A stretch of DNA of 64,000 nucleotides from contig NZ_SWMU01000003.1 of NCBI RefSeq assembly GCF_006120725.1, positions 372,001 through 436,000 of the forward strand. Direction: 5' to 3'. The position numbers and the translations under genes are program-made. The notes under the pieces are model-generated. The model did no database searches, was not told where the DNA came from, and saw only the letters and a program-made list of their open reading frames with translations. This document shows positions 1 to 64,000 of this stretch, in pieces (position 1 is the first letter of the stretch; every line of letters begins with the position of its first letter). The DNA is from Mesohalobacter halotolerans. GTDB lineage: Bacteria; Bacteroidota; Bacteroidia; Flavobacteriales; Flavobacteriaceae.

Positions 1-25
1 TTTTAAGTTTTTACATTCAAAAGTT

Positions 26-2431
26 TTAGTTTCTTAGTGGTTTGCCATTTTTGATCATGTGCTGTAAGCGCTCTAAGGTTTTGCGTTCTCCACAAAGCGA
101 TAGAAATGCTTCACGCTCTAGATCTAAAAGGTACTGTTCAGAAACGTAATTTGCTTCTGAAAGGTCACCTCCTGACATCACATAAGCGAGCTTATTGGCA
201 ATTTTTTGATCGTGCTCGCTGATGTATCGCCCGGCTTTCATTTGATCGGTGCCAACTAGGAAAGCACCAAGGGCCTGACGACCCAACACCTTTATATCAT
301 TGGTTTTTACAGGTTGTGAATACCCATTGTCGGCCATTAATTTAGCGTGCTGTTTAGCAACAGCAAGTTGTCTGTCACGACTGACCACAACAATGTCTTT
401 ACCTTGTTCTAATATATTGAGATCATAAGCTTCATGCGCCGATTTTGCCACCTTTGCCATGCCTATGGTCAGGAAATTTTCCCGGAGGCGATTTAATTCG
501 ACATCGTCTTTTTGGTAGGTCATGGCAGCACGACGTGTCATTTCTTTAGATCCACCACCACCAGGAATAACACCTACTCCAAATTCAACTAGACCGATGT
601 AGGTTTCTGCATGGGCAACGACCTTGTCTGCGTGCATTGATAATTCACAGCCGCCACCTAATGCCATTTGATGTGGTGCCGCTACAGTAGGTATTGAGGA
701 ATAACGCATTCTCATCATGGTGTCCTGAAAGTATTTTATTGCACCGTTGAGCTCTTCATATTCCTGTTCTACTGCAAACATAAAGATCATACCGATGTTT
801 GCACCTACTGAAAAATTTTGGCCTGTGTTTGAAACAACGACACCATCAAATTCCTTTTCAGCAATATCCATAGCCGTGTTGATTCCGTTGAGAACATCTC
901 CGCCGATGGAATTCATCTTACTTCGAAATTCAATATTTAAAATTCCATCTCCAAGATCAGTCGCGACCAAATCTTTGTTGCTCCAAACTTCCTGACTTTC
1001 ACGAATATTATCTAAAATGATAAACGCATCTTGACCAGGAATCTTGGTGTGTTTATTTTGATCGATATCGTAGAAATAGGTTGCTCCATTTTTAACGGAA
1101 TAAAAACTTTTAGTTTGGCTATCGGCTAATTCTGAAATCCAGTCGGACAATTCAAAGCCTTCATCTTTCATGAGCTCTATACCTTTTTCTAGCCCAATCG
1201 CATCCCATATTTCAAAAGGCCCGTGTTGCCAGCCAAAACCAGCTTTCATGGCGTCATCAATTTTGTAAATGGAATCAGTGAGTTCTGGGATTCTATGTTG
1301 TACGTAAGCAAATAATGCAGCAAAGTTTTTTCTGTAAAACTCTCCTGCTTTATCATCGCCATCAACTAGCACGGGAAAGCGTTTTGCAACCTCATCAATA
1401 GATTTTGTTTTATCTAAAGTTGAGAATTTTGCACGTTGTTTTTCACGATATTCTAGTGTATTTAAATCTAGAGATTTGATTTCACTAGAACCATCTTTAT
1501 GTTTGATCTTTTTATAAAACCCTTGTCCTGTTTTACTGCCGTACCATTTATTGTCCATCATGGTTTCGATAAAATTCGGGAGTTTGAACAATTCATGCCG
1601 TTCATCATCGGGCACATTTTCGTAGAGGCCATTGGCTACGTGAACCAGTGTATCTAAACCAACTACATCAACTGTTCTAAAGGTCGCAGACTTTGGTCGA
1701 CCAATGACCGGACCGGTAAGTTTATCGACCTCTTCTATAGTCATATCCATGTCCTTGACCATGTGGAATAAACTCATAATGCTAAAAATCCCAACACGAT
1801 TACCAATAAATGCAGGTGTGTCTTTGGCTATAACAGTTGTTTTGCCTAAAAACTTTTCGCCGTAATCGTTCAAGAACTCTAAAACTTCTTCAGAAGTGTC
1901 CGGGCCAGGTATGATTTCTAAAAGCTTTAGATAACGTGGTGGGTTAAAGAAGTGCGTCCCGCAAAAATGCTTCTTAAAATCCTCACTCCTATCTTTGGTC
2001 ATAAACTTGATTGGAATACCTGATGTATTTGATGAGATTATAGTTCCAGGTGTTCGATGCTTCTCTAGATTTTCAAAAACCTGTTGCTTAATGTCCAAAC
2101 GTTCAACCACGACTTCTATAATCCAATCCACATCCTTGACTTTGGCGATATCATCTTCAAGGTTGCCAGTGGTTATTCGCGAAGCAAAATCTGGATGATA
2201 AATTGGAGAAGGGTTTGATTTTAAGGAGTTCTGCAGAGCATCGTTGACAATTCGGTTTCTAACCGACTTGTCTTCTAAGCTTTTATCTTGTTTTTTCTCA
2301 TTGTCATTCAGCTCGCGAGGAACAATGTCAAGCAAAAGCACCTCAACGCCAATATTGGCAAAATGGCATGCAATCCCGCTTCCCATAATTCCTGAGCCTA
2401 CAACAGCTACTTTATTTATACGTCGTTTCAT
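26..2431 (-). CDS. fadN: FadN-type 3-hydroxyacyl-CoA dehydrogenase / enoyl-CoA hydratase
   Basis: This 801-aa protein should carry out the hydration and NAD-dependent dehydrogenation steps of fatty-acid beta-oxidation. The order of domains is dehydrogenase first and hydratase second, as in Bacillus FadN and opposite to FadB/FadJ. The N-terminus has the Rossmann motif VAVVGSGIMGSGIA (residues 8-21). The 3-hydroxyacyl-CoA dehydrogenase helical domains follow to about residue 430. A crotonase-like domain spans roughly 490-700, with the oxyanion-hole segments SVGANIG and GGGCELSMHADK and the stretch GVGVIPGGGGSKE. There is no signal peptide, so it is cytoplasmic. It lies 12 bp downstream of a MarR-type regulator on the same strand, which suggests a regulated operon; the usual thiolase partner would lie to the left, outside the window. 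The family assignment is firm, the exact substrate range is not visible. Confidence 0.92.
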   Translation of the reverse strand: MKRRINKVAVVGSGIMGSGIACHFANIGVEVLLLDIVPRELNDNEKKQDKSLEDKSVRNRIVNDALQNSLKSNPSPIYHPDFASRITTGNLEDDIAKVKDVDWIIEVVVERLDIKQQVFENLEKHRTPGTIISSNTSGIPIKFMTKDRSEDFKKHFCGTHFFNPPRYLKLLEIIPGPDTSEEVLEFLNDYGEKFLGKTTVIAKDTPAFIGNRVGIFSIMSLFHMVKDMDMTIEEVDKLTGPVIGRPKSATFRTVDVVGLDTLVHVANGLYENVPDDERHELFKLPNFIETMMDNKWYGSKTGQGFYKKIKHKDGSSEIKSLDLNTLEYREKQRAKFSTLDKTKSIDEVAKRFPVLVDGDDKAGEFYRKNFAALFAYVQHRIPELTDSIYKIDDAMKAGFGWQHGPFEIWDAIGLEKGIELMKDEGFELSDWISELADSQTKSFYSVKNGATYFYDIDQNKHTKIPGQDAFIILDNIRESQEVWSNKDLVATDLGDGILNIEFRSKMNSIGGDVLNGINTAMDIAEKEFDGVVVSNTGQNFSVGANIGMIFMFAVEQEYEELNGAIKYFQDTMMRMRYSSIPTVAAPHQMALGGGCELSMHADKVVAHAETYIGLVEFGVGVIPGGGGSKEMTRRAAMTYQKDDVELNRLRENFLTIGMAKVAKSAHEAYDLNILEQGKDIVVVSRDRQLAVAKQHAKLMADNGYSQPVKTNDIKVLGRQALGAFLVGTDQMKAGRYISEHDQKIANKLAYVMSGGDLSEANYVSEQYLLDLEREAFLSLCGERKTLERLQHMIKNGKPLRN

Positions 2432-2443
2432 ATCGTTTATAAT

Positions 2444-2899
2444 TTATGTCGAAATCGTTTTAGTTTGGTTAAAAATTTTTCGATTTGATATCATGTCAAT
2501 AATCGTATTGGCTACTTCGATGAAAGTTTTAAGGTCATTTTCACTTATGTTTTCCCTTACTTTTTGGTCAAAAGTTAAAACCACTTCCTTTGAATATTCA
2601 CGCATTTTAACACCAAAGTCTGTAAGACAAATCAAAATACTTCGTCCGTCTTCCGGGTTTGGTTTTCTTTCAATCAAGTCCTTTTCTTCCATGGTTTTAA
2701 GGGTTCTTGACAATGAGGTTGCTTCCATACCCATTTTTGGGCCGAGAGAAGTTGATGGTGTTCCATGCTCCGGATCGATGTTGAGCAAAACAAAACCAGT
2801 CGCCATGGTCGAGCCTTTTTTACCTGCTTCTTCATTGTACATTTTTGCTACTGCAATCCATGCAGCCCTCAATACATAATCTATGGTCTTATCTCTCAT
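2444..2899 (-). CDS. MarR-family transcriptional regulator of the fad operon
   Basis: A 151-aa MarR-type winged-helix regulator. The DNA-binding core runs from about residue 40 to 105: helix region GMEATSLSRTLKTMEEKDLI followed by a wing containing the family signature PEDGRS. Helical segments at both ends would form the dimer interface. It directly precedes the FadN-type gene, so it probably controls fatty-acid degradation and itself, perhaps in response to acyl-CoA; this role is inferred from position. Two short perfect palindromes just upstream of its start (2937-2948 and 2949-2958) are candidate operators. The start ATG at 2899 is the natural one. Confidence 0.88.
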   Translation of the reverse strand: MRDKTIDYVLRAAWIAVAKMYNEEAGKKGSTMATGFVLLNIDPEHGTPSTSLGPKMGMEATSLSRTLKTMEEKDLIERKPNPEDGRSILICLTDFGVKMREYSKEVVLTFDQKVRENISENDLKTFIEVANTIIDMISNRKIFNQTKTIST

Positions 2900-2916
2900 C
2901 GTAAAAAAAGTATGTT

Positions 2917-2958
2917 CAAATGTAATAAAAATTTACTATGCACGCATAACAAATTTGT
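2917..2958 (-). promoter_or_regulatory. Candidate promoter and MarR operator for the marR-fadN operon
   Basis: On the minus strand a TACATTTG element (2917-2924) matches the Bacteroidota -7 consensus TAnnTTTG, 18 bp before the marR start. A TTTG (2950-2953) sits further upstream at a spacing of 25, slightly longer than usual for -33. Two palindromes overlap this zone: TATGCACGCATA (2937-2948) and ACAAATTTGT (2949-2958). MarR proteins typically repress by binding such dyads over their own promoter. The sequence match is direct; function is inferred. Confidence 0.4.
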
Positions 2959-2983
2959 GAATTTATTATTAAGATTCTGAACC

Positions 2984-3174
2984 GCAACGAATGCACTAAG
3001 GTTTAATTGGATGAATTGTTTTTCTAAAGCAACGAATGTATTAATTTTGATTTTAAATAACCTGTGTTTTGAATGTTACGAATGCACTAATGCTTATTTA
3101 AGTTTAGTTGTTTTTTGTAAACATTAAGAAGTTAAGAGAATTAAGGTTTTTTTAATGCTACGAATGCACTAATG
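2984..3174. repeat. Four-copy degenerate intergenic repeat, consensus TACGAATGCACTAATG
   Basis: Copies at 2984-3000 (GCAACGAATGCACTAAG), 3029-3045 (GCAACGAATGTATTAAT), 3075-3092 (GTTACGAATGCACTAATG) and 3157-3174 (GCTACGAATGCACTAATG). Spacing between copy starts is 45, 46 and 82 bp, so one unit may be missing between the third and fourth. The intervening sequence is diverged and T-rich. The core ACGAATGCACTAA is identical in three copies. Confidence 0.75.
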
Positions 3175-3264
3175 TTTTATTGAGTGAAGTTGGGATAATA
3201 ACGAGGGTTTTGTTGGCTTAGGGATAGAAGCGGCATCCTTTTTGACTAAAGTTTTTAGTAGAAC

Positions 3265-3302
3265 AGCCCTGCCAATGCTTTTTGAAAAGCACTGGCAGGG
3301 CT
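3265..3302. repeat. Long inverted repeat (hairpin) downstream of the PorV/PorQ-like gene
   Basis: A 10-bp perfect outer stem, AGCCCTGCCA (3265-3274) with TGGCAGGGCT (3293-3302), encloses a second stem GCTTTT/AAAAGC (3277-3282, 3285-3290) separated by a two-base mismatch. The whole 38 bp can fold into a single long hairpin. It is markedly GC-rich for this region. No strong T-run follows on either strand, so a classical intrinsic terminator is not certain; a mobile palindromic unit or an mRNA-stabilising 3' hairpin is also possible. Confidence 0.65.
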
Positions 3303-3373
3303 TGTGATACTTAACTGTAGGCGAAAAGATATAGCGGATAGCCCGTTAAAAGCCCCAAAAAATATTAGGAGAT

Positions 3374-4447
3374 TTAAGGTCTAAACATTTGCCAATCGAG
3401 TTTGATAGAAAACACGTTGGAATAGAGACCGACGCTTTGGTCGCCGATATCGGTAAAGGCGTAGTCAATTTGGATGCCTTTATACTTAAATCCCACCCCA
3501 AAATTAGGCTGAAACCCGATATCTTCTGAGCCGTCGAGTTGTCTGACATTTTGAAAATTTCCTACACCACCGCGAAGATAAACCATATCAGTATAATCTG
3601 CTTCAAAACCAAATGCTGGAGTTGCACTGACATTAGAGGTAGAAAAAATATCATTGGTTTGGGCAAACCTTAAGTCCATATTTAATGCAGCTTTGAGTCC
3701 AAAATCTCTATTGATTTCAAACTGTCGAGCCATACCCATCTGTAATTTTGGGAGTGTAATTTCGGTGTCTTCCGGCAGCTCCTGATTTTGACCTTCAACG
3801 GCATTTTGAATGGTGGCGAATATTTCTTCGTCGATTGTCCAGGTGTTGTACGTTGTGGTAATATCTCTGGCCATAAAGCCAAATTCCCATTGTTTTGACG
3901 AAAATTGAACACCCACATCAAAACCAAACCCCCATGCGGATGCAAAATCTCCAATATTTCGTCTGATGACTTTTGCATTAACACCATAGCTTAAACCTTG
4001 AATAGGAAGGTTTCTAGCATAAGACACTGTAAAGGCGTAATCTGCCGTGGAAAATAGGCTGATACGATCAAAATCGATATTACCTTGTTCGTCAATTAGC
4101 TGTGTGGTATTTAATATATCATCGACACCAAAACGTATAATGCTGAAACCGATAGCGCTTTTCTGGTCTAAAGGTTTTGCTCCAGCGATATAGTCGTAGT
4201 TGGCAATATTAGCAAAGTAGCTAGCGTGCATAGCAGAGAACTGCCAGTCGTCAAGATGAACCAAACCGGCAGGATTCCAATATACTGAATTGACATCTTT
4301 TGAACTTGCTGTAACAGCATTAGACATTCCGAAGGCAGCAGCGTCTACACCTATATTTAAAAATTCGTTAGAATATTTACGGGTTTGACTTTGAAGTGCC
4401 AATGACATTAATAAAATTAAACCGACTACGCCTCTCAAGTGATACAA
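3374..4447 (-). CDS. PorV/PorQ-family outer-membrane beta-barrel protein (PorV2-like)
   Basis: A 357-aa exported FadL-like beta-barrel of the PorV/PorQ group. After a signal peptide ending near ALQSQ comes the family signature: EFLNIGVDAAAFGMSNAV, then SVYWNPAGL near residues 53-61. Alternating amphipathic strands fill the rest, ending with an aromatic-rich strand. PorV shuttles type IX secretion substrates and PorQ and PorV2 are related proteins; which one this is cannot be decided by eye. The window contains at least two proteins with T9SS sorting tails, which fits. The start used is TTG at 4447, giving MYHLRGVVGLILL; no ATG lies between it and the in-frame stop at 4469-4471. The FVKK codons just upstream would make a more typical signal-peptide n-region, so the exact start is uncertain. 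Confidence 0.78.
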   Translation of the reverse strand: MYHLRGVVGLILLMSLALQSQTRKYSNEFLNIGVDAAAFGMSNAVTASSKDVNSVYWNPAGLVHLDDWQFSAMHASYFANIANYDYIAGAKPLDQKSAIGFSIIRFGVDDILNTTQLIDEQGNIDFDRISLFSTADYAFTVSYARNLPIQGLSYGVNAKVIRRNIGDFASAWGFGFDVGVQFSSKQWEFGFMARDITTTYNTWTIDEEIFATIQNAVEGQNQELPEDTEITLPKLQMGMARQFEINRDFGLKAALNMDLRFAQTNDIFSTSNVSATPAFGFEADYTDMVYLRGGVGNFQNVRQLDGSEDIGFQPNFGVGFKYKGIQIDYAFTDIGDQSVGLYSNVFSIKLDWQMFRP

Positions 4448-4551
4448 TTTTTTGACAAATATCTTTAATTATATGGTATATAAAACTTATTTTGGTCATT
4501 CATATTGCATTGAGTCGAAAATTATGTGCTAAAATTAACAAAATCAAAACC

Positions 4552-5289
4552 TTGAAAGCTTTTATCCCAAACCTCATAACGTTGCTCAATTTACTAATGG
4601 GCTGTATAGGTATCTATTTTGCCATGGAAAGCGAGTTAATTTTGGCTGCCTATTGTTCTGGATTGGGCATTTTCTTAGACTTTTTTGATGGATTAGCCGC
4701 AAGGCTTTTAAAGGTAAGTAGTGAACTCGGTAAACAGCTTGATTCCCTTGCTGATTTGGTTACAAGTGGTGTTGTTCCCGCTTTGGTTATTTTTCAATTA
4801 TTATCAAAAGATTTAGTGGGATTGGGTTCATTTCAATTTTCTATTGAAAGTAAGAGCCTTTGGTATGCTTTTATCGCTTTTGCTATTACTCTAGGTTCTG
4901 CTTACAGATTAGCAAAATTTAATATAGACGAAAATCAAACAGACAAGTTTATAGGCTTGCCAACACCTGCAAACGCTATTTTAATTTTGAGCTTACCATT
5001 TATTTTAAAATACGAAAATATTGATTGGCTAAACCGGTTGATTTTAAATGATATATTTCTCATTAGCCTAAGTTTGATGAGTGTTGTTTTGCTCAATATG
5101 AAAGTTGAATTGTTTTCATTGAAGTTGAAGTCCTTCATATATAAAGAAAATAAAGTTGTATTTTTATTCTTAGTGGTTTCTACTGTCATGCTTGTATGGC
5201 TTCAATTTATTGCTGTTCCTCTTATAATTTTATTTTATATTCTAGTTTCTATATTAAATAAAAAAAATACGGCTAAGACAATATCTTAG
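4552..5289 (+). CDS. pssA: CDP-diacylglycerol-serine O-phosphatidyltransferase
   Basis: An integral-membrane CDP-alcohol phosphatidyltransferase of about 245 aa that should make phosphatidylserine, the precursor of phosphatidylethanolamine. The catalytic signature DG(x)2AR(x)8G(x)3D(x)3D is intact: DFFDGLAARLL, then ELGKQLDSLAD. Several hydrophobic helices follow. There is no ATG near the expected N-terminus. Candidates in frame are TTG at 4552 (LKAFIPNLITLLNLL, used here), ATT at 4534 (which would give MNKIKTLKAFIPN) and TTG at 4492 (20 extra residues). Homologues usually begin a few residues before the FIPN segment, so 4534 or 4552 is favoured. The stop codon lies inside the terminator hairpin at 5264-5298. 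Confidence 0.88.
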   Translation: MKAFIPNLITLLNLLMGCIGIYFAMESELILAAYCSGLGIFLDFFDGLAARLLKVSSELGKQLDSLADLVTSGVVPALVIFQLLSKDLVGLGSFQFSIESKSLWYAFIAFAITLGSAYRLAKFNIDENQTDKFIGLPTPANAILILSLPFILKYENIDWLNRLILNDIFLISLSLMSVVLLNMKVELFSLKLKSFIYKENKVVFLFLVVSTVMLVWLQFIAVPLIILFYILVSILNKKNTAKTIS

Positions 5290-5298
5290 CCGTATTTT
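5264..5298. terminator. Bidirectional terminator overlapping the pssA stop codon
   Basis: A perfect 15-bp stem, AAAATACGGCTAAGA (5264-5278) with TCTTAGCCGTATTTT (5284-5298), and a 5-base loop. The A/T arms supply U-runs in both directions. It lies between the convergent genes pssA and the MscS channel. The pssA stop TAG (5287-5289) is within the right arm, so the last codons of pssA are part of the hairpin. Confidence 0.9.
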
Positions 5299-5317
5299 AA
5301 TGTATGCTAAATAAAAA

Positions 5318-6130
5318 CTAATTGTTTTGTTTGTGTAAGTGGACATCCATTTGAGGGAATGGAATATTTAGCCCTTCTTTCGCAAATTCGTTATATACAT
5401 TCTCGTTCATATCAAAATATACAGGCCATAAATCGGCTGCTTTTGACCAAGTTCTTACAACAATATTTACAGAGCTATCCCCTAATGAATGTACAGCGAT
5501 GAATGGCTCAGGGTCTTTGAGTATTCTATCATCGGCGTCAATAAGTTTCTGTATAACTTCTTTAGCTTTTGCAACATCATCGCCGTAGCCAATACCAAAA
5601 GTCCATTGGTTTCTTCTGTCGTCTTGTTGAGAAAGATTGGTCATGTCTGAGTTAGCTAAAGCACCGTTTGGAATATAAACCACTTTTTTGTCGAAGGTAT
5701 GAAGAATGGTGTAAAATATTTGGATCTCCTGAACCGTTCCCAGGTAGCCTTTTGCGTCAATGACATCTCCAACTCTAAAGGGACGGAGTAATAGGAGTAC
5801 AACACCTCCTGCAAAGTTTTGCAGCGTTCCTTGTAAAGAGAGACCAATTGCAAGACCAGCTGCACCAAGAATTGCTACAAACGAAGTTGCTTCAACCCCG
5901 ACCATCCCGATTACGCTTACAAACAGCAGGATCTTAAGTGCAACTGCAAAAATGGTAGATAAAAAAGGTACAAGACTTGCGTCAACGCCTCTTTTTTCCA
6001 TATTTTTTCTAACAGCTTTTACAATGATTTTAATAAGCCAGAGCCCTACGATAAGGGTTACAATTGCACCAAGAACTTTTGGCGCATAAGCGACTAATAA
6101 GTCGATAATTTGATCTAAATAGTTTTCCAT
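5318..6130 (-). CDS. Small-conductance mechanosensitive channel, MscS family
   Basis: A 270-aa MscS-type channel that should open under membrane tension and release solutes on hypo-osmotic shock. Three hydrophobic segments lie in the first 120 residues. The pore helix is recognisable by its glycine/alanine pattern, GLAIGLSLQGTLQNFAGGVV (about residues 91-110), followed by the beta-domain motif RPFRVGDVID and the cytoplasmic alpha/beta vestibule. The length is that of a minimal MscS. It starts at ATG 6130 behind a TAAATTTG -7-like element. It converges with pssA and shares a terminator with it. Confidence 0.9.
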   Translation of the reverse strand: MENYLDQIIDLLVAYAPKVLGAIVTLIVGLWLIKIIVKAVRKNMEKRGVDASLVPFLSTIFAVALKILLFVSVIGMVGVEATSFVAILGAAGLAIGLSLQGTLQNFAGGVVLLLLRPFRVGDVIDAKGYLGTVQEIQIFYTILHTFDKKVVYIPNGALANSDMTNLSQQDDRRNQWTFGIGYGDDVAKAKEVIQKLIDADDRILKDPEPFIAVHSLGDSSVNIVVRTWSKAADLWPVYFDMNENVYNEFAKEGLNIPFPQMDVHLHKQNN

Positions 6131-6146
6131 AATACAATATTTTTAA

Positions 6147-6154
6147 CAAATTTA
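6147..6154 (-). promoter_or_regulatory. Candidate -7 element for the MscS gene
   Basis: TAAATTTG on the minus strand, matching TAnnTTTG, 17 bp before the start codon. No clear -33 TTTG was found at the usual distance. Confidence 0.35.
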
Positions 6155-6231
6155 TAGATATTTTTTTTAAATTATAAATTTTAGTTTTTATTTTTTCAAA
6201 ATTAATTTAAGGAATTAAAAAATGTCTTTAA

Positions 6232-8517
6232 TCACTTAAAATAAAAAGACTTAGATGTATTCTGTATTGCACTGCTCCCTACAAACACCTTGAACTCACC
6301 TGGCTCAGCTTCCCATTTTTTACTGATGGTATAAAAAGCTATAGTGCTTTCACTTATTTCAAATTCAACAGTTTTGGTTTCGCCGGGTTTGAGGTGTATT
6401 TTTTTAAAGTCTTTCAATTCTATGACAGGTCTTGTAATACTCCCCACCAAATCTCTGATATAGAGTTGAACGATTTCATGACCAACCCTCTGACCAGTGT
6501 TTTTAACATCGATTTGGACGTTAATAAATTCTCCCTTGCTGAAGCTATCTTTATCCAACTGAATATCCCCATATTCGAAGGTTGTGTAGCTTAGGCCATG
6601 ACCGAAAGCGAATACCGGGTCATTTGGGACGTCATTATGTTGGCTGTGAATAATATCATAAGGATTGACATCTGGACGACCTGTATTTTTATGGCTATAA
6701 AAAAAAGGCTCTTGTCCTGTTCTTTGAGGAAAAGATACGGGCAATTTTCCAGAAGGATTATAATTTCCGAGTAGTACATCTGCTATGGCATAACCTGCTT
6801 GAGAACCGAGATGCCATGCTTCTACAATAGCTGGTATATTCTGGGCAGACCAACTGATGTCCATAGGACGACCATTCATTAGCACCATAATTGTATTAGG
6901 GTTGGCATCATAAACCGCTTTTATAAGCTGCTCTTGAAGTCCTGGAAAGGAGATATCCGTTCTACTTCTGCCTTCACCACTTTGGAATGCATTTTCACCG
7001 ACAGCAAGAATAACAAGCTCCTGACTTTTGGCTAATTGTACTGCGTTTTTGATTTTTGAATCATCTGTGGTGTTAATTTTGAGTGGTGTGGCAAAATTTT
7101 CTCCTGAAATGACATAATCAACCCCTTCATGGTATTTTAAATCTATAGTTGAAGGTAATTTTTCCTTTAAACCTTCATACAATGAGATGGCAGAATTATC
7201 CTTTGCTCTTGCTCTCCAGTTTCCTAAAGGTGAATTTTTATCGTCTGCTAAAGGGCCAATTAGAGCTATGGACTTTACATCTTTTGAAATTGGTAGAACT
7301 TTATCTTTATTTTTAAGCAAAACTATAGATTTTAAAGCTGCTTCATAGGCTAAATCTAAATGTGCTTTGGTGTAAATGCTGGTTTTTTCTCTTTCTTCAT
7401 TACAGTATTTATAAGGGTTATCAAACAGACCAAGCTTGTATTTTAAAGTAAGGATACGGCTTACAGCGTCATCAATGCGGCTTTCGTCAACTTCTCCATC
7501 TTTGACGAGTTGAACCAAATGTTTTGCATAGGCAGAACTTTCCATACCCATATCATTACCAGCATTTGCCGCGATTTTGGCCGCCTCTGCATCATCTTTA
7601 GCGATACCGTGAATACTTAACTCTTCAACTGAACCCCAATCGGAAACAATCATCCCGTTATAGTCCCACTTTTCCTTTAATACTTCAGTTTGTAATCTAT
7701 AACTCGCCGTAGCTGGAATACCATCCATATCACTAAATGAGTTCATAAATGAGGCAATACCTGCATCGGCTAAAGCTTTAAAAGGTGGCAAAACCACGTT
7801 GTGTAATTCGTGTTCACCAATGCTAACAGTATTATACTCTTTACCACTTTTAACATAGCCATAGCCCGCAAAATGTTTGGCACAAGCAGCTATTGTATTA
7901 ACATCAGATAAACTCTCACCTTGGTAACCTCGCATTTTAGCTAGACCGACCACAGTGTTAAGATAAGTGTCCTCACCAGCACTTTCCATGATTCGACCCC
8001 ATCTAGCGTCTCTTGAGATATCAACCATAGGAGCAAATGTCCAATTAATTCCTGCAGCTGCCGCTTCTTTGGCAGAAACTTGTGCCGTACGTTCCATGAG
8101 GTCAAGATCCCAGCTTGCTGCTTCGGCTAGTGGCAGTGGAAACATAGTTTTATAACCATGTATTACATCATAACCAAAAATCATAGGAATTTTGAGTCTT
8201 GAGTTTTCTATGGCTAATTTTTGAGCTTCTCTAACCTTCTCAACTGAAGTGACGTTGAGCATACTGCCAACTAAGCCTTTTTTAATTTGTTGTTTTTTGA
8301 GTTTGTTATTGTCTGATTCGGGCCCGGTTATGTCCCATCCTCCACTGTATTGTACCATTTGCCCTACTTTTTCTTCAAGGGTCATCAAGCTCAATAAAGA
8401 ATCTACTTGAGGTCGATAGCTTTGGCCTTTATCAGTTGACTTGTCAGTATCTTTCGATTTTGTACAGGATAGAGTTAAAAACAGTGATAATATAAATGTG
8501 ATTGGTAAGTATTTCAT
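6232..8517 (-). CDS. bglX: GH3 beta-glucosidase, BglX-like lipoprotein
   Basis: A 761-aa glycoside hydrolase family 3 enzyme expected to release glucose from the ends of beta-glucan oligosaccharides. It has a lipoprotein signal with lipobox LTLSC (Cys18). The N-terminal TIM barrel contains KHFAGYG (214-220) and the nucleophile segment MIVSDWG with Asp293. The second domain carries AVGENAFQSGEGRSR, the usual acid/base region. A C-terminal fibronectin-III-like domain (about 660-761) completes the BglX architecture. It is the last gene of the glucan locus but is separated from it by a terminator (8598-8627) and has its own -7 element, so it is probably a separate transcript. Periplasmic versus surface location is not decidable here. 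Confidence 0.93.
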   Translation of the reverse strand: MKYLPITFILSLFLTLSCTKSKDTDKSTDKGQSYRPQVDSLLSLMTLEEKVGQMVQYSGGWDITGPESDNNKLKKQQIKKGLVGSMLNVTSVEKVREAQKLAIENSRLKIPMIFGYDVIHGYKTMFPLPLAEAASWDLDLMERTAQVSAKEAAAAGINWTFAPMVDISRDARWGRIMESAGEDTYLNTVVGLAKMRGYQGESLSDVNTIAACAKHFAGYGYVKSGKEYNTVSIGEHELHNVVLPPFKALADAGIASFMNSFSDMDGIPATASYRLQTEVLKEKWDYNGMIVSDWGSVEELSIHGIAKDDAEAAKIAANAGNDMGMESSAYAKHLVQLVKDGEVDESRIDDAVSRILTLKYKLGLFDNPYKYCNEEREKTSIYTKAHLDLAYEAALKSIVLLKNKDKVLPISKDVKSIALIGPLADDKNSPLGNWRARAKDNSAISLYEGLKEKLPSTIDLKYHEGVDYVISGENFATPLKINTTDDSKIKNAVQLAKSQELVILAVGENAFQSGEGRSRTDISFPGLQEQLIKAVYDANPNTIMVLMNGRPMDISWSAQNIPAIVEAWHLGSQAGYAIADVLLGNYNPSGKLPVSFPQRTGQEPFFYSHKNTGRPDVNPYDIIHSQHNDVPNDPVFAFGHGLSYTTFEYGDIQLDKDSFSKGEFINVQIDVKNTGQRVGHEIVQLYIRDLVGSITRPVIELKDFKKIHLKPGETKTVEFEISESTIAFYTISKKWEAEPGEFKVFVGSSAIQNTSKSFYFK

Positions 8518-8545
8518 GATATGGATTTGTTAAAAGTGTAAATAC

Positions 8546-8553
8546 CAAATATA
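8546..8553 (-). promoter_or_regulatory. Candidate -7 element for the GH3 gene
   Basis: TATATTTG on the minus strand (TAnnTTTG consensus), 29 bp before the GH3 start. The same octamer occurs at the same distance from the start of the next gene upstream (10035-10042). No convincing -33 element was seen. Confidence 0.45.
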
Positions 8554-8597
8554 TTACAAAACTATCAGAAATAGTCTAGTTTTTAAGTGCACAAAAA

Positions 8598-8627
8598 AAA
8601 GCTTGTACCAAAATTGATACAAGCTTT
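8598..8627 (-). terminator. Intrinsic terminator after the T9SS carbohydrate-binding gene
   Basis: Stem AAAGCTTGTA (8598-8607) with TACAAGCTTT (8618-8627) and a 10-base loop. Read on the minus strand it runs straight into a T8 tract (complement of 8593-8600). It sits 23 bp after the stop of the gene ending at 8651. Confidence 0.85.
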
Positions 8628-8650
8628 ATACTTTACACACCCCTTAAAAT

Positions 8651-10003
8651 TTATTTTTTAATAAGTTTCAAAGTTTTGACTTGGTTATTACCACCAGAAA
8701 CCTTTGCAAAATAAATACCACTAGATAGGTCAGAAGCATTGATTTGCGTGTATTGATCGTTTACAGCAAAACTTTTGACTAAACGACCCAGAGTGTTGAA
8801 AATTTCAACAGTTTTGATATTTTCATTCTGTGAAGTTATTGTCCAACTATCAGATGTGGGGTTTGGATAAGTTGAAAAATTATTTGATGTGAAATCTTCT
8901 GTCCCTATAGTTGTGTTGTCGTGGAAATATAAATTATCAATATAGAATGGACCTGTAATGGAACCATCTGCCCCAGCAACTTGAACAATGACTTGTTGTA
9001 TTTCATCCCTTGGATTACCTGAATTGGCATCGAAATCCGCAAATGGGATATCATTTTCATGCCAGGTGTTCGGTGCTAATGCCGTCACATCAAAATTTTC
9101 CTGAATATTAGTTCCGTCTGAATATTGAGCAATAACAATTAAAATTGTTCCTGGAGCACTCGGATTTCCTTCAAAATAGAAATCGATATGCATGTTGGTC
9201 ATTGCTGATAGATCCAAGAATTGTGGTGTTACTCCAAAATATTGATACTGTAAACCAGAACCAGTAACTGGGGTAGTAACTTGTTGGATACCGTTACCAG
9301 ATAAATCAATTTCTGTAACTACTGCCCCACCAAAAGTTTGAAAACCATCAGTTGGTGCTTGTGTATAAGCATCACTGTACACTGATAATACAGAAGATGG
9401 ATCTCTAGCTGGTGGTGTCGTTGGAGGACCCGATGGAGGATTAACACATGGTGGACAAATTGAACCACCACAGTCTACACCTGTTTCATCTCCATCCTGA
9501 ACACCATTGTTACAAGTTGTAGTAACTTCAATAACTGATACGTCATCAATAAAAACAAATCCTGTTTCTGCTCCCATGTCAAATAACACTCGATCATCTA
9601 CATTATCACCATAATTTACTGTAAATTGAAAAGTAAATGTTTGAGGTGTTGACGTTAAAGTAGGTTGCTCGGTAAGAGATGTAAAATCCCCTCCATTTTG
9701 CCCTAAACCAGCTATAATTGTTCTAGTTCCAGTGTTAGTATCAGTAAAAGCATCGAAATTTAATTCATAAGTTAAGCCATCCTGCAAATCTATTACTTGG
9801 CTTAGATTAACATCAAATGGAGCACCCGCTGATGTTACATTAGCCTGATTAAGGTTATTTGAACCTTGTGTTACGATGTTAAAAGCATTTCCAAACCAAG
9901 CACCTGTTGTTGCAGATTCAAAATCACCATTTGTTACAAGTTCTTGACTATAGCCAATAAGGCTAGCCACGAAAAACAAAATTAATAGCGTAATTTTTTT
10001 CAT
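8651..10003 (-). CDS. T9SS-secreted protein with two carbohydrate-binding-like domains
   Basis: A 450-aa secreted protein without a visible catalytic domain. After a signal peptide ending near IGYSQ, residues about 20-160 form a jelly-roll of the carbohydrate-binding CenC/CBM4-9 type (start ELVTNGDFES, end GFVFIDDVSVIEV). A short cysteine-rich linker, CNNGVQDGDETGVDCGG, follows, then a proline-rich spacer. Residues about 203-365 form a second beta-sandwich (SSVLSVYSDAYT to FYIDNLYFH) shared with two other proteins in this window. The last 75 residues are a type IX sorting tail (NNFSTYPNPTSDSW, GIYFAKV, ending TLKLIKK). It probably binds glucan at the cell surface or after release. It ends in a strong terminator and has its own -7 element. 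Confidence 0.8.
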   Translation of the reverse strand: MKKITLLILFFVASLIGYSQELVTNGDFESATTGAWFGNAFNIVTQGSNNLNQANVTSAGAPFDVNLSQVIDLQDGLTYELNFDAFTDTNTGTRTIIAGLGQNGGDFTSLTEQPTLTSTPQTFTFQFTVNYGDNVDDRVLFDMGAETGFVFIDDVSVIEVTTTCNNGVQDGDETGVDCGGSICPPCVNPPSGPPTTPPARDPSSVLSVYSDAYTQAPTDGFQTFGGAVVTEIDLSGNGIQQVTTPVTGSGLQYQYFGVTPQFLDLSAMTNMHIDFYFEGNPSAPGTILIVIAQYSDGTNIQENFDVTALAPNTWHENDIPFADFDANSGNPRDEIQQVIVQVAGADGSITGPFYIDNLYFHDNTTIGTEDFTSNNFSTYPNPTSDSWTITSQNENIKTVEIFNTLGRLVKSFAVNDQYTQINASDLSSGIYFAKVSGGNNQVKTLKLIKK

Positions 10004-10034
10004 AATATAATAAATTTTAAATTTAATTTGGTTA

Positions 10035-10042
10035 CAAATATA
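10035..10042 (-). promoter_or_regulatory. Candidate -7 element for the T9SS carbohydrate-binding gene
   Basis: TATATTTG on the minus strand, 31 bp before the start codon at 10003, identical in sequence and position to the element in front of the GH3 gene. The 104-bp gap to the preceding gene is the largest inside the glucan locus and supports an internal promoter. Confidence 0.45.
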
Positions 10043-10107
10043 GCAAAACTAAAACGTTGTAGTGTTAAAATTACCTATACATTATCTTTACATGTAGTGT
10101 TTAAGTG

Positions 10108-11025
10108 TTAATATTTAAGCTTTTCATGCTTATCCCATAAACCCCAATAAGCTCCGACATCTCCTTCATCTCCAATCTTCCATGACTCATCAAAGGATGA
10201 AAAATAGAAACACTCTACATTAGCTTTTTCACACCACAACTGTGTATTAATAAAATATTTTAAAAAGTTTTCATCTGAAGGTTGTGCTGCCCCAAGACTT
10301 TCGCCTTGACTTGGCCAACCCGTTTCGGTAATAATGACTTTTTTGCCTTGTGCAGCAGACAATGTCTGACCGTACATTTGTTGCATGTGAGCTAAAGAAT
10401 AATCGATGTGACAGCTTTCCCAAAATGGGTAACAATTGGTTAGTATGACATCGCAAAGTTCTGTTAAATCAGGATGTACGCTGAACTCATAATAGGCATC
10501 AACATAGCTTACCGGAATATCTTTAGGAATAGCTTGTCGAACTTCTTTGATATGCTCTTTCAGTTCTTCTAAAAGAATATCATTTCTATATAAGACTTCA
10601 TTACCAACTGCAGCGATATCGACTAAACCTTTATTGGCCATATCGATAAGCGCATCAATTTCCTGACGGTTTTTTTCTCTGTCGTCACCAATCCATGCTC
10701 CAACAAGGGTTTTTATACCCAATGCTTTGGCGGCCTTAGGAACAAACTCATTGCCTTCAATACAGGAAAATGATCTTATCCATTTGATGTGAGGCTTAAG
10801 AATTTTCATTCGGCGCATCACCTGTTCTTCAGTGATATGATCTCCTGGTTCTTGGCCATCTTCATACATACTGAAACCGAGTCCGTGGATACCATTTTTA
10901 AGTATTTTATGAAAGAGCTCGACAAGCTCTTTTTTAGTTAAGCCTTTTGAGTAATTATGTTCATCTAAGGAGGCTAAAAATTTTTTATACTCTTTTGTGA
11001 GTTGTTGTTCTTTTCTGTAAGACAT
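10108..11025 (-). CDS. Cytoplasmic GH17 beta-1,3-glucanase/glucosidase
   Basis: A 305-aa glycoside hydrolase family 17 enzyme with no signal peptide or membrane segment, so it should act in the cytoplasm on imported laminari-oligosaccharides. The general acid lies in VGNEV (Glu143) and the nucleophile in ITETGWPS (Glu234), both standard for GH17. It closely resembles the C-terminal domain of the protein encoded just upstream: both share KWIRSFSC, a VGAWI segment, EIDALI, VGNEVL.RN, NCYPFWE, the FYFSSFDESWK block and a GDVG..WG.WDK ending. Only 8 bp separate the genes. A tandem duplication is the simplest origin. Endo versus exo action cannot be read from the sequence. Confidence 0.88.
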   Translation of the reverse strand: MSYRKEQQLTKEYKKFLASLDEHNYSKGLTKKELVELFHKILKNGIHGLGFSMYEDGQEPGDHITEEQVMRRMKILKPHIKWIRSFSCIEGNEFVPKAAKALGIKTLVGAWIGDDREKNRQEIDALIDMANKGLVDIAAVGNEVLYRNDILLEELKEHIKEVRQAIPKDIPVSYVDAYYEFSVHPDLTELCDVILTNCYPFWESCHIDYSLAHMQQMYGQTLSAAQGKKVIITETGWPSQGESLGAAQPSDENFLKYFINTQLWCEKANVECFYFSSFDESWKIGDEGDVGAYWGLWDKHEKLKY

Positions 11026-11033
11026 ATTTTATT

Positions 11034-13520
11034 TTAATTGTATTTTAAATTTTCATTTTTATCCCATATTCCCCATCGATCTCCTACGTCACCCTCATGG
11101 TGAACTTTCCAGGACTCATCGAAAGATGAAAAGTAAAATAGGTCAATATCTTCAGCTTTTGCCCATTGATTGACATTGACAAAGTATCTGATCGCATTTA
11201 GTAAAGAAGGCTGAGCCTCTTCAGTATTTGAGCCCAGATTAGGCCAGCCCGTTTCTGCAATCATGACGGGTTTGCCTTGTGCATTTTCTTTAACTATATG
11301 ATACATTTGACGTAAATAGGAGGTTGCAATATCAATGTGAGCACCTTCCCAAAAAGGATAACAATTCATAAGTATAACATCACAAGTTTCTATTAATTTA
11401 GGATGTTCATTAAAAATATAGTATGCCTCAACACAAGCGACAGGGATATCAGGCAACGCGCTTTTTACTTCCTTGATATAGCTTAAAAGGCCAGCTTCGG
11501 TAAGCTCATTACGTAATAAAACTTCATTACCAACAACAGCAATATCTACCAAACCTGCTTTACCAAGTTTGATCAAGGCATCTATTTCTTTTTGATTTTG
11601 TTCTGTATCTTGACTAATCCAAGCACCCACTGCTGTTTTTAAGTTGTTTTGTTTGGCTATTTTTGGAGTGAGTTCATTACCATTTGTGCAGGAGAAAGAT
11701 CTTATCCACTTTGTGTAGGGCTTAATAACTTTGATGCGTCTTTTAATCTGTTGTTCAGAAAGCTCATCATCGACATCCTGTCCATCGACATAAGGACTAA
11801 AACAAAAGCCATGCACGCCTTTATCTAAAGTTTTAGAAAATTCTTTTCTAGCTTCATCTATTGTTTTTGAGGAAAAATCGGTATCATATTTATTATCAGA
11901 TTTTAAATCATCAGATAATAAAGACTGAAGTTTTCTAGTTTGATAAAAAGAATTTGGTTTACCGGGCTTAGCTTTCCTAAGCTTTAAGGCCTTACCTATT
12001 CCCTTAACTCGATTTTCGTCGAGGTTGTATTTCCACATCACGATAAAGGCTAAGGCTGCGGTAGAAGCAGGAACAACAATATCTGCTATCCTTAAATTAG
12101 TCATAGTTTCAATAGATTGGTCTGTAATGTTTTGGTCGAAACCTACTATCTTTAATATTACACCACTCAGAATGATTGCTAAGGCCTGACCTACTTTGAC
12201 CATCCACCAATAAATAGCACCAAAAGTTCCTTCTTTTCTGGGCATTCCGTTTTCTAGCTCATCTAAGTCACATACATCAGCCGTCATACTCATCATTAAT
12301 GTAAATAAGCCTCCCATCCCAAAAGCAAACAATGGGATAGGTATAAACATTAGCCATGGGACACCATTTTCAACTTCTATGCTAAACCAGGTCATCCCAA
12401 CACTATCCAGAAAAGGATTTATAGCATCAAAAATTGTCGCTAGACCATTGGTTAAACTCATTCCTAATTCAGTTTGATTGAATTGTTCGTTAAGTTCAGC
12501 ATCAAAACCCCACCACTTAAGGATATAACCAACAATTGAAATAAAGGTAGAGACTAAAAAGGCATTGCGTTTTCCTATTTTGGTTGCCATTTTGGAAATG
12601 ATAGGAATTACGATAAAAGCAGTAATTACAGCATTTAAGGTATTAAACCAAGCTGGCCAAGTTCCTGCCAGGGCCCAGCTACCTTCGTAAATATAAAACA
12701 CAATAATAAACACTGAAAATGCTGCAACCAATTGAAATCCATTGAAAACTAGGAATGTTGCTCCACATAGTTTCATGAAGGGTTTATTTTTAGAAACCTG
12801 AACTATACCTTTGAAGAGTTTTTTGAGATTAGAAGCTAAAGTTTTAAAATTGATTTCTTCTCTGTTTTCCATATGAGAATCATCAATTCCTTTACAAAAT
12901 AATGCTGGAAGAATTCCAAACCCAATGCAAACTCCACCGACAATAATTGCCATTGTTCTAACCCCTTGTGCGGGATTATCGAAAGTATAAGGATCTGGAA
13001 TAATGACATATAACCACGGTACGATCATCCATGCAATTTGCCCCATGGAGTTGGCTAAACTCATCAAGCGAGTTCTCTCGTTGTAATCTGGTGTCATTTC
13101 ATAACCCAAACCTACCAGTGGTGTTGCAAACATGGTATTACCAACAAGAAAAAGAATTTGCAATATCATGACATACCAAAAGTTAAATGTCATAGAGGCA
13201 TTTTCATCTAATTGCCACATTAAAATAAACAGAATTCCACTGATGACGGCACCACTGAAGATATAAGGTCTTCGTCTTCCCCATCTCGATTTGGTATTAT
13301 CAGAAATGAAGCCCATCACAGGATCTGTTAGGGCATCAAATATTCGTGGTAAACCACCTAGCAACCCAGCCCATACTGGATCCATTCCAAATGCAGTTAA
13401 AATAAATACTTGCAAATAGACACCTAAGACTCCAGGTAATAGATTGAGAACAAAATGTCCAGCACCAAATGCTGCCTTTTGTCCTACGGGAACTTTATGT
13501 GTAGATGGTGTTTTTGACAT
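11034..13520 (-). CDS. MFS (GPH-type) sugar symporter fused to a C-terminal GH17 domain
   Basis: An 828-aa fusion. Residues 1-515 are a 12-helix major-facilitator transporter of the glycoside-pentoside-hexuronide type: the early loop has TDPVMGFISDNTKSRWGRRR (66-84) with the MelB-like DP and RWGRRRP signatures, and an amphipathic D-containing segment SMTADVCDLDELENG follows helix 10. A charged linker (505-540) leads to a complete GH17 domain (about 560-828) with acid Glu666 (VVGNEV) and nucleophile Glu756 (IAETGWPN). With an even number of helices the hydrolase would face the cytoplasm. This would couple uptake of beta-1,3-gluco-oligosaccharides to immediate hydrolysis. The reading frame is continuous, so this is not a frameshift artefact. 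The gene sits 4 bp after GH30 and 8 bp before a free GH17. Confidence 0.9.
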   Translation of the reverse strand: MSKTPSTHKVPVGQKAAFGAGHFVLNLLPGVLGVYLQVFILTAFGMDPVWAGLLGGLPRIFDALTDPVMGFISDNTKSRWGRRRPYIFSGAVISGILFILMWQLDENASMTFNFWYVMILQILFLVGNTMFATPLVGLGYEMTPDYNERTRLMSLANSMGQIAWMIVPWLYVIIPDPYTFDNPAQGVRTMAIIVGGVCIGFGILPALFCKGIDDSHMENREEINFKTLASNLKKLFKGIVQVSKNKPFMKLCGATFLVFNGFQLVAAFSVFIIVFYIYEGSWALAGTWPAWFNTLNAVITAFIVIPIISKMATKIGKRNAFLVSTFISIVGYILKWWGFDAELNEQFNQTELGMSLTNGLATIFDAINPFLDSVGMTWFSIEVENGVPWLMFIPIPLFAFGMGGLFTLMMSMTADVCDLDELENGMPRKEGTFGAIYWWMVKVGQALAIILSGVILKIVGFDQNITDQSIETMTNLRIADIVVPASTAALAFIVMWKYNLDENRVKGIGKALKLRKAKPGKPNSFYQTRKLQSLLSDDLKSDNKYDTDFSSKTIDEARKEFSKTLDKGVHGFCFSPYVDGQDVDDELSEQQIKRRIKVIKPYTKWIRSFSCTNGNELTPKIAKQNNLKTAVGAWISQDTEQNQKEIDALIKLGKAGLVDIAVVGNEVLLRNELTEAGLLSYIKEVKSALPDIPVACVEAYYIFNEHPKLIETCDVILMNCYPFWEGAHIDIATSYLRQMYHIVKENAQGKPVMIAETGWPNLGSNTEEAQPSLLNAIRYFVNVNQWAKAEDIDLFYFSSFDESWKVHHEGDVGDRWGIWDKNENLKYN

Positions 13521-13524
13521 AACT

Positions 13525-15009
13525 TTATAGAATTATGGTTTGTAATGCTTGAGGACTGATAGATATTGTTTTAGAAACATTGTTATGTTTTAGATCAAAA
13601 ACTTTAGTCTCTTTATTTGGATTAAAAACAATAACCGCTATGGAACCGTCCGGGTTTTGCGCTGCAGTAACTTGCAAATCTTTGTCTGAAGATTGGTGAT
13701 GTATGCGTTTTGCATCAGGCCTAACATATTTACTAAAATGTGCCATAACATAATACAAAGGAGTGAAATATACCTCATCTTGATCTGGGTCTACAATTAC
13801 TGGTGCTACACACCAGTTTTCAAACCAATTTGGCCCACCTTTTCGGTCTAAAACCATATTCCAGTCAACCCATCCATCTACCCAATTGTTCATCGTACCG
13901 ATGATGTCTCTCGCATATCTGTAAGCTGGACTATACTTTGGGTGAAGATGCTTATTTTCTTCTTTGGCCCAAGTATACCCCCAATCTGTAGCTTCTTTTC
14001 TCCAATACCAATCATCATCTTTCCATACTGGGACTTGAGCATCTATACAGCCTTCCGTTTCTATGAGGTACTTCTCAGGAGCTTTATCATGAGCATATTC
14101 TAACTCATCTTCATAAATTTTAAAAGTACTATCGTACCAATGCACTGCCGTGCCATCAAAATACTTTTTAGAGATATCGTCTCTATACATTTCATCGACC
14201 CATTCTTTTAAGTGTGATCTGTTTTGATCATAACCTAGTATGACTAAATCTCCTTTACCATCTTTTTCAAGTTGAGGTCCTAAGTGATTGACAACAAAAT
14301 CTGTCATTTGTTTAGGTGTATAATGCATACTTTCCCAGTTATTTCCGTTTCCTAAAGGTTCATTTTCAACGGTGAAACCCCAAATATCGATACCTTTATC
14401 TTTGTAAGCATCTACATATTTTGAGAAGAATAGCGCCCAAGTCTCATAATATTTTGGATCAAGTTCTCCTCCAACCCAATCCTCGTTGGTTTTCATCCAC
14501 GGTGGAGCTGTCCATGGTGAAGCAAATATTTTGAAACCATCTTTTGATGCTTTCATGGCATCTTTGATAAAAGGTATTAAGTCGGCAGTATCTTCAGCTA
14601 CACTAAAATTTTCTAGCCTCATATCATCTTTAACAGGTGCATAAGAGTATTGGTCTAATGAAAAATCGCAAGAATTCATATGCGTTCTCGTTAAAGAATA
14701 TCTTGCCCCATCGGGTCCAAAATAGGCATTAATAATTTTATCACGATTTGCTTTACTCAATCGATTGAGTAGATAAGCTGAAGATTCTGTAAAAGCGCCA
14801 CCAAATCCTGTATATGTTTGGTAGGTTTTACTAGTATCTATTGAAATACTTGATGTAGGATTGGCTTGTTTAAATTCTTTAATTTCGGTCAATTTATTTC
14901 CACTTCTCGAAGTTTCTATGACTTGAGCCGAAAGTTGTTTTTCTTCTTTTGAACACGAATTCATTACAATTGCGATAATTAATAATTGGATTAAAATTAA
15001 ATTTTTCAT
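13525..15009 (-). CDS. GH30 beta-glucosidase lipoprotein (probable laminarin debranching beta-1,6-glucosidase)
   Basis: A 494-aa glycoside hydrolase family 30 enzyme with lipobox MNSC (Cys19). GH30 signatures are GFGGAFTESSAY (68-79), the acid/base in TVENEP (Glu217) and the nucleophile in IETEGC (Glu319). A C-terminal beta-sandwich side domain follows the TIM barrel. In marine Formosa species a related GH30 is known to remove beta-1,6-linked glucose branches from laminarin so that GH17 can cut the main chain; the same role is inferred here from the GH16/GH17 neighbours. It is tightly packed, 4 bp before the MFS-GH17 gene and 24 bp after the lipoprotein GH17. Confidence 0.9.
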   Translation of the reverse strand: MKNLILIQLLIIAIVMNSCSKEEKQLSAQVIETSRSGNKLTEIKEFKQANPTSSISIDTSKTYQTYTGFGGAFTESSAYLLNRLSKANRDKIINAYFGPDGARYSLTRTHMNSCDFSLDQYSYAPVKDDMRLENFSVAEDTADLIPFIKDAMKASKDGFKIFASPWTAPPWMKTNEDWVGGELDPKYYETWALFFSKYVDAYKDKGIDIWGFTVENEPLGNGNNWESMHYTPKQMTDFVVNHLGPQLEKDGKGDLVILGYDQNRSHLKEWVDEMYRDDISKKYFDGTAVHWYDSTFKIYEDELEYAHDKAPEKYLIETEGCIDAQVPVWKDDDWYWRKEATDWGYTWAKEENKHLHPKYSPAYRYARDIIGTMNNWVDGWVDWNMVLDRKGGPNWFENWCVAPVIVDPDQDEVYFTPLYYVMAHFSKYVRPDAKRIHHQSSDKDLQVTAAQNPDGSIAVIVFNPNKETKVFDLKHNNVSKTISISPQALQTIIL

Positions 15010-15033
15010 GACTCGGTCTTTTAATTCATGGTT

Positions 15034-16323
15034 TCAATGATTCGGTGTAATCTCTTTTTTCACATCGGGCATACTGACATCAAGCAAAAGGTCTTCTCTT
15101 TGACCGCCGTAAGTTTTCTTAATGGTATTTTTGCCACGTTTTAGGTTCTTAAACAATCCCTGGTCAACTTCATCCCAAAGTACGTATTTGGCTTTTCCAT
15201 CAACGGTAAACAATCCAAAATGGTTTTCTGAATCTAATGGATTATGAGCAGCTTTCCACGGTTCATCAAAAGCTTCAAAATAGAAACATGCAACCTTGTT
15301 CTTTTTAGACCATGCTCTAATTTTATTGTAATACAGGGCCTGCTTATATTCGTCTGTAGCTTTTGAGCCCTTTTCACCGTAAAGATGGTTTGACAAACTT
15401 GCCCAACCTGTTTCCCCAATATGAATGGGTTTTTTAACCCCTAAGCTTTGCATATAATTAGCAACACTGTCGTATTGAGAAACGGCGTAACTCAAGGCTC
15501 TATTCATCACCTTGTCAAGAATTTCTAAGTTTTTTAGTTTTTTTTCTTTTGGCAAAACTCCCCAAAATGTAGGATTGTAATGGGTATCGTGCATCGGGTA
15601 GGTATGTATAGATAAATAGTCTACAGCCCTTAAGAGCTCGTTAAGTTCTGGGGTGTGATATTCTGGACTTCCTCCACCCCAAGAGGCAAAATTGTCTGAA
15701 CTCGTTATCCATAAGTTCTTATCCAGTTGACCTTCTTTTTTTAAGTTTTGTAAGTATTTTACCCATTTCAGGATAATATGTGGCTCTACATAGTATAGCG
15801 CTGCCCATTTTACCATGGCTTCATTTCCTACCGCAATCACTTTGACAATATCTGGATACATATTAGCAAGTTCTACAGCCCTATTAATTTCTTCTTTATT
15901 ATTAACACTTCCAACATTGTGGTTTAAAGGCTTATCTGTCCAGGCGTTTTTGCAATCTATCCAAGCACCTAGCATTACGTACATTTCAAACTCTGGATTT
16001 TCGGACTTGAGCTCTTTGATAGCTTTTAAAACGTTAGCGGCATGTGGCAAGCGTACATTATAAGTCCTTAAAATTTTGATACCAATTGCGTCAAGTATTT
16101 TTAAGTCTTGCTTTAATTGTGCAATTGTGGGTTGTTTATCTCTAGTATTTTGGCGATAACCACCATAAGAAATAGCGAGATAGTCAGGGTTACTTAAAAT
16201 TGCTTTTGCGGTTAGGTCTTTACTTTTTTGATTCTGCATAGGCTTTTGATCTTCACTTTTATTTTTACAAGACACGAGAAGTATCAGGCAAATCAATATT
16301 GGTATTTGAAGTAGAGATTTAAT
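15034..16323 (-). CDS. GH17 beta-1,3-glucanase lipoprotein with an apparent ATT start codon
   Basis: A GH17 enzyme of 429 aa when read from ATT at 16323. That start gives a textbook lipoprotein signal: MKSLLQIPILICLILLVSC with the lipobox Cys at 19. The first standard start codon, TTG at 16296, would leave only nine residues before the Cys and no positive charge. The in-frame stop at 16330-16332 excludes anything longer. Catalytic residues are intact: acid in VIAVGNEAM (Glu168) and nucleophile in HIGETGWAS (Glu304). A C-terminal tail of about 50 residues is extra relative to the other two GH17 domains in the locus, and it is only distantly similar to them. It is anchored in a membrane and should act on laminarin or large oligosaccharides outside the cytoplasm. 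Confidence 0.85.
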   Translation of the reverse strand: MKSLLQIPILICLILLVSCKNKSEDQKPMQNQKSKDLTAKAILSNPDYLAISYGGYRQNTRDKQPTIAQLKQDLKILDAIGIKILRTYNVRLPHAANVLKAIKELKSENPEFEMYVMLGAWIDCKNAWTDKPLNHNVGSVNNKEEINRAVELANMYPDIVKVIAVGNEAMVKWAALYYVEPHIILKWVKYLQNLKKEGQLDKNLWITSSDNFASWGGGSPEYHTPELNELLRAVDYLSIHTYPMHDTHYNPTFWGVLPKEKKLKNLEILDKVMNRALSYAVSQYDSVANYMQSLGVKKPIHIGETGWASLSNHLYGEKGSKATDEYKQALYYNKIRAWSKKNKVACFYFEAFDEPWKAAHNPLDSENHFGLFTVDGKAKYVLWDEVDQGLFKNLKRGKNTIKKTYGGQREDLLLDVSMPDVKKEITPNH

Positions 16324-16324
16324 T

Positions 16325-19300
16325 TTATTTTAATATAGAATTGTCAATCTGAACTTGTATAAGTTTGACTTGATTTGTTCTTTTAAAAATGTCGTTACTG
16401 ATGTCTTTCGGTAGTTCCAAAGTCTCAATAGTCTTTTCTGAGCCATCATTAAATTCTATGATTGTTTTATTTTTGTTCGACTTTTCGTAAATTACAGGGA
16501 CTTGGCAAATGGTAAAAAACAGCTGGTTTGCCTTTAGAGTCAAAGGCTTGACTTCTCTGTCTACCGTGATGTATTTAATTTCTTTATCTTGTGTAAGAAA
16601 ATGTTCTTTTAGAAGAAGGTCTGGTTTGAATTTGAGTTCGGCCTCTTCAAAACATATTCCTAATTCCCCAAATCTACTTATGATGTCTTCTTTTACTTGA
16701 CCAGTCATTCCTGGCTGTTGTGCCCCTTTACCATAAGGTGTATGAGAGTAAGGATCGGTTGGAAATGCGCCATAAAGTTTTGGTGACTTATGAACCCCTA
16801 TTCCTTCATTAATTTCATAATAATGCTCTAGAAGACGTCCAACGGTCTCAGCTGGTTCTTTTTCAGCAATGGCTTTATTACAACATTCTAAAACAGCTAG
16901 TTGTAGTTTTGATACCATGTGCCAATATATTGACCCTAACCCTTCATATCCATAAAATGTCCCTGAGCGACCTGTGAATGCTTTATGGTTAAAAACTTCT
17001 TCAAATATTTGGCATACCCGCTCGAAATCTTTAGATACAAGTGCAGCATACTTCGTATTTTCTAATTCTTTTAAAGCTGTTTTTAAGAAACTGACATTAT
17101 TAAAGTTGCCATTAAAATGGTAATTCCCTAACACATCTTTTTGAATAATACCAACGTGTTTATCTTTCACCAACTTTTGCAACAATTCTGAAGAATTTAC
17201 AGACGCTTCAGGAATTTGATTTCGATCTAAAAAACCTTTAAGATCTTTATTAGGATAAAGCAAGTAACTGTACTGATCCTCCCTGAATAAGGCACTTTGT
17301 TTTAAAGCATCCAAAACAGATACAGCTTGTTTTGAAGTCAAATATTTTGAACTTAATACTGCCACTTGGCCTTCTAGCATTTCTTCGAGATAGGAAATAG
17401 AGAAGCTATTATCTTCAATAGTTAAAAGATTGTACGCATGATAGAGATTATCATTTCTTTTATTATTTGAAATAGAATGTTCTAAGTATTCCAAACTATC
17501 ATCTACAAAAGTTTTCAGAGTTTTTGCTGTGAGTGATTGCTTGTGACCTGAAAATTTGTTGTTATATATTTTCATCCTGAATTCACTAGCTGACTTTCCT
17601 AGCTTATCGACTATATCTTTTCTATCTGAATCTGTGATACTTTTATTTAGTAATGCTTTATGCGATTCAAAAACTGAATTTATTAGGTTAAACATTTGAC
17701 ACACTTCTTCAGATAATTCAAAAGATTGAGCGTCGTCTAAATCCTTAAAGCGTGTTTGAAAAAAAGATAAAAAGCGCCTCAAATAATATAACGTTACCAT
17801 TGAAACACCATTGCCGACCAAAGCATTATTGGCATCATTCCACTCTGGTCTTTGGGTATTCATCCAAATCCCGGCTTCCGGAATAAAATTAGAAAGTTTA
17901 GCAAGTGTGGTAGCTAATATTTTTTCTATAAAATTGACATGGATAATTTGGTTTGACGAGTCTTTCAGTAAGGCGCCATCACCACCTATTTCTTTTCTTA
18001 AATTTCTTATTTTTCGATCTTCTTCAAGGTCGAAATCTATGGTATCTTTTGGATCTTGGACTATATCTTTGTAAGCCTTTATCCTGTAGGGAACATTGGC
18101 ATAAACAAAATAATTTTTACTAAAGAGATATATGAGCTTATCTGGGTTATAATTATTTAAAAACTCTAAAAACTTGAGTAAATATATAATTTGGTGGTCG
18201 CCCCAATATCCAATATAAGACCAAGGATCGTCTGGCTCGATCACCTCCCAGTCAAAACCATCTTTGGTCAATCGATAGGGGTTGTAACCGTCAAAAGTAG
18301 TAGCATTTAAAAATTTAAAAATCATACCATCAATAAATGCCGGGTAAGAATACGCTAAACTTTCCCAATTTTGGAAAATATCACGCCAATTGCCTTCATA
18401 ATCTAAAACCTTAGAACCGTCTTCATCTTTAAGGTTGATTGAGAACTGGTTCCAAGGTCTGCTAGGATCACCGTGTCTTCGGCTAAATTTTAAGGGTAAA
18501 TATTCAATGGTTAACCGTGTAAAATCCGGATCGGTTTCATTTCTAATCAGGGATTTTAAGTTGTCAAGTGTAAAATTTTGTCCTAAGTTGTCTATTTTGG
18601 TAGAAAACTTAGAGTAAACCTTTTTATTGGCATTTTTAATATATTCTTTAAAATCTGAAGAATTGATATGGTAATTGTTATCAAATATACCACCTCTCAT
18701 GATATTAAACATGGTATTTGAGTAATGTCTAATATCACGAAGTTCGTCGCTAGAATATTGGAGCCCATCTGCGGAAGCTGCCAATTTGATGAGATTTTCT
18801 GTACACAGATTAATATTTTCATTTACCTCTGAGATTAGATTTTTTGAATTTAAAATCTGTTGTCTCAATTTGATAACCTGGGCGTGATTGTAGTTTACAT
18901 CTGCTATAATTGACCAATTTTCTGAGGAATTGGCAGAAAGACTTAAGTTTTGATGGGCGAAATACGCACCTCTTTCTGCTTTTATATCAACTTCTTGTTG
19001 TATGGGATTATTTTGTCTAAAATCTTCAAGTTGTAGTGAGGATAATAAATAAATTGGATTTTTTAAGCCTAAACTCCAAATGACATTAGCCTTTAGAGCT
19101 TCACTTGGTTCTGCTTTATCAACAGGAATAGCACTCAATGCAAATATTCCTATTCCAGAAGTTACATCTAATTCGCTTCTCTTATAAGCATCAACCAAAT
19201 TGCTACTGGCTACTTGCAAATCCGGGTCTACTTTTGCTGGTAATATGTTTTGCAAGCCATCCAAACATTCAATTTTAATGGTACTAGTCGAGAGGTTTTT

Positions 19301-19768
19301 GAGTTTTGACTTTTTTATAAATCCAAAATCATCAGCACAAGACCATTGGTAAGAAAAGCTGCACTCTAAATCATGGTTTATTTCTTCAAAGAGTACTTTA
19401 TTTCCATAAATATTTTTATATAAATTCCTTGTAATATTGTAACCATCAACAAATCTTTTAGAAAAAGGTTCCCAAAAATGAGGTTGATTATCTCTGGAGA
19501 CTTTTAAAATTGTTTTACTACCGGTAATATCTGCAAATTCAGTGATTTTATCATCAGTATAATAAGGAAATAACGCGTAAGACGCATTTTTTCTGCCAGC
19601 AGTTATACCGCCATTACTAGACATAAACATCCAGTGATTGGACGGGCTTACAATACTCATAAAGAAAGGACGTAAATTACTGCTATCGGAAATTTTTAAA
19701 TATTTCTCTTTATTGATTTCAACAATTTTGAGTTGCTTTTGATCTGTATCAACAGAGCATTTTGTCAT
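16325..19768 (-). CDS. GH149-like beta-1,3-oligoglucan phosphorylase
   Basis: A 1147-aa cytoplasmic protein without signal peptide. It has the general plan of GH94/GH149 phosphorylases: a large N-terminal beta-sandwich (FFMSIVSPSNHWMFMSSNGG at 35-54), a helical linker, then an (alpha/alpha)6 barrel with EGNWRDIFQNWE (458-469), GYWGDHQIIYLLKF (520-533) and RPEWNDANNALVGNG (640-654). Asp645 in that last motif aligns with the catalytic acid of cellobiose phosphorylases. A late motif QPGMTGQVKEDIISR also fits. The length of about 1.1 kDa-thousands of residues and the GH16/17/30 context favour GH149 over the shorter GH94. It would split laminari-oligosaccharides with phosphate to glucose 1-phosphate, saving ATP. 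GH161 is the main alternative. Confidence 0.72.
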   Translation of the reverse strand: MTKCSVDTDQKQLKIVEINKEKYLKISDSSNLRPFFMSIVSPSNHWMFMSSNGGITAGRKNASYALFPYYTDDKITEFADITGSKTILKVSRDNQPHFWEPFSKRFVDGYNITRNLYKNIYGNKVLFEEINHDLECSFSYQWSCADDFGFIKKSKLKNLSTSTIKIECLDGLQNILPAKVDPDLQVASSNLVDAYKRSELDVTSGIGIFALSAIPVDKAEPSEALKANVIWSLGLKNPIYLLSSLQLEDFRQNNPIQQEVDIKAERGAYFAHQNLSLSANSSENWSIIADVNYNHAQVIKLRQQILNSKNLISEVNENINLCTENLIKLAASADGLQYSSDELRDIRHYSNTMFNIMRGGIFDNNYHINSSDFKEYIKNANKKVYSKFSTKIDNLGQNFTLDNLKSLIRNETDPDFTRLTIEYLPLKFSRRHGDPSRPWNQFSINLKDEDGSKVLDYEGNWRDIFQNWESLAYSYPAFIDGMIFKFLNATTFDGYNPYRLTKDGFDWEVIEPDDPWSYIGYWGDHQIIYLLKFLEFLNNYNPDKLIYLFSKNYFVYANVPYRIKAYKDIVQDPKDTIDFDLEEDRKIRNLRKEIGGDGALLKDSSNQIIHVNFIEKILATTLAKLSNFIPEAGIWMNTQRPEWNDANNALVGNGVSMVTLYYLRRFLSFFQTRFKDLDDAQSFELSEEVCQMFNLINSVFESHKALLNKSITDSDRKDIVDKLGKSASEFRMKIYNNKFSGHKQSLTAKTLKTFVDDSLEYLEHSISNNKRNDNLYHAYNLLTIEDNSFSISYLEEMLEGQVAVLSSKYLTSKQAVSVLDALKQSALFREDQYSYLLYPNKDLKGFLDRNQIPEASVNSSELLQKLVKDKHVGIIQKDVLGNYHFNGNFNNVSFLKTALKELENTKYAALVSKDFERVCQIFEEVFNHKAFTGRSGTFYGYEGLGSIYWHMVSKLQLAVLECCNKAIAEKEPAETVGRLLEHYYEINEGIGVHKSPKLYGAFPTDPYSHTPYGKGAQQPGMTGQVKEDIISRFGELGICFEEAELKFKPDLLLKEHFLTQDKEIKYITVDREVKPLTLKANQLFFTICQVPVIYEKSNKNKTIIEFNDGSEKTIETLELPKDISNDIFKRTNQVKLIQVQIDNSILK

Positions 19769-19812
19769 ATGCTATTGTTTTGCTATAAATTAAAATATTG
19801 AATCTGCCAGTA

Positions 19813-20649
19813 TTATTGTTGTCTTATGTCGTCGAAATAGTATATATCTCCATCACAAGAAGCATCTCGATCAAAATAAATGATTACACTTTTAAAAGTA
19901 TTAGTATTTACATCAGAAAAATCAAATGTTAACTCTTCCCACTCACCGACTTTTGTAATATTTGCAACTCTTTCCTCGGAAGGTTCTGTATCAGGAAACG
20001 GGTTTTTTTCAAGTCTTAATGTAACATCTGTAACTTGATTTTCCGCTAAAACCTTAATCGTAAAAATTTTATTAATATTAGGATCTGCAAAATTCAATGC
20101 AGTATCTAATTCAGCACCTAAACCAGCAAAGGTTTCACACCCAGTGGCTTTTACAAACTGCTGAACTTTACAACTATTATTTACCTCATCAACGACAGGA
20201 TTATCAACTATAGCGCCTGAAGTATTCCCAAAAGCATCAAAAATGACATCTTCTTCTGATAGGAATGTCCAATTGATATCACCATTAGCCGGATCTGTGT
20301 TTTCCTGAGTTTCCTCTACACAGATAGGAACGTCAAACACAAAAGTATCTTCGAAAGTGCTAGAATTATTTTCGTTAAAAGCGGTTAGAACAACAGTAAA
20401 TGTTCCGTTCTCAAAAGTTTTTACTGGGTCAACCAATGTAGATGTTGTACCATCTCCAAAATCCCAAAGATAACTTGTAGCTTCACTTGATAAATTATTG
20501 AAAGTCACAGTTCTGTTGTTGATTTCACTGACAAATCTAGCTTCAAAACCAACAAAGTCAATTCCACTTTCATTGTCTTCACAAGACCATTGGAGTGTGG
20601 ATAAAACAATCATTGCCACTAAAACTAAGCTTCTTTTAAATACTTTCAT
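19813..20649 (-). CDS. PKD-domain lipoprotein with carbohydrate-binding-like C-terminus
   Basis: A 278-aa lipoprotein (lipobox LQWSC, Cys23). Residues about 32-112 form a PKD domain with the core motif SYLWDFGDGTTS. Residues about 125-278 form a beta-sandwich ending in DIYYFDDIRQQ, similar in plan to carbohydrate-binding jelly rolls. PKD lipoproteins beside GH16 enzymes are common in laminarin loci and usually serve as surface glycan-binding proteins. It follows GH16 by 14 bp. The two cysteines in CKVQQFVKATGC could form a disulfide. Binding is inferred; no catalytic motif is visible. Confidence 0.78.
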   Translation of the reverse strand: MKVFKRSLVLVAMIVLSTLQWSCEDNESGIDFVGFEARFVSEINNRTVTFNNLSSEATSYLWDFGDGTTSTLVDPVKTFENGTFTVVLTAFNENNSSTFEDTFVFDVPICVEETQENTDPANGDINWTFLSEEDVIFDAFGNTSGAIVDNPVVDEVNNSCKVQQFVKATGCETFAGLGAELDTALNFADPNINKIFTIKVLAENQVTDVTLRLEKNPFPDTEPSEERVANITKVGEWEELTFDFSDVNTNTFKSVIIYFDRDASCDGDIYYFDDIRQQ

Positions 20650-20663
20650 CTTTTTAAATTTTA

Positions 20664-21518
20664 TTATTCGTAAACTCTAACGTAATCCACAACCATGCTT
20701 TGTGGAAATATAGTTTCTGCATTGGGGTTTCCTGGTAAATTTCCACCAACAGCTACATTTAGGATAATGTAGGATGGTCGGTCATTAAATACCCAAACCC
20801 CTTCTCCATCAGTTTCCTCATCGACATCTTCAGGGGTTAAAGATTGGTACAATTTATCATCGATATAATAGTTGATACGGTTTGGTGACCATTCTATACC
20901 AAAAATATGAAAGCTTGTATCAAATCTATCGCCATCCAATTCAAATTCTTTAGAAATGGACTCGCCGCCACTATAACCTGGACCATGCATGCTCCCAAAT
21001 GCTATTGTAGGTTCATCACCTACATTTTCCATAATATCGATTTCACCAATTTGTGGCCATTCTTCTTCTGCGGTTTCCGGTACACCAAGCATCCAAAATG
21101 CCGGCCAGTAACCTTTGCCGTAAGGTACTTTAATTCGGGCTTCAAAACGACCATATTGTTTTTCAAACAACCCACGAGTAACTAGCCTTGCCGAAGTATA
21201 GTTACTGCCTTGAAAGGATTCTTCTCTGGCTGTAATCACTAAAACGCCATTTTCAACTTTGACGTTTTCGGGTCGATCGGTATAGTATTGAAGTTCATTA
21301 TTTCCCCATCCCGGGATACCTTGTTCGGTTCCATCGCCAATTTCAAAATTCCAATTTTGGGGATTTGGGGCACCATCTTGATCAAATTCATCTGCCCAAA
21401 CGAGATTATTTTTAGTTACTACTTCTTGGGTTTCGTCAAGGTCACAGGCTTGCAATAAAAAGATTGGGACCATGATAAAAGCCGTAATATATTTTTTTAA
21501 AAACTTTTTCATTATCAT
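20664..21518 (-). CDS. GH16 laminarinase lipoprotein (endo-beta-1,3-glucanase)
   Basis: A 284-aa glycoside hydrolase family 16 enzyme with a lipoprotein signal (LLQAC, Cys25). The catalytic strand reads GEIDIMENVG with Glu159 (nucleophile), Asp161 and Glu164 (acid/base); the extra methionine between D and E is the beta-bulge form typical of laminarinases. Substrate-cleft segments WGNNELQYYT and GKGYWPAFWML are present, and the domain ends with VDYVRVYE. It should make the first endo-cuts in laminarin at the cell surface. The N-terminus reads MIMKK, so Met1 or Met3 could be used. Confidence 0.94.
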   Translation of the reverse strand: MIMKKFLKKYITAFIMVPIFLLQACDLDETQEVVTKNNLVWADEFDQDGAPNPQNWNFEIGDGTEQGIPGWGNNELQYYTDRPENVKVENGVLVITAREESFQGSNYTSARLVTRGLFEKQYGRFEARIKVPYGKGYWPAFWMLGVPETAEEEWPQIGEIDIMENVGDEPTIAFGSMHGPGYSGGESISKEFELDGDRFDTSFHIFGIEWSPNRINYYIDDKLYQSLTPEDVDEETDGEGVWVFNDRPSYIILNVAVGGNLPGNPNAETIFPQSMVVDYVRVYE

Positions 21519-21530
21519 TTATTTAAATTA

Positions 21531-22982
21531 TTAATAGAAGTAAACATTATCAATTAAAAAGGCTCCTGAATTAGAAACTAGAATGATGTTTCCTATATTA
21601 TTCAAATTAGGATTTCCAGCTCCTCCTGCTCCTGTAGGTAATGTAAAACTGTTTAAAGGAATATCCAAACCTACCCATTCTTCATCTATCATTTGAGATG
21701 TTGCATTAAAACCTCCAGCTGATCCATCACCAAATCCGTTGTCAATTCCATCAGGTCCATAATCAAGCAATTCTACAATAAAATTTGATCCAGAAGTAAG
21801 TCTTTGAACATCTAAATGGATATGGGTAAAACCAGAGACATCAACAGTATCATTCCACCCTATTCCAACAAAACCAAGGTTTTGATATTCTATTAATTCA
21901 TTTCCGTTAAAGGTTTGTGCTTCTATATTAATTCCATCATTATTGAAAGCGCCAACATCTAAACCATCAATTACAGAATAGAAATCACTATAAATGGATA
22001 AAACATCACTTTCTGGTAACGTCGGGTCTGGCGCATTTTCAAAATCTCCAGTAGTAGTTATTTGAAGTGAACCATCTGCACTTAAATTTCCTACTGTAGC
22101 AGTTATGGTTGCTTCACCTGATGTTAAGACTGTAATCTCTCCGGTATCTGTAACTGTGGCTACATTAGGATTAGAAGAACTAAATGTAAAGTAATTTGTA
22201 GATAGCTGAACAGATTGATTCATTCCTGAAGGGAGGTTAGCTGTATAAGAAATACCTGTGGTTTGAATGGTAGAACCTGAAAAAGTTTCTAAGGTTTCAT
22301 CTACACCATTAAATATTTTTGGCTGTCCTTGACCAAGAGTACCAAGCTTTTCAAATCTAATTTCATCTATCCAAATAGTATAGCCGACGTTATCATCAAA
22401 GGAAGTTGCCACGTCTGGGTTATCATCACCGAGTACATCGAAAGAACCTGCTGCGAAAAGAAACATGCCTTTCTCCTGAACCAACCTAGAAGGATCAGGA
22501 ATTGGGATGATAACTTTTCTCCAATCTGTGGCTAAATCTATAAAAGCACTTACAGGAAATTCATCAATTTCAAAATCAGTGCCGAAACCAGCTTCTAATG
22601 ATCCTGTTAAACTACCTTTTACCCAAAACGTAAGGGCGTCATAACCAGTAAGATTTCTTCCATCGCCTCTATCTTTAAAAATTCCTCCAACAAAGTTACC
22701 ATTTGGGTCATTAGGAGCCGGTACATCTATTCTAATTGATGAAGACCCTAAATAAGCCTCATTATCATCAGTACCGAAAGCCTCAGGGTTTGCACCTCCA
22801 GCAGGATCGAATGATATAAAGAACTCATCGGTTAAGCCAACTGGATTATCGGTATAAACCTCAGCAGTTGTTGGAAATGTTGCTGGAACAGCGTCTTCTG
22901 AAATGTCTCGTTCACAACTTACTGTCATCAAAATTAATAACAATAACCCTAATATTTGAGTATGTTTAATTGTGTGTACCAT
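21531..22982 (-). CDS. Multi-domain surface glycan-binding lipoprotein with BIG2 domain
   Basis: A 483-aa lipoprotein (TVSC, Cys23) with three beta modules. Residues about 40-215 form a jelly-roll that ends NVGYTIWIDEIRFEKLG. Residues about 220-312 form a bacterial Ig-like BIG2 domain (NYFTFSSSNPNVATVTDTG, GEATITATVG). Residues about 328-483 form a second sandwich (DVLSIYSDFYS to GAFLIDNVYFY) that matches modules in two other proteins of this window. No catalytic signature is visible. By position, between GH16 and the hydrolase-barrel gene, it is the likely main glucan-binding protein of this locus, occupying the place where a SusD/SusE-type protein would be expected. Confidence 0.75.
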   Translation of the reverse strand: MVHTIKHTQILGLLLLILMTVSCERDISEDAVPATFPTTAEVYTDNPVGLTDEFFISFDPAGGANPEAFGTDDNEAYLGSSSIRIDVPAPNDPNGNFVGGIFKDRGDGRNLTGYDALTFWVKGSLTGSLEAGFGTDFEIDEFPVSAFIDLATDWRKVIIPIPDPSRLVQEKGMFLFAAGSFDVLGDDNPDVATSFDDNVGYTIWIDEIRFEKLGTLGQGQPKIFNGVDETLETFSGSTIQTTGISYTANLPSGMNQSVQLSTNYFTFSSSNPNVATVTDTGEITVLTSGEATITATVGNLSADGSLQITTTGDFENAPDPTLPESDVLSIYSDFYSVIDGLDVGAFNNDGINIEAQTFNGNELIEYQNLGFVGIGWNDTVDVSGFTHIHLDVQRLTSGSNFIVELLDYGPDGIDNGFGDGSAGGFNATSQMIDEEWVGLDIPLNSFTLPTGAGGAGNPNLNNIGNIILVSNSGAFLIDNVYFY

Positions 22983-22986
22983 GTTA

Positions 22987-25900
22987 TTATTGTTTACCTA
23001 TGTTAAATCTTATATATGTCATAATTTCCCATTCAGAACCATTGGGGAATCCAACGGCACTTAAAGGAGGATCTTGATTAAACGTTCCTAAAGGTGCTGC
23101 GGTTGGTTCGTATCTTGGAGAAAATTCATTGAGCGATCTCCAAATTCCTCTAACACCTACTTGTGTAGTTGGCAGGACATACCATTCTGGTTTTCCTAAA
23201 GTTGTAGATAAATCAAGCATTAATTGTAATGGAAAAGTTAAGTTAAAATCTTGGTGGTAATCAAATGGACCCCAATCATTGACTTTAATATCACCTTTAA
23301 TCCAATAGTTCTTATACCTAACATCTAGATTGGCTCCAAACCTATCAGTAACTAATCGTTCAGAATCACCTCGTGCTTGTCCATTACCGTAGTAAAATGA
23401 TCCTACAATACCTAGTTCAGGACTCAATTTAGAGACTACTCTAGCATGAGCTTCCCAGAGATCTTCAGCGGGAACTGATGTAGCAAAGGCAAAAAATTCA
23501 CGAGTATCTAAAAAACCAATATGAGCATCCATTGTCGTAGGTAAGTGTCTATACACAAATCCAGCGCTCATTGCAAATTCAGCATCTTCAGCTTTGTTGT
23601 TATCCCATTCATACATATAAGTTCCGGGCGTCGGATCGTAGGTGAAAAGGATTTCACCTGCAGTAGTTTTTCTGTTGGCTCTTACAGCAAAAGGGTCATC
23701 GATAAAGTTTCTTAAACGTCCAGGTGCATCACCATTATTAGGCATGGGGTCTACGAGCGGTTCTTGCCACATAAAGTTTGGCGCAATTTGCCATTTACCT
23801 ATATTGTAAGTAAAGCCAGTTAAAAAGTTTTGTTGGTTACCACTACCTGTATCTTTAAGCTTCCATCCCGTAAAGGTCATGGTTTGATCGGCACCACCGC
23901 CGGCCACTAAACCTTGGACTGCACCTTGCGCGTACCAATTAAATTTTCCTGCAGCGTAAGTAATTTTTGCTTTACCGCCCCAGTTGTCATCTGAGTTAAT
24001 TCTGTCTACTACAACATTGCCGTTATCGTCAATATCTTGGTATGTACTGCCATTTAATGGTGAACCACCCCAGATACCACCTAAGGTGAGATCAAAATTA
24101 CCAAACTCTCTTTCTAAGGCAATTGTAGCTCTTTCTGTAGGCCATGGTGGAATTACACCACTTCGAACTTGGTTTTGATCCAGAATACGGCGACCATTCT
24201 CATCAAACTCAATATCGGTTTCAAGGTCTCTGTGATAAATACCCGTGACACCCCATTTACCAATCATTTTAGAATATTTAAACAACATCGTTGGATTGGC
24301 ACCCCACCATAATTGTGGACCTATCGCAGCTTTTAATCCTTCTAGCTCACCTTTGGCATCAATTTCAACACCTGATATGATACCGCCGTAAATGTCTAAG
24401 TTAGGACCGTAATTGGCTTCAGGATATAATCCGAAGAAATCACCTTCATAACCCCAATGGTAGTGACCCGTACGATAAAATCCTCTTAAGTCAAACATAT
24501 CATTCTTCCACTCAAATTCTGCTTGATAAAGATTGAGTCTGTTTACATCTTCTAGAGTGACTTCTCCTTGATCGGTTTGTAACGTGACGATACGGTTTCT
24601 ATTTTCATAGAAAATTTCATTAATAGGATTTTGTGCGACATCACCAACTATGTTGAACTGCACATCGTAACGCACACTAGGTGCAGGTTCTCCACCTATA
24701 CCGATAAAATAGGACTGCATTTGATCAAATCCTAATTGATTTGGAAATGTATTTTCTTCAGGGTTTGGGTTGTCGGGTGTTGTGATAAGGCTACCTCCAG
24801 TATAAAATGTAGACAAATGCGCTGACAATCTTGTAATGCCCAATGTTTGAGAGCCTCCACCGCTCATAGCGGCTTTATCACCTCTGGCTTTTAACACCGC
24901 ATCCATTAAAGAAATATTGTTAAAATAATTATTGACAAAATCTAAATCAACGTCTTCTGCATAGGGATCTAATTTGTGAGCTTCTTTCAAAGCATAATAG
25001 GCGGCTCTAGGATATAAATCATACAAACCTCTTGTATTGGTTGGTCCTTTAGCGCAAACCCCAAACCATTCCTCATTCATGTTGTTTTTGCCTGGTTTAT
25101 GATCTCTACTATAGCCACCATTTTCCCAAGAGGCATTTGAATCATGGACATCGAGATTTTTGGTTTGACCAAATTTCCACCAACCGTCACTAAACTGAAA
25201 AGTAAAGCCACCAATTGAATTCTCTGCTTTTCCTAAACCGGCAGCATTTTGGTAAATATCTTTCCAATTATTGACCATATAGTAAGCTTGGGATTTTTGA
25301 TCTTCTTGATTTTCTAACGCATTGAACGCATCTGCTCCAAATTCAGTAAATATAATTGGTTTTCCGTAAACTTGTTTTACTTTTTCGAAGGCATCACCAA
25401 ACGATTCACCACGATACATATTTGTTCCGTAAATATCGACATCTGGACATTCTTCAGCGACTATTTCTAAAAATAAAACATCACCATTACATATTGCGAT
25501 AGGAACATCATCGTTAATCGATTTAATTTTGAGAGCTGCTTCATTCATTAAATTGTACATCGGTCTTGCTCTATTTTCACCTACAGCATTAATTTGATCC
25601 TCTTCATCTGGAAAATCTTCAGTTTCAGCTCCAGCCCAAAATAAACCGTAGTTGTTTTCATTTCCTAATAAGAACAAAAGCAAACCTTTTGTCCCTTTGA
25701 AGTCATTGGCCAATTTTGTGACTTCAGAGATTAGAAGGTCTTGTGTAGCAGGATCATCGTATTTGGTTACGGGTGTCCAAACGCCATCAATAGTGAGACC
25801 ATATCGCCCAAAAGAATGATTGAGCATGGTGTAAATACCGTAGTTCTCGTAAATGTACTCTATCCATTTTGGCTGTATACCAGTGTAAAGCCTTATAGTG

Positions 25901-26157
25901 TTTACTCCCATATTTTTAAGTAAACCCATTTCGGAATCTAAAGCGGCTTTTATTTTATCGTCAGGTTGATTCCATAAACTGTAGTTAAAATTAGTGCCTC
26001 TAGGGAAATAATCCCAATTCATACCGTTTATCATAAAGTCTTTACCGTCAACTTGTAAAACTTGACCATCTGGACCATCGACAACTCTAACATTATTTTG
26101 AGAATAAACAAAAGCACTTGCAAATACGAAAGCAAGTATGTAATAATAGCTTTTCAT
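22987..26157 (-). CDS. Clan GH-A glycoside hydrolase fused to a predicted outer-membrane beta-barrel
   Basis: A 1056-aa exported protein (signal peptide ending near AFVYSQ). Residues about 28-400 form a TIM-barrel hydrolase related to GH2/GH5-type clan A enzymes: MNWDYFPRG, GVNTIRLYTG, acid Glu167 in FLLGNENNYG and nucleophile Glu272 in IIFTEFGADAF. From about residue 490 to the end the sequence changes to alternating amphipathic strands with aromatic girdles and tight turns, for example FLTGFTYNIGKWQIAPNFMW, FGANLDVRYKNYWIKGDIKV and a final EIMTYIRFNIG. That pattern is typical of an outer-membrane beta-barrel. It is the first structural gene of the glucan locus, and no SusC is present. The fold of the second half is inferred by eye; the exact GH family is open (GH158 or GH2-like are options). 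Confidence 0.75.
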   Translation of the reverse strand: MKSYYYILAFVFASAFVYSQNNVRVVDGPDGQVLQVDGKDFMINGMNWDYFPRGTNFNYSLWNQPDDKIKAALDSEMGLLKNMGVNTIRLYTGIQPKWIEYIYENYGIYTMLNHSFGRYGLTIDGVWTPVTKYDDPATQDLLISEVTKLANDFKGTKGLLLFLLGNENNYGLFWAGAETEDFPDEEDQINAVGENRARPMYNLMNEAALKIKSINDDVPIAICNGDVLFLEIVAEECPDVDIYGTNMYRGESFGDAFEKVKQVYGKPIIFTEFGADAFNALENQEDQKSQAYYMVNNWKDIYQNAAGLGKAENSIGGFTFQFSDGWWKFGQTKNLDVHDSNASWENGGYSRDHKPGKNNMNEEWFGVCAKGPTNTRGLYDLYPRAAYYALKEAHKLDPYAEDVDLDFVNNYFNNISLMDAVLKARGDKAAMSGGGSQTLGITRLSAHLSTFYTGGSLITTPDNPNPEENTFPNQLGFDQMQSYFIGIGGEPAPSVRYDVQFNIVGDVAQNPINEIFYENRNRIVTLQTDQGEVTLEDVNRLNLYQAEFEWKNDMFDLRGFYRTGHYHWGYEGDFFGLYPEANYGPNLDIYGGIISGVEIDAKGELEGLKAAIGPQLWWGANPTMLFKYSKMIGKWGVTGIYHRDLETDIEFDENGRRILDQNQVRSGVIPPWPTERATIALEREFGNFDLTLGGIWGGSPLNGSTYQDIDDNGNVVVDRINSDDNWGGKAKITYAAGKFNWYAQGAVQGLVAGGGADQTMTFTGWKLKDTGSGNQQNFLTGFTYNIGKWQIAPNFMWQEPLVDPMPNNGDAPGRLRNFIDDPFAVRANRKTTAGEILFTYDPTPGTYMYEWDNNKAEDAEFAMSAGFVYRHLPTTMDAHIGFLDTREFFAFATSVPAEDLWEAHARVVSKLSPELGIVGSFYYGNGQARGDSERLVTDRFGANLDVRYKNYWIKGDIKVNDWGPFDYHQDFNLTFPLQLMLDLSTTLGKPEWYVLPTTQVGVRGIWRSLNEFSPRYEPTAAPLGTFNQDPPLSAVGFPNGSEWEIMTYIRFNIGKQ

Positions 26158-26360
26158 GAGAGTAAAATTAATGATTCATTAACAAACTTAAACGTTTTCG
26201 TTAATATTTCAATAATAAAAACAATTACAAAAAATATACATTGAAGTTAAAATACAATCAATTGTAAAATACTGGTTTAATGTGTTTTATGAAATATACA
26301 AAATTATTACTGCCATTATGTATAGCTATTGTAGTGTATATTTTAACATACGTAAAGTTG
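26158..26360. promoter_or_regulatory. Control region of the glucan operon with candidate operators
   Basis: This 203-bp gap separates the regulator from the first structural gene on the same strand. It contains a dyad, AACG-TTTT-CGTT (26191-26202) with TTAA on both flanks, and a palindrome TACAATCAATTGTA (26253-26266). A minus-strand TAATTTTG (26299-26306) matches the TAnnTTTG -7 consensus but lies 142 bp from the start codon. It is the natural place for activation by the adjacent LuxR-type regulator. No terminator for the regulator gene stands out. Confidence 0.4.
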
Positions 26361-29153
26361 CTACAAGCTCAATATATAGGTGGTTAAACTCTGATTTCTG
26401 CTTAAATTCATTTTTTTACGCAATCGATATCGTTTAATCTCAACACTTTTTGAAGAAATATTAAACAGAGGTGCTATTTCTTTAGATGTTAGATTCAATC
26501 GTAAATAAGCACAAAGTTTTAACTCATTGGGGGTCAGTTTAGGATGTCTAGCTTTAAGCTTTTTAAAGAAATCTTTATCCGCATTATTAAAAGCTTCTTC
26601 AAAAAATTTCCAATCGTCTGTGTTATTTAAATTATTATTTATTGTATTTAAGACTTTTTTAATGACTTTGTTTTTGCTTTGTATAGGTTTTAAGTCTGAT
26701 TTTATTTGAGATAGAAACTCATTTTTCTTTACTAAACTCATGGTAGCTATCGCGAGTTCTCTATTTTTATTTTCTACATCAAGTTGAAGTTTATCATTTT
26801 TTATTTTCATAATTTCTTTCTGAGATTCTAGGTCTTTGAGTTCTAGTTTCCTTTCAGCTTTCTTTTGCAACTTAATTTTCTTTTTCTTGTAGTTTCTTTT
26901 ATAAAAATTGTGTACCAGGAATAAAACTAGTGCTAAACACAATATGTAAAGGATAATCATAAGATTTGACAAGTAAAATGGTCTTTCTATATAAAAAGAA
27001 TAGGACAAAACTTGACTTAAGTTTTCTTTTCCTATTCTACTTCGCATCAAAAAGACATAGTCTCCATAGGTTAAATTTTTGAAATTTACTTTGCCAGTTG
27101 TTTTCCAAGAACTCCAATTGTCATTGTAACCTTTAAGTTTATATTGATATTCACTTTTTAATAATGGATTATAATTAAGAGCAGTATATTTGAATGTAAT
27201 ATTATTAAGTTTATTTTCAATGACATTATCTTCTGTTTTTGAGGTCTGTTTATAAACACTCTCTCCATTTTTATCATTTATCATCACTGATTTTAAGTAT
27301 ATTTCACTTTCAAAATTTGAAATATTTGATGTGTTAATTTTTAAGTACCCATTACTTTTACCAATAAGGTATGTATCAGAATCTATTTGACTTACATTTT
27401 CATATCCCGAAATCTGTTGTCTTGCATCAACGTTAATAGGTATTTTTTTAATGTTGTATTCTCCTTTTACAGAGCTCATAGAGATTTGATTAATGTCGGT
27501 TTTAGTAAATAACCAAACCTTACTATCTCTAGTTTTTACGAGTCTCCCGAAATTGTAGTTTGAAGGGCTATAAAGGTTTGACAAAATGGAATCCTTTTTA
27601 AATGAAGCAGACTTCTTGTCGTAATAAAAAATGCCTTTTTTGTAAGCATATAGAATTTTATTTTTCATTTTAATAATAGAAGAAAATAACCCCTTTTCTA
27701 CAGAATTATCTTTTACTATTGATGCAACTTGAGTAAGAGCAGCATTTAATTGGAGTTTATAAACCCCTTTATACTCATGATTTACGATAATACTAGTCGA
27801 ATCAATAAATTCAAAATATTTTGTAGAAATATCAAACCCTTTAATTTTTCTGTCGTGATACCACTTATCATTTTGATATTTTAATACATTAAGTCCTTCG
27901 TAATTCCCTGTAAATATTGTTTTGTCATCCACAGCCTTAAACATCCAAGTTCCAGGTGAGTCGGTCAATAGGCTTGCTTTAGTATTTGAAATCTTAAATG
28001 TACCGTTGTGATGACCACAAAACAAATGGTCATTAAACTTAAATAAAGACCAAACCTGACCTTTTGTGCCTTTTATTATTTTGTACTTATTATTATCATA
28101 GTAAAACAAACCTTGGTTAGTTCCCAAATAAAGTGTACCATTAAATTTGATTGAGGCATATATTGTCCCCAATTTACCATTTTGATCATTGAATATTGAA
28201 ATGCTTGAATCGACACTAACACAATTGATTCCATTGTCAAGACCAAGCCAAAGTTTTTTATCTCTATCTTGAAATAAACTAAGTACCGTGTTATTGCTTA
28301 AGGAGTTTTCCTGATTTAAATAAAGTGAAACTTTGTCTTGAGACAATTTAATCAGTCCTTGTGAAATGGTTCCTAAATAGATGTCTCCATTGTCTTTTTG
28401 TAAACTACTATAAACTGATATTTCAGATAGCAATGAATTAGTATTTTCGTCAAGTTTATATAAAGCATTATCGCTAAGCCTTACTATACCATTGTACTGA
28501 GTTTGAGCATACAACTGATTGTTTATTTGGTACAGGTCAATTAATACAATATTTTCAAAAAACGGTGTTGTATTGACAATTATCTTTTCTCCGTTAACTT
28601 GTTTATATAAGCCGTTATTTTTTACGTGATAGTATAAAACATCATCTTTGACAACCATCTTTGTGATTTCATTTTTCGGTGAAATGATTTCAAAAGATTT
28701 TTTAATTAAATTATAGATATAGATGGCATCTAAAGATTGAAAAATGACATAATTATCAAAAGATGTGATATTCCAAAATTGTTCATCTTCTATGAGCTCA
28801 AGGTTCTTTGAAAGTGAATGGTATTTATACAAACCATCATTGTTTTTTCTCCAAACACCAAATTCCATATAGGCTCCGCTGTAGACATCGTCTCCTATGG
28901 CATATACAGATCTTAAAATGGTATTGTTTGGCGAGCCTAACAATTCCCATCGTTCACTGTCATATTTAAGGAGTCCTTTACTATTCGCAAAGAACATGGT
29001 TCTATCTTCAGTTTGTGTAACAGACCAATTTTGATTATCAGCAGCGTATACATCTGGTGTATATTTCGCCACTGGCGGAATATCTTGAGCATAATTGTTA
29101 TAAAAGCTAAAGCATAATGCTAAAAGAGATATTTTAAATAATCGATTGATCAA
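26361..29153 (-). CDS. Propeller / Y_Y_Y sensor-regulator with LuxR-type HTH (SusR-like without kinase)
   Basis: A 930-aa one-component membrane regulator. After a short signal-like segment, residues about 25-630 form periplasmic beta-propeller repeats of the two-component-regulator-propeller type (FFANSKGLLKYDSE, LYLGTNQGLFYYD). A Y_Y_Y domain follows (FKYTALNYNPLLKSEYQYKL, GYNDNWSSW). One transmembrane helix lies at about 728-748, then a long lysine/glutamate coiled coil (750-820) and a LuxR-type helix-turn-helix (LTPNELKLCAYLRLNLTSKEIAPLFNISSKSVEIKR, cited in two parts: about 873-892 and 893-909). No histidine-kinase or receiver domain is present. It probably senses oligosaccharide in the periplasm and activates the glucan operon. 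The start is TTG at 29153, forced by the in-frame stop at 29157-29159, which is also the stop of pepT. Confidence 0.85.
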   Translation of the reverse strand: MINRLFKISLLALCFSFYNNYAQDIPPVAKYTPDVYAADNQNWSVTQTEDRTMFFANSKGLLKYDSERWELLGSPNNTILRSVYAIGDDVYSGAYMEFGVWRKNNDGLYKYHSLSKNLELIEDEQFWNITSFDNYVIFQSLDAIYIYNLIKKSFEIISPKNEITKMVVKDDVLYYHVKNNGLYKQVNGEKIIVNTTPFFENIVLIDLYQINNQLYAQTQYNGIVRLSDNALYKLDENTNSLLSEISVYSSLQKDNGDIYLGTISQGLIKLSQDKVSLYLNQENSLSNNTVLSLFQDRDKKLWLGLDNGINCVSVDSSISIFNDQNGKLGTIYASIKFNGTLYLGTNQGLFYYDNNKYKIIKGTKGQVWSLFKFNDHLFCGHHNGTFKISNTKASLLTDSPGTWMFKAVDDKTIFTGNYEGLNVLKYQNDKWYHDRKIKGFDISTKYFEFIDSTSIIVNHEYKGVYKLQLNAALTQVASIVKDNSVEKGLFSSIIKMKNKILYAYKKGIFYYDKKSASFKKDSILSNLYSPSNYNFGRLVKTRDSKVWLFTKTDINQISMSSVKGEYNIKKIPINVDARQQISGYENVSQIDSDTYLIGKSNGYLKINTSNISNFESEIYLKSVMINDKNGESVYKQTSKTEDNVIENKLNNITFKYTALNYNPLLKSEYQYKLKGYNDNWSSWKTTGKVNFKNLTYGDYVFLMRSRIGKENLSQVLSYSFYIERPFYLSNLMIILYILCLALVLFLVHNFYKRNYKKKKIKLQKKAERKLELKDLESQKEIMKIKNDKLQLDVENKNRELAIATMSLVKKNEFLSQIKSDLKPIQSKNKVIKKVLNTINNNLNNTDDWKFFEEAFNNADKDFFKKLKARHPKLTPNELKLCAYLRLNLTSKEIAPLFNISSKSVEIKRYRLRKKMNLSRNQSLTTYILSL

Positions 29154-29156
29154 ATT

Positions 29157-30407
29157 TTAATTGTTTTTTTGAGAATAGATTTCCGGTGTTATTTCTGCAA
29201 TTTTAATAATAACTTCACTAGCCTTAATCATACTTTCTAATGGGATATATTCGTAGGGTCCGTGAAAGTTATGCCCACCGGCAAATATATTGGGACATGG
29301 TAGTCCCATGTAACTAAGTTGTGCACCATCTGTACCACCTCTTATAGGCTTAATAATGGGCTTAATATTACACTGTTCCATAGCCTTTTTAGCTATATCT
29401 ATACTATACATAACAGGTGTTATCTTATCTTTCATATTATAATACTGATCTTTAATCACCAAATCAACAGTGTCACTACCGTATTCTTGATTTAATTCTG
29501 AAACGATGTCTAGGAGAAGTTGTTTTCGGCTCTCAAATATATCCTTATCATGATCTCTTATGATAAATTGGAGTTCTGTAGATGTAACGTCTCCATGAAT
29601 ATTTGTAAGGTGAAAAAATCCTTCACGACCTTCAGTTTTTGCTGGTATTTCAGACTCTGGTAAAATACTAACTAATCGAGCAGCAATTAAACTGCTATTA
29701 ATCATTTTGTTTTTGGCGTAACCGGGATGAACACTTTTCCCTTTTATTTTAATTTTTGCTTCTGCAGCATTAAAATTTTCATATTCTAGCTCGCCTATTT
29801 GGCTACCATCCATGGTATAAGCCCATTCCGCACCAAACTTTTTGACATCAAAGTGATGAGCTCCACGACCTATTTCTTCATCAGGTGTAAAGCAAATTCT
29901 TATTTTGCCGTGTTTAATTTCTGGATGCTTAACAAGGTATTCCATTGCACAAACAATTTCAGTAATCCCTGCTTTATCATCTGCCCCGAGAAGCGTTGTA
30001 CCGTCAGTTGTAATTAAAGTTTGACCTTTATAAGCCTTAAGATCTTCAAAATAATCTGGCGACAAAACTTTGTCTTTAGCTAGTTTTATTTCTTTTCCAT
30101 CGTAATTTTTATGAATTTGTGGATTAACATTTTTTCCGGAATAATCTGGTGTTGTATCAAAATGAGAAACAAATCCAATTGTTGGAATTTGGTTGTCTTC
30201 TATATTAGATGGTAATGTTGCCATAACATAAGCATTGATGTCTATACTGACATCCTTTAGCCCGATTTCATCTAATTCAGTTTTTAAAAGGTTAGCTATT
30301 TCCCATTGCTTTTCTGTACTTGGTGTAGATTCACTATTTGGATCGCTTTGAGAATCTATTTTGATATATTTTATAAAACGGCTTAGGAGTATATCTCTAT
30401 CTATCAT
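29157..30407 (-). CDS. pepT: Peptidase T (tripeptide aminopeptidase)
   Basis: A 416-aa cytoplasmic M20-family metallopeptidase that removes N-terminal residues from tripeptides. Metal-site and catalytic motifs are present in order: FVSHFDTTPDYSG, TDGTTLLGADDKAG, FTPDEEIGRGAHHF (catalytic Glu and metal Glu), and the late GGHNFHG histidine. The length matches PepT. It is divergent from pyrD across an 84-bp promoter region, and the glucan regulator begins 3 bp after its stop codon, so the two are probably co-transcribed. A TAAATTTG element at 30430-30437 could be its -7 box. Confidence 0.94.
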   Translation of the reverse strand: MIDRDILLSRFIKYIKIDSQSDPNSESTPSTEKQWEIANLLKTELDEIGLKDVSIDINAYVMATLPSNIEDNQIPTIGFVSHFDTTPDYSGKNVNPQIHKNYDGKEIKLAKDKVLSPDYFEDLKAYKGQTLITTDGTTLLGADDKAGITEIVCAMEYLVKHPEIKHGKIRICFTPDEEIGRGAHHFDVKKFGAEWAYTMDGSQIGELEYENFNAAEAKIKIKGKSVHPGYAKNKMINSSLIAARLVSILPESEIPAKTEGREGFFHLTNIHGDVTSTELQFIIRDHDKDIFESRKQLLLDIVSELNQEYGSDTVDLVIKDQYYNMKDKITPVMYSIDIAKKAMEQCNIKPIIKPIRGGTDGAQLSYMGLPCPNIFAGGHNFHGPYEYIPLESMIKASEVIIKIAEITPEIYSQKNN

Positions 30408-30443
30408 AATTAATTAATAATATGTGTTTCAAATTTAAGGTTT

Positions 30444-30476
30444 TTTGTTTAGTTTATTTATTAAACCCTATTTTTG
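30444..30476 (+). promoter_or_regulatory. Bacteroidota-type promoter of pyrD
   Basis: TTTG (30444-30447) and TATTTTTG (30469-30476) are separated by 21 bp, matching the -33 TTTG / -7 TAnnTTTG consensus of the Bacteroidota primary sigma factor. Transcription would start only about 10 nt before the pyrD ATG at 30492. This is the clearest promoter in the window. Confidence 0.65.
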
Positions 30477-30491
30477 TGCAAATTTTGATTC

Positions 30492-31514
30492 ATGTACAAA
30501 TGGTTTATCAGACCTTTACTTTTTAGTTTTGACCCGGAAAAAGTCCATTACTTTACAACCGGATTGTTAAAGTTGATTTTAAATACACCTTTACTATCAA
30601 CACTCTATAAAAAACATTATCAATACGAGTCTAAAAAACTTCACGTAAAAGTGTGTGATATTCTTTTTAAAAATCCTGTGGGTCTCGCTGCGGGATTTGA
30701 TAAAAACGCAGAATTCTATCAAGAAATGTCAGCTCTGGGCTTTGGGTTTATAGAAATTGGTACTGTAACGCCAAAACCACAACCCGGTAATCCTAAAAAA
30801 CGTTTATTCAGACTTAAAAAAGACAAAGCCCTTATCAACAGAATGGGTTTTAATAATAACGGTGTTGAAGCTGCTGTTGAAGCTTTAAAACATAAAGGTG
30901 ACATCATTATTGGTGGTAATATTGGAAAAAACAAAATGACGCCGAATAATAAAGCTGTTGAAGATTACAAGATTTGCTTTAAAGCCTTATTTGATGTGGT
31001 TGATTATTTTGTAGTGAATGTGAGTTCGCCAAACACGCCCGATTTGAGAGCATTACAAGACAAGAAGCCACTACTAAATATTTTAAATTGCCTTCAAAAA
31101 ATCAACTTATCCAAAGCTAAGCCCAAACCTATTTTACTTAAAATTGCACCCGACTTAAATGATAATCAACTTTTTGATATACTAGACATTGTAGAAGAAA
31201 GCCAAATTTCTGGCATCATTGCTACCAATACTACGATTTCTAGGGATAATTTAAAATCTAAACATCAAAGTGAAATTGGCGGGTTAAGTGGTCAACCTTT
31301 AAAGCAACGTTCGACAGAAGTGATTCAGTTTTTAAAGGCTAATGCAAAAAGCGATTTTCCTATCATTGGAGTTGGTGGTATCCATTCTGCAAGTGATGCC
31401 GTTGAAAAGTTTGAAAATGGTGCTTCATTAGTTCAGCTTTACACAGGTTTTGTTTACGAAGGTCCGAAGCTGGTAAAAGACATTAAAAAAGCCTATGTGA
31501 ATCATCATGCTTGA
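30492..31514 (+). CDS. pyrD: Quinone-dependent dihydroorotate dehydrogenase
   Basis: A 340-aa class 2 dihydroorotate dehydrogenase that oxidises dihydroorotate to orotate in pyrimidine synthesis, passing electrons to quinone. The N-terminal amphipathic helix for membrane association ([19 protein letters not shown]) distinguishes class 2. FMN-site motifs are [34 protein letters not shown], the catalytic-serine loop [13 protein letters not shown], and a late [11 protein letters not shown]. The gene overlaps the next one by 8 bp. Confidence 0.96.
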
Positions 31515-32130
31515 GATTCTAATTCAATTTTTAACAGCTTCAATTTTATTGACTTTATCACCTGGTCCTGATATTATTTATGTTTTAGTTACCGGCTTAA
31601 GTCAGGGCAAAAGAGAAGGAATACTCCTAAGTACAGGCTTGGTATCTGGTATTATAATTCACACCTCATTAGTAGCTTTTGGAATTTCGGCTTTAATTAC
31701 AACCTCAGAAACATTATTTCTGCTTATTAAATTAAGCGGAGCGTTTTATCTACTCTACCTTGCATTTAAAATTTATCGCGAACCCGCTCATATTGACTTA
31801 ACATCAAAACAACCTAATAAAACCAATAAAAATTATATTAAGCAAGGTTTTTTGATGAATGTGCTAAACCCTAAAGTGACCTTATTTTTTATGGCGTTTT
31901 TCCCACAGTTTTTATGGGATAATAACGGCAATACTGTGATTCAGTTTTATATTTTAGGTCTTATATTTATGTTACAAGCTTTTATTATATTTGGACTTAT
32001 TGCTGTCTTTGCAAACAAGTTTTATGCTATAATTCAGAACTATTCAAAATCAGCTTTAATATTTAAATATTTACAAATTGTTGTTTTTGCATGTATAGCA
32101 CTATACATTATTTTTAGTCATGACTATTGA
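31507..32130 (+). CDS. LysE/RhtB-family amino-acid exporter
   Basis: A 207-aa inner-membrane protein with six hydrophobic helices. The LysE/RhtB signature is clear near the N-terminus: [22 protein letters not shown] second conserved segment is [22 protein letters not shown]. Members export amino acids such as lysine, threonine or homoserine lactone; substrate cannot be assigned. It overlaps pyrD by 8 bp and the next gene by 11 bp, so the three form one transcript. Confidence 0.9.
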
Positions 32131-32542
32131 AGAATTTAGAAATTATTGTTTATCAAAACCAGGAAGTACTGAATCGTTTCCATTTGATGAAGATGTTTTA
32201 GTATTTAAGGTGTTGAATAAGATGTTTGCTTTAACTTCGCTCAAAAAGTGGGAAGAAGGTGATCATAGCATCAATTTAAAGTGCGATACTGACAAGGCCG
32301 TTGAATTACGAGAAAAATATCCTGACTCGGTTTTTCCTGGCTATCATATGCATAAAAAACATTGGAATACTGTGGTTATTGAAAATTCAGATTTGACTGA
32401 AAAATATATTAAGTATTTAATCAATCACAGCTACGAACTTGTGGTGAGTAAACTTCCTAAAAAAGATAAGGCAAGACTTGATAGTTTTAACGCAAACCTG
32501 CCTGACGGCAGACAGGGACGCAAAGGCCCTAAGAATATTTAA
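32120..32542 (+). CDS. MmcQ/YjbR-family protein with a palindrome-encoded C-terminal tail
   Basis: A 140-aa protein of the MmcQ/YjbR (CyaY-like fold) family, whose members have been linked to DNA binding but lack a settled function. Family segments are FRNYCLSKPGSTESFPFDED, MFALTSL, INLKCD, PGYHMHKKHWNTV and LINHSYELVVSKLPKK. The family normally ends soon after that last motif. Here the tail runs on as NANLPDGRQGRKGPKNI, of which LPDGRQG is translated from a short palindromic repeat flanked by 7-bp direct repeats. The gene overlaps lysE by 11 bp and ends 5 bp from the convergent pheT. Confidence 0.87.
   Translation: MTIEEFRNYCLSKPGSTESFPFDEDVLVFKVLNKMFALTSLKKWEEGDHSINLKCDTDKAVELREKYPDSVFPGYHMHKKHWNTVVIENSDLTEKYIKYLINHSYELVVSKLPKKDKARLDSFNANLPDGRQGRKGPKNI
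32490..32524. mobile_element. Short palindromic element flanked by 7-bp direct repeats
   Basis: A 21-bp GC-rich segment (32497-32517) whose first 20 bp, CCTGCCTGACGGCAGACAGG, form an imperfect palindrome with one internal mismatch. It is bordered on both sides by ACGCAAA (32490-32496 and 32518-32524), which looks like a target-site duplication. Similar palindromes, often translated as LPDGRQG-like peptides, are familiar from Bacteroidota genomes. The element is inside the 3' end of the MmcQ-like gene. Mobility is inferred from the direct repeats only. Confidence 0.6.
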
Positions 32543-32547
32543 TGAAA

Positions 32548-34971
32548 CTACCGTAACTCTGCCTGTAATTGCGATTCAAACTGCTTTTGTAGCTTGCTCA
32601 TAATTTTGTCAACCTTCTTATCTGTAAGCGTTTTGTGTGGATCTCTAAAGGTAAAACTCACCGCATAACTTTTTTTACCATCAGGTAAATTTTTACCTTG
32701 ATAAACATCAAACAAATTGACTTGTTGCAAGAGTTTTTTATCTGTTTGACGCGCAATGGATTCGACTTGTTCAAATGAAATATTTTCATCTAAAAGTAAA
32801 GCAAAATCTCGTCTCACTTCGGGATATTTGGGAATATCCTGAGTTTTAAATTTGATTTTTGTGGTCAGTGTTAGCAGGCTATTCCAATCAAAATTAGCAT
32901 ATAAAACTTCAGATGAGATATCAAAAGCCTCGGTGATCTCTTTCTTTAGTCGACCAAATTTTACAACTGTTTTCTTTTTGACTTTAAAGGCTAAACCTTC
33001 AGCAATTGTGTCATCGTTGTTTATATCTGTTGAAAACGTTAAACCTAACTTTGTTAAAACACTTTCAATAATCCCTTTTAAATAAAAGAACCCAACCTGT
33101 TTAGATGGGTTAAGCCAATTTTCTTCTGTTTTATTACCAACAACAAATAGAGCAAGGTGTTTTTGTTCTATGATTTCCTTTTCATATTTGTGATAGCTAT
33201 TCCCAAATTCAAAAAACTTGAGATTTTCATTTTTACGATTAAGGTTGAAACCGATGTTTTCTAGGCCAGAAAACAATAAGCTCTGGCGCATTACTGCCAG
33301 ATCTTGGCTCAAGGGATTGATAATTTCAACATTATTTTCCTTTGACAATCTATTACTATATTCAACATAATCAGCTGTTGTCAAGGAGTTAGCCATCGTT
33401 TCATAAAATCCTTTAGACACTAGCATATTACCTATAATATTTTGGACTTTGTAATCTTCAAATTTTGAAGAATTGGCTACCGAAACATTAAATTTGTTAT
33501 CTAATTGTATATTGTTATAACCGTAAACTCTCAGAATTTCTTCAATCACATCTACTTCTCGCGTCACATCAACGCGATATGCTGGGATAGTTAAACCCAT
33601 TCCACTTTCTGAAACATTATTGACTTTTATATCTAATGATGTTAAAATAGATTTGATCACGCCAGAATCAAGCTCTTCGCCAACAAGCGAGTTGATTTTA
33701 TCAAAGGTGAGAAACACCTGATGATCTTCTATCTTTTTAGGATAAAAATCATCGATATCGCTGCTCACTTTACCACCAGCTATTTCGCTGATTAAAACCG
33801 AAGCCCTTTTGAGTGCATCTTCAGTGATATTTGGGTCAATACCACGTTCAAATCTAAATGAAGCATCGGTATTAATGCCGTGTCTTTTGGCCGTTTTACG
33901 CACACTTATAGGATTAAAATAAGCACTTTCTAAGAAGATGCTTTTTGTAGTTTCCGTAACTCCTGAGTTTTCACCTCCTAAAACACCGGCAATACAAAGT
34001 GGTTTTTGGCTATCACAAATCATTAAGTCCTCAGAAGATAATTTACGCTCAACGCCGTCTAAAGTTGTAAAAATTGTGCCTTCTTCTAAGGTTTTGACTA
34101 TAATTTTTGAATTTTTAATCTTATCAGCGTCAAATGCATGTAAAGGTTGACCAAGTTCATGCATAACATAGTTGGTGATATCAACAATATTATTTTTAGG
34201 ATTTATCCCAATGGCTTTTAGTCGATTTTGTAGCCAAATTGGTGAAGCATCAATGTTGATATCTGTTATAGTGACACCGCAATATCTTGGTGCCAAATCA
34301 GAATTTTTTACTTCAATTTTTGTTCGCCTAGATCGATCTTCAACGTGAAAACTACTAATTGATGGTGTATTGATTGGCAAACTTTTGCCTTGTTGAATAA
34401 TACCAGCTCTCAAATCTCGTGCTACACCCCAATGGCTCATGGCATCAGCACGGTTTGGTGTCAGCCCTATTTCAAAGACTTGATCGGTTTCAACGGGGAA
34501 AATTGTATTTAAAGCTTGACCAGATTTAAAGTCGCCTTCTAAAACCATAATTCCTTCGTGTGATTCGCCTAAACCAATCTCATCTTCAGCACAAATCATA
34601 CCCAAACTCATTTCACCTCTAATCTTGCCTTTTTTGATTTTAAGCGACTCGCCTTTTTGATTGTAAATTGTTGTTCCCACTTTTGCAACCGGCACCCATT
34701 GACCTTTATCCACATTCGGCGCACCACAAACAATTTGAACAGGCTCTGTTTTGCCAATATCGACTTGAGTCAGTTTTAGTCGATCTGCATTAGGATGGCT
34801 TGTACATTCCAAAACTTTACCTATTACAATTCCCTCTAATTGTCCTTGAATAGATTCAAAATTGTCTATACCTTCTACTTCTAGGCCTAAATCCGTAAGG
34901 ATTGTTTCGACCTTTTCTGCAGGCCAGCTTATATCGACAAAATCTTTTAACCAATTGTAAGATATCTTCAT
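32548..34971 (-). CDS. pheT: Phenylalanyl-tRNA synthetase beta subunit
   Basis: An 807-aa bacterial-type PheT that forms the alpha2-beta2 enzyme charging tRNA-Phe. The EMAP-like tRNA-binding domain lies at about 40-150 (VIGKVLECTSHPNADRLKL). The B3/B4 editing domain follows (NIVDITNYVMHELGQPLHAFD), then B5 (VDVIEEILRVYGYNNI) and a C-terminal ferredoxin-fold anticodon-binding domain (YPEVRRDFALLL to the end). All domains are complete. It is monocistronic as far as visible. A TATCTTTG element at 35016-35023 could be its -7 box. Confidence 0.97.
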   Translation of the reverse strand: MKISYNWLKDFVDISWPAEKVETILTDLGLEVEGIDNFESIQGQLEGIVIGKVLECTSHPNADRLKLTQVDIGKTEPVQIVCGAPNVDKGQWVPVAKVGTTIYNQKGESLKIKKGKIRGEMSLGMICAEDEIGLGESHEGIMVLEGDFKSGQALNTIFPVETDQVFEIGLTPNRADAMSHWGVARDLRAGIIQQGKSLPINTPSISSFHVEDRSRRTKIEVKNSDLAPRYCGVTITDINIDASPIWLQNRLKAIGINPKNNIVDITNYVMHELGQPLHAFDADKIKNSKIIVKTLEEGTIFTTLDGVERKLSSEDLMICDSQKPLCIAGVLGGENSGVTETTKSIFLESAYFNPISVRKTAKRHGINTDASFRFERGIDPNITEDALKRASVLISEIAGGKVSSDIDDFYPKKIEDHQVFLTFDKINSLVGEELDSGVIKSILTSLDIKVNNVSESGMGLTIPAYRVDVTREVDVIEEILRVYGYNNIQLDNKFNVSVANSSKFEDYKVQNIIGNMLVSKGFYETMANSLTTADYVEYSNRLSKENNVEIINPLSQDLAVMRQSLLFSGLENIGFNLNRKNENLKFFEFGNSYHKYEKEIIEQKHLALFVVGNKTEENWLNPSKQVGFFYLKGIIESVLTKLGLTFSTDINNDDTIAEGLAFKVKKKTVVKFGRLKKEITEAFDISSEVLYANFDWNSLLTLTTKIKFKTQDIPKYPEVRRDFALLLDENISFEQVESIARQTDKKLLQQVNLFDVYQGKNLPDGKKSYAVSFTFRDPHKTLTDKKVDKIMSKLQKQFESQLQAELR

Positions 34972-35015
34972 GCAAAAAGAATTCTAATTTTAAGACTTTC
35001 ATTAAATTGAAGGTG

Positions 35016-35023
35016 CAAAGATA
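35016..35023 (-). promoter_or_regulatory. Candidate -7 element for pheT
   Basis: TATCTTTG on the minus strand matches TAnnTTTG, 45 bp before the pheT start codon. A -33 element was not found. Confidence 0.35.
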
Positions 35024-35084
35024 ATAAAACGTGAGTGTGCTGATAAATTATAATGTGTAATATTGTACATATAAACTCAGTAAT

Positions 35085-35846
35085 ATGAAATTCAAATTTT
35101 ATTTTTTCTTTTCAGTCATTGTAATAATGAGTTGCAATACGTCAAAAAACTCAAAACTTACTGCTGAAAGCATTGTCAATAAAGCTATAGAAGTTTCTGG
35201 CAAAACTGCATTTAAAACTTCAGAAGTCAGTTTTGAATTTAGAGACAAAATCTATATTAGCCAAGGTCACTGCAATCATTATATCCTTAAAAGAATTTCA
35301 ACAAAGACAGATAGCACTTTATTAGATATTTTAGAACCTGGTAAAGGCTTTAAGCGCTACGTAAATGATTCATTAATTCAAGTTGCAGACACTACAGCAC
35401 AAAAGTTTTCTGAATCTATCAACTCTGTGCATTATTTTGTTCAATTACCGTATCGACTCAATGATAAGGCCGTCAACAAAACCTATAAAGGTTTAGATAC
35501 CATCAATAACAAAGTGTACCATCAGCTTGAAGTCACATTTGACCAAGAAGGTGGCGGGGCAGATTTTCAGGATGTGTATATGTATTGGTTTGGCAAAGAG
35601 GATTATAAACTCGATTACTTAGCCTATAGTTTTGTCGTCAATGGTGGCGGTATAAGATTTAGAGAAGCCTATAATGAACGATATATCGATAGTATTAGAT
35701 TTGTAGATTATAGAAATTATAAGCCAAAATCAGACGATATCAAACTTGAAAAAATTTCAAAAGCATTTAATAACGGACAACTTGAATTACTCTCAAAAAT
35801 TGAAAATGAAAACATACAAGTCGAGAAGTCTAAAGAAAAGTGTTAA
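35085..35846 (+). CDS. DUF6503-like lipoprotein of unknown function
   Basis: A 253-aa lipoprotein (lipobox VIMSC, Cys17) with no catalytic motif that I recognise. The body is a beta-rich domain (AIEVSGKTAFKTSEVSFEF, YVQLPYRLNDKAVNKTY, DVYMYWFGKEDYKLDYLAYS, ending IRFVDYRNYKPKSDD) with the look of outer-membrane lipoprotein-sorting (LolA/LolB-like) folds and of the DUF6503 family. It stands alone between pheT and the toxin-antitoxin pair. A weak hairpin, AAGAC-TATT-GTCTT (35851-35864), lies just after the stop. Confidence 0.7.
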   Translation: MKFKFYFFFSVIVIMSCNTSKNSKLTAESIVNKAIEVSGKTAFKTSEVSFEFRDKIYISQGHCNHYILKRISTKTDSTLLDILEPGKGFKRYVNDSLIQVADTTAQKFSESINSVHYFVQLPYRLNDKAVNKTYKGLDTINNKVYHQLEVTFDQEGGGADFQDVYMYWFGKEDYKLDYLAYSFVVNGGGIRFREAYNERYIDSIRFVDYRNYKPKSDDIKLEKISKAFNNGQLELLSKIENENIQVEKSKEKC

Positions 35847-35857
35847 AGTTAAGACTA

Positions 35858-35891
35858 TTGTCTTTATATTTTAGACATTTGTATATATTTG
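35858..35891 (+). promoter_or_regulatory. Candidate promoter of the Xre/RES toxin-antitoxin operon
   Basis: TTG (35858-35860) and TATATTTG (35884-35891) are spaced by 23 bp, close to the -33/-7 pattern. The -7 box ends 9 bp before the antitoxin ATG, so the transcript would be nearly leaderless. It overlaps the weak hairpin at 35851-35864. Confidence 0.5.
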
Positions 35892-35900
35892 CATTGAAGT

Positions 35901-36398
35901 ATGAAAAAATATAGTACCCATACCGAGCTAAAAGTTGTCAATGAAGCAGTATCAACTTACGTTACCAAAGATATCAAGCCAATGTTTGATATCAATAATT
36001 TTTCATTTTCAGATTTCATCAACGATAAAATTTTAGTGATTAAGTCAATCAGAAAGGGCTTATCCTATCAATTGTTTAAAACTATAATGCTGTTTTCCCC
36101 TTTTTCTGAAGAAGAATGGGCAGAATATCTTAACATTTCTCAAAAAAGTTTACAGCGTTACAAAAAGGCTAAAGACTTTCATTTCAAGCCTATACATTCT
36201 GAGAAAATTCTTGAAATCGCCGAGGTTACCGCTTTTGGCAAAGAGGTTTTTGACAATAATTCACAATTTCACGATTGGCTCAATACGCCTTCTTTAGCTT
36301 TCAACAATCTTACACCTGCTGAGTTGCTTAAAGATTCCTACGGCAAAGCGCTTGTTATGGATGAGCTCAACAGAATAGATCAAGGTATTTTTGCATAG
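35901..36398 (+). CDS. Antitoxin of the RES/Xre type (MbcA/ParS/Xre, DUF2384)
   Basis: A 165-aa antitoxin. The middle has an Xre-like helix-turn-helix region (FSEEEWAEYLNISQKSLQRY) and the C-terminus has the toxin-binding MbcA/ParS domain with its typical ending (FHDWLNTPSLAFNNLTPAEL, LLKDSYGKALVMDELNRIDQGIFA split as family motif). It should bind the RES toxin and repress its own promoter. Its stop TAG overlaps the toxin's GTG start by one base, which couples their translation. Confidence 0.9.
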   Translation: MKKYSTHTELKVVNEAVSTYVTKDIKPMFDINNFSFSDFINDKILVIKSIRKGLSYQLFKTIMLFSPFSEEEWAEYLNISQKSLQRYKKAKDFHFKPIHSEKILEIAEVTAFGKEVFDNNSQFHDWLNTPSLAFNNLTPAELLKDSYGKALVMDELNRIDQGIFA

Positions 36399-36859
36399 TG
36401 GAGGTTTTCAGGTTAGTAAGGCAAAAATATTCTAAATCTCTGAGTGGTAAAGGTTCAGCTTTATCAGGCAATCGTTGGAACAGTAAAGGTGTTGAGATGA
36501 TTTACACTGCACAAAGCAGAGCCTTGGCTATGGCTGAAGTTTTGGTGCATTTACCTTTACATCAACTGCCAAGTGATTACAAAATGATGTGTATTGAAAT
36601 TCCAGATAGCTTAGATATAAAAACACTTAAAAACAAAGACTTGCCCAAGTTATGGAATGCCTTACCACACCATATGAATAGTCAAAAAATTGGTGATAAC
36701 TTTATAATGCAAAACCAATTTATCGCTTTAAAGGTGCCAAGTGCGGTGGTTTTTGGTGATTTTAATTATTTGATCAATCCACATCATAAAGATCTTAATC
36801 GAATTAAAATTCAGTATGTTGCTGATTTTCCTTTTGATCAGCGGTTGAAATCTTTGTAG
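36398..36859 (+). CDS. RES-domain NAD+-degrading toxin
   Basis: A 153-aa RES-domain protein. The family's Arg-Glu-Ser core is visible: FRLVRQKYSKSLSGKGSALS, GNRWNSKGVEMIYTAQSRAL and AMAEVLVHLPL, with a late NYLINPHHKDL segment. Members such as MbcT and Res cleave NAD+ and arrest growth until bound by the Xre-type antitoxin. The start codon is GTG, overlapping the antitoxin stop. Length is normal and there is no sign of inactivation. Confidence 0.92.
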   Translation: MEVFRLVRQKYSKSLSGKGSALSGNRWNSKGVEMIYTAQSRALAMAEVLVHLPLHQLPSDYKMMCIEIPDSLDIKTLKNKDLPKLWNALPHHMNSQKIGDNFIMQNQFIALKVPSAVVFGDFNYLINPHHKDLNRIKIQYVADFPFDQRLKSL

Positions 36860-36943
36860 TAAAGTGTGAGACTTAACTTATTAAAAATAATATAGCAGTT
36901 AATTTAAAACTATAATTTAGGCAATGGTTTAATTATAATTTTA

Positions 36944-37834
36944 TCAATATTTTAGTTTTAAGCCTAACGACAAATTACGTCTTTTGTAAGGCTTATTTCT
37001 CATTCTCCCCTTATTGATGAAATCTATGATTGGAATAGCTGAAATTGTATCATTAAACACAAATTTTATGTATGTTTTTTGGTCGTAATATTTTGATTCT
37101 TCTTTATGTAATTTAGGTCGCACTGACGAACTTTTATCTAACAAAAATCCATCTTTAGATAAACCTATCATTTCAATACCAATACAAACACCTTCTTTAG
37201 AAAAATAGGTATCTGACTTTCCAAAATTTACATCTAAATCAACATTTTTATTTTCAATCTTAAATTCTTTAGTTTGATAGATTTTATTTTTAAAAAGCGT
37301 ATCACTACCTTCATAAACATTAAATTTTAGAATTGCTCTCACATTGTCGGTAAAATTTTTGCTCCATTTATGATGTTTAAATCTAAAGATAATTTTATCA
37401 ATTCTTGCGTCTGCATATTTTTTGGGATAAAGACAAGTGCACAATTCGTTATAATTTTTTAAAGGCCAGCTCTGATGATCAATCAAAATATTTTTTTGAG
37501 GCTTTATACTGATTTCTTTTTTGTAATCAATTATTGTGACTTCATTTAGTTTATTAACTTTTGGTTGTAAAAAAATTGTATCGGGAATTTCATATCTATG
37601 GATTGATAAATTTTTATAACCAAGAATTGAAATTTTGATGGTATCAGTTTTATCAGGAATCAAATTTGTATTAAAACTACCATTTGAATTAGTATAAAAA
37701 CCACCATCATTGTATGATATACTTGCATAAGAAATTGGTAAATTAGTTTCTTTATCATAAATGTAAGTGATATTCTGACCACTTATATTTATAAGATTAA
37801 ATAAAAATATTATTGATAAAATTTCAAGTTTCAT
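36944..37834 (-). CDS. Exported protein with N-terminal carboxypeptidase-like regulatory domain, function unknown
   Basis: A 296-aa exported protein. The ATG at 37834 gives a good signal peptide (MKLEILSIIFLFNLINISGQ); a GTG 21 bp upstream is less likely. Residues about 20-100 resemble the carboxypeptidase-D regulatory / CarboxypepD_reg-like beta-sandwich (TNLPISYASISYN, YTNSNGSFNTNL, ILGYKNLSIHR), common at the N-termini of Bacteroidota surface proteins. The remaining 190 residues are beta-rich and without a motif I can name (RIDKIIFRFKHHKW, GVCIGIEMIGL). It has its own start and an AT-rich upstream region. Base composition is lower in GC than the neighbours. Confidence 0.65.
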   Translation of the reverse strand: MKLEILSIIFLFNLINISGQNITYIYDKETNLPISYASISYNDGGFYTNSNGSFNTNLIPDKTDTIKISILGYKNLSIHRYEIPDTIFLQPKVNKLNEVTIIDYKKEISIKPQKNILIDHQSWPLKNYNELCTCLYPKKYADARIDKIIFRFKHHKWSKNFTDNVRAILKFNVYEGSDTLFKNKIYQTKEFKIENKNVDLDVNFGKSDTYFSKEGVCIGIEMIGLSKDGFLLDKSSSVRPKLHKEESKYYDQKTYIKFVFNDTISAIPIIDFINKGRMRNKPYKRRNLSLGLKLKY

Positions 37835-37895
37835 AATCAATAAATTAAGTACCACTAGGCATAACCTATTGATACAGTTTTAAAATAGATTATTA

Positions 37896-38519
37896 TTAAG
37901 GTAAAACAGGATCTGACCCAGGCTCTTCTCCACAGGTATAATCACTACAAGTAACACTTCCCCAAAACACCTTATAGCAACAGGTTCTATAACAATCGGC
38001 TGGGTCTAAAGAGGGTCGTCTTTCTACAGAACACGACCAACCCCAAAAACGACCTATACTTAAATTGATTGGTGGTACTTCAAAATCCTCCAAAAACCCC
38101 TCAACAAATATCTCTTCACTATCTTCATCACTGGCATCAAATTCATATAGTTCATCATCTACAAAATCGTCTATTACCAATAGATCTCGGGTTCTGTTGA
38201 GTTCTAGATACTGCGTAAAATCACCGTTGGTAAGATTTACAAATCCGGTAACTTCTGTTGAGCCGTCTGCAAATACTTCTTTCACGACAAAAGTATCTTC
38301 ATCTTCTGTAAATGTTCGTTCATAACCAAAAGTGTAGCCGTCTGGATATTTTTGTTCTAAATAAGAATTTAAATCAGGTAAACCATCTCTTTTTGCAAAA
38401 GTGAATTCTTCATTTGAGATTTCATTCAAATCCTCACTAACTTCCTCAGAAGTACAACCTACAAATAAGAAAAGGCTTAATATCAATATTATAAATGGGT
38501 TTTGTTTTAAATTATACAT
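37896..38519 (-). CDS. Acidic cysteine-rich lipoprotein of unknown function
   Basis: A 207-aa lipoprotein (lipobox FVGC, Cys22). The middle is strongly acidic (DDFVDDELYEFDASDEDSEE) and the last 50 residues carry six cysteines (WSC, DCYRTCC, TCSDYTC), likely disulfide-bonded outside the cytoplasm. I do not recognise a family. The 10-copy GTCGAGT repeat lies 114 bp upstream of its start, so its promoter region includes or abuts that array. It ends about 40 bp from the next gene on the same strand. Confidence 0.6.
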   Translation of the reverse strand: MYNLKQNPFIILILSLFLFVGCTSEEVSEDLNEISNEEFTFAKRDGLPDLNSYLEQKYPDGYTFGYERTFTEDEDTFVVKEVFADGSTEVTGFVNLTNGDFTQYLELNRTRDLLVIDDFVDDELYEFDASDEDSEEIFVEGFLEDFEVPPINLSIGRFWGWSCSVERRPSLDPADCYRTCCYKVFWGSVTCSDYTCGEEPGSDPVLP

Positions 38520-38632
38520 AGTTAAAATATTTGAGTTAAACTTAATTTTTAAAAATCATCAGAAATCTTAGAAGCTTAACTATGTAAATTCAAAGGGTTT
38601 AGAAAAGTAAAATTTTATTCTAGCCGACGTGC

Positions 38633-38702
38633 GTCGAGTGTCGAGTGTCGAGTGTCGAGTGTCGAGTGTCGAGTGTCGAGTGTCGAGTGTCGAGTGTCGA
38701 GT
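38633..38702. repeat. Ten perfect tandem copies of the 7-bp unit GTCGAGT
   Basis: Seventy bases made of ten identical GTCGAGT units, preceded by a partial variant (GACGTGC) and followed by GTC. The array lies in the 295-bp gap 38520-38814 upstream of the acidic lipoprotein gene and downstream of the endonuclease/phosphatase gene. A 7-bp perfect array of this length is prone to slippage. The rest of the gap is AT-rich with no feature that I can name. Confidence 0.95.
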
Positions 38703-38814
38703 GTCATATTTAGGGTTATTTATATCAAATTTATAATAAAATAATTTTATGGTATCAAATTAATTGAATTTTAACATTTTCATGCTGGTAATTCGCAAAA
38801 CTGAAATATAATAA

Positions 38815-39876
38815 TTACCTGTTATCTGATTTCGTTTCTTTTCCATCTTCAATCATTTCTTCAATGGTCTCTTTTTCACCTTCAGTTGGCTTAGCAGTAT
38901 CACAATGCTGTTTATAAACATCAGGTTTGACTACAAATTCACCATACAACGGAAAATGATCGGAATTGATGGGTTTTTCGGTTTTGAGCTTTTGGACATA
39001 AATAGATTTGGAATGAAAGATTAAATCTATAGGAAACCTAAAAAATAAATATTTAGCGTGAAATGTAGAAATAAATCCACGTCCAATTCTCGGGTCGAGG
39101 AGTTGAGCTGATTTTTTAAATAATTTTGAAGACTTTGACCAGGCGACATTATTAAAGTCACCTACGACTAAACAGGGTTGATTGAGTTTTTGTATTCTTT
39201 TCCCCAAGGCTAAAATATCCGCATCTCTTTCTTTGGAAGTTGTTTCTTCTGTTGGGCTTGGCGGTGGCGGATGCACCCCAAAAAATGTGAATTCATCTCC
39301 ATTTTTTGATATTAGATCTGCTTCAATACTCGGTAAGTCTTTGGCAACAAAATAATTGACCTGTATAGATTTTGCTTTAAGCTTAGTGTAAAAATGAATA
39401 CCATAAGTATTGTCTTGTGGGACTTTTTTTGCATATCGAAATAAGTCTTCAACGTCTTCTAAGGCCTTTTCCCAATGTTTATCGCTTTCTACAGTTAGCA
39501 ATATATCTGGCTTAAGCCGTTTAATTAAATCGATAAGCAAATGGTACTGCTGATTATATTGATAAACATTTACTGACAAAAAGCTCAGGGTTTCTTGAGT
39601 TGTCTCAATTCTTTTGCTTTCTTTGGGATAAATAGGAGTATATGGAAATAAAATAATCAAATTATGAAGCCAAGTCATGACTATCAAAACACTGAGCATT
39701 TTACTAATATCACTTAAATATGAAAATTGAATAAGCAGTATAATGAGGAGAATAGTTTGTAGAACACTCAGCTGTATTTTTGCAAAAGCGACATTACGGA
39801 ACACCCAATGCTGAAACGGCCAATAATGCAATGTTGACAGTATAACAACACAAAAAAGTAAAACCTCAACAATCAT
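38815..39876 (-). CDS. Membrane-anchored endonuclease/exonuclease/phosphatase-family protein
   Basis: A 353-aa protein with two or three hydrophobic helices in the first 85 residues, then an EEP-superfamily domain. Catalytic motifs are FLSVNVYQYN, PDILLTVESDKHW (metal Glu), FFGVHPPPPS, VVGDFNNVAWS (catalytic Asp/Asn) and the terminal SDHFPLYGEF (Asp-His). The family cleaves phosphodiesters in nucleic acids, phospholipids or small molecules; substrate unknown. The EEP domain would face the periplasm if the helix count is odd. A charged 30-residue tail ends the protein. Its ATG overlaps the stop of the preceding histidine-phosphatase gene by one base. Confidence 0.85.
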   Translation of the reverse strand: MIVEVLLFCVVILSTLHYWPFQHWVFRNVAFAKIQLSVLQTILLIILLIQFSYLSDISKMLSVLIVMTWLHNLIILFPYTPIYPKESKRIETTQETLSFLSVNVYQYNQQYHLLIDLIKRLKPDILLTVESDKHWEKALEDVEDLFRYAKKVPQDNTYGIHFYTKLKAKSIQVNYFVAKDLPSIEADLISKNGDEFTFFGVHPPPPSPTEETTSKERDADILALGKRIQKLNQPCLVVGDFNNVAWSKSSKLFKKSAQLLDPRIGRGFISTFHAKYLFFRFPIDLIFHSKSIYVQKLKTEKPINSDHFPLYGEFVVKPDVYKQHCDTAKPTEGEKETIEEMIEDGKETKSDNR

Positions 39877-40433
39877 TATTGGAGTAAAATATTGACAAAT
39901 GTATCTTGAGCCACAAAACCATCTTTATCAATTTTAACTTTATAAAGTCTGTGATTAATGCTGTCTGGTATGGGTTTGTATTTGTCTTGACCAATGATTT
40001 GGTTTACAAATTTTGGCGTCGTTTTGCTATGCCCGACAATGATGGTTTTTTTACCATAAGTTTTGGTCCAAAATTCTTCAGTAAACAATGTGTCTTTCGC
40101 TTCATAAAACTGGACTTGGTCTTTGTAGGGATAAACAATCGGAATCATGGTTTGAAACGTTCTCATATAATCGGTAGTGTAGAACATTTCTAATTTTTTG
40201 TCCTCAAAGTATTCGCCCCAATATTTACTGCGTTCAAAACCCTGATCACTTAGTTCGGGGTTTTTTTCAGAAGGATTATCTCTTAATTTTTCTGCGTGAC
40301 GAATGAGGTAGTATTTAGTTTCCTTTGGGGTTTTTCCAGAAGGAATATCGAGTTGTCTTACTGTTTTTTTATCGCTTTGGCAGGCAAAACATAACACGAG
40401 AGAAAGTGCTATTAAGGTATTAAAATATTTCAT
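39876..40433 (-). CDS. Histidine phosphatase superfamily lipoprotein
   Basis: A 185-aa histidine phosphatase with a lipoprotein signal (LCFAC, Cys18). The phospho-accepting RHAEK motif is at YYLIRHAEKL, and the second histidine is in TIIVGHSKTTPKFV. The C-terminal part is short, as in SixA-type members. It would remove phosphate from small molecules outside the cytoplasm. It is linked by overlaps to both neighbours (4 bp upstream, 1 bp downstream), in a run of phosphoesterase genes. Confidence 0.87.
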   Translation of the reverse strand: MKYFNTLIALSLVLCFACQSDKKTVRQLDIPSGKTPKETKYYLIRHAEKLRDNPSEKNPELSDQGFERSKYWGEYFEDKKLEMFYTTDYMRTFQTMIPIVYPYKDQVQFYEAKDTLFTEEFWTKTYGKKTIIVGHSKTTPKFVNQIIGQDKYKPIPDSINHRLYKVKIDKDGFVAQDTFVNILLQ

Positions 40434-41554
40434 CTATATGATTTTATAAGTTCTAGTAAAATAAACTGATTGAGTTGCTTCCCAATGGCATTAAAATTAT
40501 TATCACTGACCAAAATTAAACTTTTATTTCCATTGGGTAAATTTGGCCCAAAACTTATACCTTCAATATTATCAATAAATTTGTATTGTAAGTCATTTTT
40601 GATGGTTTTGGAATCAAAAATCAAGGTTTTAGGAAGGGTTTTACCTTTATATTTTTTCAAAATTTGCTTTTCTAAAATATTTTCAGCTGAAGAAATTTCT
40701 ACCAAAAACATTTTTATACGATTGCCTTTTGAGCCGTGACCAGCAGAATACGAGCGTTCAATAATGATAATATGATTTTTATCAAGTTGTAATAATTCGG
40801 TAGCACCGTTGAGTCCAAATGGCAACAATGGTATTCTAACCAATCGCTCTAAATCGTAAGCAAATTGGCGGTCAGCAGTGTGGTCTTCAAAATTAAAATG
40901 TGTCAATCTTAAAAGTGATTGTGTATTGTAGAGTTTGGGTTTTTTGCCGTCTTCTTCTAAAGGAATTTCATTAATGACCCAAAAGCCGGTCTTTTCGCTA
41001 TCAATAGTCAAGCCTTCAAAAACAGCATTGTGTCGGGGTCTGTTGGGATAATTAACGTCAAAATATTGAGGCAATTCATAATTTTTATGACATTGACCTT
41101 GCTCGTCAACTTTTAAGATTTGTGCATTTTCATTTGAATTGATGTAGCCTTCTGTTGAAATGAGATAACCGGAATGATCAGGCAAAAACCGAATACTTTC
41201 CGGGTCAAACCGGTTGAGCCCTTCACATTTTAAAACTTTAGCATCAATAAATTTGACGTATTGAAATTTCTGTTTGTCGATTTTGATATCCGCTTTGAAA
41301 ATATCGGGATTTTTAGATTTATCGGAAATTAAAACAAAATATTCGCCATTATAATCTATGCCTGACAATCCGCCAACTTCAATTTTTTTGAAAGATTTTT
41401 GCGTTAAAATAAATTCATCTAAAAATTTAACTTGATATGGTGCAGATACATCTAATTTGGTCGTTTTGCAACCCATCAACAATAACCCAACAAAAAAAGC
41501 TACAATATTTAAAATTATGATATTGTAGCTTTTAGTGTATTGTTTTGATCTCAT
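40430..41554 (-). CDS. Phytase-like / esterase-like beta-propeller lipoprotein
   Basis: A 374-aa lipoprotein (LLMGC, Cys29) of the phytase-like (esterase-like activity of phytase) family. The motifs GGLSGIDYNGEYFVLISDKS, FDPESIRFLPDHSGYLISTE and AVFEGLTIDSEKTGFWVINE mark a beta-propeller with acidic loops able to hold calcium. A late NIEGISFGPNLPNGNKSLIL segment is also typical. Phosphate release from organic phosphates is the presumed role, but the family is weakly characterised. It overlaps the histidine phosphatase gene by 4 bp and lies 1 bp after the PPIase gene. Confidence 0.83.
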   Translation of the reverse strand: MRSKQYTKSYNIIILNIVAFFVGLLLMGCKTTKLDVSAPYQVKFLDEFILTQKSFKKIEVGGLSGIDYNGEYFVLISDKSKNPDIFKADIKIDKQKFQYVKFIDAKVLKCEGLNRFDPESIRFLPDHSGYLISTEGYINSNENAQILKVDEQGQCHKNYELPQYFDVNYPNRPRHNAVFEGLTIDSEKTGFWVINEIPLEEDGKKPKLYNTQSLLRLTHFNFEDHTADRQFAYDLERLVRIPLLPFGLNGATELLQLDKNHIIIIERSYSAGHGSKGNRIKMFLVEISSAENILEKQILKKYKGKTLPKTLIFDSKTIKNDLQYKFIDNIEGISFGPNLPNGNKSLILVSDNNFNAIGKQLNQFILLELIKSYR

Positions 41555-41555
41555 T

Positions 41556-42602
41556 TTATTTGATATCGACTAGCTCGACATCAAATATCAAGTAGGCATT
41601 TGGTGGAATAACACCGCCGGCACCACGTGGTCCGTAACCTAAATCCGGTGGAATCACGAAAGTGGCTTTTTCGCCTTTTTTCAATAAGGCTACGCCTTCG
41701 TCCCATCCTGCAATAACGCGGCGTTGACCTAGTGGGAATGTGATGGGTTTATCTCTTTTATAAGACGAGTCGAAAACCGTGCCGTCAATCAACCGGCCTT
41801 CGTAATGCACGCTGACGTTATCACCAGCTTGCGGTTGTTGGCCATCAGGATTTTCTTTAGTAATGACATATTTTAAACCAGATTCAGTTTCGGTTAAATT
41901 GTCATACATACTATTGATTTTGTTGTTGATTTCTTCTTGCTTTTTAGCTTCTGCTTCTTCAAAAGCTTGAATACCATCTTCGAAAGCTTTTACGGCATCA
42001 AATGCCTCAGCCTCTTTCCCTTTTCTGATGATTTCAACCGTATTGATTCTGATCTCTTCTTCGGGTTTGTTTCTCGCATCAGCTTTTGCATTCCCAATAG
42101 AATCTGCAACAGCTTGGCCTTCTACAATTTGTCCAAAAACAGAATAACCTCCATCTAATCTTGGTCTTGGTCTCAAAGTAATAAAAAATTGACTCCCGTT
42201 AGTATTTGGGCCACTGTTAGCCATAGACAAAACACCAATGGTATCATGAGATAATTCTGGCTTAGTTTCGTTTGGAAATTTATAACCTGGGTCACCTTGA
42301 CCAGTCCCAAGCGGATCGCCACCTTGAATGATATTATCTTTCATAACCCTATGGAAGGTTAGAGAATCATAAAAGTTAACCCCTTGATATTTTTCTTTGG
42401 CTTTAGGATTATTGCCTTCTGCAAGCGACACAAAATTTCCAACAGTCATTGGCGCTTTATCGTGATAAAGTTGGGCGATAAATTCACCGTAATTCGTATC
42501 AAATTTAGCATAAATACCATCTTTGAGATTGGGGTATTCATCTTGGCAAGCCATACTTGTAATGATTAGAGTTAGTAAAAATAATTTAGAAAGTGTTTTC
42601 AT
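41556..42602 (-). CDS. Cyclophilin-FKBP fusion peptidyl-prolyl isomerase lipoprotein
   Basis: A 348-aa lipoprotein (TSMAC, Cys19) joining two unrelated isomerase folds. Residues about 30-190 are a cyclophilin (FHRVMKDNIIQGGDPLGTG, FPNETKPELSHDTIGVLSMA, NGSQFFITLRPRPRLDGG). A helical, glutamate/lysine-rich linker (200-235) leads to an FKBP domain at about 240-348 (GDNVSVHYEGRLIDGTVFDS, GWDEGVALLKKGEKATFVIP, GAGGVIPPNAYLIFDVELVD). Both active sites look complete. It should catalyse prolyl isomerisation of proteins in the periplasm. It overlaps gldI by 4 bp. Confidence 0.93.
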   Translation of the reverse strand: MKTLSKLFLLTLIITSMACQDEYPNLKDGIYAKFDTNYGEFIAQLYHDKAPMTVGNFVSLAEGNNPKAKEKYQGVNFYDSLTFHRVMKDNIIQGGDPLGTGQGDPGYKFPNETKPELSHDTIGVLSMANSGPNTNGSQFFITLRPRPRLDGGYSVFGQIVEGQAVADSIGNAKADARNKPEEEIRINTVEIIRKGKEAEAFDAVKAFEDGIQAFEEAEAKKQEEINNKINSMYDNLTETESGLKYVITKENPDGQQPQAGDNVSVHYEGRLIDGTVFDSSYKRDKPITFPLGQRRVIAGWDEGVALLKKGEKATFVIPPDLGYGPRGAGGVIPPNAYLIFDVELVDIK

Positions 42603-43147
42603 TGTTCTGTTTGTTTTATCGATTTTAATTTTACAGTTGCTTTTAAAGGCACATCAGAGCCTATTCTTTTTTTATCACCATAAAACCCATAGGCACGAGA
42701 TGACGGAAACAGGAAAGTGACTTGTTCTCCAGCTTTCATGATTTTTAGTCCTTCTCGTAGTCCCGTCATTAAACGTTGTTGATCCATTAAATATTGTCGT
42801 TGGCCAACCTCAGCCATTGTATAAATGGTATCTTCAGCAAATGTTCTCAAGTTATAGGTAAAGGTCACTTGATCTCCAAATTGTGGTGTTATGGAATCGC
42901 TGTTATTTTTCTGAACATAATGATACCAAAACCCATCAGAGGAATTGAAGTAGGTATTAGCACTATCGTTTTCAATGATTTTAAATATGGCTTCTTCTTC
43001 AGCTTTAAGCAAAGCTTGGTTGCGTTTTAGGGATTCATCCAAAAAAGAACCGCTTTTATAACTTACTGGTTTTCTAGGCTTAGGCTGATGACAAGACATC
43101 AAAAAGACCAGTAAAAACAAGCTAAAAACAATCCTAAAATGCTGCAT
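42599..43147 (-). CDS. gldI: Gliding-motility lipoprotein GldI, FKBP-type PPIase
   Basis: A 182-aa lipoprotein (LMSC, Cys19) with a C-terminal FKBP-type domain (FGDQVTFTYNLRTFAEDTIY, GLREGLKIMKAGEQVTFLFP, SSRAYGFYGDKKRIGSDVPL). The size, the helical N-terminal part and the position beside another FKBP match GldI, required for gliding in Flavobacterium johnsoniae. It probably assists folding of gliding/T9SS proteins. It overlaps the upstream nrnA-like gene by 14 bp and the downstream PPIase gene by 4 bp. Confidence 0.88.
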   Translation of the reverse strand: MQHFRIVFSLFLLVFLMSCHQPKPRKPVSYKSGSFLDESLKRNQALLKAEEEAIFKIIENDSANTYFNSSDGFWYHYVQKNNSDSITPQFGDQVTFTYNLRTFAEDTIYTMAEVGQRQYLMDQQRLMTGLREGLKIMKAGEQVTFLFPSSRAYGFYGDKKRIGSDVPLKATVKLKSIKQTEQ

Positions 43148-44159
43148 GCAATTGGGTTTTATAATCGGGCAATAAACTTACAAATTTTTTGATGGTTGCA
43201 TCAAGGCTCAATTCACTTTTACCGCCGGCTGCATTTTTATGGCCACCTCCCTCAAAATGATGACGTGCCAATTGATTGACGTCAAAATTGCCTTTAGACC
43301 GAAATGAGATTTTGACGATATTTTGTTGAACATCTTCTTTAAAAATAGCGGCCAAGGCCACATTTTTAATCGACAAACCATAATTCACAAAACCTTCGGT
43401 ATCGCCTTTTTTGAAATTATACTTATCTAATTCTTTTTGACTCAGATGGATGTATGCGACACCTAAATCTTCGAGATATTCTAAATTTTGCATCGCCTGG
43501 CCTAAAAGTTTTAATCTACTGTAAGAATTGGCATCAAAGGTTTGTTGTTGAATTTGGTGAGCTACAGCGCCTTTGTCAATAAGTTTAGCGGCAATTTGAT
43601 GCGTTCTAGCTGTTGTCGATGAAAATTTAAATGAGCCCGTATCGGTCATGATACCAAGATATAAGCAGCTGGCTATATCTTTATCGATTTTTTCGGTAAA
43701 ATTTAAAAGATCTATACATTCAAAAACCAACTCTGCAGTTGAACCATATTCGGGATGAGAAATACAAACTTCAGCATAATCATCGGGTTGTTCATGGTGA
43801 TCAATCATTACAAAAGGTTTTTCTACCTCATCTAGTGCTTTTTGCAACTCCTCGCCTACTCGAGACAGGTGATTAAAATCTAAGGTAAAAATCAAATCTG
43901 CCTTTTTAATTGCTTTTTGAGCATTTTCCTTGTCATCAGAATAAATCAATATTTGATCTTGATTGGGCACCCAGTTTAAAAACTCAGGATAGGGATTTGG
44001 CATGATTACACTCACATTATGCTTGAGATGTTTTAAAAACAAACCCCAAGCCATACAACTTCCTACGGCATCACCATCGGGATTTTTGTGACCAATGACA
44101 ACTATGTTCTTTGATGATTGAATTAAGTTGTGAAGCTTTTGAATATTTTCATTTTGCAT
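43134..44159 (-). CDS. nrnA: DHH/DHHA1 phosphoesterase, NrnA-like oligoribonuclease / pAp phosphatase
   Basis: A 341-aa cytoplasmic DHH-family enzyme. Motifs are VVIGHKNPDGDAVGSCMAWG, LIFTLDFNHLSRVG, the DHH motif VMIDHHEQPD and MTDTGSFKFSSTTART; the DHHA1 domain ends with the substrate loop HHFEGGGHKNAAGG. NrnA degrades short RNA oligomers and 3'-phosphoadenosine 5'-phosphate. It precedes gldI with a 14-bp overlap and follows the split nucleotidase genes by 30 bp. Confidence 0.9.
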   Translation of the reverse strand: MQNENIQKLHNLIQSSKNIVVIGHKNPDGDAVGSCMAWGLFLKHLKHNVSVIMPNPYPEFLNWVPNQDQILIYSDDKENAQKAIKKADLIFTLDFNHLSRVGEELQKALDEVEKPFVMIDHHEQPDDYAEVCISHPEYGSTAELVFECIDLLNFTEKIDKDIASCLYLGIMTDTGSFKFSSTTARTHQIAAKLIDKGAVAHQIQQQTFDANSYSRLKLLGQAMQNLEYLEDLGVAYIHLSQKELDKYNFKKGDTEGFVNYGLSIKNVALAAIFKEDVQQNIVKISFRSKGNFDVNQLARHHFEGGGHKNAAGGKSELSLDATIKKFVSLLPDYKTQLHAAF

Positions 44160-44189
44160 GCTACAAAAATAGGGTTTTATTTTTGAGTG

Positions 44190-45101
44190 TTAGACTTCGA
44201 TTACCACATCTTTCACACCTTGTTCTTGATTGTGGCTAAAATAAAAATCAATTCTACCCAAATTTAAACCAGCCCAACCGACTTGATTGATCAAAGTGAT
44301 TTTTCCTGCTTGGTTGAGAACTTTTGAAGGTTTATCTAAAAATGTATGCGTATGTCCGCCAATAATTAAATCGATATCTTGGGTTTGTTCAGCCAGTTTG
44401 ATGTCGCTGATTTTATCAGATTGGTAATCATACCCAAGATGAGATAAACAGATGACTAAATCGCATTGGTGGTCTTGTTTTAAAATTTTGACTTGGTCTT
44501 GAGCGACTTCAACGGGGTTAAGATATTGTGTTTCTTTATATAATTTTTTTGATACTAAGCCATCCAATTCAATACCAAGTCCAAAAACACCGATTGAAAT
44601 GCCTTCCACTTCATAAATTTGATAAGGTCTTACCAAGCCATCCAACGATGTGTTTGACAAATCATAATTGGCATTGAGCAAATCAAATTTGGCATGTTGT
44701 AATTGTGCCGCAATATTGTCAATACCATTATCAAACTCGTGATTACCAATAGTAGAAGCCTGATAACCCATTTTAGACATCAATTTATATTCTAATTCGC
44801 CGCCGTAAAAATTAAAATACGGTGTGCCTTGAAAAGCATCACCAGCGTCAAGTAACAACGTGTTGGGGTTTTTAGCTTTTATCTGCTGAATAAGACTGTA
44901 TCGCCGACTTACACCACCACGGTTAGGAAATTTACGATGATTTTGTGGAAATGGATCAATATGGCTATGCACGTCATTGGTATGTAAAATGGTGATGTGT
45001 TTATCGTAAGATTTCTCCCAAATCATAGGATGGACCACACTGCTTAATCCAACAAGACTACTAACCTTTATAGTTTGGTTGATAAATGTTCTTCGGTTCA
45101 T
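44190..45101 (-). CDS. 5'-nucleotidase-like metallophosphatase (N-terminal half of a UshA-type enzyme)
   Basis: A 303-aa calcineurin-type phosphoesterase with a Tat-like signal (NRRTFINQTIKVSSLVGLSS). Metal-binding motifs are ILHTNDVHSHIDP, LDAGDAFQGTPYF, TIGNHEFDNG, VICLSHLGYD and IIGGHTHTFL. It corresponds to the catalytic domain of UshA/5'-nucleotidases. The substrate-binding C-terminal domain, normally in the same chain, is encoded by the separate gene just upstream, 1 bp away. The two products probably act together in the periplasm on nucleotides. Confidence 0.9.
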   Translation of the reverse strand: MNRRTFINQTIKVSSLVGLSSVVHPMIWEKSYDKHITILHTNDVHSHIDPFPQNHRKFPNRGGVSRRYSLIQQIKAKNPNTLLLDAGDAFQGTPYFNFYGGELEYKLMSKMGYQASTIGNHEFDNGIDNIAAQLQHAKFDLLNANYDLSNTSLDGLVRPYQIYEVEGISIGVFGLGIELDGLVSKKLYKETQYLNPVEVAQDQVKILKQDHQCDLVICLSHLGYDYQSDKISDIKLAEQTQDIDLIIGGHTHTFLDKPSKVLNQAGKITLINQVGWAGLNLGRIDFYFSHNQEQGVKDVVIEV

Positions 45102-45102
45102 A

Positions 45103-45864
45103 CTATTGGATTTTTACAAAACGTTGATCAGATGTTGCAGTAATCGTATCGTGTTTTTTAAAATAATCGATAAATAGATTTCTCAATTTGGAGTCTATTT
45201 CATAAACGCTTTTAGCTTCTTTAAAAAAGTCCATATTGTCTCCACCTTGCAATAGATAATCTGAAGTTGCTATAAAATAAGTCTTATTTTTATTTAATGG
45301 TTTGTCATTAACTTTAAAATCTCCTAATTCCCCATTTGATTTTAATTGCAGTTGCATATTAGAAATCGGGTGAGCAATCTGATTATCGACTAAATAATTG
45401 ACCAAATCTTTGACAGCCTCAGTGTCTAATTCTGCAACCACGACCATATTTTCAAACGGCATAATATTGTAAGCTGTTTTTGTTGTAATAACGCCTTTAT
45501 TGATTCCAGAGCGAATGCCACCATAATTTAATAAAACAGCATCTATTGAATTTTTATAACGTGTTTTTAAAATAGGATTTGCCATTTCAAAAACCGCATC
45601 AGCCATCATATTGCCAATGGCGGTATTTAAAGGATGGTCTGTTTTAAACATTGCTTTTTTTGTATAACTCAAAGGTCGGTTCATCTCTTTTTGAATAGCA
45701 TTTCTGTAGGGCTTGATGTATTCTTCAAGAGACGTTTCTTTCGTTAAATTAGAATCAATAGCTATTTGATTTCCTTTTATTTTAACCAGTTCTGGTTGAT
45801 TTTGACAAGACATCAAAATCGCAACGCAAAACACAGTGATAATTTTAATCAATTGATTTTTCAT
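45103..45864 (-). CDS. 5'-nucleotidase C-terminal-domain lipoprotein (second half of a split nucleotidase)
   Basis: A 253-aa lipoprotein. The ATG at 45864 gives a good signal (MKNQLIKIITVFCVAILMSC); reading from further upstream would overlap pcm and hide that signal. The domain is the 5'-nucleotidase substrate-binding part, with GNMMADAVFEMANP, LLNYGGIRSGINKGVIT, MPFENMVVVAEL and IATSDYLLQGGDNMDFF. It lacks the metallophosphatase domain, which is the next gene. Lipid anchoring of this subunit with a Tat-like signal on the other is an unusual division. It begins 4 bp after the stop of pcm. Confidence 0.9.
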   Translation of the reverse strand: MKNQLIKIITVFCVAILMSCQNQPELVKIKGNQIAIDSNLTKETSLEEYIKPYRNAIQKEMNRPLSYTKKAMFKTDHPLNTAIGNMMADAVFEMANPILKTRYKNSIDAVLLNYGGIRSGINKGVITTKTAYNIMPFENMVVVAELDTEAVKDLVNYLVDNQIAHPISNMQLQLKSNGELGDFKVNDKPLNKNKTYFIATSDYLLQGGDNMDFFKEAKSVYEIDSKLRNLFIDYFKKHDTITATSDQRFVKIQ

Positions 45865-45868
45865 AACC

Positions 45869-46510
45869 TCAATTTTTATCTTCCAACAATGGAACAAACC
45901 TAAATTCTCCAAAGGTATGTTTATCAAATTTATCTTTGGCCGTTCGCACAAATAAGGTCATAATCTGAGGATCCTCGCCAACAGGAATCACCATTCGTCC
46001 GCCAATCTTAAGTTGAGCCATCAAGGGTTTAGGCACAAATGGTGCCCCAGCAGTGACGATAATTTTATCAAAAGGCGCATAATCAGGAAGACCTTTATAG
46101 CCATCACCAAAACTCAGATGTTTTGGGCGATACCCTAATTTTTCTAAAAAGCGCTTTGTTGATTTAAACAATTTTTGTTGTCGCTCTATACTGTAAACAA
46201 TTGCTCCCAATTCACAAAGGACTGCAGTTTGGTAACCGCTACCGGTGCCTATTTCTAGTATTTTATCTCCTTTTTTAACTTGCATCAATTCAGTTTGAAA
46301 CGCCACTGTAAAAGGTTGCGAAATCGTCTGACCTTCAGCAATGGGAAATGCCTTATCTTGATAAGCAAAATCTTCAAAACTGCTCTCCATAAATAAATGT
46401 CTTGGCACTCGATTTATAGCTTCTAGTAAAGAATTATCCTTAATTCCCTTTTGTTTGAGGCTATCTACCAATTGTCTTCGCTTGCCTTGTTGTTTAAAAG
46501 TATCTTTCAA
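45869..46510 (-). CDS. pcm: Protein-L-isoaspartate O-methyltransferase
   Basis: A 213-aa SAM-dependent methyltransferase that repairs isoaspartyl residues in aged proteins. Motifs: RVPRHLFMESSFEDFAYQDK, PIAEGQTISQPFTVAFQTEL, the SAM site ILEIGTGSGYQTAVL, and FDKIIVTAGAP. No signal peptide. The start is TTG at 46510, forced by an in-frame stop 12 bp upstream, and gives the natural N-terminus MKDTFKQQGKRRQLV. It heads the run of minus-strand genes that continues to 38815 with gaps of 30 bp or less. Confidence 0.93.
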   Translation of the reverse strand: MKDTFKQQGKRRQLVDSLKQKGIKDNSLLEAINRVPRHLFMESSFEDFAYQDKAFPIAEGQTISQPFTVAFQTELMQVKKGDKILEIGTGSGYQTAVLCELGAIVYSIERQQKLFKSTKRFLEKLGYRPKHLSFGDGYKGLPDYAPFDKIIVTAGAPFVPKPLMAQLKIGGRMVIPVGEDPQIMTLFVRTAKDKFDKHTFGEFRFVPLLEDKN

Positions 46511-46600
46511 GTTATAGTATTAGAGTAATATTGTAAAAGTAAATATTATTAAAAAAAGTGTATCATAAAACTTCTCAAAATTCAGAATAAAATAATTGTA

Positions 46601-46635
46601 ATCAAGATTGACTTGATCAGTATCAAGACGTCAAG
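46601..46635. promoter_or_regulatory. Cluster of inverted TCAAG repeats between pcm and the TonB receptor gene
   Basis: ATCAAG (46601-46606), CTTGAT (46612-46617), ATCAAG (46622-46627) and TCAAG (46631-46635) lie in a 35-bp stretch, so alternating inverted copies repeat at about 10-bp steps, one DNA turn. It sits 92 bp before the receptor's -7 box in a divergent intergenic region of 231 bp. A regulator-binding array is the natural reading; no known consensus is recognised. Confidence 0.45.
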
Positions 46636-46726
46636 TTTTAGATTAGTTGAACTTTAATTTCAAAAGTTTTAATATCTCCCTATAATACTTTTGCTTGGAT
46701 AAGATATTTTTTAGATTTGCCTAAAT

Positions 46727-46734
46727 TATATTTG
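46727..46734 (+). promoter_or_regulatory. Candidate -7 element for the TonB-dependent receptor gene
   Basis: TATATTTG, matching TAnnTTTG, ends 7 bp before the ATG at 46742, so the mRNA leader would be almost absent. No -33 element at normal spacing was seen. Confidence 0.45.
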
Positions 46735-46741
46735 TGATATT

Positions 46742-49111
46742 ATGAAACATAGTTTTATTGTAGTCTTAACTTTTTGGTGTGGGATTATATTTTCACAGAA
46801 TGATGATAAGTATGAAGAATTAACAGTAAAATTGCAGTTTAAAGAAAGCACTGATAATATAGTAATCCCTTTTGTAAATGCTACATTATTAGAAAATCAA
46901 AAAAGCTTTGTGAGCAATGCAGAAGGTTTCTTAGAATTTGAAATAGAAACTTTACCTCAAGACATCAAAATATCTGTTTACGGATATCAAACTAAAATAT
47001 TAAAATTAGACCAAAACAATTTTACTGACGATATTATTGAAGTAAAGCTTGATAAGGATATACTTGGACTTGAGGAGGTTGTTATTACAGGAACACGCAA
47101 TGAACTCAGCAAACGCAGTTCACCGGTCTTGGTCAATACTATAAATTCTAGGGCGCTCGAAAGCACACAATCCAACACTTTAGCAGAAGGTCTAAACTTT
47201 TCACCAGGTGTTCGTGTCGAAACCAATTGCCAAAATTGTGGATTTACTCAGGTCAGGCTCAACGGACTTCAGGGAAGTTACACGCAAATTTTAGTAAACA
47301 GTCGACCTATTTTCACCTCTTTACTTGGAGTTTACGGTTTGGAGCAGATCCCGGTTAACAGTATTCAAAACATCGAAATTGTAAGAGGTGGTGGTTCGGC
47401 TTTGTATGGGTCTAATGCGATTGCCGGCACGGTTAATGTCATTACTAAGGATCCTGTATTAAATACCTGGGACATCAGCAGCACTGTAGGTATCATAGAT
47501 AGTGAGGCTTTAAATACCCGATTAGATTTCAATAGTTCTGTAGTGAGTGATGATTTGAAGAGTGGTGTTCGGTTTTACGGCAATTACAGAAAACGCGAAT
47601 CTTACGATGCCAATAATGATGGTTTTACAGAGCTTGTGGAATTAGAAAGTAACAGCATCGGAGCCAATGCTTATTTGAAACCTAATGATCTGAGTAGGTT
47701 GTCCGTAAATTTAAACTCAATTCATGAATATCGACGAGGTGGTGACCGACTTGAACTTGCTCCACAATTTACCGATATCACAGAAGAATTGGATCACAGT
47801 ACATTTATTGGCGGTATTAATTATGACTTGAACAGTATAGACCAAACCAAGACTTTAGATGCTTACGCTTCCGTCTCTAGGACAAATCGCGATAGTTATT
47901 ACGGTGGTTTAGGTGGGAAAAGAACACCACAGGATAGCATTTCAGCCAATAACGCTTTTGGCAATACTAAAGATCTGGCCTTGAACATCGGCTTAAAGTT
48001 GACCAAGAGCTTTTCTCAGGACGCTGACTTAACCCTTGGCGCTGAATACAATCTCAACGATACACGAGACGATATTGAAGGTTATAATCGAATCATAGAT
48101 CAACAAGTAAGTAATATTGCCATTTACACACAATATAAATTGAGGTTTGCAGAAAAATTTACTTCACTCATTGGTGCGCGTTTTGATTATATCGATGTCA
48201 ATGGATTATATCAGGTTGAAGAAGTTTCAAGAACTGCAGATCTCGATCAGACGGCTATTTCACCTCGTTTAAGTCTGGCCTATGATCTAAATGATAATCA
48301 AAAAATAAGAGCAGGTTATGCCAGAGGGTTTAGGGCTCCGCAGGCGTTCAATGAAGATCTACACATTTCGAGTGTGGGTGGTGAGCAATTGTTTGTAATA
48401 CTTTCTGAAGATTTAGAGACAGAATATTCGGATGCTTTGACACTATCTTATAATTTAAATCTCAATAAAAATTTAGCACAATACGATGTTTTAGTTGAAG
48501 GTTTTTATACCTCATTACAGGATCCTTTTATCCAAGTTTCAACAGGAGCTGTATTACCAAATTGTTCGATTTTAGAAGAAGTCAGAAATGGGTCTGGAGC
48601 TGAGGTGTTTGGTGTAAACTTAGAGTTCAATTATTCACCCGATCCAAAATTTTTATTTCAAAGCGGACTAACTTTTCAGCAAACGGCTTATAATGAACCT
48701 CAAGTGTTATTTGAGCCAGATAATTCAGATTTAGATAAGGTGGTTGTCAATAGTTTTGTAAGAAATCCTGATGTATATGGATTTTTTAACTTCAGTTTTA
48801 TGCCTAATAAGCATTGGCAAATTGATGCCTCAACAACCTATACCGGATCTATGATTGTCCCTCGTGTCATCAATGAAGACGGTTTTATAGAACTCAACCA
48901 ATCTCAAGATTTTGTAGATTTAAACCTTAGAGCTAGTGTAGATTTTGAAGTCAATGAAAGTTTTAAAATAAATCTTTTTGGCGGTGTAAAAAATCTGTTT
49001 AACAGTTACCAAGACGATTTTGATGTAGGACCTACTCGAGATTCTGATTATATTTACGGTCCCGCCATGCCTAGGCGTCTGTTTTTAGGAGTCAAATTTG
49101 GTCAATTTTAA
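46742..49111 (+). CDS. TonB-dependent outer-membrane receptor with N-terminal carboxypeptidase-like domain
   Basis: A 789-aa receptor importing an unidentified ligand across the outer membrane. A signal peptide ends near IIFSQ. Residues about 25-105 form a CarboxypepD_reg-like domain, and the plug follows (EVVITGTRNELSKRSSPVLV, VETNCQNCGFTQVRLNGLQG, IQNIEIVRGGGSALYGSNAI). The barrel fills the rest and ends with RRLFLGVKFGQF, a terminal Phe as expected. It is shorter than SusC proteins and has no SusD partner, so it is more like a metal, heme or cobalamin receptor. The CxxC (NCQNC) in the plug and the downstream thioredoxin-like gene hint at redox or metal chemistry, but the substrate is open. 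Confidence 0.9.
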   Translation: MKHSFIVVLTFWCGIIFSQNDDKYEELTVKLQFKESTDNIVIPFVNATLLENQKSFVSNAEGFLEFEIETLPQDIKISVYGYQTKILKLDQNNFTDDIIEVKLDKDILGLEEVVITGTRNELSKRSSPVLVNTINSRALESTQSNTLAEGLNFSPGVRVETNCQNCGFTQVRLNGLQGSYTQILVNSRPIFTSLLGVYGLEQIPVNSIQNIEIVRGGGSALYGSNAIAGTVNVITKDPVLNTWDISSTVGIIDSEALNTRLDFNSSVVSDDLKSGVRFYGNYRKRESYDANNDGFTELVELESNSIGANAYLKPNDLSRLSVNLNSIHEYRRGGDRLELAPQFTDITEELDHSTFIGGINYDLNSIDQTKTLDAYASVSRTNRDSYYGGLGGKRTPQDSISANNAFGNTKDLALNIGLKLTKSFSQDADLTLGAEYNLNDTRDDIEGYNRIIDQQVSNIAIYTQYKLRFAEKFTSLIGARFDYIDVNGLYQVEEVSRTADLDQTAISPRLSLAYDLNDNQKIRAGYARGFRAPQAFNEDLHISSVGGEQLFVILSEDLETEYSDALTLSYNLNLNKNLAQYDVLVEGFYTSLQDPFIQVSTGAVLPNCSILEEVRNGSGAEVFGVNLEFNYSPDPKFLFQSGLTFQQTAYNEPQVLFEPDNSDLDKVVVNSFVRNPDVYGFFNFSFMPNKHWQIDASTTYTGSMIVPRVINEDGFIELNQSQDFVDLNLRASVDFEVNESFKINLFGGVKNLFNSYQDDFDVGPTRDSDYIYGPAMPRRLFLGVKFGQF

Positions 49112-49113
49112 GG

Positions 49114-49587
49114 ATGAAAAAAATAATTACATATTGCTTTATTTTATTTTGTGTTTTTAGTTTTAAAGCGCAAAGTGATAAAAGTATACACTGGCAATCT
49201 TTCAATAAACTGGCATCAATTCAAAAACATAATCCCAGACCAATTTTCATATATATTTATGCCGATTGGTGTGTGTATTGCAAAAAGATGGAACGGGTTA
49301 GTTTTAAAAATAAAGTCAACATTGATTTACTAAATAACAAATATTACAGCCTAAAATTTAATTTAGAAACTGAAGATACTATTATATTTAATGGTATAAC
49401 CTACAAAAATCAGGAATTCACAAAACACAGACAACCCAAACATAATTTGGCTAAATTTTTATCCGGAAAGCAAAACCAAATCAGTTTACCAACCATTGTC
49501 ATATTAGATAAAAATTACAATGCCACCAGACGATTACATACTTACCTGAGTCCAAAACAACTCAATTTGCTTTTGGAAGCGTCATGA
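49114..49587 (+). CDS. Exported thioredoxin-like protein
   Basis: A 157-aa thioredoxin-fold protein with a signal peptide (ending near FSFKAQ) and the active site YADWCVYCKKME (CVYC). The cis-proline region is QISLPTIVILDKN. It starts 2 bp after the TonB receptor gene, so the two are one operon. It belongs to the thioredoxin-like_7/DUF255-type group, and probably reduces or isomerises disulfides in the periplasm, perhaps of the receptor or its ligand-handling partners. An AGG lies just before its ATG. Confidence 0.87.
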   Translation: MKKIITYCFILFCVFSFKAQSDKSIHWQSFNKLASIQKHNPRPIFIYIYADWCVYCKKMERVSFKNKVNIDLLNNKYYSLKFNLETEDTIIFNGITYKNQEFTKHRQPKHNLAKFLSGKQNQISLPTIVILDKNYNATRRLHTYLSPKQLNLLLEAS

Positions 49588-49780
49588 TTATTTGATTCTA
49601 AAACAAACTATCTGAATATGACTGAATTCAACTTAAAATCTCGGTAAAATTGTGACTCAGGGTTTATTAGAATTTTATTTGCACATTACAATCAAAAGTA
49701 AAAATATCAAATCCTATTAAAGAATCAATAATTTAGGTTAAAGGGTATTCAGCATTAAAGCCTATTCAAAAAAGAAATGT

Positions 49781-49788
49781 TATTTTTG
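49781..49788 (+). promoter_or_regulatory. Candidate -7 element for the Gfo/Idh/MocA gene
   Basis: TATTTTTG matches TAnnTTTG, ending 14 bp before the ATG at 49803, downstream of a 215-bp non-coding gap that holds nothing else I can name. Confidence 0.4.
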
Positions 49789-49802
49789 AAAAAAATGTAT
49801 AT

Positions 49803-50762
49803 ATGCTTAAAATTGGTATAGTAGGCGCTGGTCATTTGGGAAGAATTCATCTCAGATTAGCAGAAGCTTCAGAAGCTTATAAACTTGTTGGATTTTATGA
49901 CACCAATGAATTTGATGCCAAGACTATAAGTCGTCAAAATGGCTATAAATTCTACGACGATTACCAAAAACTGATTGATGATGTCGATGTCATTGATATT
50001 GTTACACCGACCTTATCACATTTTGAAATGGCCAAACAAGCCATTGAAGCCGGTAAGCATACGTTTATTGAAAAACCCATTACCAATACAGTTGAAGAAG
50101 CTGAAACATTGATAAAACTACTTGAAAAGCACCAAGTCAAAGGTCAAGTAGGTCATGTCGAACGTTTCAATCCTGCATTTTTGGCCAGTGCACCAAAAAT
50201 TAAAAACCCAATGTTTATCGAAGCGCATCGTTTGGCAGAATTTAATCCTCGCGGCACGGATGTTCCCGTGGTTTTAGATTTAATGATACACGACATTGAC
50301 GCCATTTTAAGCGTGGTCAATTCAGAAGTTAAATCGATTAACGCTAGTGGTGTTTCAGTAATCAGCGAAACCCCAGATATTGGCAATGCACGCATTCAGT
50401 TTGAAAACGGTTGTGTGGCCAATCTCACAGCCAGTCGAATTTCTTTAAAAAAAATGCGTAAAGCCAGGTTTTTTCAAAGAGACGCTTACATTTCAGTAGA
50501 CTTTTTAGAAAAAAAATCTGAAGTGGTTAAAATGAAAGACGCCCCTAAAACTCCCGGAGATTTTGATATGATTTTACAAAATGCCGAAGGGGTGAAAAAA
50601 CAAATATACTTTGACAATCCTAAGGTAGAAGAAAACAACGCCATCCTAGAAGAGTTAGAAAGTTTTGCTAAGTCTATAAATAAAAATGAACAAACACGAG
50701 TAACTTTTAGACAAGCAGCAGATGCACTAAGAGTTGCTAAATCTATAATTAATAATTTTTAA
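49803..50762 (+). CDS. Gfo/Idh/MocA-family NAD(P)-dependent oxidoreductase
   Basis: A 319-aa cytoplasmic oxidoreductase. The Rossmann motif is IGIVGAGHLGRIHLRL at the N-terminus and the catalytic lysine lies in the signature FIEKPITN. The C-terminal alpha/beta domain follows (GHVERFNPAF, LDLMIHDIDAILSVV). Members act on sugars, inositols or related polyols; the HVERFNPAF motif is typical of a widespread flavobacterial subgroup of unassigned substrate. It is followed at 10 bp by a hydroxyacyl-CoA dehydrogenase gene. Confidence 0.87.
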   Translation: MLKIGIVGAGHLGRIHLRLAEASEAYKLVGFYDTNEFDAKTISRQNGYKFYDDYQKLIDDVDVIDIVTPTLSHFEMAKQAIEAGKHTFIEKPITNTVEEAETLIKLLEKHQVKGQVGHVERFNPAFLASAPKIKNPMFIEAHRLAEFNPRGTDVPVVLDLMIHDIDAILSVVNSEVKSINASGVSVISETPDIGNARIQFENGCVANLTASRISLKKMRKARFFQRDAYISVDFLEKKSEVVKMKDAPKTPGDFDMILQNAEGVKKQIYFDNPKVEENNAILEELESFAKSINKNEQTRVTFRQAADALRVAKSIINNF

Positions 50763-50772
50763 ACAAAAAAAT

Positions 50773-51660
50773 ATGAAAAATATAGCCGTTATCGGTGCTG
50801 GAACTATGGGCAATGGTATTGCTCATACTTTTGCACAATTTGGATATAAAGTGAGTTTAATAGATATATCACAAGACAGTCTTGACAAAGGTCTTGCCAC
50901 CATTACTAAAAATTTAGATAGAATGGTCGCTAAAGACAAAATAGCTGAAAGTGATAAAAATAATACTTTAAACAATATTACAACCTTTACCGATTTAGAA
51001 AAAGGTGCTGAATACGCAGGTTTGGTAGTTGAAGCAGCAACTGAAAACGAAGACATAAAATTAGAACTATTCAGAAATTTAGACAACCTATGCCCAGACG
51101 ATACTATTTTGGCAACCAATACAAGTTCTATCCCTATTACAAAAATTGCTGCGGTAACCCAACGTCCTGACCAAGTGATAGGAATGCACTTTATGAACCC
51201 GGTGCCGATCATGAAGTTGGTTGAAGTCATTAGAGGTTACAATACTTCAGACGAGACAACTAATATCGTTTTAGAGTTAGCAAAACAACTAAAAAAAGTC
51301 CCGACCGAAGTCAACGATTATCCGGGTTTTGTTGCCAATCGTATATTGATGCCGATGATCAATGAAGCTGTTGAAGCTTTATATAACAATGTGGCTGGCG
51401 TAGAAGAAATTGACACTGTAATGAAACTCGGTATGGCACATCCCATGGGCCCACTACAGCTAGCAGATTTTATAGGTCTTGATGTTTGTCTCTCTATTTT
51501 AGAAGTGATGTATGAAGGCTTTAAAAACCCAAAATATGCGCCTTGTCCGTTATTGGTCAATATGGTTAGAGCTGGTAAACTCGGTGTAAAATCTGGTGAA
51601 GGTTTCTACGATTACAGCGAAAGCAGAAAAGCAGAAAAAGTTTCTGCGCAGTTTTCCTAG
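50773..51660 (+). CDS. 3-hydroxybutyryl-CoA (3-hydroxyacyl-CoA) dehydrogenase
   Basis: A 295-aa stand-alone 3-hydroxyacyl-CoA dehydrogenase of the Hbd/PaaH type, converting (S)-3-hydroxyacyl-CoA to 3-oxoacyl-CoA with NAD. Motifs are IGAGTMGNGIAHTFAQFGY, LATNTSSIPIT, the catalytic-histidine segment GMHFMNPVPIMKLVE and YPGFVANRILMPMINEA. Helical C-terminal domain complete, ending near GEGFYDYSE. It is the second such domain in the window, the other being in the FadN-type protein. It is co-transcribed with the preceding oxidoreductase. Confidence 0.92.
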   Translation: MKNIAVIGAGTMGNGIAHTFAQFGYKVSLIDISQDSLDKGLATITKNLDRMVAKDKIAESDKNNTLNNITTFTDLEKGAEYAGLVVEAATENEDIKLELFRNLDNLCPDDTILATNTSSIPITKIAAVTQRPDQVIGMHFMNPVPIMKLVEVIRGYNTSDETTNIVLELAKQLKKVPTEVNDYPGFVANRILMPMINEAVEALYNNVAGVEEIDTVMKLGMAHPMGPLQLADFIGLDVCLSILEVMYEGFKNPKYAPCPLLVNMVRAGKLGVKSGEGFYDYSESRKAEKVSAQFS

Positions 51661-51775
51661 AAGTAAGTTAGAAAAGTTTCTAGTTGGATTTAGAATAAAA
51701 TAATAAAAATGATGAGTCATCTTATCTTATCTCTAATATCCAACAGCGCTTTGGTCTCAAATCTAATATCAAAAT

Positions 51776-53014
51776 ATGCCTTTAGTTAAAGCTTTTAAAG
51801 CCACTCGACCTACCCGAGATAAGGTAAGTCTGATTGCATCAAGAGCCTACGAAACTTATTCAAAAAAGGAACGTGAAGCGCGATTAGACCATAATCCGTT
51901 TTCCTTTTTACACATTGTGAATCCGGGCTACAAATATCAAAAAGAAGTCTCTGGACGAAAACGCTTTGGTCTGGTAAAAAATCGATTTCAAGAATTTAAA
52001 GAAGACGGTATTTTTAATAAAGATGATACCCCATCAATTTACATTCATCGTATCGTCTATCGTAATGAAGAGGTTTTTACTGGACTTGTCGCCAAATCAA
52101 GTTGTCAAGATTATATTGATGGTAAAATTAAAAAACACGAAGACACAATTTTAGAGCGAGAAAAAACATTTTCAGAATATTTAAAAACGGTCAGGTTTAA
52201 TGCTGATCCAGTTTTATTGACGTATCCAAAACGTGATTCAATTAATCAAATTATAGAGCGTTATTGTTCGGATCGCTCAGAATATGAGTTTACAACGACT
52301 TCAAGGGAAACCCATTATTTATGGCTTATCAAAGACGAAAATGACATAAAGAATATAGAACACGAGTTTGCTGAAATGCATAATATTTACATCGCTGACG
52401 GTCATCACCGCTGTGCTTCATCAGCGCTTTTAGCTCAAAAATTAGCTCAAGAAAATGGAAAGAACAATGGTGATGAAGACTATAACTATTTTATGAGTTA
52501 TCTGATTTCTGAAGACCAGTTGGCCATTCACGAATTTAACAGGCTGATTACTGATTTGAACGGTTTAGATAAAGATGAATTTTTAATCAAACTGGACGAA
52601 AATTTTAAAATTGAGAATCGCGGTGAGACTTATTACAAACCTCACAACAAGCATCATTTTAGCATGTATTTAGATGGTGAGTTTTACTCGCTTTATTTGA
52701 GAAAATCTCAATATCATTTTGAAAATGCTTTAGAGCAATTGGATGCTCAAATCCTTTATAAAACGGTTTTAAAACCCATTTTGAACATCACAGATTTAAA
52801 AAACGACAGCCGCATTGATTATATTAAAGGACAAAAAGACATGGCCTATGTCAAAAGTGCAATTGACCAAAAACAATTTGCTGTTGGTTTTGGCATGTTG
52901 CCACCTACAATTGAAGAGATTAAAAGCATTGCAGATGAAGGCTTAGTGATGCCACCAAAAACCACTTATATTGACCCGAAATTAAGAAGCGGTGTGACGA
53001 TTTATGAATTTTAA
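51776..53014 (+). CDS. DUF1015 family protein (SerC-like / HTH-less, unknown function)
   Basis: A 412-aa cytoplasmic protein of the DUF1015 family. Recognisable segments are MPLVKAFKATRPTRDKVSLI at the N-terminus, the NPFSFLHIVNPG and RIVYRNEEVFTGLVA motifs, a histidine-rich IADGHHRCASSALLA motif in the centre and FAVGFGMLPPTIEEIKSIAD near the end. The GHHR motif suggests a metal or phosphate site. The function is unknown, although such genes often sit beside serine-biosynthesis genes. It begins after a 115-bp gap and ends 12 bp before the YggS gene. Confidence 0.85.
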   Translation: MPLVKAFKATRPTRDKVSLIASRAYETYSKKEREARLDHNPFSFLHIVNPGYKYQKEVSGRKRFGLVKNRFQEFKEDGIFNKDDTPSIYIHRIVYRNEEVFTGLVAKSSCQDYIDGKIKKHEDTILEREKTFSEYLKTVRFNADPVLLTYPKRDSINQIIERYCSDRSEYEFTTTSRETHYLWLIKDENDIKNIEHEFAEMHNIYIADGHHRCASSALLAQKLAQENGKNNGDEDYNYFMSYLISEDQLAIHEFNRLITDLNGLDKDEFLIKLDENFKIENRGETYYKPHNKHHFSMYLDGEFYSLYLRKSQYHFENALEQLDAQILYKTVLKPILNITDLKNDSRIDYIKGQKDMAYVKSAIDQKQFAVGFGMLPPTIEEIKSIADEGLVMPPKTTYIDPKLRSGVTIYEF

Positions 53015-53026
53015 AAACGATTGAAG

Positions 53027-53692
53027 ATGACAGACATTAAAAAAAATTTAAAGACTATAAAAGACAAGTTAGGTGATGAGATTACTTTGGTAGCGGTATC
53101 TAAAACAAAACCGAATGAAGATATTCTCGAAGCCTATGAAACTGGTCATAGAGATTTTGGTGAAAATAAAATCCAGGAAATGACCGATAAATATGAAGCT
53201 TTACCAAAAGATATTCGCTGGCACATGATTGGTCACGTTCAGCGGAACAAGGTAAAGTATATGGCTAAATACGTGCATTTAATACATGCTGTGGATAGAT
53301 TAAAGTTGCTTAAAGAAATCAACAAACGTGCAAAAAATGAAGAACGCGTAATCCAATGTTTACTGCAGTTAAAAATCGCTGAAGAAGATTCTAAATTTGG
53401 TTTGGAAAAAAATGATCTACTCGATATTTTGGAAAGTGATGCCTTAAAAACCTATGAACATGTCAAAATTGTGGGTCTGATGGGTATGGCAACCTTTACG
53501 GATGATGAAACGCAAATTCATCGTGAATTTACCCAGCTTGAGAATTTGTATTTTGATTTGAAAGACAAGCACAATTTTACTACCCTATCGATGGGTATGA
53601 GTGGCGATTATGAATTGGCACTCGAGCACCAGAATACTATGGTAAGAATAGGTAGTAAGATTTTTGGGAAAAGAGATTATGATAATTGGTAG
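53027..53692 (+). CDS. yggS: YggS-family pyridoxal-phosphate homeostasis protein
   Basis: A 221-aa single-domain alanine-racemase-fold protein that binds pyridoxal phosphate and helps keep its level balanced. The cofactor lysine is in TLVAVSKTKPNEDI, and other family motifs are DFGENKIQEM, WHMIGHVQRNKVKY, VGLMGMATFTDD and LSMGMSGDYELAL. The ATG at 53027 is chosen over the TTG at 53021. It follows DUF1015 closely, as in many flavobacteria, and precedes the nuclease gene by 26 bp. Confidence 0.93.
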   Translation: MTDIKKNLKTIKDKLGDEITLVAVSKTKPNEDILEAYETGHRDFGENKIQEMTDKYEALPKDIRWHMIGHVQRNKVKYMAKYVHLIHAVDRLKLLKEINKRAKNEERVIQCLLQLKIAEEDSKFGLEKNDLLDILESDALKTYEHVKIVGLMGMATFTDDETQIHREFTQLENLYFDLKDKHNFTTLSMGMSGDYELALEHQNTMVRIGSKIFGKRDYDNW

Positions 53693-53718
53693 ATTTTATA
53701 ATTCAAAAAATACACTAG

Positions 53719-55083
53719 ATTTACGCCATAATAGACATAGAATCCACTGGAGGAAAATACAATGAAGAAGGTATTACTGAAATTGCCATCTACAAATTTG
53801 ACGGTCACGACGTCGTAGATAAATTTTGTAGCCTCATCAATCCCGAGCGAAAAATACAAGCTTTCGTGGTTAAACTCACAGGGATTAATCAAGAAATGCT
53901 GCGCTTTGCACCAAAATTTCACGAGGTTGCCAAACGCATTGTAGAAATTACTGAAGATTGTATTATCGTGGCTCACAATGCCAAGTTTGACTATCGCATT
54001 TTACGCACGGAGTTTTCGCGTTTAGGCTTTGATTACCAAAGGCAATCGCTTTGCACTGTAGAACTTTCAAAAAAACTCATTCCTGATATGCCATCCTACA
54101 GTTTAGGAAAACTTACAAAATCTCTAGGTATTCCTTTAGCCAAAAGACATCGTGCAGAAGGCGATGCACAAGCCACAGTAAAATTACTCAAATTATTATT
54201 AAGCAAAGACAAAGACAAAAGCGTTTTAAATAGATATGTTCGCTTAAAACCTAAAAAACAGGTCGATAGCAAACTGCTTAACTTTTTAGACACATTACCA
54301 CAGGAAACCGGGGTTTACTTTTTTTATGATAACAACAAAAATCCACTTTATGTTGGTAAAAGTAAAAACATTAGAAAACGCATCAATCAACATTTTACTA
54401 AAGACAATCCCAAATCAAAATCTATTCAACGTCTAACCGAGGATGTGCAATTTGAAATTACAGGAAACGAACTCGTAGCATTGCTAAAAGAAAACGAATT
54501 TATCAAAACGCTCCAACCCGAGTTTAATAATGCTTTAACCAAAACAGAATTTACACACGGCGTTTATGTAAATAAAGACAATGATGATTATTTAAATTTT
54601 AAAGTTAAGCCTGTCAACGACAAATTAAAAGCTTTAACGACATTTTCAAATTTAAAATCTGCGAAAAGTTTTTTAGAACAAATCGTCAACACCTATGAAC
54701 TTTGTCTAAACAAAACAAGTTTAGGCAATCATCAAAAAAGTTGTTTTAATTATGGTATCAAAGCTTGTCGCGGTGCATGTTTAGCAAAAGAAAAAGCAGA
54801 AAATTATAATCTTCGAGCAAAAGAGTGCATCAATCGATACAGTTTTGAAGGTAAGAGCTTTCTAATCATCACCAAAGGCCGAGAACCCGGTGAAAAATCT
54901 TTGGTTTATATCAAAAAAGGTGATATTGCCGGATTTGCGTATTTTGATTTAAATTTACAAATCAAAAATCGAGAAATTCTAGAACGCATCATCACACCAA
55001 TAGAGCACCAACGCGATGCTAAACATATTGTTCAGAGCTATATGAGAAAGCACTCAAACCACATTAAAATCATTAATTTATGA
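53719..55083 (+). CDS. DnaQ-type 3'-5' exonuclease fused to a GIY-YIG (UvrC/Cho-like) nuclease, apparent ATT start
   Basis: A 454-aa fusion nuclease when read from ATT at 53719. The N-terminal DEDDh exonuclease has motif I in YAIIDIESTGGKY (Asp6, Glu8), motif II in CIIVAHNAKFDYRIL and motif III in RHRAEGDAQATVKLL. A GIY-YIG domain follows at about 195-275 (GVYFFYDN, LYVGKSKNIRKRINQHF), then a UvrC-like region with CFNYGIKACRGACLAKE. No ATG, GTG or TTG exists in frame between the stop TAG at 53716-53718 and motif I; the first standard codon, GTG at 53866, would delete motif I. The protein resembles DnaQ/GIY-YIG proteins of DNA repair (Cho/UvrC-like incision plus trimming). It overlaps the next gene by 4 bp. 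Confidence 0.87.
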   Translation: MYAIIDIESTGGKYNEEGITEIAIYKFDGHDVVDKFCSLINPERKIQAFVVKLTGINQEMLRFAPKFHEVAKRIVEITEDCIIVAHNAKFDYRILRTEFSRLGFDYQRQSLCTVELSKKLIPDMPSYSLGKLTKSLGIPLAKRHRAEGDAQATVKLLKLLLSKDKDKSVLNRYVRLKPKKQVDSKLLNFLDTLPQETGVYFFYDNNKNPLYVGKSKNIRKRINQHFTKDNPKSKSIQRLTEDVQFEITGNELVALLKENEFIKTLQPEFNNALTKTEFTHGVYVNKDNDDYLNFKVKPVNDKLKALTTFSNLKSAKSFLEQIVNTYELCLNKTSLGNHQKSCFNYGIKACRGACLAKEKAENYNLRAKECINRYSFEGKSFLIITKGREPGEKSLVYIKKGDIAGFAYFDLNLQIKNREILERIITPIEHQRDAKHIVQSYMRKHSNHIKIINL

Positions 55084-55886
55084 CTTGGCGAGAAAAATTG
55101 CATGAAGTTATTTATGAGGCGGATACACCAGCTGGTAAGCGGTTTGATATTATTCTAATTATAGTCATTATATTTAGTTTAATTTTAGTTTCACTAGATA
55201 GCGTTTCTTCAATTCACGATAGCTATATTGATTTTTTTTACATTTCAGAATGGATCGTAACTATCTTATTTACAATTGAATATATTTTAAGGATAATTTG
55301 CACAAAAAAACCTTTTAAGTATATTTTTAGCTTTTATGGTATAGTCGATTTATTATCAACTTTGCCTTTGTATTTAAGCTTACTGATTGTAGGCAACTCT
55401 CCTTTAATGACCTTGAGAGCTTTAAGGTTGCTTCGTGTCTTTAGAATTTTAAAAATTACAAAATATATTGGTGCAGGCAATCGACTCGCTGTGGCAATAA
55501 GGTCTAGTTTACCTAAAATCTTTGTCTTTCTTTACAGTGTTATTATCATTTCATTTATTGTAGGAACCATTATGTACTTAGTCGAAGGTCCAGAACACGG
55601 TTTCACGTCTATTCCTCGTAGTATTTATTGGACTATTGTTACTTTAACCACAGTTGGATTTGGAGATATTCACCCAGTTACGCCACTAGGACAGCTTATA
55701 GCGACATTTGTTATGATTTTGGGCTATGGTATTATTGCAGTGCCGACAGGTATTGTAGGTGCAGAATATGCAACTTCTAAACCAGTAAAAGACAACACAC
55801 AATCATGTTTTAATTGTGGTGAAGATAACCATCCTGATAAAGCAAAAGTTTGCCATCAATGTGGTTATTCTTTAAATAAAGAATGA
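55080..55886 (+). CDS. Voltage-gated-type potassium channel with C-terminal zinc ribbon
   Basis: A 268-aa six-helix ion channel. S4 is visible as TLRALRLLRVFRILKI with regularly spaced arginines (111-126), and the selectivity filter reads TLTTVGFGDIHPV (188-200). The C-terminal tail carries CFNCGEDN and CHQCGY (Cys243, Cys246, Cys258, Cys261), a zinc ribbon in the cytoplasm. It would conduct potassium in response to membrane potential. Start ATG overlaps the nuclease stop by 4 bp and its own stop overlaps miaA, so the three are translationally linked. Confidence 0.92.
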   Translation: MTWREKLHEVIYEADTPAGKRFDIILIIVIIFSLILVSLDSVSSIHDSYIDFFYISEWIVTILFTIEYILRIICTKKPFKYIFSFYGIVDLLSTLPLYLSLLIVGNSPLMTLRALRLLRVFRILKITKYIGAGNRLAVAIRSSLPKIFVFLYSVIIISFIVGTIMYLVEGPEHGFTSIPRSIYWTIVTLTTVGFGDIHPVTPLGQLIATFVMILGYGIIAVPTGIVGAEYATSKPVKDNTQSCFNCGEDNHPDKAKVCHQCGYSLNKE

Positions 55887-56803
55887 TGGGTAATTACTTG
55901 ATTTGCATTTTAGGCCCTACTGCCATTGGAAAAACTAAAGTTAGTATTGATATAGCTAAAGCATTTGATACCGAAATTATATCCTGCGATTCAAGACAAT
56001 TTTATAAAGAAATGCAGATTGGGACCGCTGTGCCATCTGAAGAAGAACTTGCCCAAGTTCAGCACCACTTTATCCAACACCTTTCTATTTTTGAAGATTA
56101 CAGTGTAGGCGATTACGAAAAAGAGGCTTTAAAAAAAATTGATGAGTTATTCCAAAATAAAAATATACTTTGTCTTACAGGTGGAAGTGGTCTATATCAA
56201 AAAGCGGTATTAAAAGGTTTAGATTATTTTCCTAATGTGGATAAAACCATCAGAAAAAAACTCAACGCCACTTTTGAAAATGAAGGCATCAAATCCCTTC
56301 AAGAACAGTTAAAGCGACTAGATCCTGAATATTATGCGACCGTAGATACACAAAACCCACATCGATTGATACGCGCTTTAGAGATTTGTATCGGCACATC
56401 AAAGCCTTATTCTTCATTCATCAATACCAACAAAACTGCAAATCGGGATTTTAAAGTTTTAAAAATAGGCTTAACAGCAGATAGGAAAATTATTTACAAG
56501 AGAATTGAACAACGTGTGGATAAAATGTTTGATAATGGTTTGCTCAAAGAAGCACAATCACTTTATCAATACAAAAATCTAAACGCCTTGCAAACTGTGG
56601 GCTATAAGGAGTTATTTGAGCATTTTGATGGCAATTTAACCTTAGATGAGGCCAAAGCAGAAATCAAAAAAAATACGCGACGCTACGCCAAACGCCAATT
56701 AACCTGGTATAGAAAACAAGATGACATCAAATGGTTTGGTTATGACGCTGAAATCGATGAAATTTTAGAATACATAAAATCACTATCGATTATAAAGCCA
56801 TAA
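55883..56803 (+). CDS. miaA: tRNA dimethylallyltransferase
   Basis: A 306-aa MiaA that adds a dimethylallyl group to A37 of tRNAs reading U-starting codons. The P-loop is ILGPTAIGKTKVSI, followed by ISCDSRQFYKEMQIGTAVPS, VQHHFIQHLSIFEDYSVGDY, LTGGSGLYQKAV, QNPHRLIRALEI and the tRNA-recognition segment TRRYAKRQLTWYRKQ. Complete. The start overlaps the channel gene by 4 bp (ATGA), with MM at the N-terminus so the second ATG is equally possible. Confidence 0.96.
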   Translation: MMGNYLICILGPTAIGKTKVSIDIAKAFDTEIISCDSRQFYKEMQIGTAVPSEEELAQVQHHFIQHLSIFEDYSVGDYEKEALKKIDELFQNKNILCLTGGSGLYQKAVLKGLDYFPNVDKTIRKKLNATFENEGIKSLQEQLKRLDPEYYATVDTQNPHRLIRALEICIGTSKPYSSFINTNKTANRDFKVLKIGLTADRKIIYKRIEQRVDKMFDNGLLKEAQSLYQYKNLNALQTVGYKELFEHFDGNLTLDEAKAEIKKNTRRYAKRQLTWYRKQDDIKWFGYDAEIDEILEYIKSLSIIKP

Positions 56804-56880
56804 CTTTGATTTAGGCTGAGCTCATAACAAATCTAATGTAAGGGATAGACAAAATTTCGGCACTTTTAAAGCATTATAAG

Positions 56881-56931
56881 ATTGCCACAGATTTTATTTC
56901 TGCAAACAGGCAGAAATAAAATCTTCGCAAT
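56881..56931. terminator. Long inverted repeat between convergent miaA and the response-regulator gene
   Basis: A perfect 14-bp stem, GATTTTATTTCTGC (56890-56903) with GCAGAAATAAAATC (56910-56923), and a 6-base loop. An outer stem ATTGC (56881-56885) / GCAAT (56927-56931) extends it. It is placed between two convergent genes and 12 bp from the end of the minus-strand gene, so it can serve as a shared terminator, though no clean U-tract follows on either strand. It may instead be a repeated palindromic unit. Confidence 0.6.
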
Positions 56932-56942
56932 GGCTGTATAAA

Positions 56943-57665
56943 TTAAGCTTTCTCGTTATCCTTACCGTGAACGACAAGCCTAAAACCTTCACCGTGAATA
57001 TTTAATATTTCCACAGTTTCATCTTTTTTCAGATATTTTCTCAATTTGGCAATATAGACATCCATACTTCTTGAGGTAAAGTAGTTGTCATCACGCCAGA
57101 TTTTAGTTAATGCTAATTCTCGAGGCATTAAATCATTTTCATGCAATGCCAAAAGTCTTAACAATTCGTTCTCTTTAGGTGAAAGTTTAATGGGCTCATC
57201 ATCTTGATAGGTTAAAAAACGAAGTTTAGAATTGAGGTGAAAGTTGCCAATCTCAAACTCAAATTGCTTAGAGTCGGCTAAACTATCAACGGTCTTGCGT
57301 TGCATGATAGCTTTAATTTTCATCAATAAGACTTCGCTGTCAAAAGGCTTATTAAGATAATCGTCGGCCCCAACTTTATAACCTTTTAAGACATCTTCTT
57401 TCATAGATTTGGCGGTTAAGAAAATGATAGGGATATTTTCATTTTTCTCTCTGATTTCTTTAGCCAAGGTAAAGCCATCTTTATAAGGCATCATGACGTC
57501 GAGAATACAAAGGTCAAAATTATCTTTTTTAAACTTTTCAAAACCTTCCATACCGTTTTTTGCATGAGTGACATTATATTCATTCATGCTTAAATAATCT
57601 TTAAGGACAATTCCAAAGTTTGGATCGTCTTCTACTAAAAGAATTTTTTTGTTTTCAGTTTCCAT
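56943..57665 (-). CDS. rprY: OmpR/PhoB-type response regulator (RprY-like)
   Basis: A 240-aa response regulator. The receiver domain has the acidic pocket LLVEDDPN, the phospho-acceptor Asp56 in LCILDVMMPYKDG and the conserved lysine in YLNKPFDSE. The C-terminal winged helix (about 140-235) contains KLSPKENELLRLLALHEN and RSMDVYIAKLRKYL. It is encoded 4 bp after its histidine kinase. The pair resembles RprX/RprY of Bacteroidota. Target genes are not visible here. Confidence 0.9.
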   Translation of the reverse strand: METENKKILLVEDDPNFGIVLKDYLSMNEYNVTHAKNGMEGFEKFKKDNFDLCILDVMMPYKDGFTLAKEIREKNENIPIIFLTAKSMKEDVLKGYKVGADDYLNKPFDSEVLLMKIKAIMQRKTVDSLADSKQFEFEIGNFHLNSKLRFLTYQDDEPIKLSPKENELLRLLALHENDLMPRELALTKIWRDDNYFTSRSMDVYIAKLRKYLKKDETVEILNIHGEGFRLVVHGKDNEKA

Positions 57666-57669
57666 ATGT

Positions 57670-59235
57670 TTATGATATTAGTGGTAATTTAATTATAAAA
57701 GTACTTCCTTTTCCTTTTTCACTTTCTACAGTGATTTCACCGTGATGGTCATCAACGATTTGTTTAACATAAGCTAATCCTAGCCCATGACCTTTTACGT
57801 TATGCACATCTCCGGTATGTTCTCTATAAAATTTTTCAAATATGCGTTTTTGTACAGCACTAGACATCCCATTGCCTTGATCTGCTATTTTAACAATGAT
57901 ATAATTTTTTACATTTTCTGTATAAATATCAATTTTAGGTGCGTTAGAAGAATATTTTATTGCATTATCTAGCATATTGACTATCACATTCGTAAAATGC
58001 GATTCATTGGCTAAAATTGAAGATTTATTAGCTTGCAAATGTGTTTTTATGTAACCTTCTCTGTTTTTCACGATTAATTCAACATGTGTTATAGCTTGTT
58101 CAATTAAGTCGTGAAGTTTCAATCTTTCTTTCGAAATGTCAAGCTCATTTTTTTCAAGTTTTGATATACGCAATACATTTTCAACTTGTGCGTGCATACG
58201 CTTGTTTTCGTCTCTGATCATTTTATGGTAGCGTTTCAGCATTTCCGGATGCTCTGCAATTTTGGGATTTCTAATAGAATCTAAAGCCAGATTGATTGTC
58301 GCAATTGGGGTTTTAAATTCATGAGTCATATTATTGATAAAGTCGGTTTTAATTTGAGAGATCTGCCGTTGCTTAATTAATTGTGAAATCGCTGCCGCAA
58401 AGGCTAATACAATAATTAAGGTAAAAATTATTGATACACCACCCATAAATGCAATAGAGGAAAGAATTTGGGTCTTCTTGTCTGTAAAACTCACATAAAG
58501 CTTGTAGTCTAAACTTTGGTTATTGTAGTCAAAAATAGGAATGCCATATATAGCGTCATGTTTTAAGCTAAAGTCTTCAGATTTTACTTTTGTTGGTAAA
58601 TTATCATGATATATACCAAATTCAAAGTCAGATTCTATATTGCGTTTATTGATTTCAGATTCAATCAATGATTGTATCTCATCATTATTTACACGACTAT
58701 GTATTGGGATATTATTAGCTTCATTTTGTACTCCGTCTGTGATTTGAAGTCTTTGAAGATCATTTAAGTTTTCTATCTTTTCATAACCCTGTTCTAAATT
58801 ATGTTGCTGTCCATCAACATGTTTATTTCTTACAACTTTAGTAATTTTTTTGTTGATGTATTTTCTAAATTCTATACTGTCTTTATTGCCAACCAAAAAT
58901 GGAGAAGCCATTTTGTAATCTTCTCTTAAAATACTATTGGTATAAATGAAATAGTCTGTAGAATAATTTTCCTCTTCAATTTTAAATATCTCACTGACCT
59001 GACGATTTAAAGGTCTCAGCGTATCAGACATGCTTAGAAACTTATAATAATAGCTATCTAACTCATTTTTTTCAATTTTGTCTGCAACATTAATTAAGAC
59101 TTCTTTGGCACTGATTGAAAATTGATTTGAACTGTTAACAACAGAATTTTTGATCCAGTAAGCTTGAACCATAATTATCCCTACAAGCGAGATGCTCATC
59201 AAAATTACGATAAATTTGAAATAGGAATATTTCAT
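57670..59235 (-). CDS. rprX: Sensor histidine kinase (RprX-like)
   Basis: A 521-aa membrane histidine kinase. Two transmembrane helices (about 8-27 and 258-285) enclose a periplasmic sensor region of about 230 residues without a recognised named domain. The H-box is DFINNMTHEFKTPIATINL with His305, and the ATP-binding domain has the N-box FTNVIVNMLDNAIKYSS, G1 VKIADQGNGMS, the F-box RIFEKFYRE and G2 GHGLGLAYVK. It should phosphorylate the downstream regulator. A minus-strand TAATTTTG at 59284-59291 could be its -7 box. Confidence 0.92.
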   Translation of the reverse strand: MKYSYFKFIVILMSISLVGIIMVQAYWIKNSVVNSSNQFSISAKEVLINVADKIEKNELDSYYYKFLSMSDTLRPLNRQVSEIFKIEEENYSTDYFIYTNSILREDYKMASPFLVGNKDSIEFRKYINKKITKVVRNKHVDGQQHNLEQGYEKIENLNDLQRLQITDGVQNEANNIPIHSRVNNDEIQSLIESEINKRNIESDFEFGIYHDNLPTKVKSEDFSLKHDAIYGIPIFDYNNQSLDYKLYVSFTDKKTQILSSIAFMGGVSIIFTLIIVLAFAAAISQLIKQRQISQIKTDFINNMTHEFKTPIATINLALDSIRNPKIAEHPEMLKRYHKMIRDENKRMHAQVENVLRISKLEKNELDISKERLKLHDLIEQAITHVELIVKNREGYIKTHLQANKSSILANESHFTNVIVNMLDNAIKYSSNAPKIDIYTENVKNYIIVKIADQGNGMSSAVQKRIFEKFYREHTGDVHNVKGHGLGLAYVKQIVDDHHGEITVESEKGKGSTFIIKLPLIS

Positions 59236-59366
59236 TAATGAATCCTTAAATGCTTTTACTGTATAAGTAGCACATTAGTTCTTCAAAATTATCGTTTTAA
59301 TGATGAGTTGTTAAGGCGTTTAACCTAATGTTAACATGTAATCATATAGTTATTTTATTAATATAT

Positions 59367-59966
59367 TTAATATAGTTTAGTTAGTATTTTATAATTTATA
59401 CTGCTTATCTTTTGACTTAATTCTTTATATTTTATATTTTCTATAATAATGTCTGCTTTTTTTATTTTAATCTTTTCATCCATTTGATTGTCTATGCGTT
59501 TTATAACATCGTTTGCAGAACAGTTATCTCTTTTTTGGACGCGCTTGATACGCACTTCTCGAGGAGCTGTTACTAATATTATACAATCAAATTTATCTTG
59601 TTGTTCATGCTCAAAGATGAGAGCAGATTCGTAGAGTATGTATTTTGCTCTCTGCTGACTTAACCAGCTTTGAAAGTCTTTTCTGACTGCCGGATGAACG
59701 ATACTGTTTAAGCTAGCTAACTTTTTTGAGTCATTAAATACAATATTTGACAAATAAGTACTATTAAGGTTTCCATTAATATCGTAAGATTGATCTCCAA
59801 AACTTTTTTTAATGCGTTTGATTAAATTTGAGTCGTTTTGCATTAGGCTTTTTGCTTTCTTATCTGCGATATAAACTGGCACATTGAGCTTTTTAAAGAT
59901 CTCTACAACTGTGGTTTTTCCGCTACCTATTCCACCAGTTATACCAACGACTAAAGGCTTTTTCAT
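59367..59966 (-). CDS. coaE: Dephospho-CoA kinase
   Basis: A 199-aa kinase catalysing the last step of coenzyme A synthesis. The P-loop is VGITGGIGSGKTTVVEIF at the N-terminus. Other motifs are VPVYIADKKAKSLM, NSIVHPAVRKDFQSWL and VTAPREVRIKRVQKRD. Length is typical. Its ATG overlaps the stop of the YbbR-like gene by 4 bp, so it is the last gene of an operon with the glycosyltransferase and YbbR-like genes. Confidence 0.94.
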   Translation of the reverse strand: MKKPLVVGITGGIGSGKTTVVEIFKKLNVPVYIADKKAKSLMQNDSNLIKRIKKSFGDQSYDINGNLNSTYLSNIVFNDSKKLASLNSIVHPAVRKDFQSWLSQQRAKYILYESALIFEHEQQDKFDCIILVTAPREVRIKRVQKRDNCSANDVIKRIDNQMDEKIKIKKADIIIENIKYKELSQKISSINYKILTKLY

Positions 59967-60913
59967 GGCTTTTGTTTAACGAGGTAGTCTACTTTATTAA
60001 TTTGAAGTTTTGGATTGAGTACGATTTCAGAAGATTTTACAAGTTGAGGAATCATTATTGCATCCTCTTCATAACGCTTTTTATAATCACAAACAACCTG
60101 AAAATCTAAATCAGATATTTTATCGTAAGATTTTAAACTCACTAAAAATGACACCTTAGCTTTATTTGGGTATGTACTCAATTGTAGACTATCAGGAACA
60201 TTTACGGTTTCAATATCAACCATTAAAGTCTTTTCTGAAAACTTTTCTACTGGCAAAAAATAATTTACATCAGGTACTGAGGCTTTGATTTTGTCGGAAG
60301 GCATTTTTAAGTCAATTTTACCAGATAATGTATCTTTAATATTTTTTAGAATTAATTTTTCACTTCTTATATAATCTATATTTTTAAGTTCATTATTAGG
60401 ACCAGAAATAACAACAGAATCTGGTTTAATTTTAATGTTATCTAAAGTATTGTAACCTGACTTAAAGCTCAAGTCAGCATCAACTTTTACGGGTATTTTT
60501 TTTGTTGTTTTTTTTCGATAACCAAAACTGATAAATAGCTCTTGAATTTCTATATTATCATTTTTAAACCCATATCTATTTCTAATTTTCTTTTTTAGTT
60601 CGGTTGAATTTACTTTTGAATGGAGTGTATCTTTTTTTAAGTCTTTAAAACTTAAAGTGATTTTTTTATCAGAAAGATTGTAAGTCCATAGTTTAAAACC
60701 GTTTGTCTTTAAAGTAATCCCGATAGATTTGACCGTTGTATCGACAACCACATGATTTGGAATATTCACCAACTGGATTTTTATATCAGTGCTGAAGGTA
60801 TAAGACTTTACCAATTGTATTGAAAACCACAACACAAAGGTCAATACCAAAAAGGTCAAATAGGCGTTGTAGTTTTTGGAAAACAAAGATTGGATGAGGT
60901 TAAGTATTTTCAT
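59963..60913 (-). CDS. YbbR-like (CdaR-type) membrane-anchored protein
   Basis: A 316-aa protein with one transmembrane helix near residues 18-35 (FLVLTFVLWFSIQLV) and an extracytoplasmic beta-rich region. Two YbbR-like repeats are suggested by the segments KIPVKVDADLSFKSGYNTLD followed by KPDSVVISGPNNELKNIDYI. YbbR/CdaR proteins regulate diadenylate cyclase in Firmicutes, but in Bacteroidota their role is not established. It is linked by one-base and four-base overlaps to the glycosyltransferase gene upstream and coaE downstream. Confidence 0.83.
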   Translation of the reverse strand: MKILNLIQSLFSKNYNAYLTFLVLTFVLWFSIQLVKSYTFSTDIKIQLVNIPNHVVVDTTVKSIGITLKTNGFKLWTYNLSDKKITLSFKDLKKDTLHSKVNSTELKKKIRNRYGFKNDNIEIQELFISFGYRKKTTKKIPVKVDADLSFKSGYNTLDNIKIKPDSVVISGPNNELKNIDYIRSEKLILKNIKDTLSGKIDLKMPSDKIKASVPDVNYFLPVEKFSEKTLMVDIETVNVPDSLQLSTYPNKAKVSFLVSLKSYDKISDLDFQVVCDYKKRYEEDAIMIPQLVKSSEIVLNPKLQINKVDYLVKQKP

Positions 60914-61920
60914 TAATCAAATTTAAAGAATAAAAAAGGATATCGTTTTTGTGGGTTTCTTTTAAAAATAAAAATAACCAAAGTACTTTTTAAAAAAGCA
61001 AAACCATATCCAAAGAATTGAATGCAAATTGCCACTAGTCCATACATGGCGATTGTCACACTTTTACTTCGCATTAACGCATCAACAAATACAAATATAA
61101 AATACACAGCATAAAGCATCAAAAATGAGAATATGTTAAAACCCAACAAAGCTATAGCTATTATCATACCTAAGCTGAATAAGCTTGGTAAATAGTAAAT
61201 CAGTTTATGCGATTGTGGATGCCATAAGTTGAGAATCGGTCTTACAAGGCCAAATTTATAAACTTGTTTATAAAAGCCCAACCAATCTATCCTTCTTTTA
61301 TGATAGACATAGCATTCAGAGAAAAATGCAGTCTCAAAGCCCATTTTCTTGAGTCGTAAAGACAAATCCGGATCTTCACCAGGATGGATAGATGAAAATC
61401 CACCGGATAGCTGAAAAGCTTTTTGAGATAATCCCATATTAAAACTTCTGGGCTGAAAGTTTTTGTGGTGTGAGCCTTTACCTCTTATACCTCCAGTTGT
61501 CCAAACTGAGGTCATGGCGTAATTTATAGCTTTTTGAGTATTAGTAAAACTCTCATGAGCGCGATCTGAACCGCCAAAACAATGCACAAATTTATGGCTT
61601 AAATGATATTCTAAATTTATGATGTAATTTGCGGGCAAAAGTACATCACTGTCCAAAATAATAAAGTAATCAGAGTTTGCTTTTTGCATCCCGTAATTTC
61701 TGGAATTTCCAGGTCCGGAATTTTCTTTGTAAAAATACGATATAGATAATTTGTTTTTAAAATCATTAATTATATGTTCACAAGTGTGTTCAGAGCCATC
61801 TTCAACAATAAGAATTTCACATCTATTTATATGTTTTACCTTTAAAAAAGAATCGAGTAATTCTTTTATTTCTTCTGGACGATTATAAACAGGTATTATA
61901 AATGAAAAATCAAAATTCAT
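60913..61920 (-). CDS. Family 2 glycosyltransferase, membrane-associated
   Basis: A 335-aa GT-A glycosyltransferase. Motifs are FSFIIPVYNRPEEIKELLDS, EILIVEDGSEH, the metal-binding FIILDSDVLLPANY (DSD), GGFSSIHPGEDPDLSLRLKK (acceptor-base ED region) and CYVYHKRRIDW. Three hydrophobic helices follow at about 240-310, which anchor it in the inner membrane. It should add sugar to a lipid or polymer, acceptor unknown. It heads the operon with the YbbR-like and coaE genes. Confidence 0.9.
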   Translation of the reverse strand: MNFDFSFIIPVYNRPEEIKELLDSFLKVKHINRCEILIVEDGSEHTCEHIINDFKNKLSISYFYKENSGPGNSRNYGMQKANSDYFIILDSDVLLPANYIINLEYHLSHKFVHCFGGSDRAHESFTNTQKAINYAMTSVWTTGGIRGKGSHHKNFQPRSFNMGLSQKAFQLSGGFSSIHPGEDPDLSLRLKKMGFETAFFSECYVYHKRRIDWLGFYKQVYKFGLVRPILNLWHPQSHKLIYYLPSLFSLGMIIAIALLGFNIFSFLMLYAVYFIFVFVDALMRSKSVTIAMYGLVAICIQFFGYGFAFLKSTLVIFIFKRNPQKRYPFLFFKFD

Positions 61921-61943
61921 AGGGTAAAGATAGATTTAATAAA

Positions 61944-61975
61944 AAAATCCCAAAGCAAAATTGCTTCGGGATTTT
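61944..61975 (-). terminator. Intrinsic terminator after the T9SS multi-domain gene
   Basis: Stem AAAATCCC (61944-61951) with GGGATTTT (61968-61975) enclosing AGCAA/TTGCT, with one mismatch. On the minus strand it is followed by a T-rich tract (complement of 61941-61947), as expected for the gene ending at 62001. It also isolates the downstream glycosyltransferase operon. Confidence 0.8.
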
Positions 61976-62000
61976 ATTTAATTAAAACTTATAAAAAGGA

Positions 62001-64000
62001 CTATTCTTTGATAAACCTGAAGTTTTCAGATAAACCATTTATAGTTACATTCATAATATAAGTTCCAGCTTGTAAAGCCTCAACTTTAAGCGAAGGTGAA
62101 ACCGTATTAGGTGTTTCAGCCATTACTTGTTGTCCAAGCATATTATACACTTTGACACTTTCTACTTGACTTGTAGTGTGAAAGTTTAGTTCGCTTGCAG
62201 TAGGATTTGGATAGAAAGAGAAATTATTACTATCAAACTCAGTTGTTCCAACAGTTGTACTACTAAAGTAAACATTATCAACATAAGCTGTAACTGCTCC
62301 AACAGGTAAACCAGATATAATGACTTGCTGTATAGAATTAGTTGCCGTTAACAAGTTATTAGAATCTGTAACAACTGCAGGGTCAGCAAAATCTGTTAAT
62401 GGTATCTGTAAACTTACCCATTCTTCTTGAGCGATAGAGAAAGCAATTTCACCTTCAACATTTGATCCTAAATCTACTAACTTCACTCTAAAGGTAGTTG
62501 CATCAGGCGACCAAACATCAATGTGGAAAAAGTCCATACCTGAGGCATCAATAGGGTTTGTCACAGTTTCAGCACCGGCAAAGTCTAAATCAGTATAAAG
62601 TTTAGTGTCATTACCCTGAATTTGGATATCTGCTAATTGCGCAGAAGACCATGACGTTAACCATGTATCAACCGGAACATCAGTATAGACACCGCTAAAC
62701 ATACTAATTACATTTGCTGAATCTTCTGTTGGATCTGGTGCAGGTGCTGCCGGTTCAGGCTCAACAAATGGCAACTCTACTAGATCGCCACCTGCCGGAA
62801 GGGCTACCCATAATCCAAAGGCTGCACCATTCTGATTAAGTGAAGGATCCAAGAAACCGCTTGCTAGTACGCTTATAGCTTGATCTCCTAAGCCAAGCGT
62901 TTGTAAAGGGGCTTCATAAGTGGCTACTACAGTAGCGTTATCAGCCGTTTCAACATTGAGGACATAGTCTGCAGTTGGAACATCTACATAACCCTGAAAT
63001 TCAGGATAAGACATGTTATCTGCTAAAGTAGATGGTGGAAGCGTTGTTTCAACAACATCAACCATTGGTGCGTCAGGTGATCCGTGGTTTATCAATAAAC
63101 TTGTTTCACCTGCATTAGTCGAAGCTTGTTGAGCTCCTGCAAATACATCAAGATCAAAATCAATAGTATTCACCGAATCATCAAATTGAGCAGGGTCCAA
63201 TACACCATTAGCAACAACTACATAAGTTTCATCTGCTGTTAGTGTGGTATTTAGATTAAAAATACTATCAGAAACGTCTGTACTCGTTCCTGGTGCAATA
63301 TCTATATCTATAGGAGATCCTGCAGGAACATCAACAAAAGGCGTTGCTGTTCTGAATTCAAAATCGTCTAACAGCAGTGTGCCATTTAAATAAACATCTA
63401 CCAGATTTGCAGCTGGATCAGCTGAGTTATGAATTACCTGTACTGATGCAAACTGTGGTATGCTCACCTCAAATTGGATTTCTGTTTGAGCTCCACTGGC
63501 ACAAGAATTTGAAATATCAGAATCAAGCGTAATATACATAAACCCTGAATTTGCTGTTAAGGTAAGACCGGTAAGGTCAGCAGCAGTTACATTGTCTACA
63601 TCAGAATTAAATAATACGGTTCCTGTATCGTCTTGACCATCATAGATGATCAAGTCATCATAAGTTCCTCCTGAGAAAGTATTAACTTCAACAGACCCTT
63701 GTAAAAACTCTATCTGTAAAGGCGAACCATCTGAAGATTCAAATAACCATTCTTTGAATTCATTACTATCATAACAATATGCTTCACTCTCTATATTGCC
63801 TGGCGATAATACAACTGCAGCTATTGATGTTGTAAAACTAGTAGCGGAGGTCCATGAACTAATATCACCACCACCACAATTACTCCTGACGTAGGCATCG
63901 TAATTTGTGTCTGGTGAAAGCCCATTTACTGAAACAGTAAATACCCCATTATTAACAGACCCGGAATCAATTGCGTTAAAAGGATCTGGTGCATCACCTT
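62001..64000 (-). CDS. Large T9SS-secreted multi-domain protein (5' part outside the window)
   Basis: The frame stays open from the stop at 62001 to the right edge, so the N-terminus lies outside the window; at least 666 residues are visible. In order they show the end of a fibronectin-III-like domain (NYDAYVRSNCGGG, TSATSFTT), a CUB-like domain (FLQGSVEVNTFSGGTYDDLI, IYDGQDDTG), a DUF4397 domain (ASVQVIHNSADPAANLVDVY to VLASGFLDPS), a proline/glutamate linker, a carbohydrate-binding-like sandwich (NVISMFSGVYTDVP to AYVDNVYFS) and a type IX sorting tail (NNFSFYPNPTASEL, GTYIMNVTING, ending RFIKE). The TTG at 63653 is internal and not the start. It is probably a cell-surface or released protein; no catalytic domain is visible in this part. 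Confidence 0.85.
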   Translation of the reverse strand, partial: GDAPDPFNAIDSGSVNNGVFTVSVNGLSPDTNYDAYVRSNCGGGDISSWTSATSFTTSIAAVVLSPGNIESEAYCYDSNEFKEWLFESSDGSPLQIEFLQGSVEVNTFSGGTYDDLIIYDGQDDTGTVLFNSDVDNVTAADLTGLTLTANSGFMYITLDSDISNSCASGAQTEIQFEVSIPQFASVQVIHNSADPAANLVDVYLNGTLLLDDFEFRTATPFVDVPAGSPIDIDIAPGTSTDVSDSIFNLNTTLTADETYVVVANGVLDPAQFDDSVNTIDFDLDVFAGAQQASTNAGETSLLINHGSPDAPMVDVVETTLPPSTLADNMSYPEFQGYVDVPTADYVLNVETADNATVVATYEAPLQTLGLGDQAISVLASGFLDPSLNQNGAAFGLWVALPAGGDLVELPFVEPEPAAPAPDPTEDSANVISMFSGVYTDVPVDTWLTSWSSAQLADIQIQGNDTKLYTDLDFAGAETVTNPIDASGMDFFHIDVWSPDATTFRVKLVDLGSNVEGEIAFSIAQEEWVSLQIPLTDFADPAVVTDSNNLLTATNSIQQVIISGLPVGAVTAYVDNVYFSSTTVGTTEFDSNNFSFYPNPTASELNFHTTSQVESVKVYNMLGQQVMAETPNTVSPSLKVEALQAGTYIMNVTINGLSENFRFIKE

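Follow-up and report, generated by a model that had tools for sequence, protein, structure and literature searches.

Fusion of a clan GH-A glycosidase with a predicted outer-membrane beta-barrel in a laminarin operon of Mesohalobacter halotolerans

Introduction

Laminarin uptake by Bacteroidota is mostly read via SusCD pairs, in which the SusC barrel has 22 strands. In laminarin-eating marine bacteria one protein, encoded in the window analysed here (i.e., the whole stretch of 64,000 nucleotides of M. halotolerans), seems to unite a large outer-membrane pore with an enzyme that cuts sugars. Like the SusCD importers, it combines a large (predicted) outer-membrane barrel, an adjoining lipoprotein gene and an early position in the operon; unlike them, it has no TonB plug and no SusC match, its partner is a Big_2 protein and not SusD, and the enzyme is part of the same polypeptide. 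Fimbrial ushers (FimD, PapC) have a comparable 24-strand barrel and align over nearly the whole range (Z 12.3-14.2 among the matches listed), but they secrete pilus subunits, have no enzyme, and possess a plug as well as further periplasmic domains. AlgE, Occ/OprD porins and ScrY are outer-membrane channels for carbohydrates or small molecules, AlgE and Occ being the best fold matches listed; their barrels are smaller and without catalytic domain, and ScrY has a periplasmic N-terminal extension. GH157, GH158 and GH2 enzymes share the clan GH-A fold, with only 12-19% identity and no barrel.

The MFS-GH17 proteins of marine Flavobacteriia are also enzyme-transporter fusions, occur in laminarin loci of the same type, and one of them is encoded in the present operon. 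They are alpha-helical transporters of the inner membrane, whereas the fusion described here is predicted to be an outer-membrane beta-barrel. PMC6246565 reports MFS-GH17 from Formosa and proposes that it couples hydrolysis and uptake. Laminarin is among the largest marine carbon flows (5-15 Pg a year; PMC6794258).

Organization of the gene and of the operon

The gene is a continuous reading frame of 1056 codons followed by a stop (22987-26157), as given in a preliminary description of this DNA; the strand, unstated there, is the minus strand. Its parts, all on that strand, are as follows.

22987..26157, minus: enzyme-barrel fusion protein, whole gene, 1056 aa (open frame and full-length homologues)
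26095..26157, minus: Sec-type signal peptide, residues about 1-21 (MKSYYYILAFVFASAFVYSQN), no lipobox (by eye; cleavage site inferred)
24868..26094, minus: clan GH-A enzyme domain including two C-terminal helices, residues about 22-430 (fold matches; stand-alone homologues stop near residue 430)
25657..25659, minus: Glu167, predicted acid/base (invariant in 68/68; role by analogy with clan GH-A)
25342..25344, minus: Glu272, predicted nucleophile (invariant in 68/68; role by analogy with clan GH-A)
24841..24867, minus: short, flexible Gly-rich linker, residues 431-439 (pLDDT of block 431-440 = 53)
22999..24840, minus: outer-membrane beta-barrel, 24 predicted strands, residues 440-1053 (structure model, fold matches, alignment, strand statistics)

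The joining of a clan GH-A enzyme and a predicted outer-membrane beta-barrel in a single chain is supported by the evidence presented below. No family covering the pair was found in Pfam and NCBIfam scans, in agreement with the preliminary description, which knew of no named family. Chance fusion and assembly error were rejected, the same junction being found in many genera, including one-contig genomes.

The fusion gene is the first on its strand after the regulator, with 203 bp to the latter and 4 bp to the next gene, so that the coordinates confirm its proposed place as first gene of the (laminarin) operon. The surrounding genes are the following.

26361..29153, minus: regulator with Reg_prop, Y_Y_Y and LuxR-type HTH (Pfam; HTH match just below cut-off)
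21531..22982, minus: putative lipoprotein containing a Big_2 domain, likely a partner for glycan binding at the surface (lipobox VSC by eye; Pfam Big_2; homologue after the fusion in 79/80)
20664..21518, minus: GH16 with lipobox QAC (by eye), likely a laminarinase located at the surface (Pfam 7.7e-24)
19813..20649, minus: PKD-domain protein, lipobox-like WSC by eye (Pfam)
16325..19768, minus: GH149 beta-1,3-glucan phosphorylase, without signal peptide on visual inspection (NCBIfam, 1754.9 bits against a cut-off of 1150)
15034..16296, minus: GH17, lipobox VSC by eye (Pfam)
13525..15009, minus: GH30 enzyme (Pfam 1.9e-75)
11034..13520, minus: MFS transporter fused to GH17 (Pfam MFS_2 and GH17)

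The content expected for a laminarin PUL, i.e., GH16, GH17, GH30, GH149 and MFS-GH17, is thus present in full (Pfam, NCBIfam). The types used for comparison were the GH17/GH30 variant B (PMC6298971) and the GH149/GH30/GH17 variant 1 (PMC10108472). Judging from gene content and order, the gene called «GH0» in PMC10108472 and the one called «GH2» in PMC13188888 would be the fusion gene.

Enzyme domain

The enzyme half has the characters of clan GH-A, i.e., a TIM barrel with two predicted catalytic Glu after strands 4 and 7, as had been proposed. Asn166-Glu167 and Glu272 are present, both Glu being invariant in the 68 homologue rows of alignment A4. Fold matches of the model include GH157 9g4n (Z 28.2, rmsd 2.9) and GH2 3hn3 (Z 27.4); GH158 9oro gives Z 26.8 with rmsd 5.8. 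Among the matches listed, Z ranges from 25.6 to 28.2 for the three families, and the identity reaches 17-19% for GH157 and GH158. These last two families include laminarin-active members, and several of their structure entries bear titles that name laminari-oligosaccharide complexes or an endo-laminarinase.

At the sequence level, the enzyme profile matches 6PAL (E 5.3e-4), 9ORO (E 1.6e-3) and GH2 chains (from 1.6e-3 up). The GH2 TIM-barrel profile PF02836 is matched by 29/32 members at E<=1 (best 7.9e-11), the window protein scoring 18.3 bits, i.e., under the 21-bit cut-off. The N-terminal sugar-binding and Ig-like domains of GH2 gave no Pfam match, and the enzyme begins at residue ~22. It must be added that 4/32 enzyme halves match the GH72 profile (best 8.6e-6).

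Barrel domain

The structure prediction gives 24 strands for residues 440-1053, and again 24 when the barrel is folded alone (pTM 0.75), which answers the call for a count of transmembrane strands. The strands are amphipathic, as previously noted, and this half, about 614 residues, is longer than the ~560 residues then proposed. The protein ends in ...YIRFNIGKQ: RFNIG does close the final strand, and KQ still follows.

With strand limits taken from the predicted model, the hydropathy alternation is 2.42. Shuffling of these strands gives 1.38 +/- 0.21, and windows taken from the enzyme half give 1.10 +/- 0.16 (0/5000 as high in either case); with the same limits, connecting segments alternate between long and short (means 23.7 and 4.7; 5/100000 permutations as extreme). 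The model strands thus display the pattern of an outer-membrane barrel, i.e., amphipathic strands joined by long loops outside and by short turns on the periplasmic side. The best 50 Foldseek and the best 50 VIA-align matches are all outer-membrane barrels, led among the matches listed by AlgE (Z 15.8) and Occ porins. The 24-strand ushers (9fxs_D, Z 14.2, 354 residues) and TonB-dependent transporters match nearly the whole barrel range. A soluble fold was rejected on this basis: the sandwich or propeller that would have contradicted the preliminary description is absent from the best 50 of either ranking. One match, 8xcj_A, belongs to a LamB-phage complex and is taken for LamB from the length of the chain.

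The barrel profile found nothing in PDB sequences, and the search with a single sequence gave one meaningless match (E 0.94). The weak Pfam matches of single barrel halves (most often DUF6882, in 7/67, best E 0.017) were not accepted as real. The presumed outer loops, when pooled, are as conserved as the strands (0.74 each), and four of them, rich in aromatic residues, reach an identity of 0.92, 0.99, 0.88 and 0.96 vs. 0.74 for strands.

Location of the enzyme

In the model and alignment, the odd connecting segments count 19, 34, 33, 7, 30, 29, 26, 30, 28, 7, 11 and 30 residues, and the even ones 2, 3, 6, 2, 2, 2, 2, 20, 2, 2 and 9, a single one thus reaching 20. Since the odd segments are long and the even ones short, strand 1 begins on the short-turn (periplasmic) side. 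It is preceded by two predicted helices (405-413 and 417-432). The pLDDT of blocks 401-430 is 91, 93 and 79 in the presence of the enzyme and falls to 66, 56 and 47 when the barrel is folded alone; therefore these helices probably pack on the enzyme. Stand-alone enzymes, i.e., those without barrel, keep the helix region and end near residue 430. The remaining linker of ~10 residues looks too short to cross the barrel. From this topology, i.e., the side on which strand 1 starts, the packing of the helices and the length of the linker, the enzyme domain most likely faces the periplasm, and the sugar could then be cut while entering the cell. The surface hydrolase offered as an option in the preliminary description does not agree with these data. 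The full-length model has a pTM of only 0.54, thus the relative placing of enzyme and barrel is not predicted.

Distribution

The same domain pair occurs in many other genomes: an intact fusion is found in 55/299 sampled Flavobacteriaceae genomes, and the fusion extends to 11 families of the phylum Bacteroidota. The barrel profile matches 35/395 genomes of the phylum, all of which are also matched by the enzyme profile. The barrel as a free module was consequently rejected (0/35 genomes with barrel and without enzyme), although a very distant free barrel could escape. A homologue of the next-gene lipoprotein lies downstream of the fusion in 79/80 loci (76 by a stricter position test), and this gene is absent from the 3-27 kb inspected in 11/11 genomes without intact barrel. 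Repeated losses of the barrel, with enzyme and cluster retained, are suggested by the tree; the barrel is therefore dispensable in some lineages. In IMG/VR viral contigs 60 stretches fit a pattern, none being confirmed as the fusion.

Proposed function

On balance, the fusion probably imports glucan across the outer membrane and has an enzyme of its own, which would cut the cargo on arrival. The genomic context and the fold neighbours point to beta-1,3-glucan as the substrate; import and its direction are what we infer. The following steps may be proposed: (i) putative surface lipoproteins (the Big_2 protein and GH16) would capture laminarin and degrade it to fragments able to enter; (ii) the C-terminal half would insert in the outer membrane as a roughly 24-strand beta-barrel; (iii) the GH-A glycosidase, hung in the periplasm by the short linker, would cut beta-1,3-glucan oligosaccharides leaving the pore; (iv) GH17, GH30 and the inner-membrane MFS-GH17 fusion would then process the imported glucan.

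The relation to SusCD has to be considered. A susCD pair, as in the PUL types compared, was not found in the window: there is no SusC above cut-off and no match to PF14322, the only SusD profile searched. The SusC profile TIGR04056 matches at least 25 places in this genome, the fusion gene not being among the matches listed, nor has it such a match in the NCBIfam scan; its N-terminal half is the GH-A enzyme, and no TonB plug domain is located there. Upstream SusC is encoded in 21/66 homologous loci and was not found in the other 45 by the same test, 41/66 having the regulator within 600 bp upstream and no SusC. SusCD pairs also occur elsewhere in this genome, one adjoining a GH5-CBM6 enzyme, a type predicted to target laminarin (PMC6298971 and PMC6794258). 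First place in the operon, expected of the uptake component in the preliminary description, holds, but the barrel is not always the sole uptake route because of the 21 loci; for the same reason, the fusion as a general replacement of SusCD was rejected as too strong. The same 21 loci and the SusCD pairs elsewhere in this genome would fit an accessory pore, for the diffusion of small products or for exit, SusCD remaining the main uptake system; this is unlikely, considering the 45 loci without upstream SusC and the lack of SusC in the regions inspected near the copies of B. finegoldii and Persicobacter.

It is equally doubtful that the barrel, without transporting, only holds the enzyme at the outer membrane or offers a docking site to surface lipoproteins. 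Anchoring by itself seems useful, since, of the 8 stand-alone enzymes whose N-terminus is complete, at least 4 have a lipobox (by eye), but a barrel of 614 residues is costly where a lipid would do, and the four outer loops that exceed the strands in conservation fit a selective channel better. Type V autotransporters have an N-terminal passenger and a C-terminal barrel; this order and the two helices ahead of strand 1 recall surface display, with laminarin cut outside, which is improbable since the helices, judging from their pLDDT, pack on the enzyme and not in the barrel, stand-alone enzymes retain the region, the linker looks too short, and the Pfam families that any of 67 members match at E<=1, ten in number, include none of autotransporters.

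The importer reading may be extended, tentatively, to a SusCD-independent, plug-free class of glycan importers of Bacteroidota, from ocean to gut, with a 24-strand pore, a glycosidase tethered in the periplasm and a surface lipoprotein of their own; hydrolysis of the cargo on arrival would make uptake one-way, paid without TonB energy. If the fusion imports glucan: (i) SusCD-less loci outside PUL definitions would be complete; (ii) estimates of laminarin use based on SusC/D would miss such loci; (iii) there would be an enzyme-coupled importer at each membrane (the fusion and MFS-GH17).

No description of the fusion or its barrel was found in a literature search, most subscription journals being outside its scope. 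The single annotated homologue examined carries the name «GH2 TIM barrel-domain containing protein» only; the annotation of the C-terminal half as another soluble domain, envisaged earlier as a counter-indication, does not occur in it. Such a name can conceal a (predicted) membrane pore.

Gene and sequence relatives

The fusion of a clan GH-A enzyme to a predicted outer-membrane beta-barrel is real and widespread and, as far as searches show, has been overlooked so far. Computation gives good support to the fold of each half and to the genomic logic; the side of the enzyme, the transport and the chemistry are predicted.

22987-26157, minus strand: fusion gene, a frame encoding 1056 residues

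By eye, residues 1-21 read as a Sec signal peptide and contain no lipobox. The protein stays below the cut-off of every Pfam and NCBIfam model, the nearest being Glyco_hydro_cc, Glyco_hydro_2_C and beta-glucuronidase. Another genome from the window's own genus has the fusion at 82% identity, and the closest named relatives belong to Psychroflexus (80-86% identity). The Bacteroidota -7 promoter motif is TAnnTTTG; TAAGTTTG, at 26183-26190 on the minus strand, 25 bases ahead of the start codon, fits it.

Barrel half

The preliminary description took the C-terminal half for a beta-barrel, and this is borne out: 24 strands are predicted, and the 50 rows listed by Foldseek (best E 1.2e-9) and the 50 listed by VIA-align consist entirely of outer-membrane barrels. 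Closure and strand number are based on the secondary structure and fold alignment of the predicted model. Folded alone (residues 402-1056, 67 sequences), this half has a mean pLDDT of 74.2, a pTM of 0.75 and the same 24 strands as in the full-length model. Both the alternation of hydropathy and that of long and short connections are far from chance. The listed matches include BtuB-type barrels, OprC, chitoporin, MOMP, OprD/Occ, AlgE (Z 15.8) and LamB, as well as FimD and PapC, 24-strand ushers that align over almost the full range of the half. The listed Foldseek rows have modest TM-scores (0.22-0.36 by query length), so none of the solved barrels reproduces this half closely. Pfam holds no family for the 67 members scanned, and the profile search found no sequence relative in the PDB.

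Enzyme half and its side of the membrane

AlphaFold2, run on the full length (68 sequences, mean pLDDT 77.9, pTM 0.54), gives a TIM barrel to about residue 400, followed by two helices to 432. With VIA-align, the top match of the enzyme half is GH157 9g4n (Z 28.2, 310 residues, rmsd 2.9), tied by GH2 enzymes (3hn3, Z 27.4) and closely followed by GH158 9oro (Z 26.8, rmsd 5.8). A profile of 32 enzyme halves matches, in the PDB, the GH158 chains 6PAL (E 5.3e-4) and 9ORO (E 1.6e-3) and also GH2 enzymes. Asn166, Glu167, Asn246, Tyr248, Glu272 and Trp326-Trp327 are invariant in the 68 aligned sequences. The putative substrate, beta-1,3-glucan, is deduced from the operon content and from the enzyme's fold neighbours.

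In outer-membrane barrels, short turns usually face the periplasm. Strand 1 is followed by a long segment and strand 2 by only two residues, and the alternation continues; strand 1 thus begins on the periplasmic side, whatever the strand count. The helices that run to residue 430 are predicted with confidence only if the model includes the enzyme, and stand-alone homologues retain this region and stop near residue 430. About 10 flexible residues remain before the barrel and look too short to pass up through it. We therefore infer that the enzyme half faces the periplasm; the surface hydrolase proposed earlier as one option is disfavoured by this topology and short linker.

Distribution

The same domain pair, for which a search of other genomes had been suggested, occurs as a whole fusion in one frame in 55 of 299 sampled family genomes (own genome included). 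Any match is found in 94 of them, a close relative in 63, and distant enzyme matches only (27-35% identical) in 31. These distant relatives are mostly frames of about 340 residues.

Among 395 genomes sampled from the phylum, the barrel profile matches in 35, from 11 families, and the enzyme profile in 57, some weakly; all 35 barrel genomes also match the enzyme profile. The barrel match lies whole within one long frame in 32 of the 35. Among these is G405, whose match carries a stop flag although its sequence reads as one 1048-residue frame. In the remaining three the match is split, cut or a remnant.

The plasmid collection gave two full-length records, i.e., an unannotated Persicobacter copy (58.6%) and a Bacteroides finegoldii copy (53.5%) annotated as 'glycoside hydrolase family 2 TIM barrel-domain containing protein'. 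The latter locus comprises a DUF6377 protein, the fusion, the Big_2 protein (the putative lipoprotein encoded next to the fusion), GH16 and BglX, with no SusCD annotated. This record, labelled plasmid, is probably a chromosomal contig since it also carries valine-tRNA ligase and rpsA.

Genomes without an intact barrel

In nine genomes the enzyme occupies a frame of about 360-480 residues without barrel; in one of them (G411) the frame is followed by a 63-residue barrel remnant with stops. By eye, these stand-alone enzymes lie in clusters with SusCD or a LacI-like regulator, and at least four of the eight proteins with complete N-terminus have a lipobox. Two further genomes carry, respectively, a broken copy (L192) and a 685-residue GH-A and GH16 fusion within a laminarin cluster (L191:4379-6436), GH16 being in the barrel's place.

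The enzyme-domain tree (80 sequences, 69 fused and 11 unfused, two of the latter being long and of uncertain placement) requires at least 7 state changes, forced by well-supported branches. Since a free barrel was never found, repeated loss of the barrel is the simplest reading. The Big_2 lipoprotein is matched in 79 of 80 fusion loci, the remaining one ending at a contig edge (76 loci under the stricter test, i.e., lipoprotein start past the fusion end), versus none of the 11 genomes without intact barrel, within the 3-27 kb examined; barrel and lipoprotein thus seem to travel together.

Operon and SusC

On the minus strand the order is regulator, fusion, Big_2 protein, GH16, PKD protein, GH149, GH17, GH30 and MFS-GH17, and beyond it GH17, a CBM protein with T9SS tail and GH3. 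The MFS transporter-GH17 fusion (11034-13520) is an inner-membrane counterpart of the enzyme-barrel fusion; such a protein is already known from Formosa (PMC6246565).

Loci with GH16, GH17 and GH30 are known as variant B laminarin PULs (PMC6298971). PMC10108472 names a comparable type variant 1 and reports that it is highly expressed in a bloom; one such locus is given there as GH149-GH0-GH30_1-GH17, and one lacks susCD, as do some GH149 clusters (PMC5827456). In Muricauda, a 'GH2 beta-glycosidase' lies upstream of GH17-GH30-MFS genes, with GH16 and GH149 (PMC13188888); neither 'outer membrane' nor 'porin' occurs in that main text. Fusions of outer-membrane pore proteins to other domains are rare (PMC4827864), and the passages covered from the laminarin-locus literature say nothing of a barrel attached to this enzyme.

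Of the homologous loci, 66 extend at least 9 kb upstream. In 41 of these the regulator lies no more than 600 bp from the fusion and no SusC was found, 21 have a same-direction SusC upstream (either between regulator and fusion or where no regulator was found), and in the other 4 neither gene was found; as the SusC queries match at only about 30% identity, some SusC genes may be missed. Five SusC proteins of the Mesohalobacter halotolerans genome exceed the cut-off, none of them in the window, where a weak match below threshold at about 46.9 kb is another transporter. Around the five SusC genes lie alpha-glucan-type genes (by eye), a GH5-CBM6 enzyme or nothing that is evidently a glycosidase. 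One of these loci (L195), with SusCD, a PKD protein and a GH5 enzyme bearing CBM6, CBM35 and a T9SS tail, is a candidate second beta-glucan locus. Since GH5-CBM6 loci are predicted to target laminarin (PMC6298971, PMC6794258), this genome may have a further laminarin route besides the window operon.
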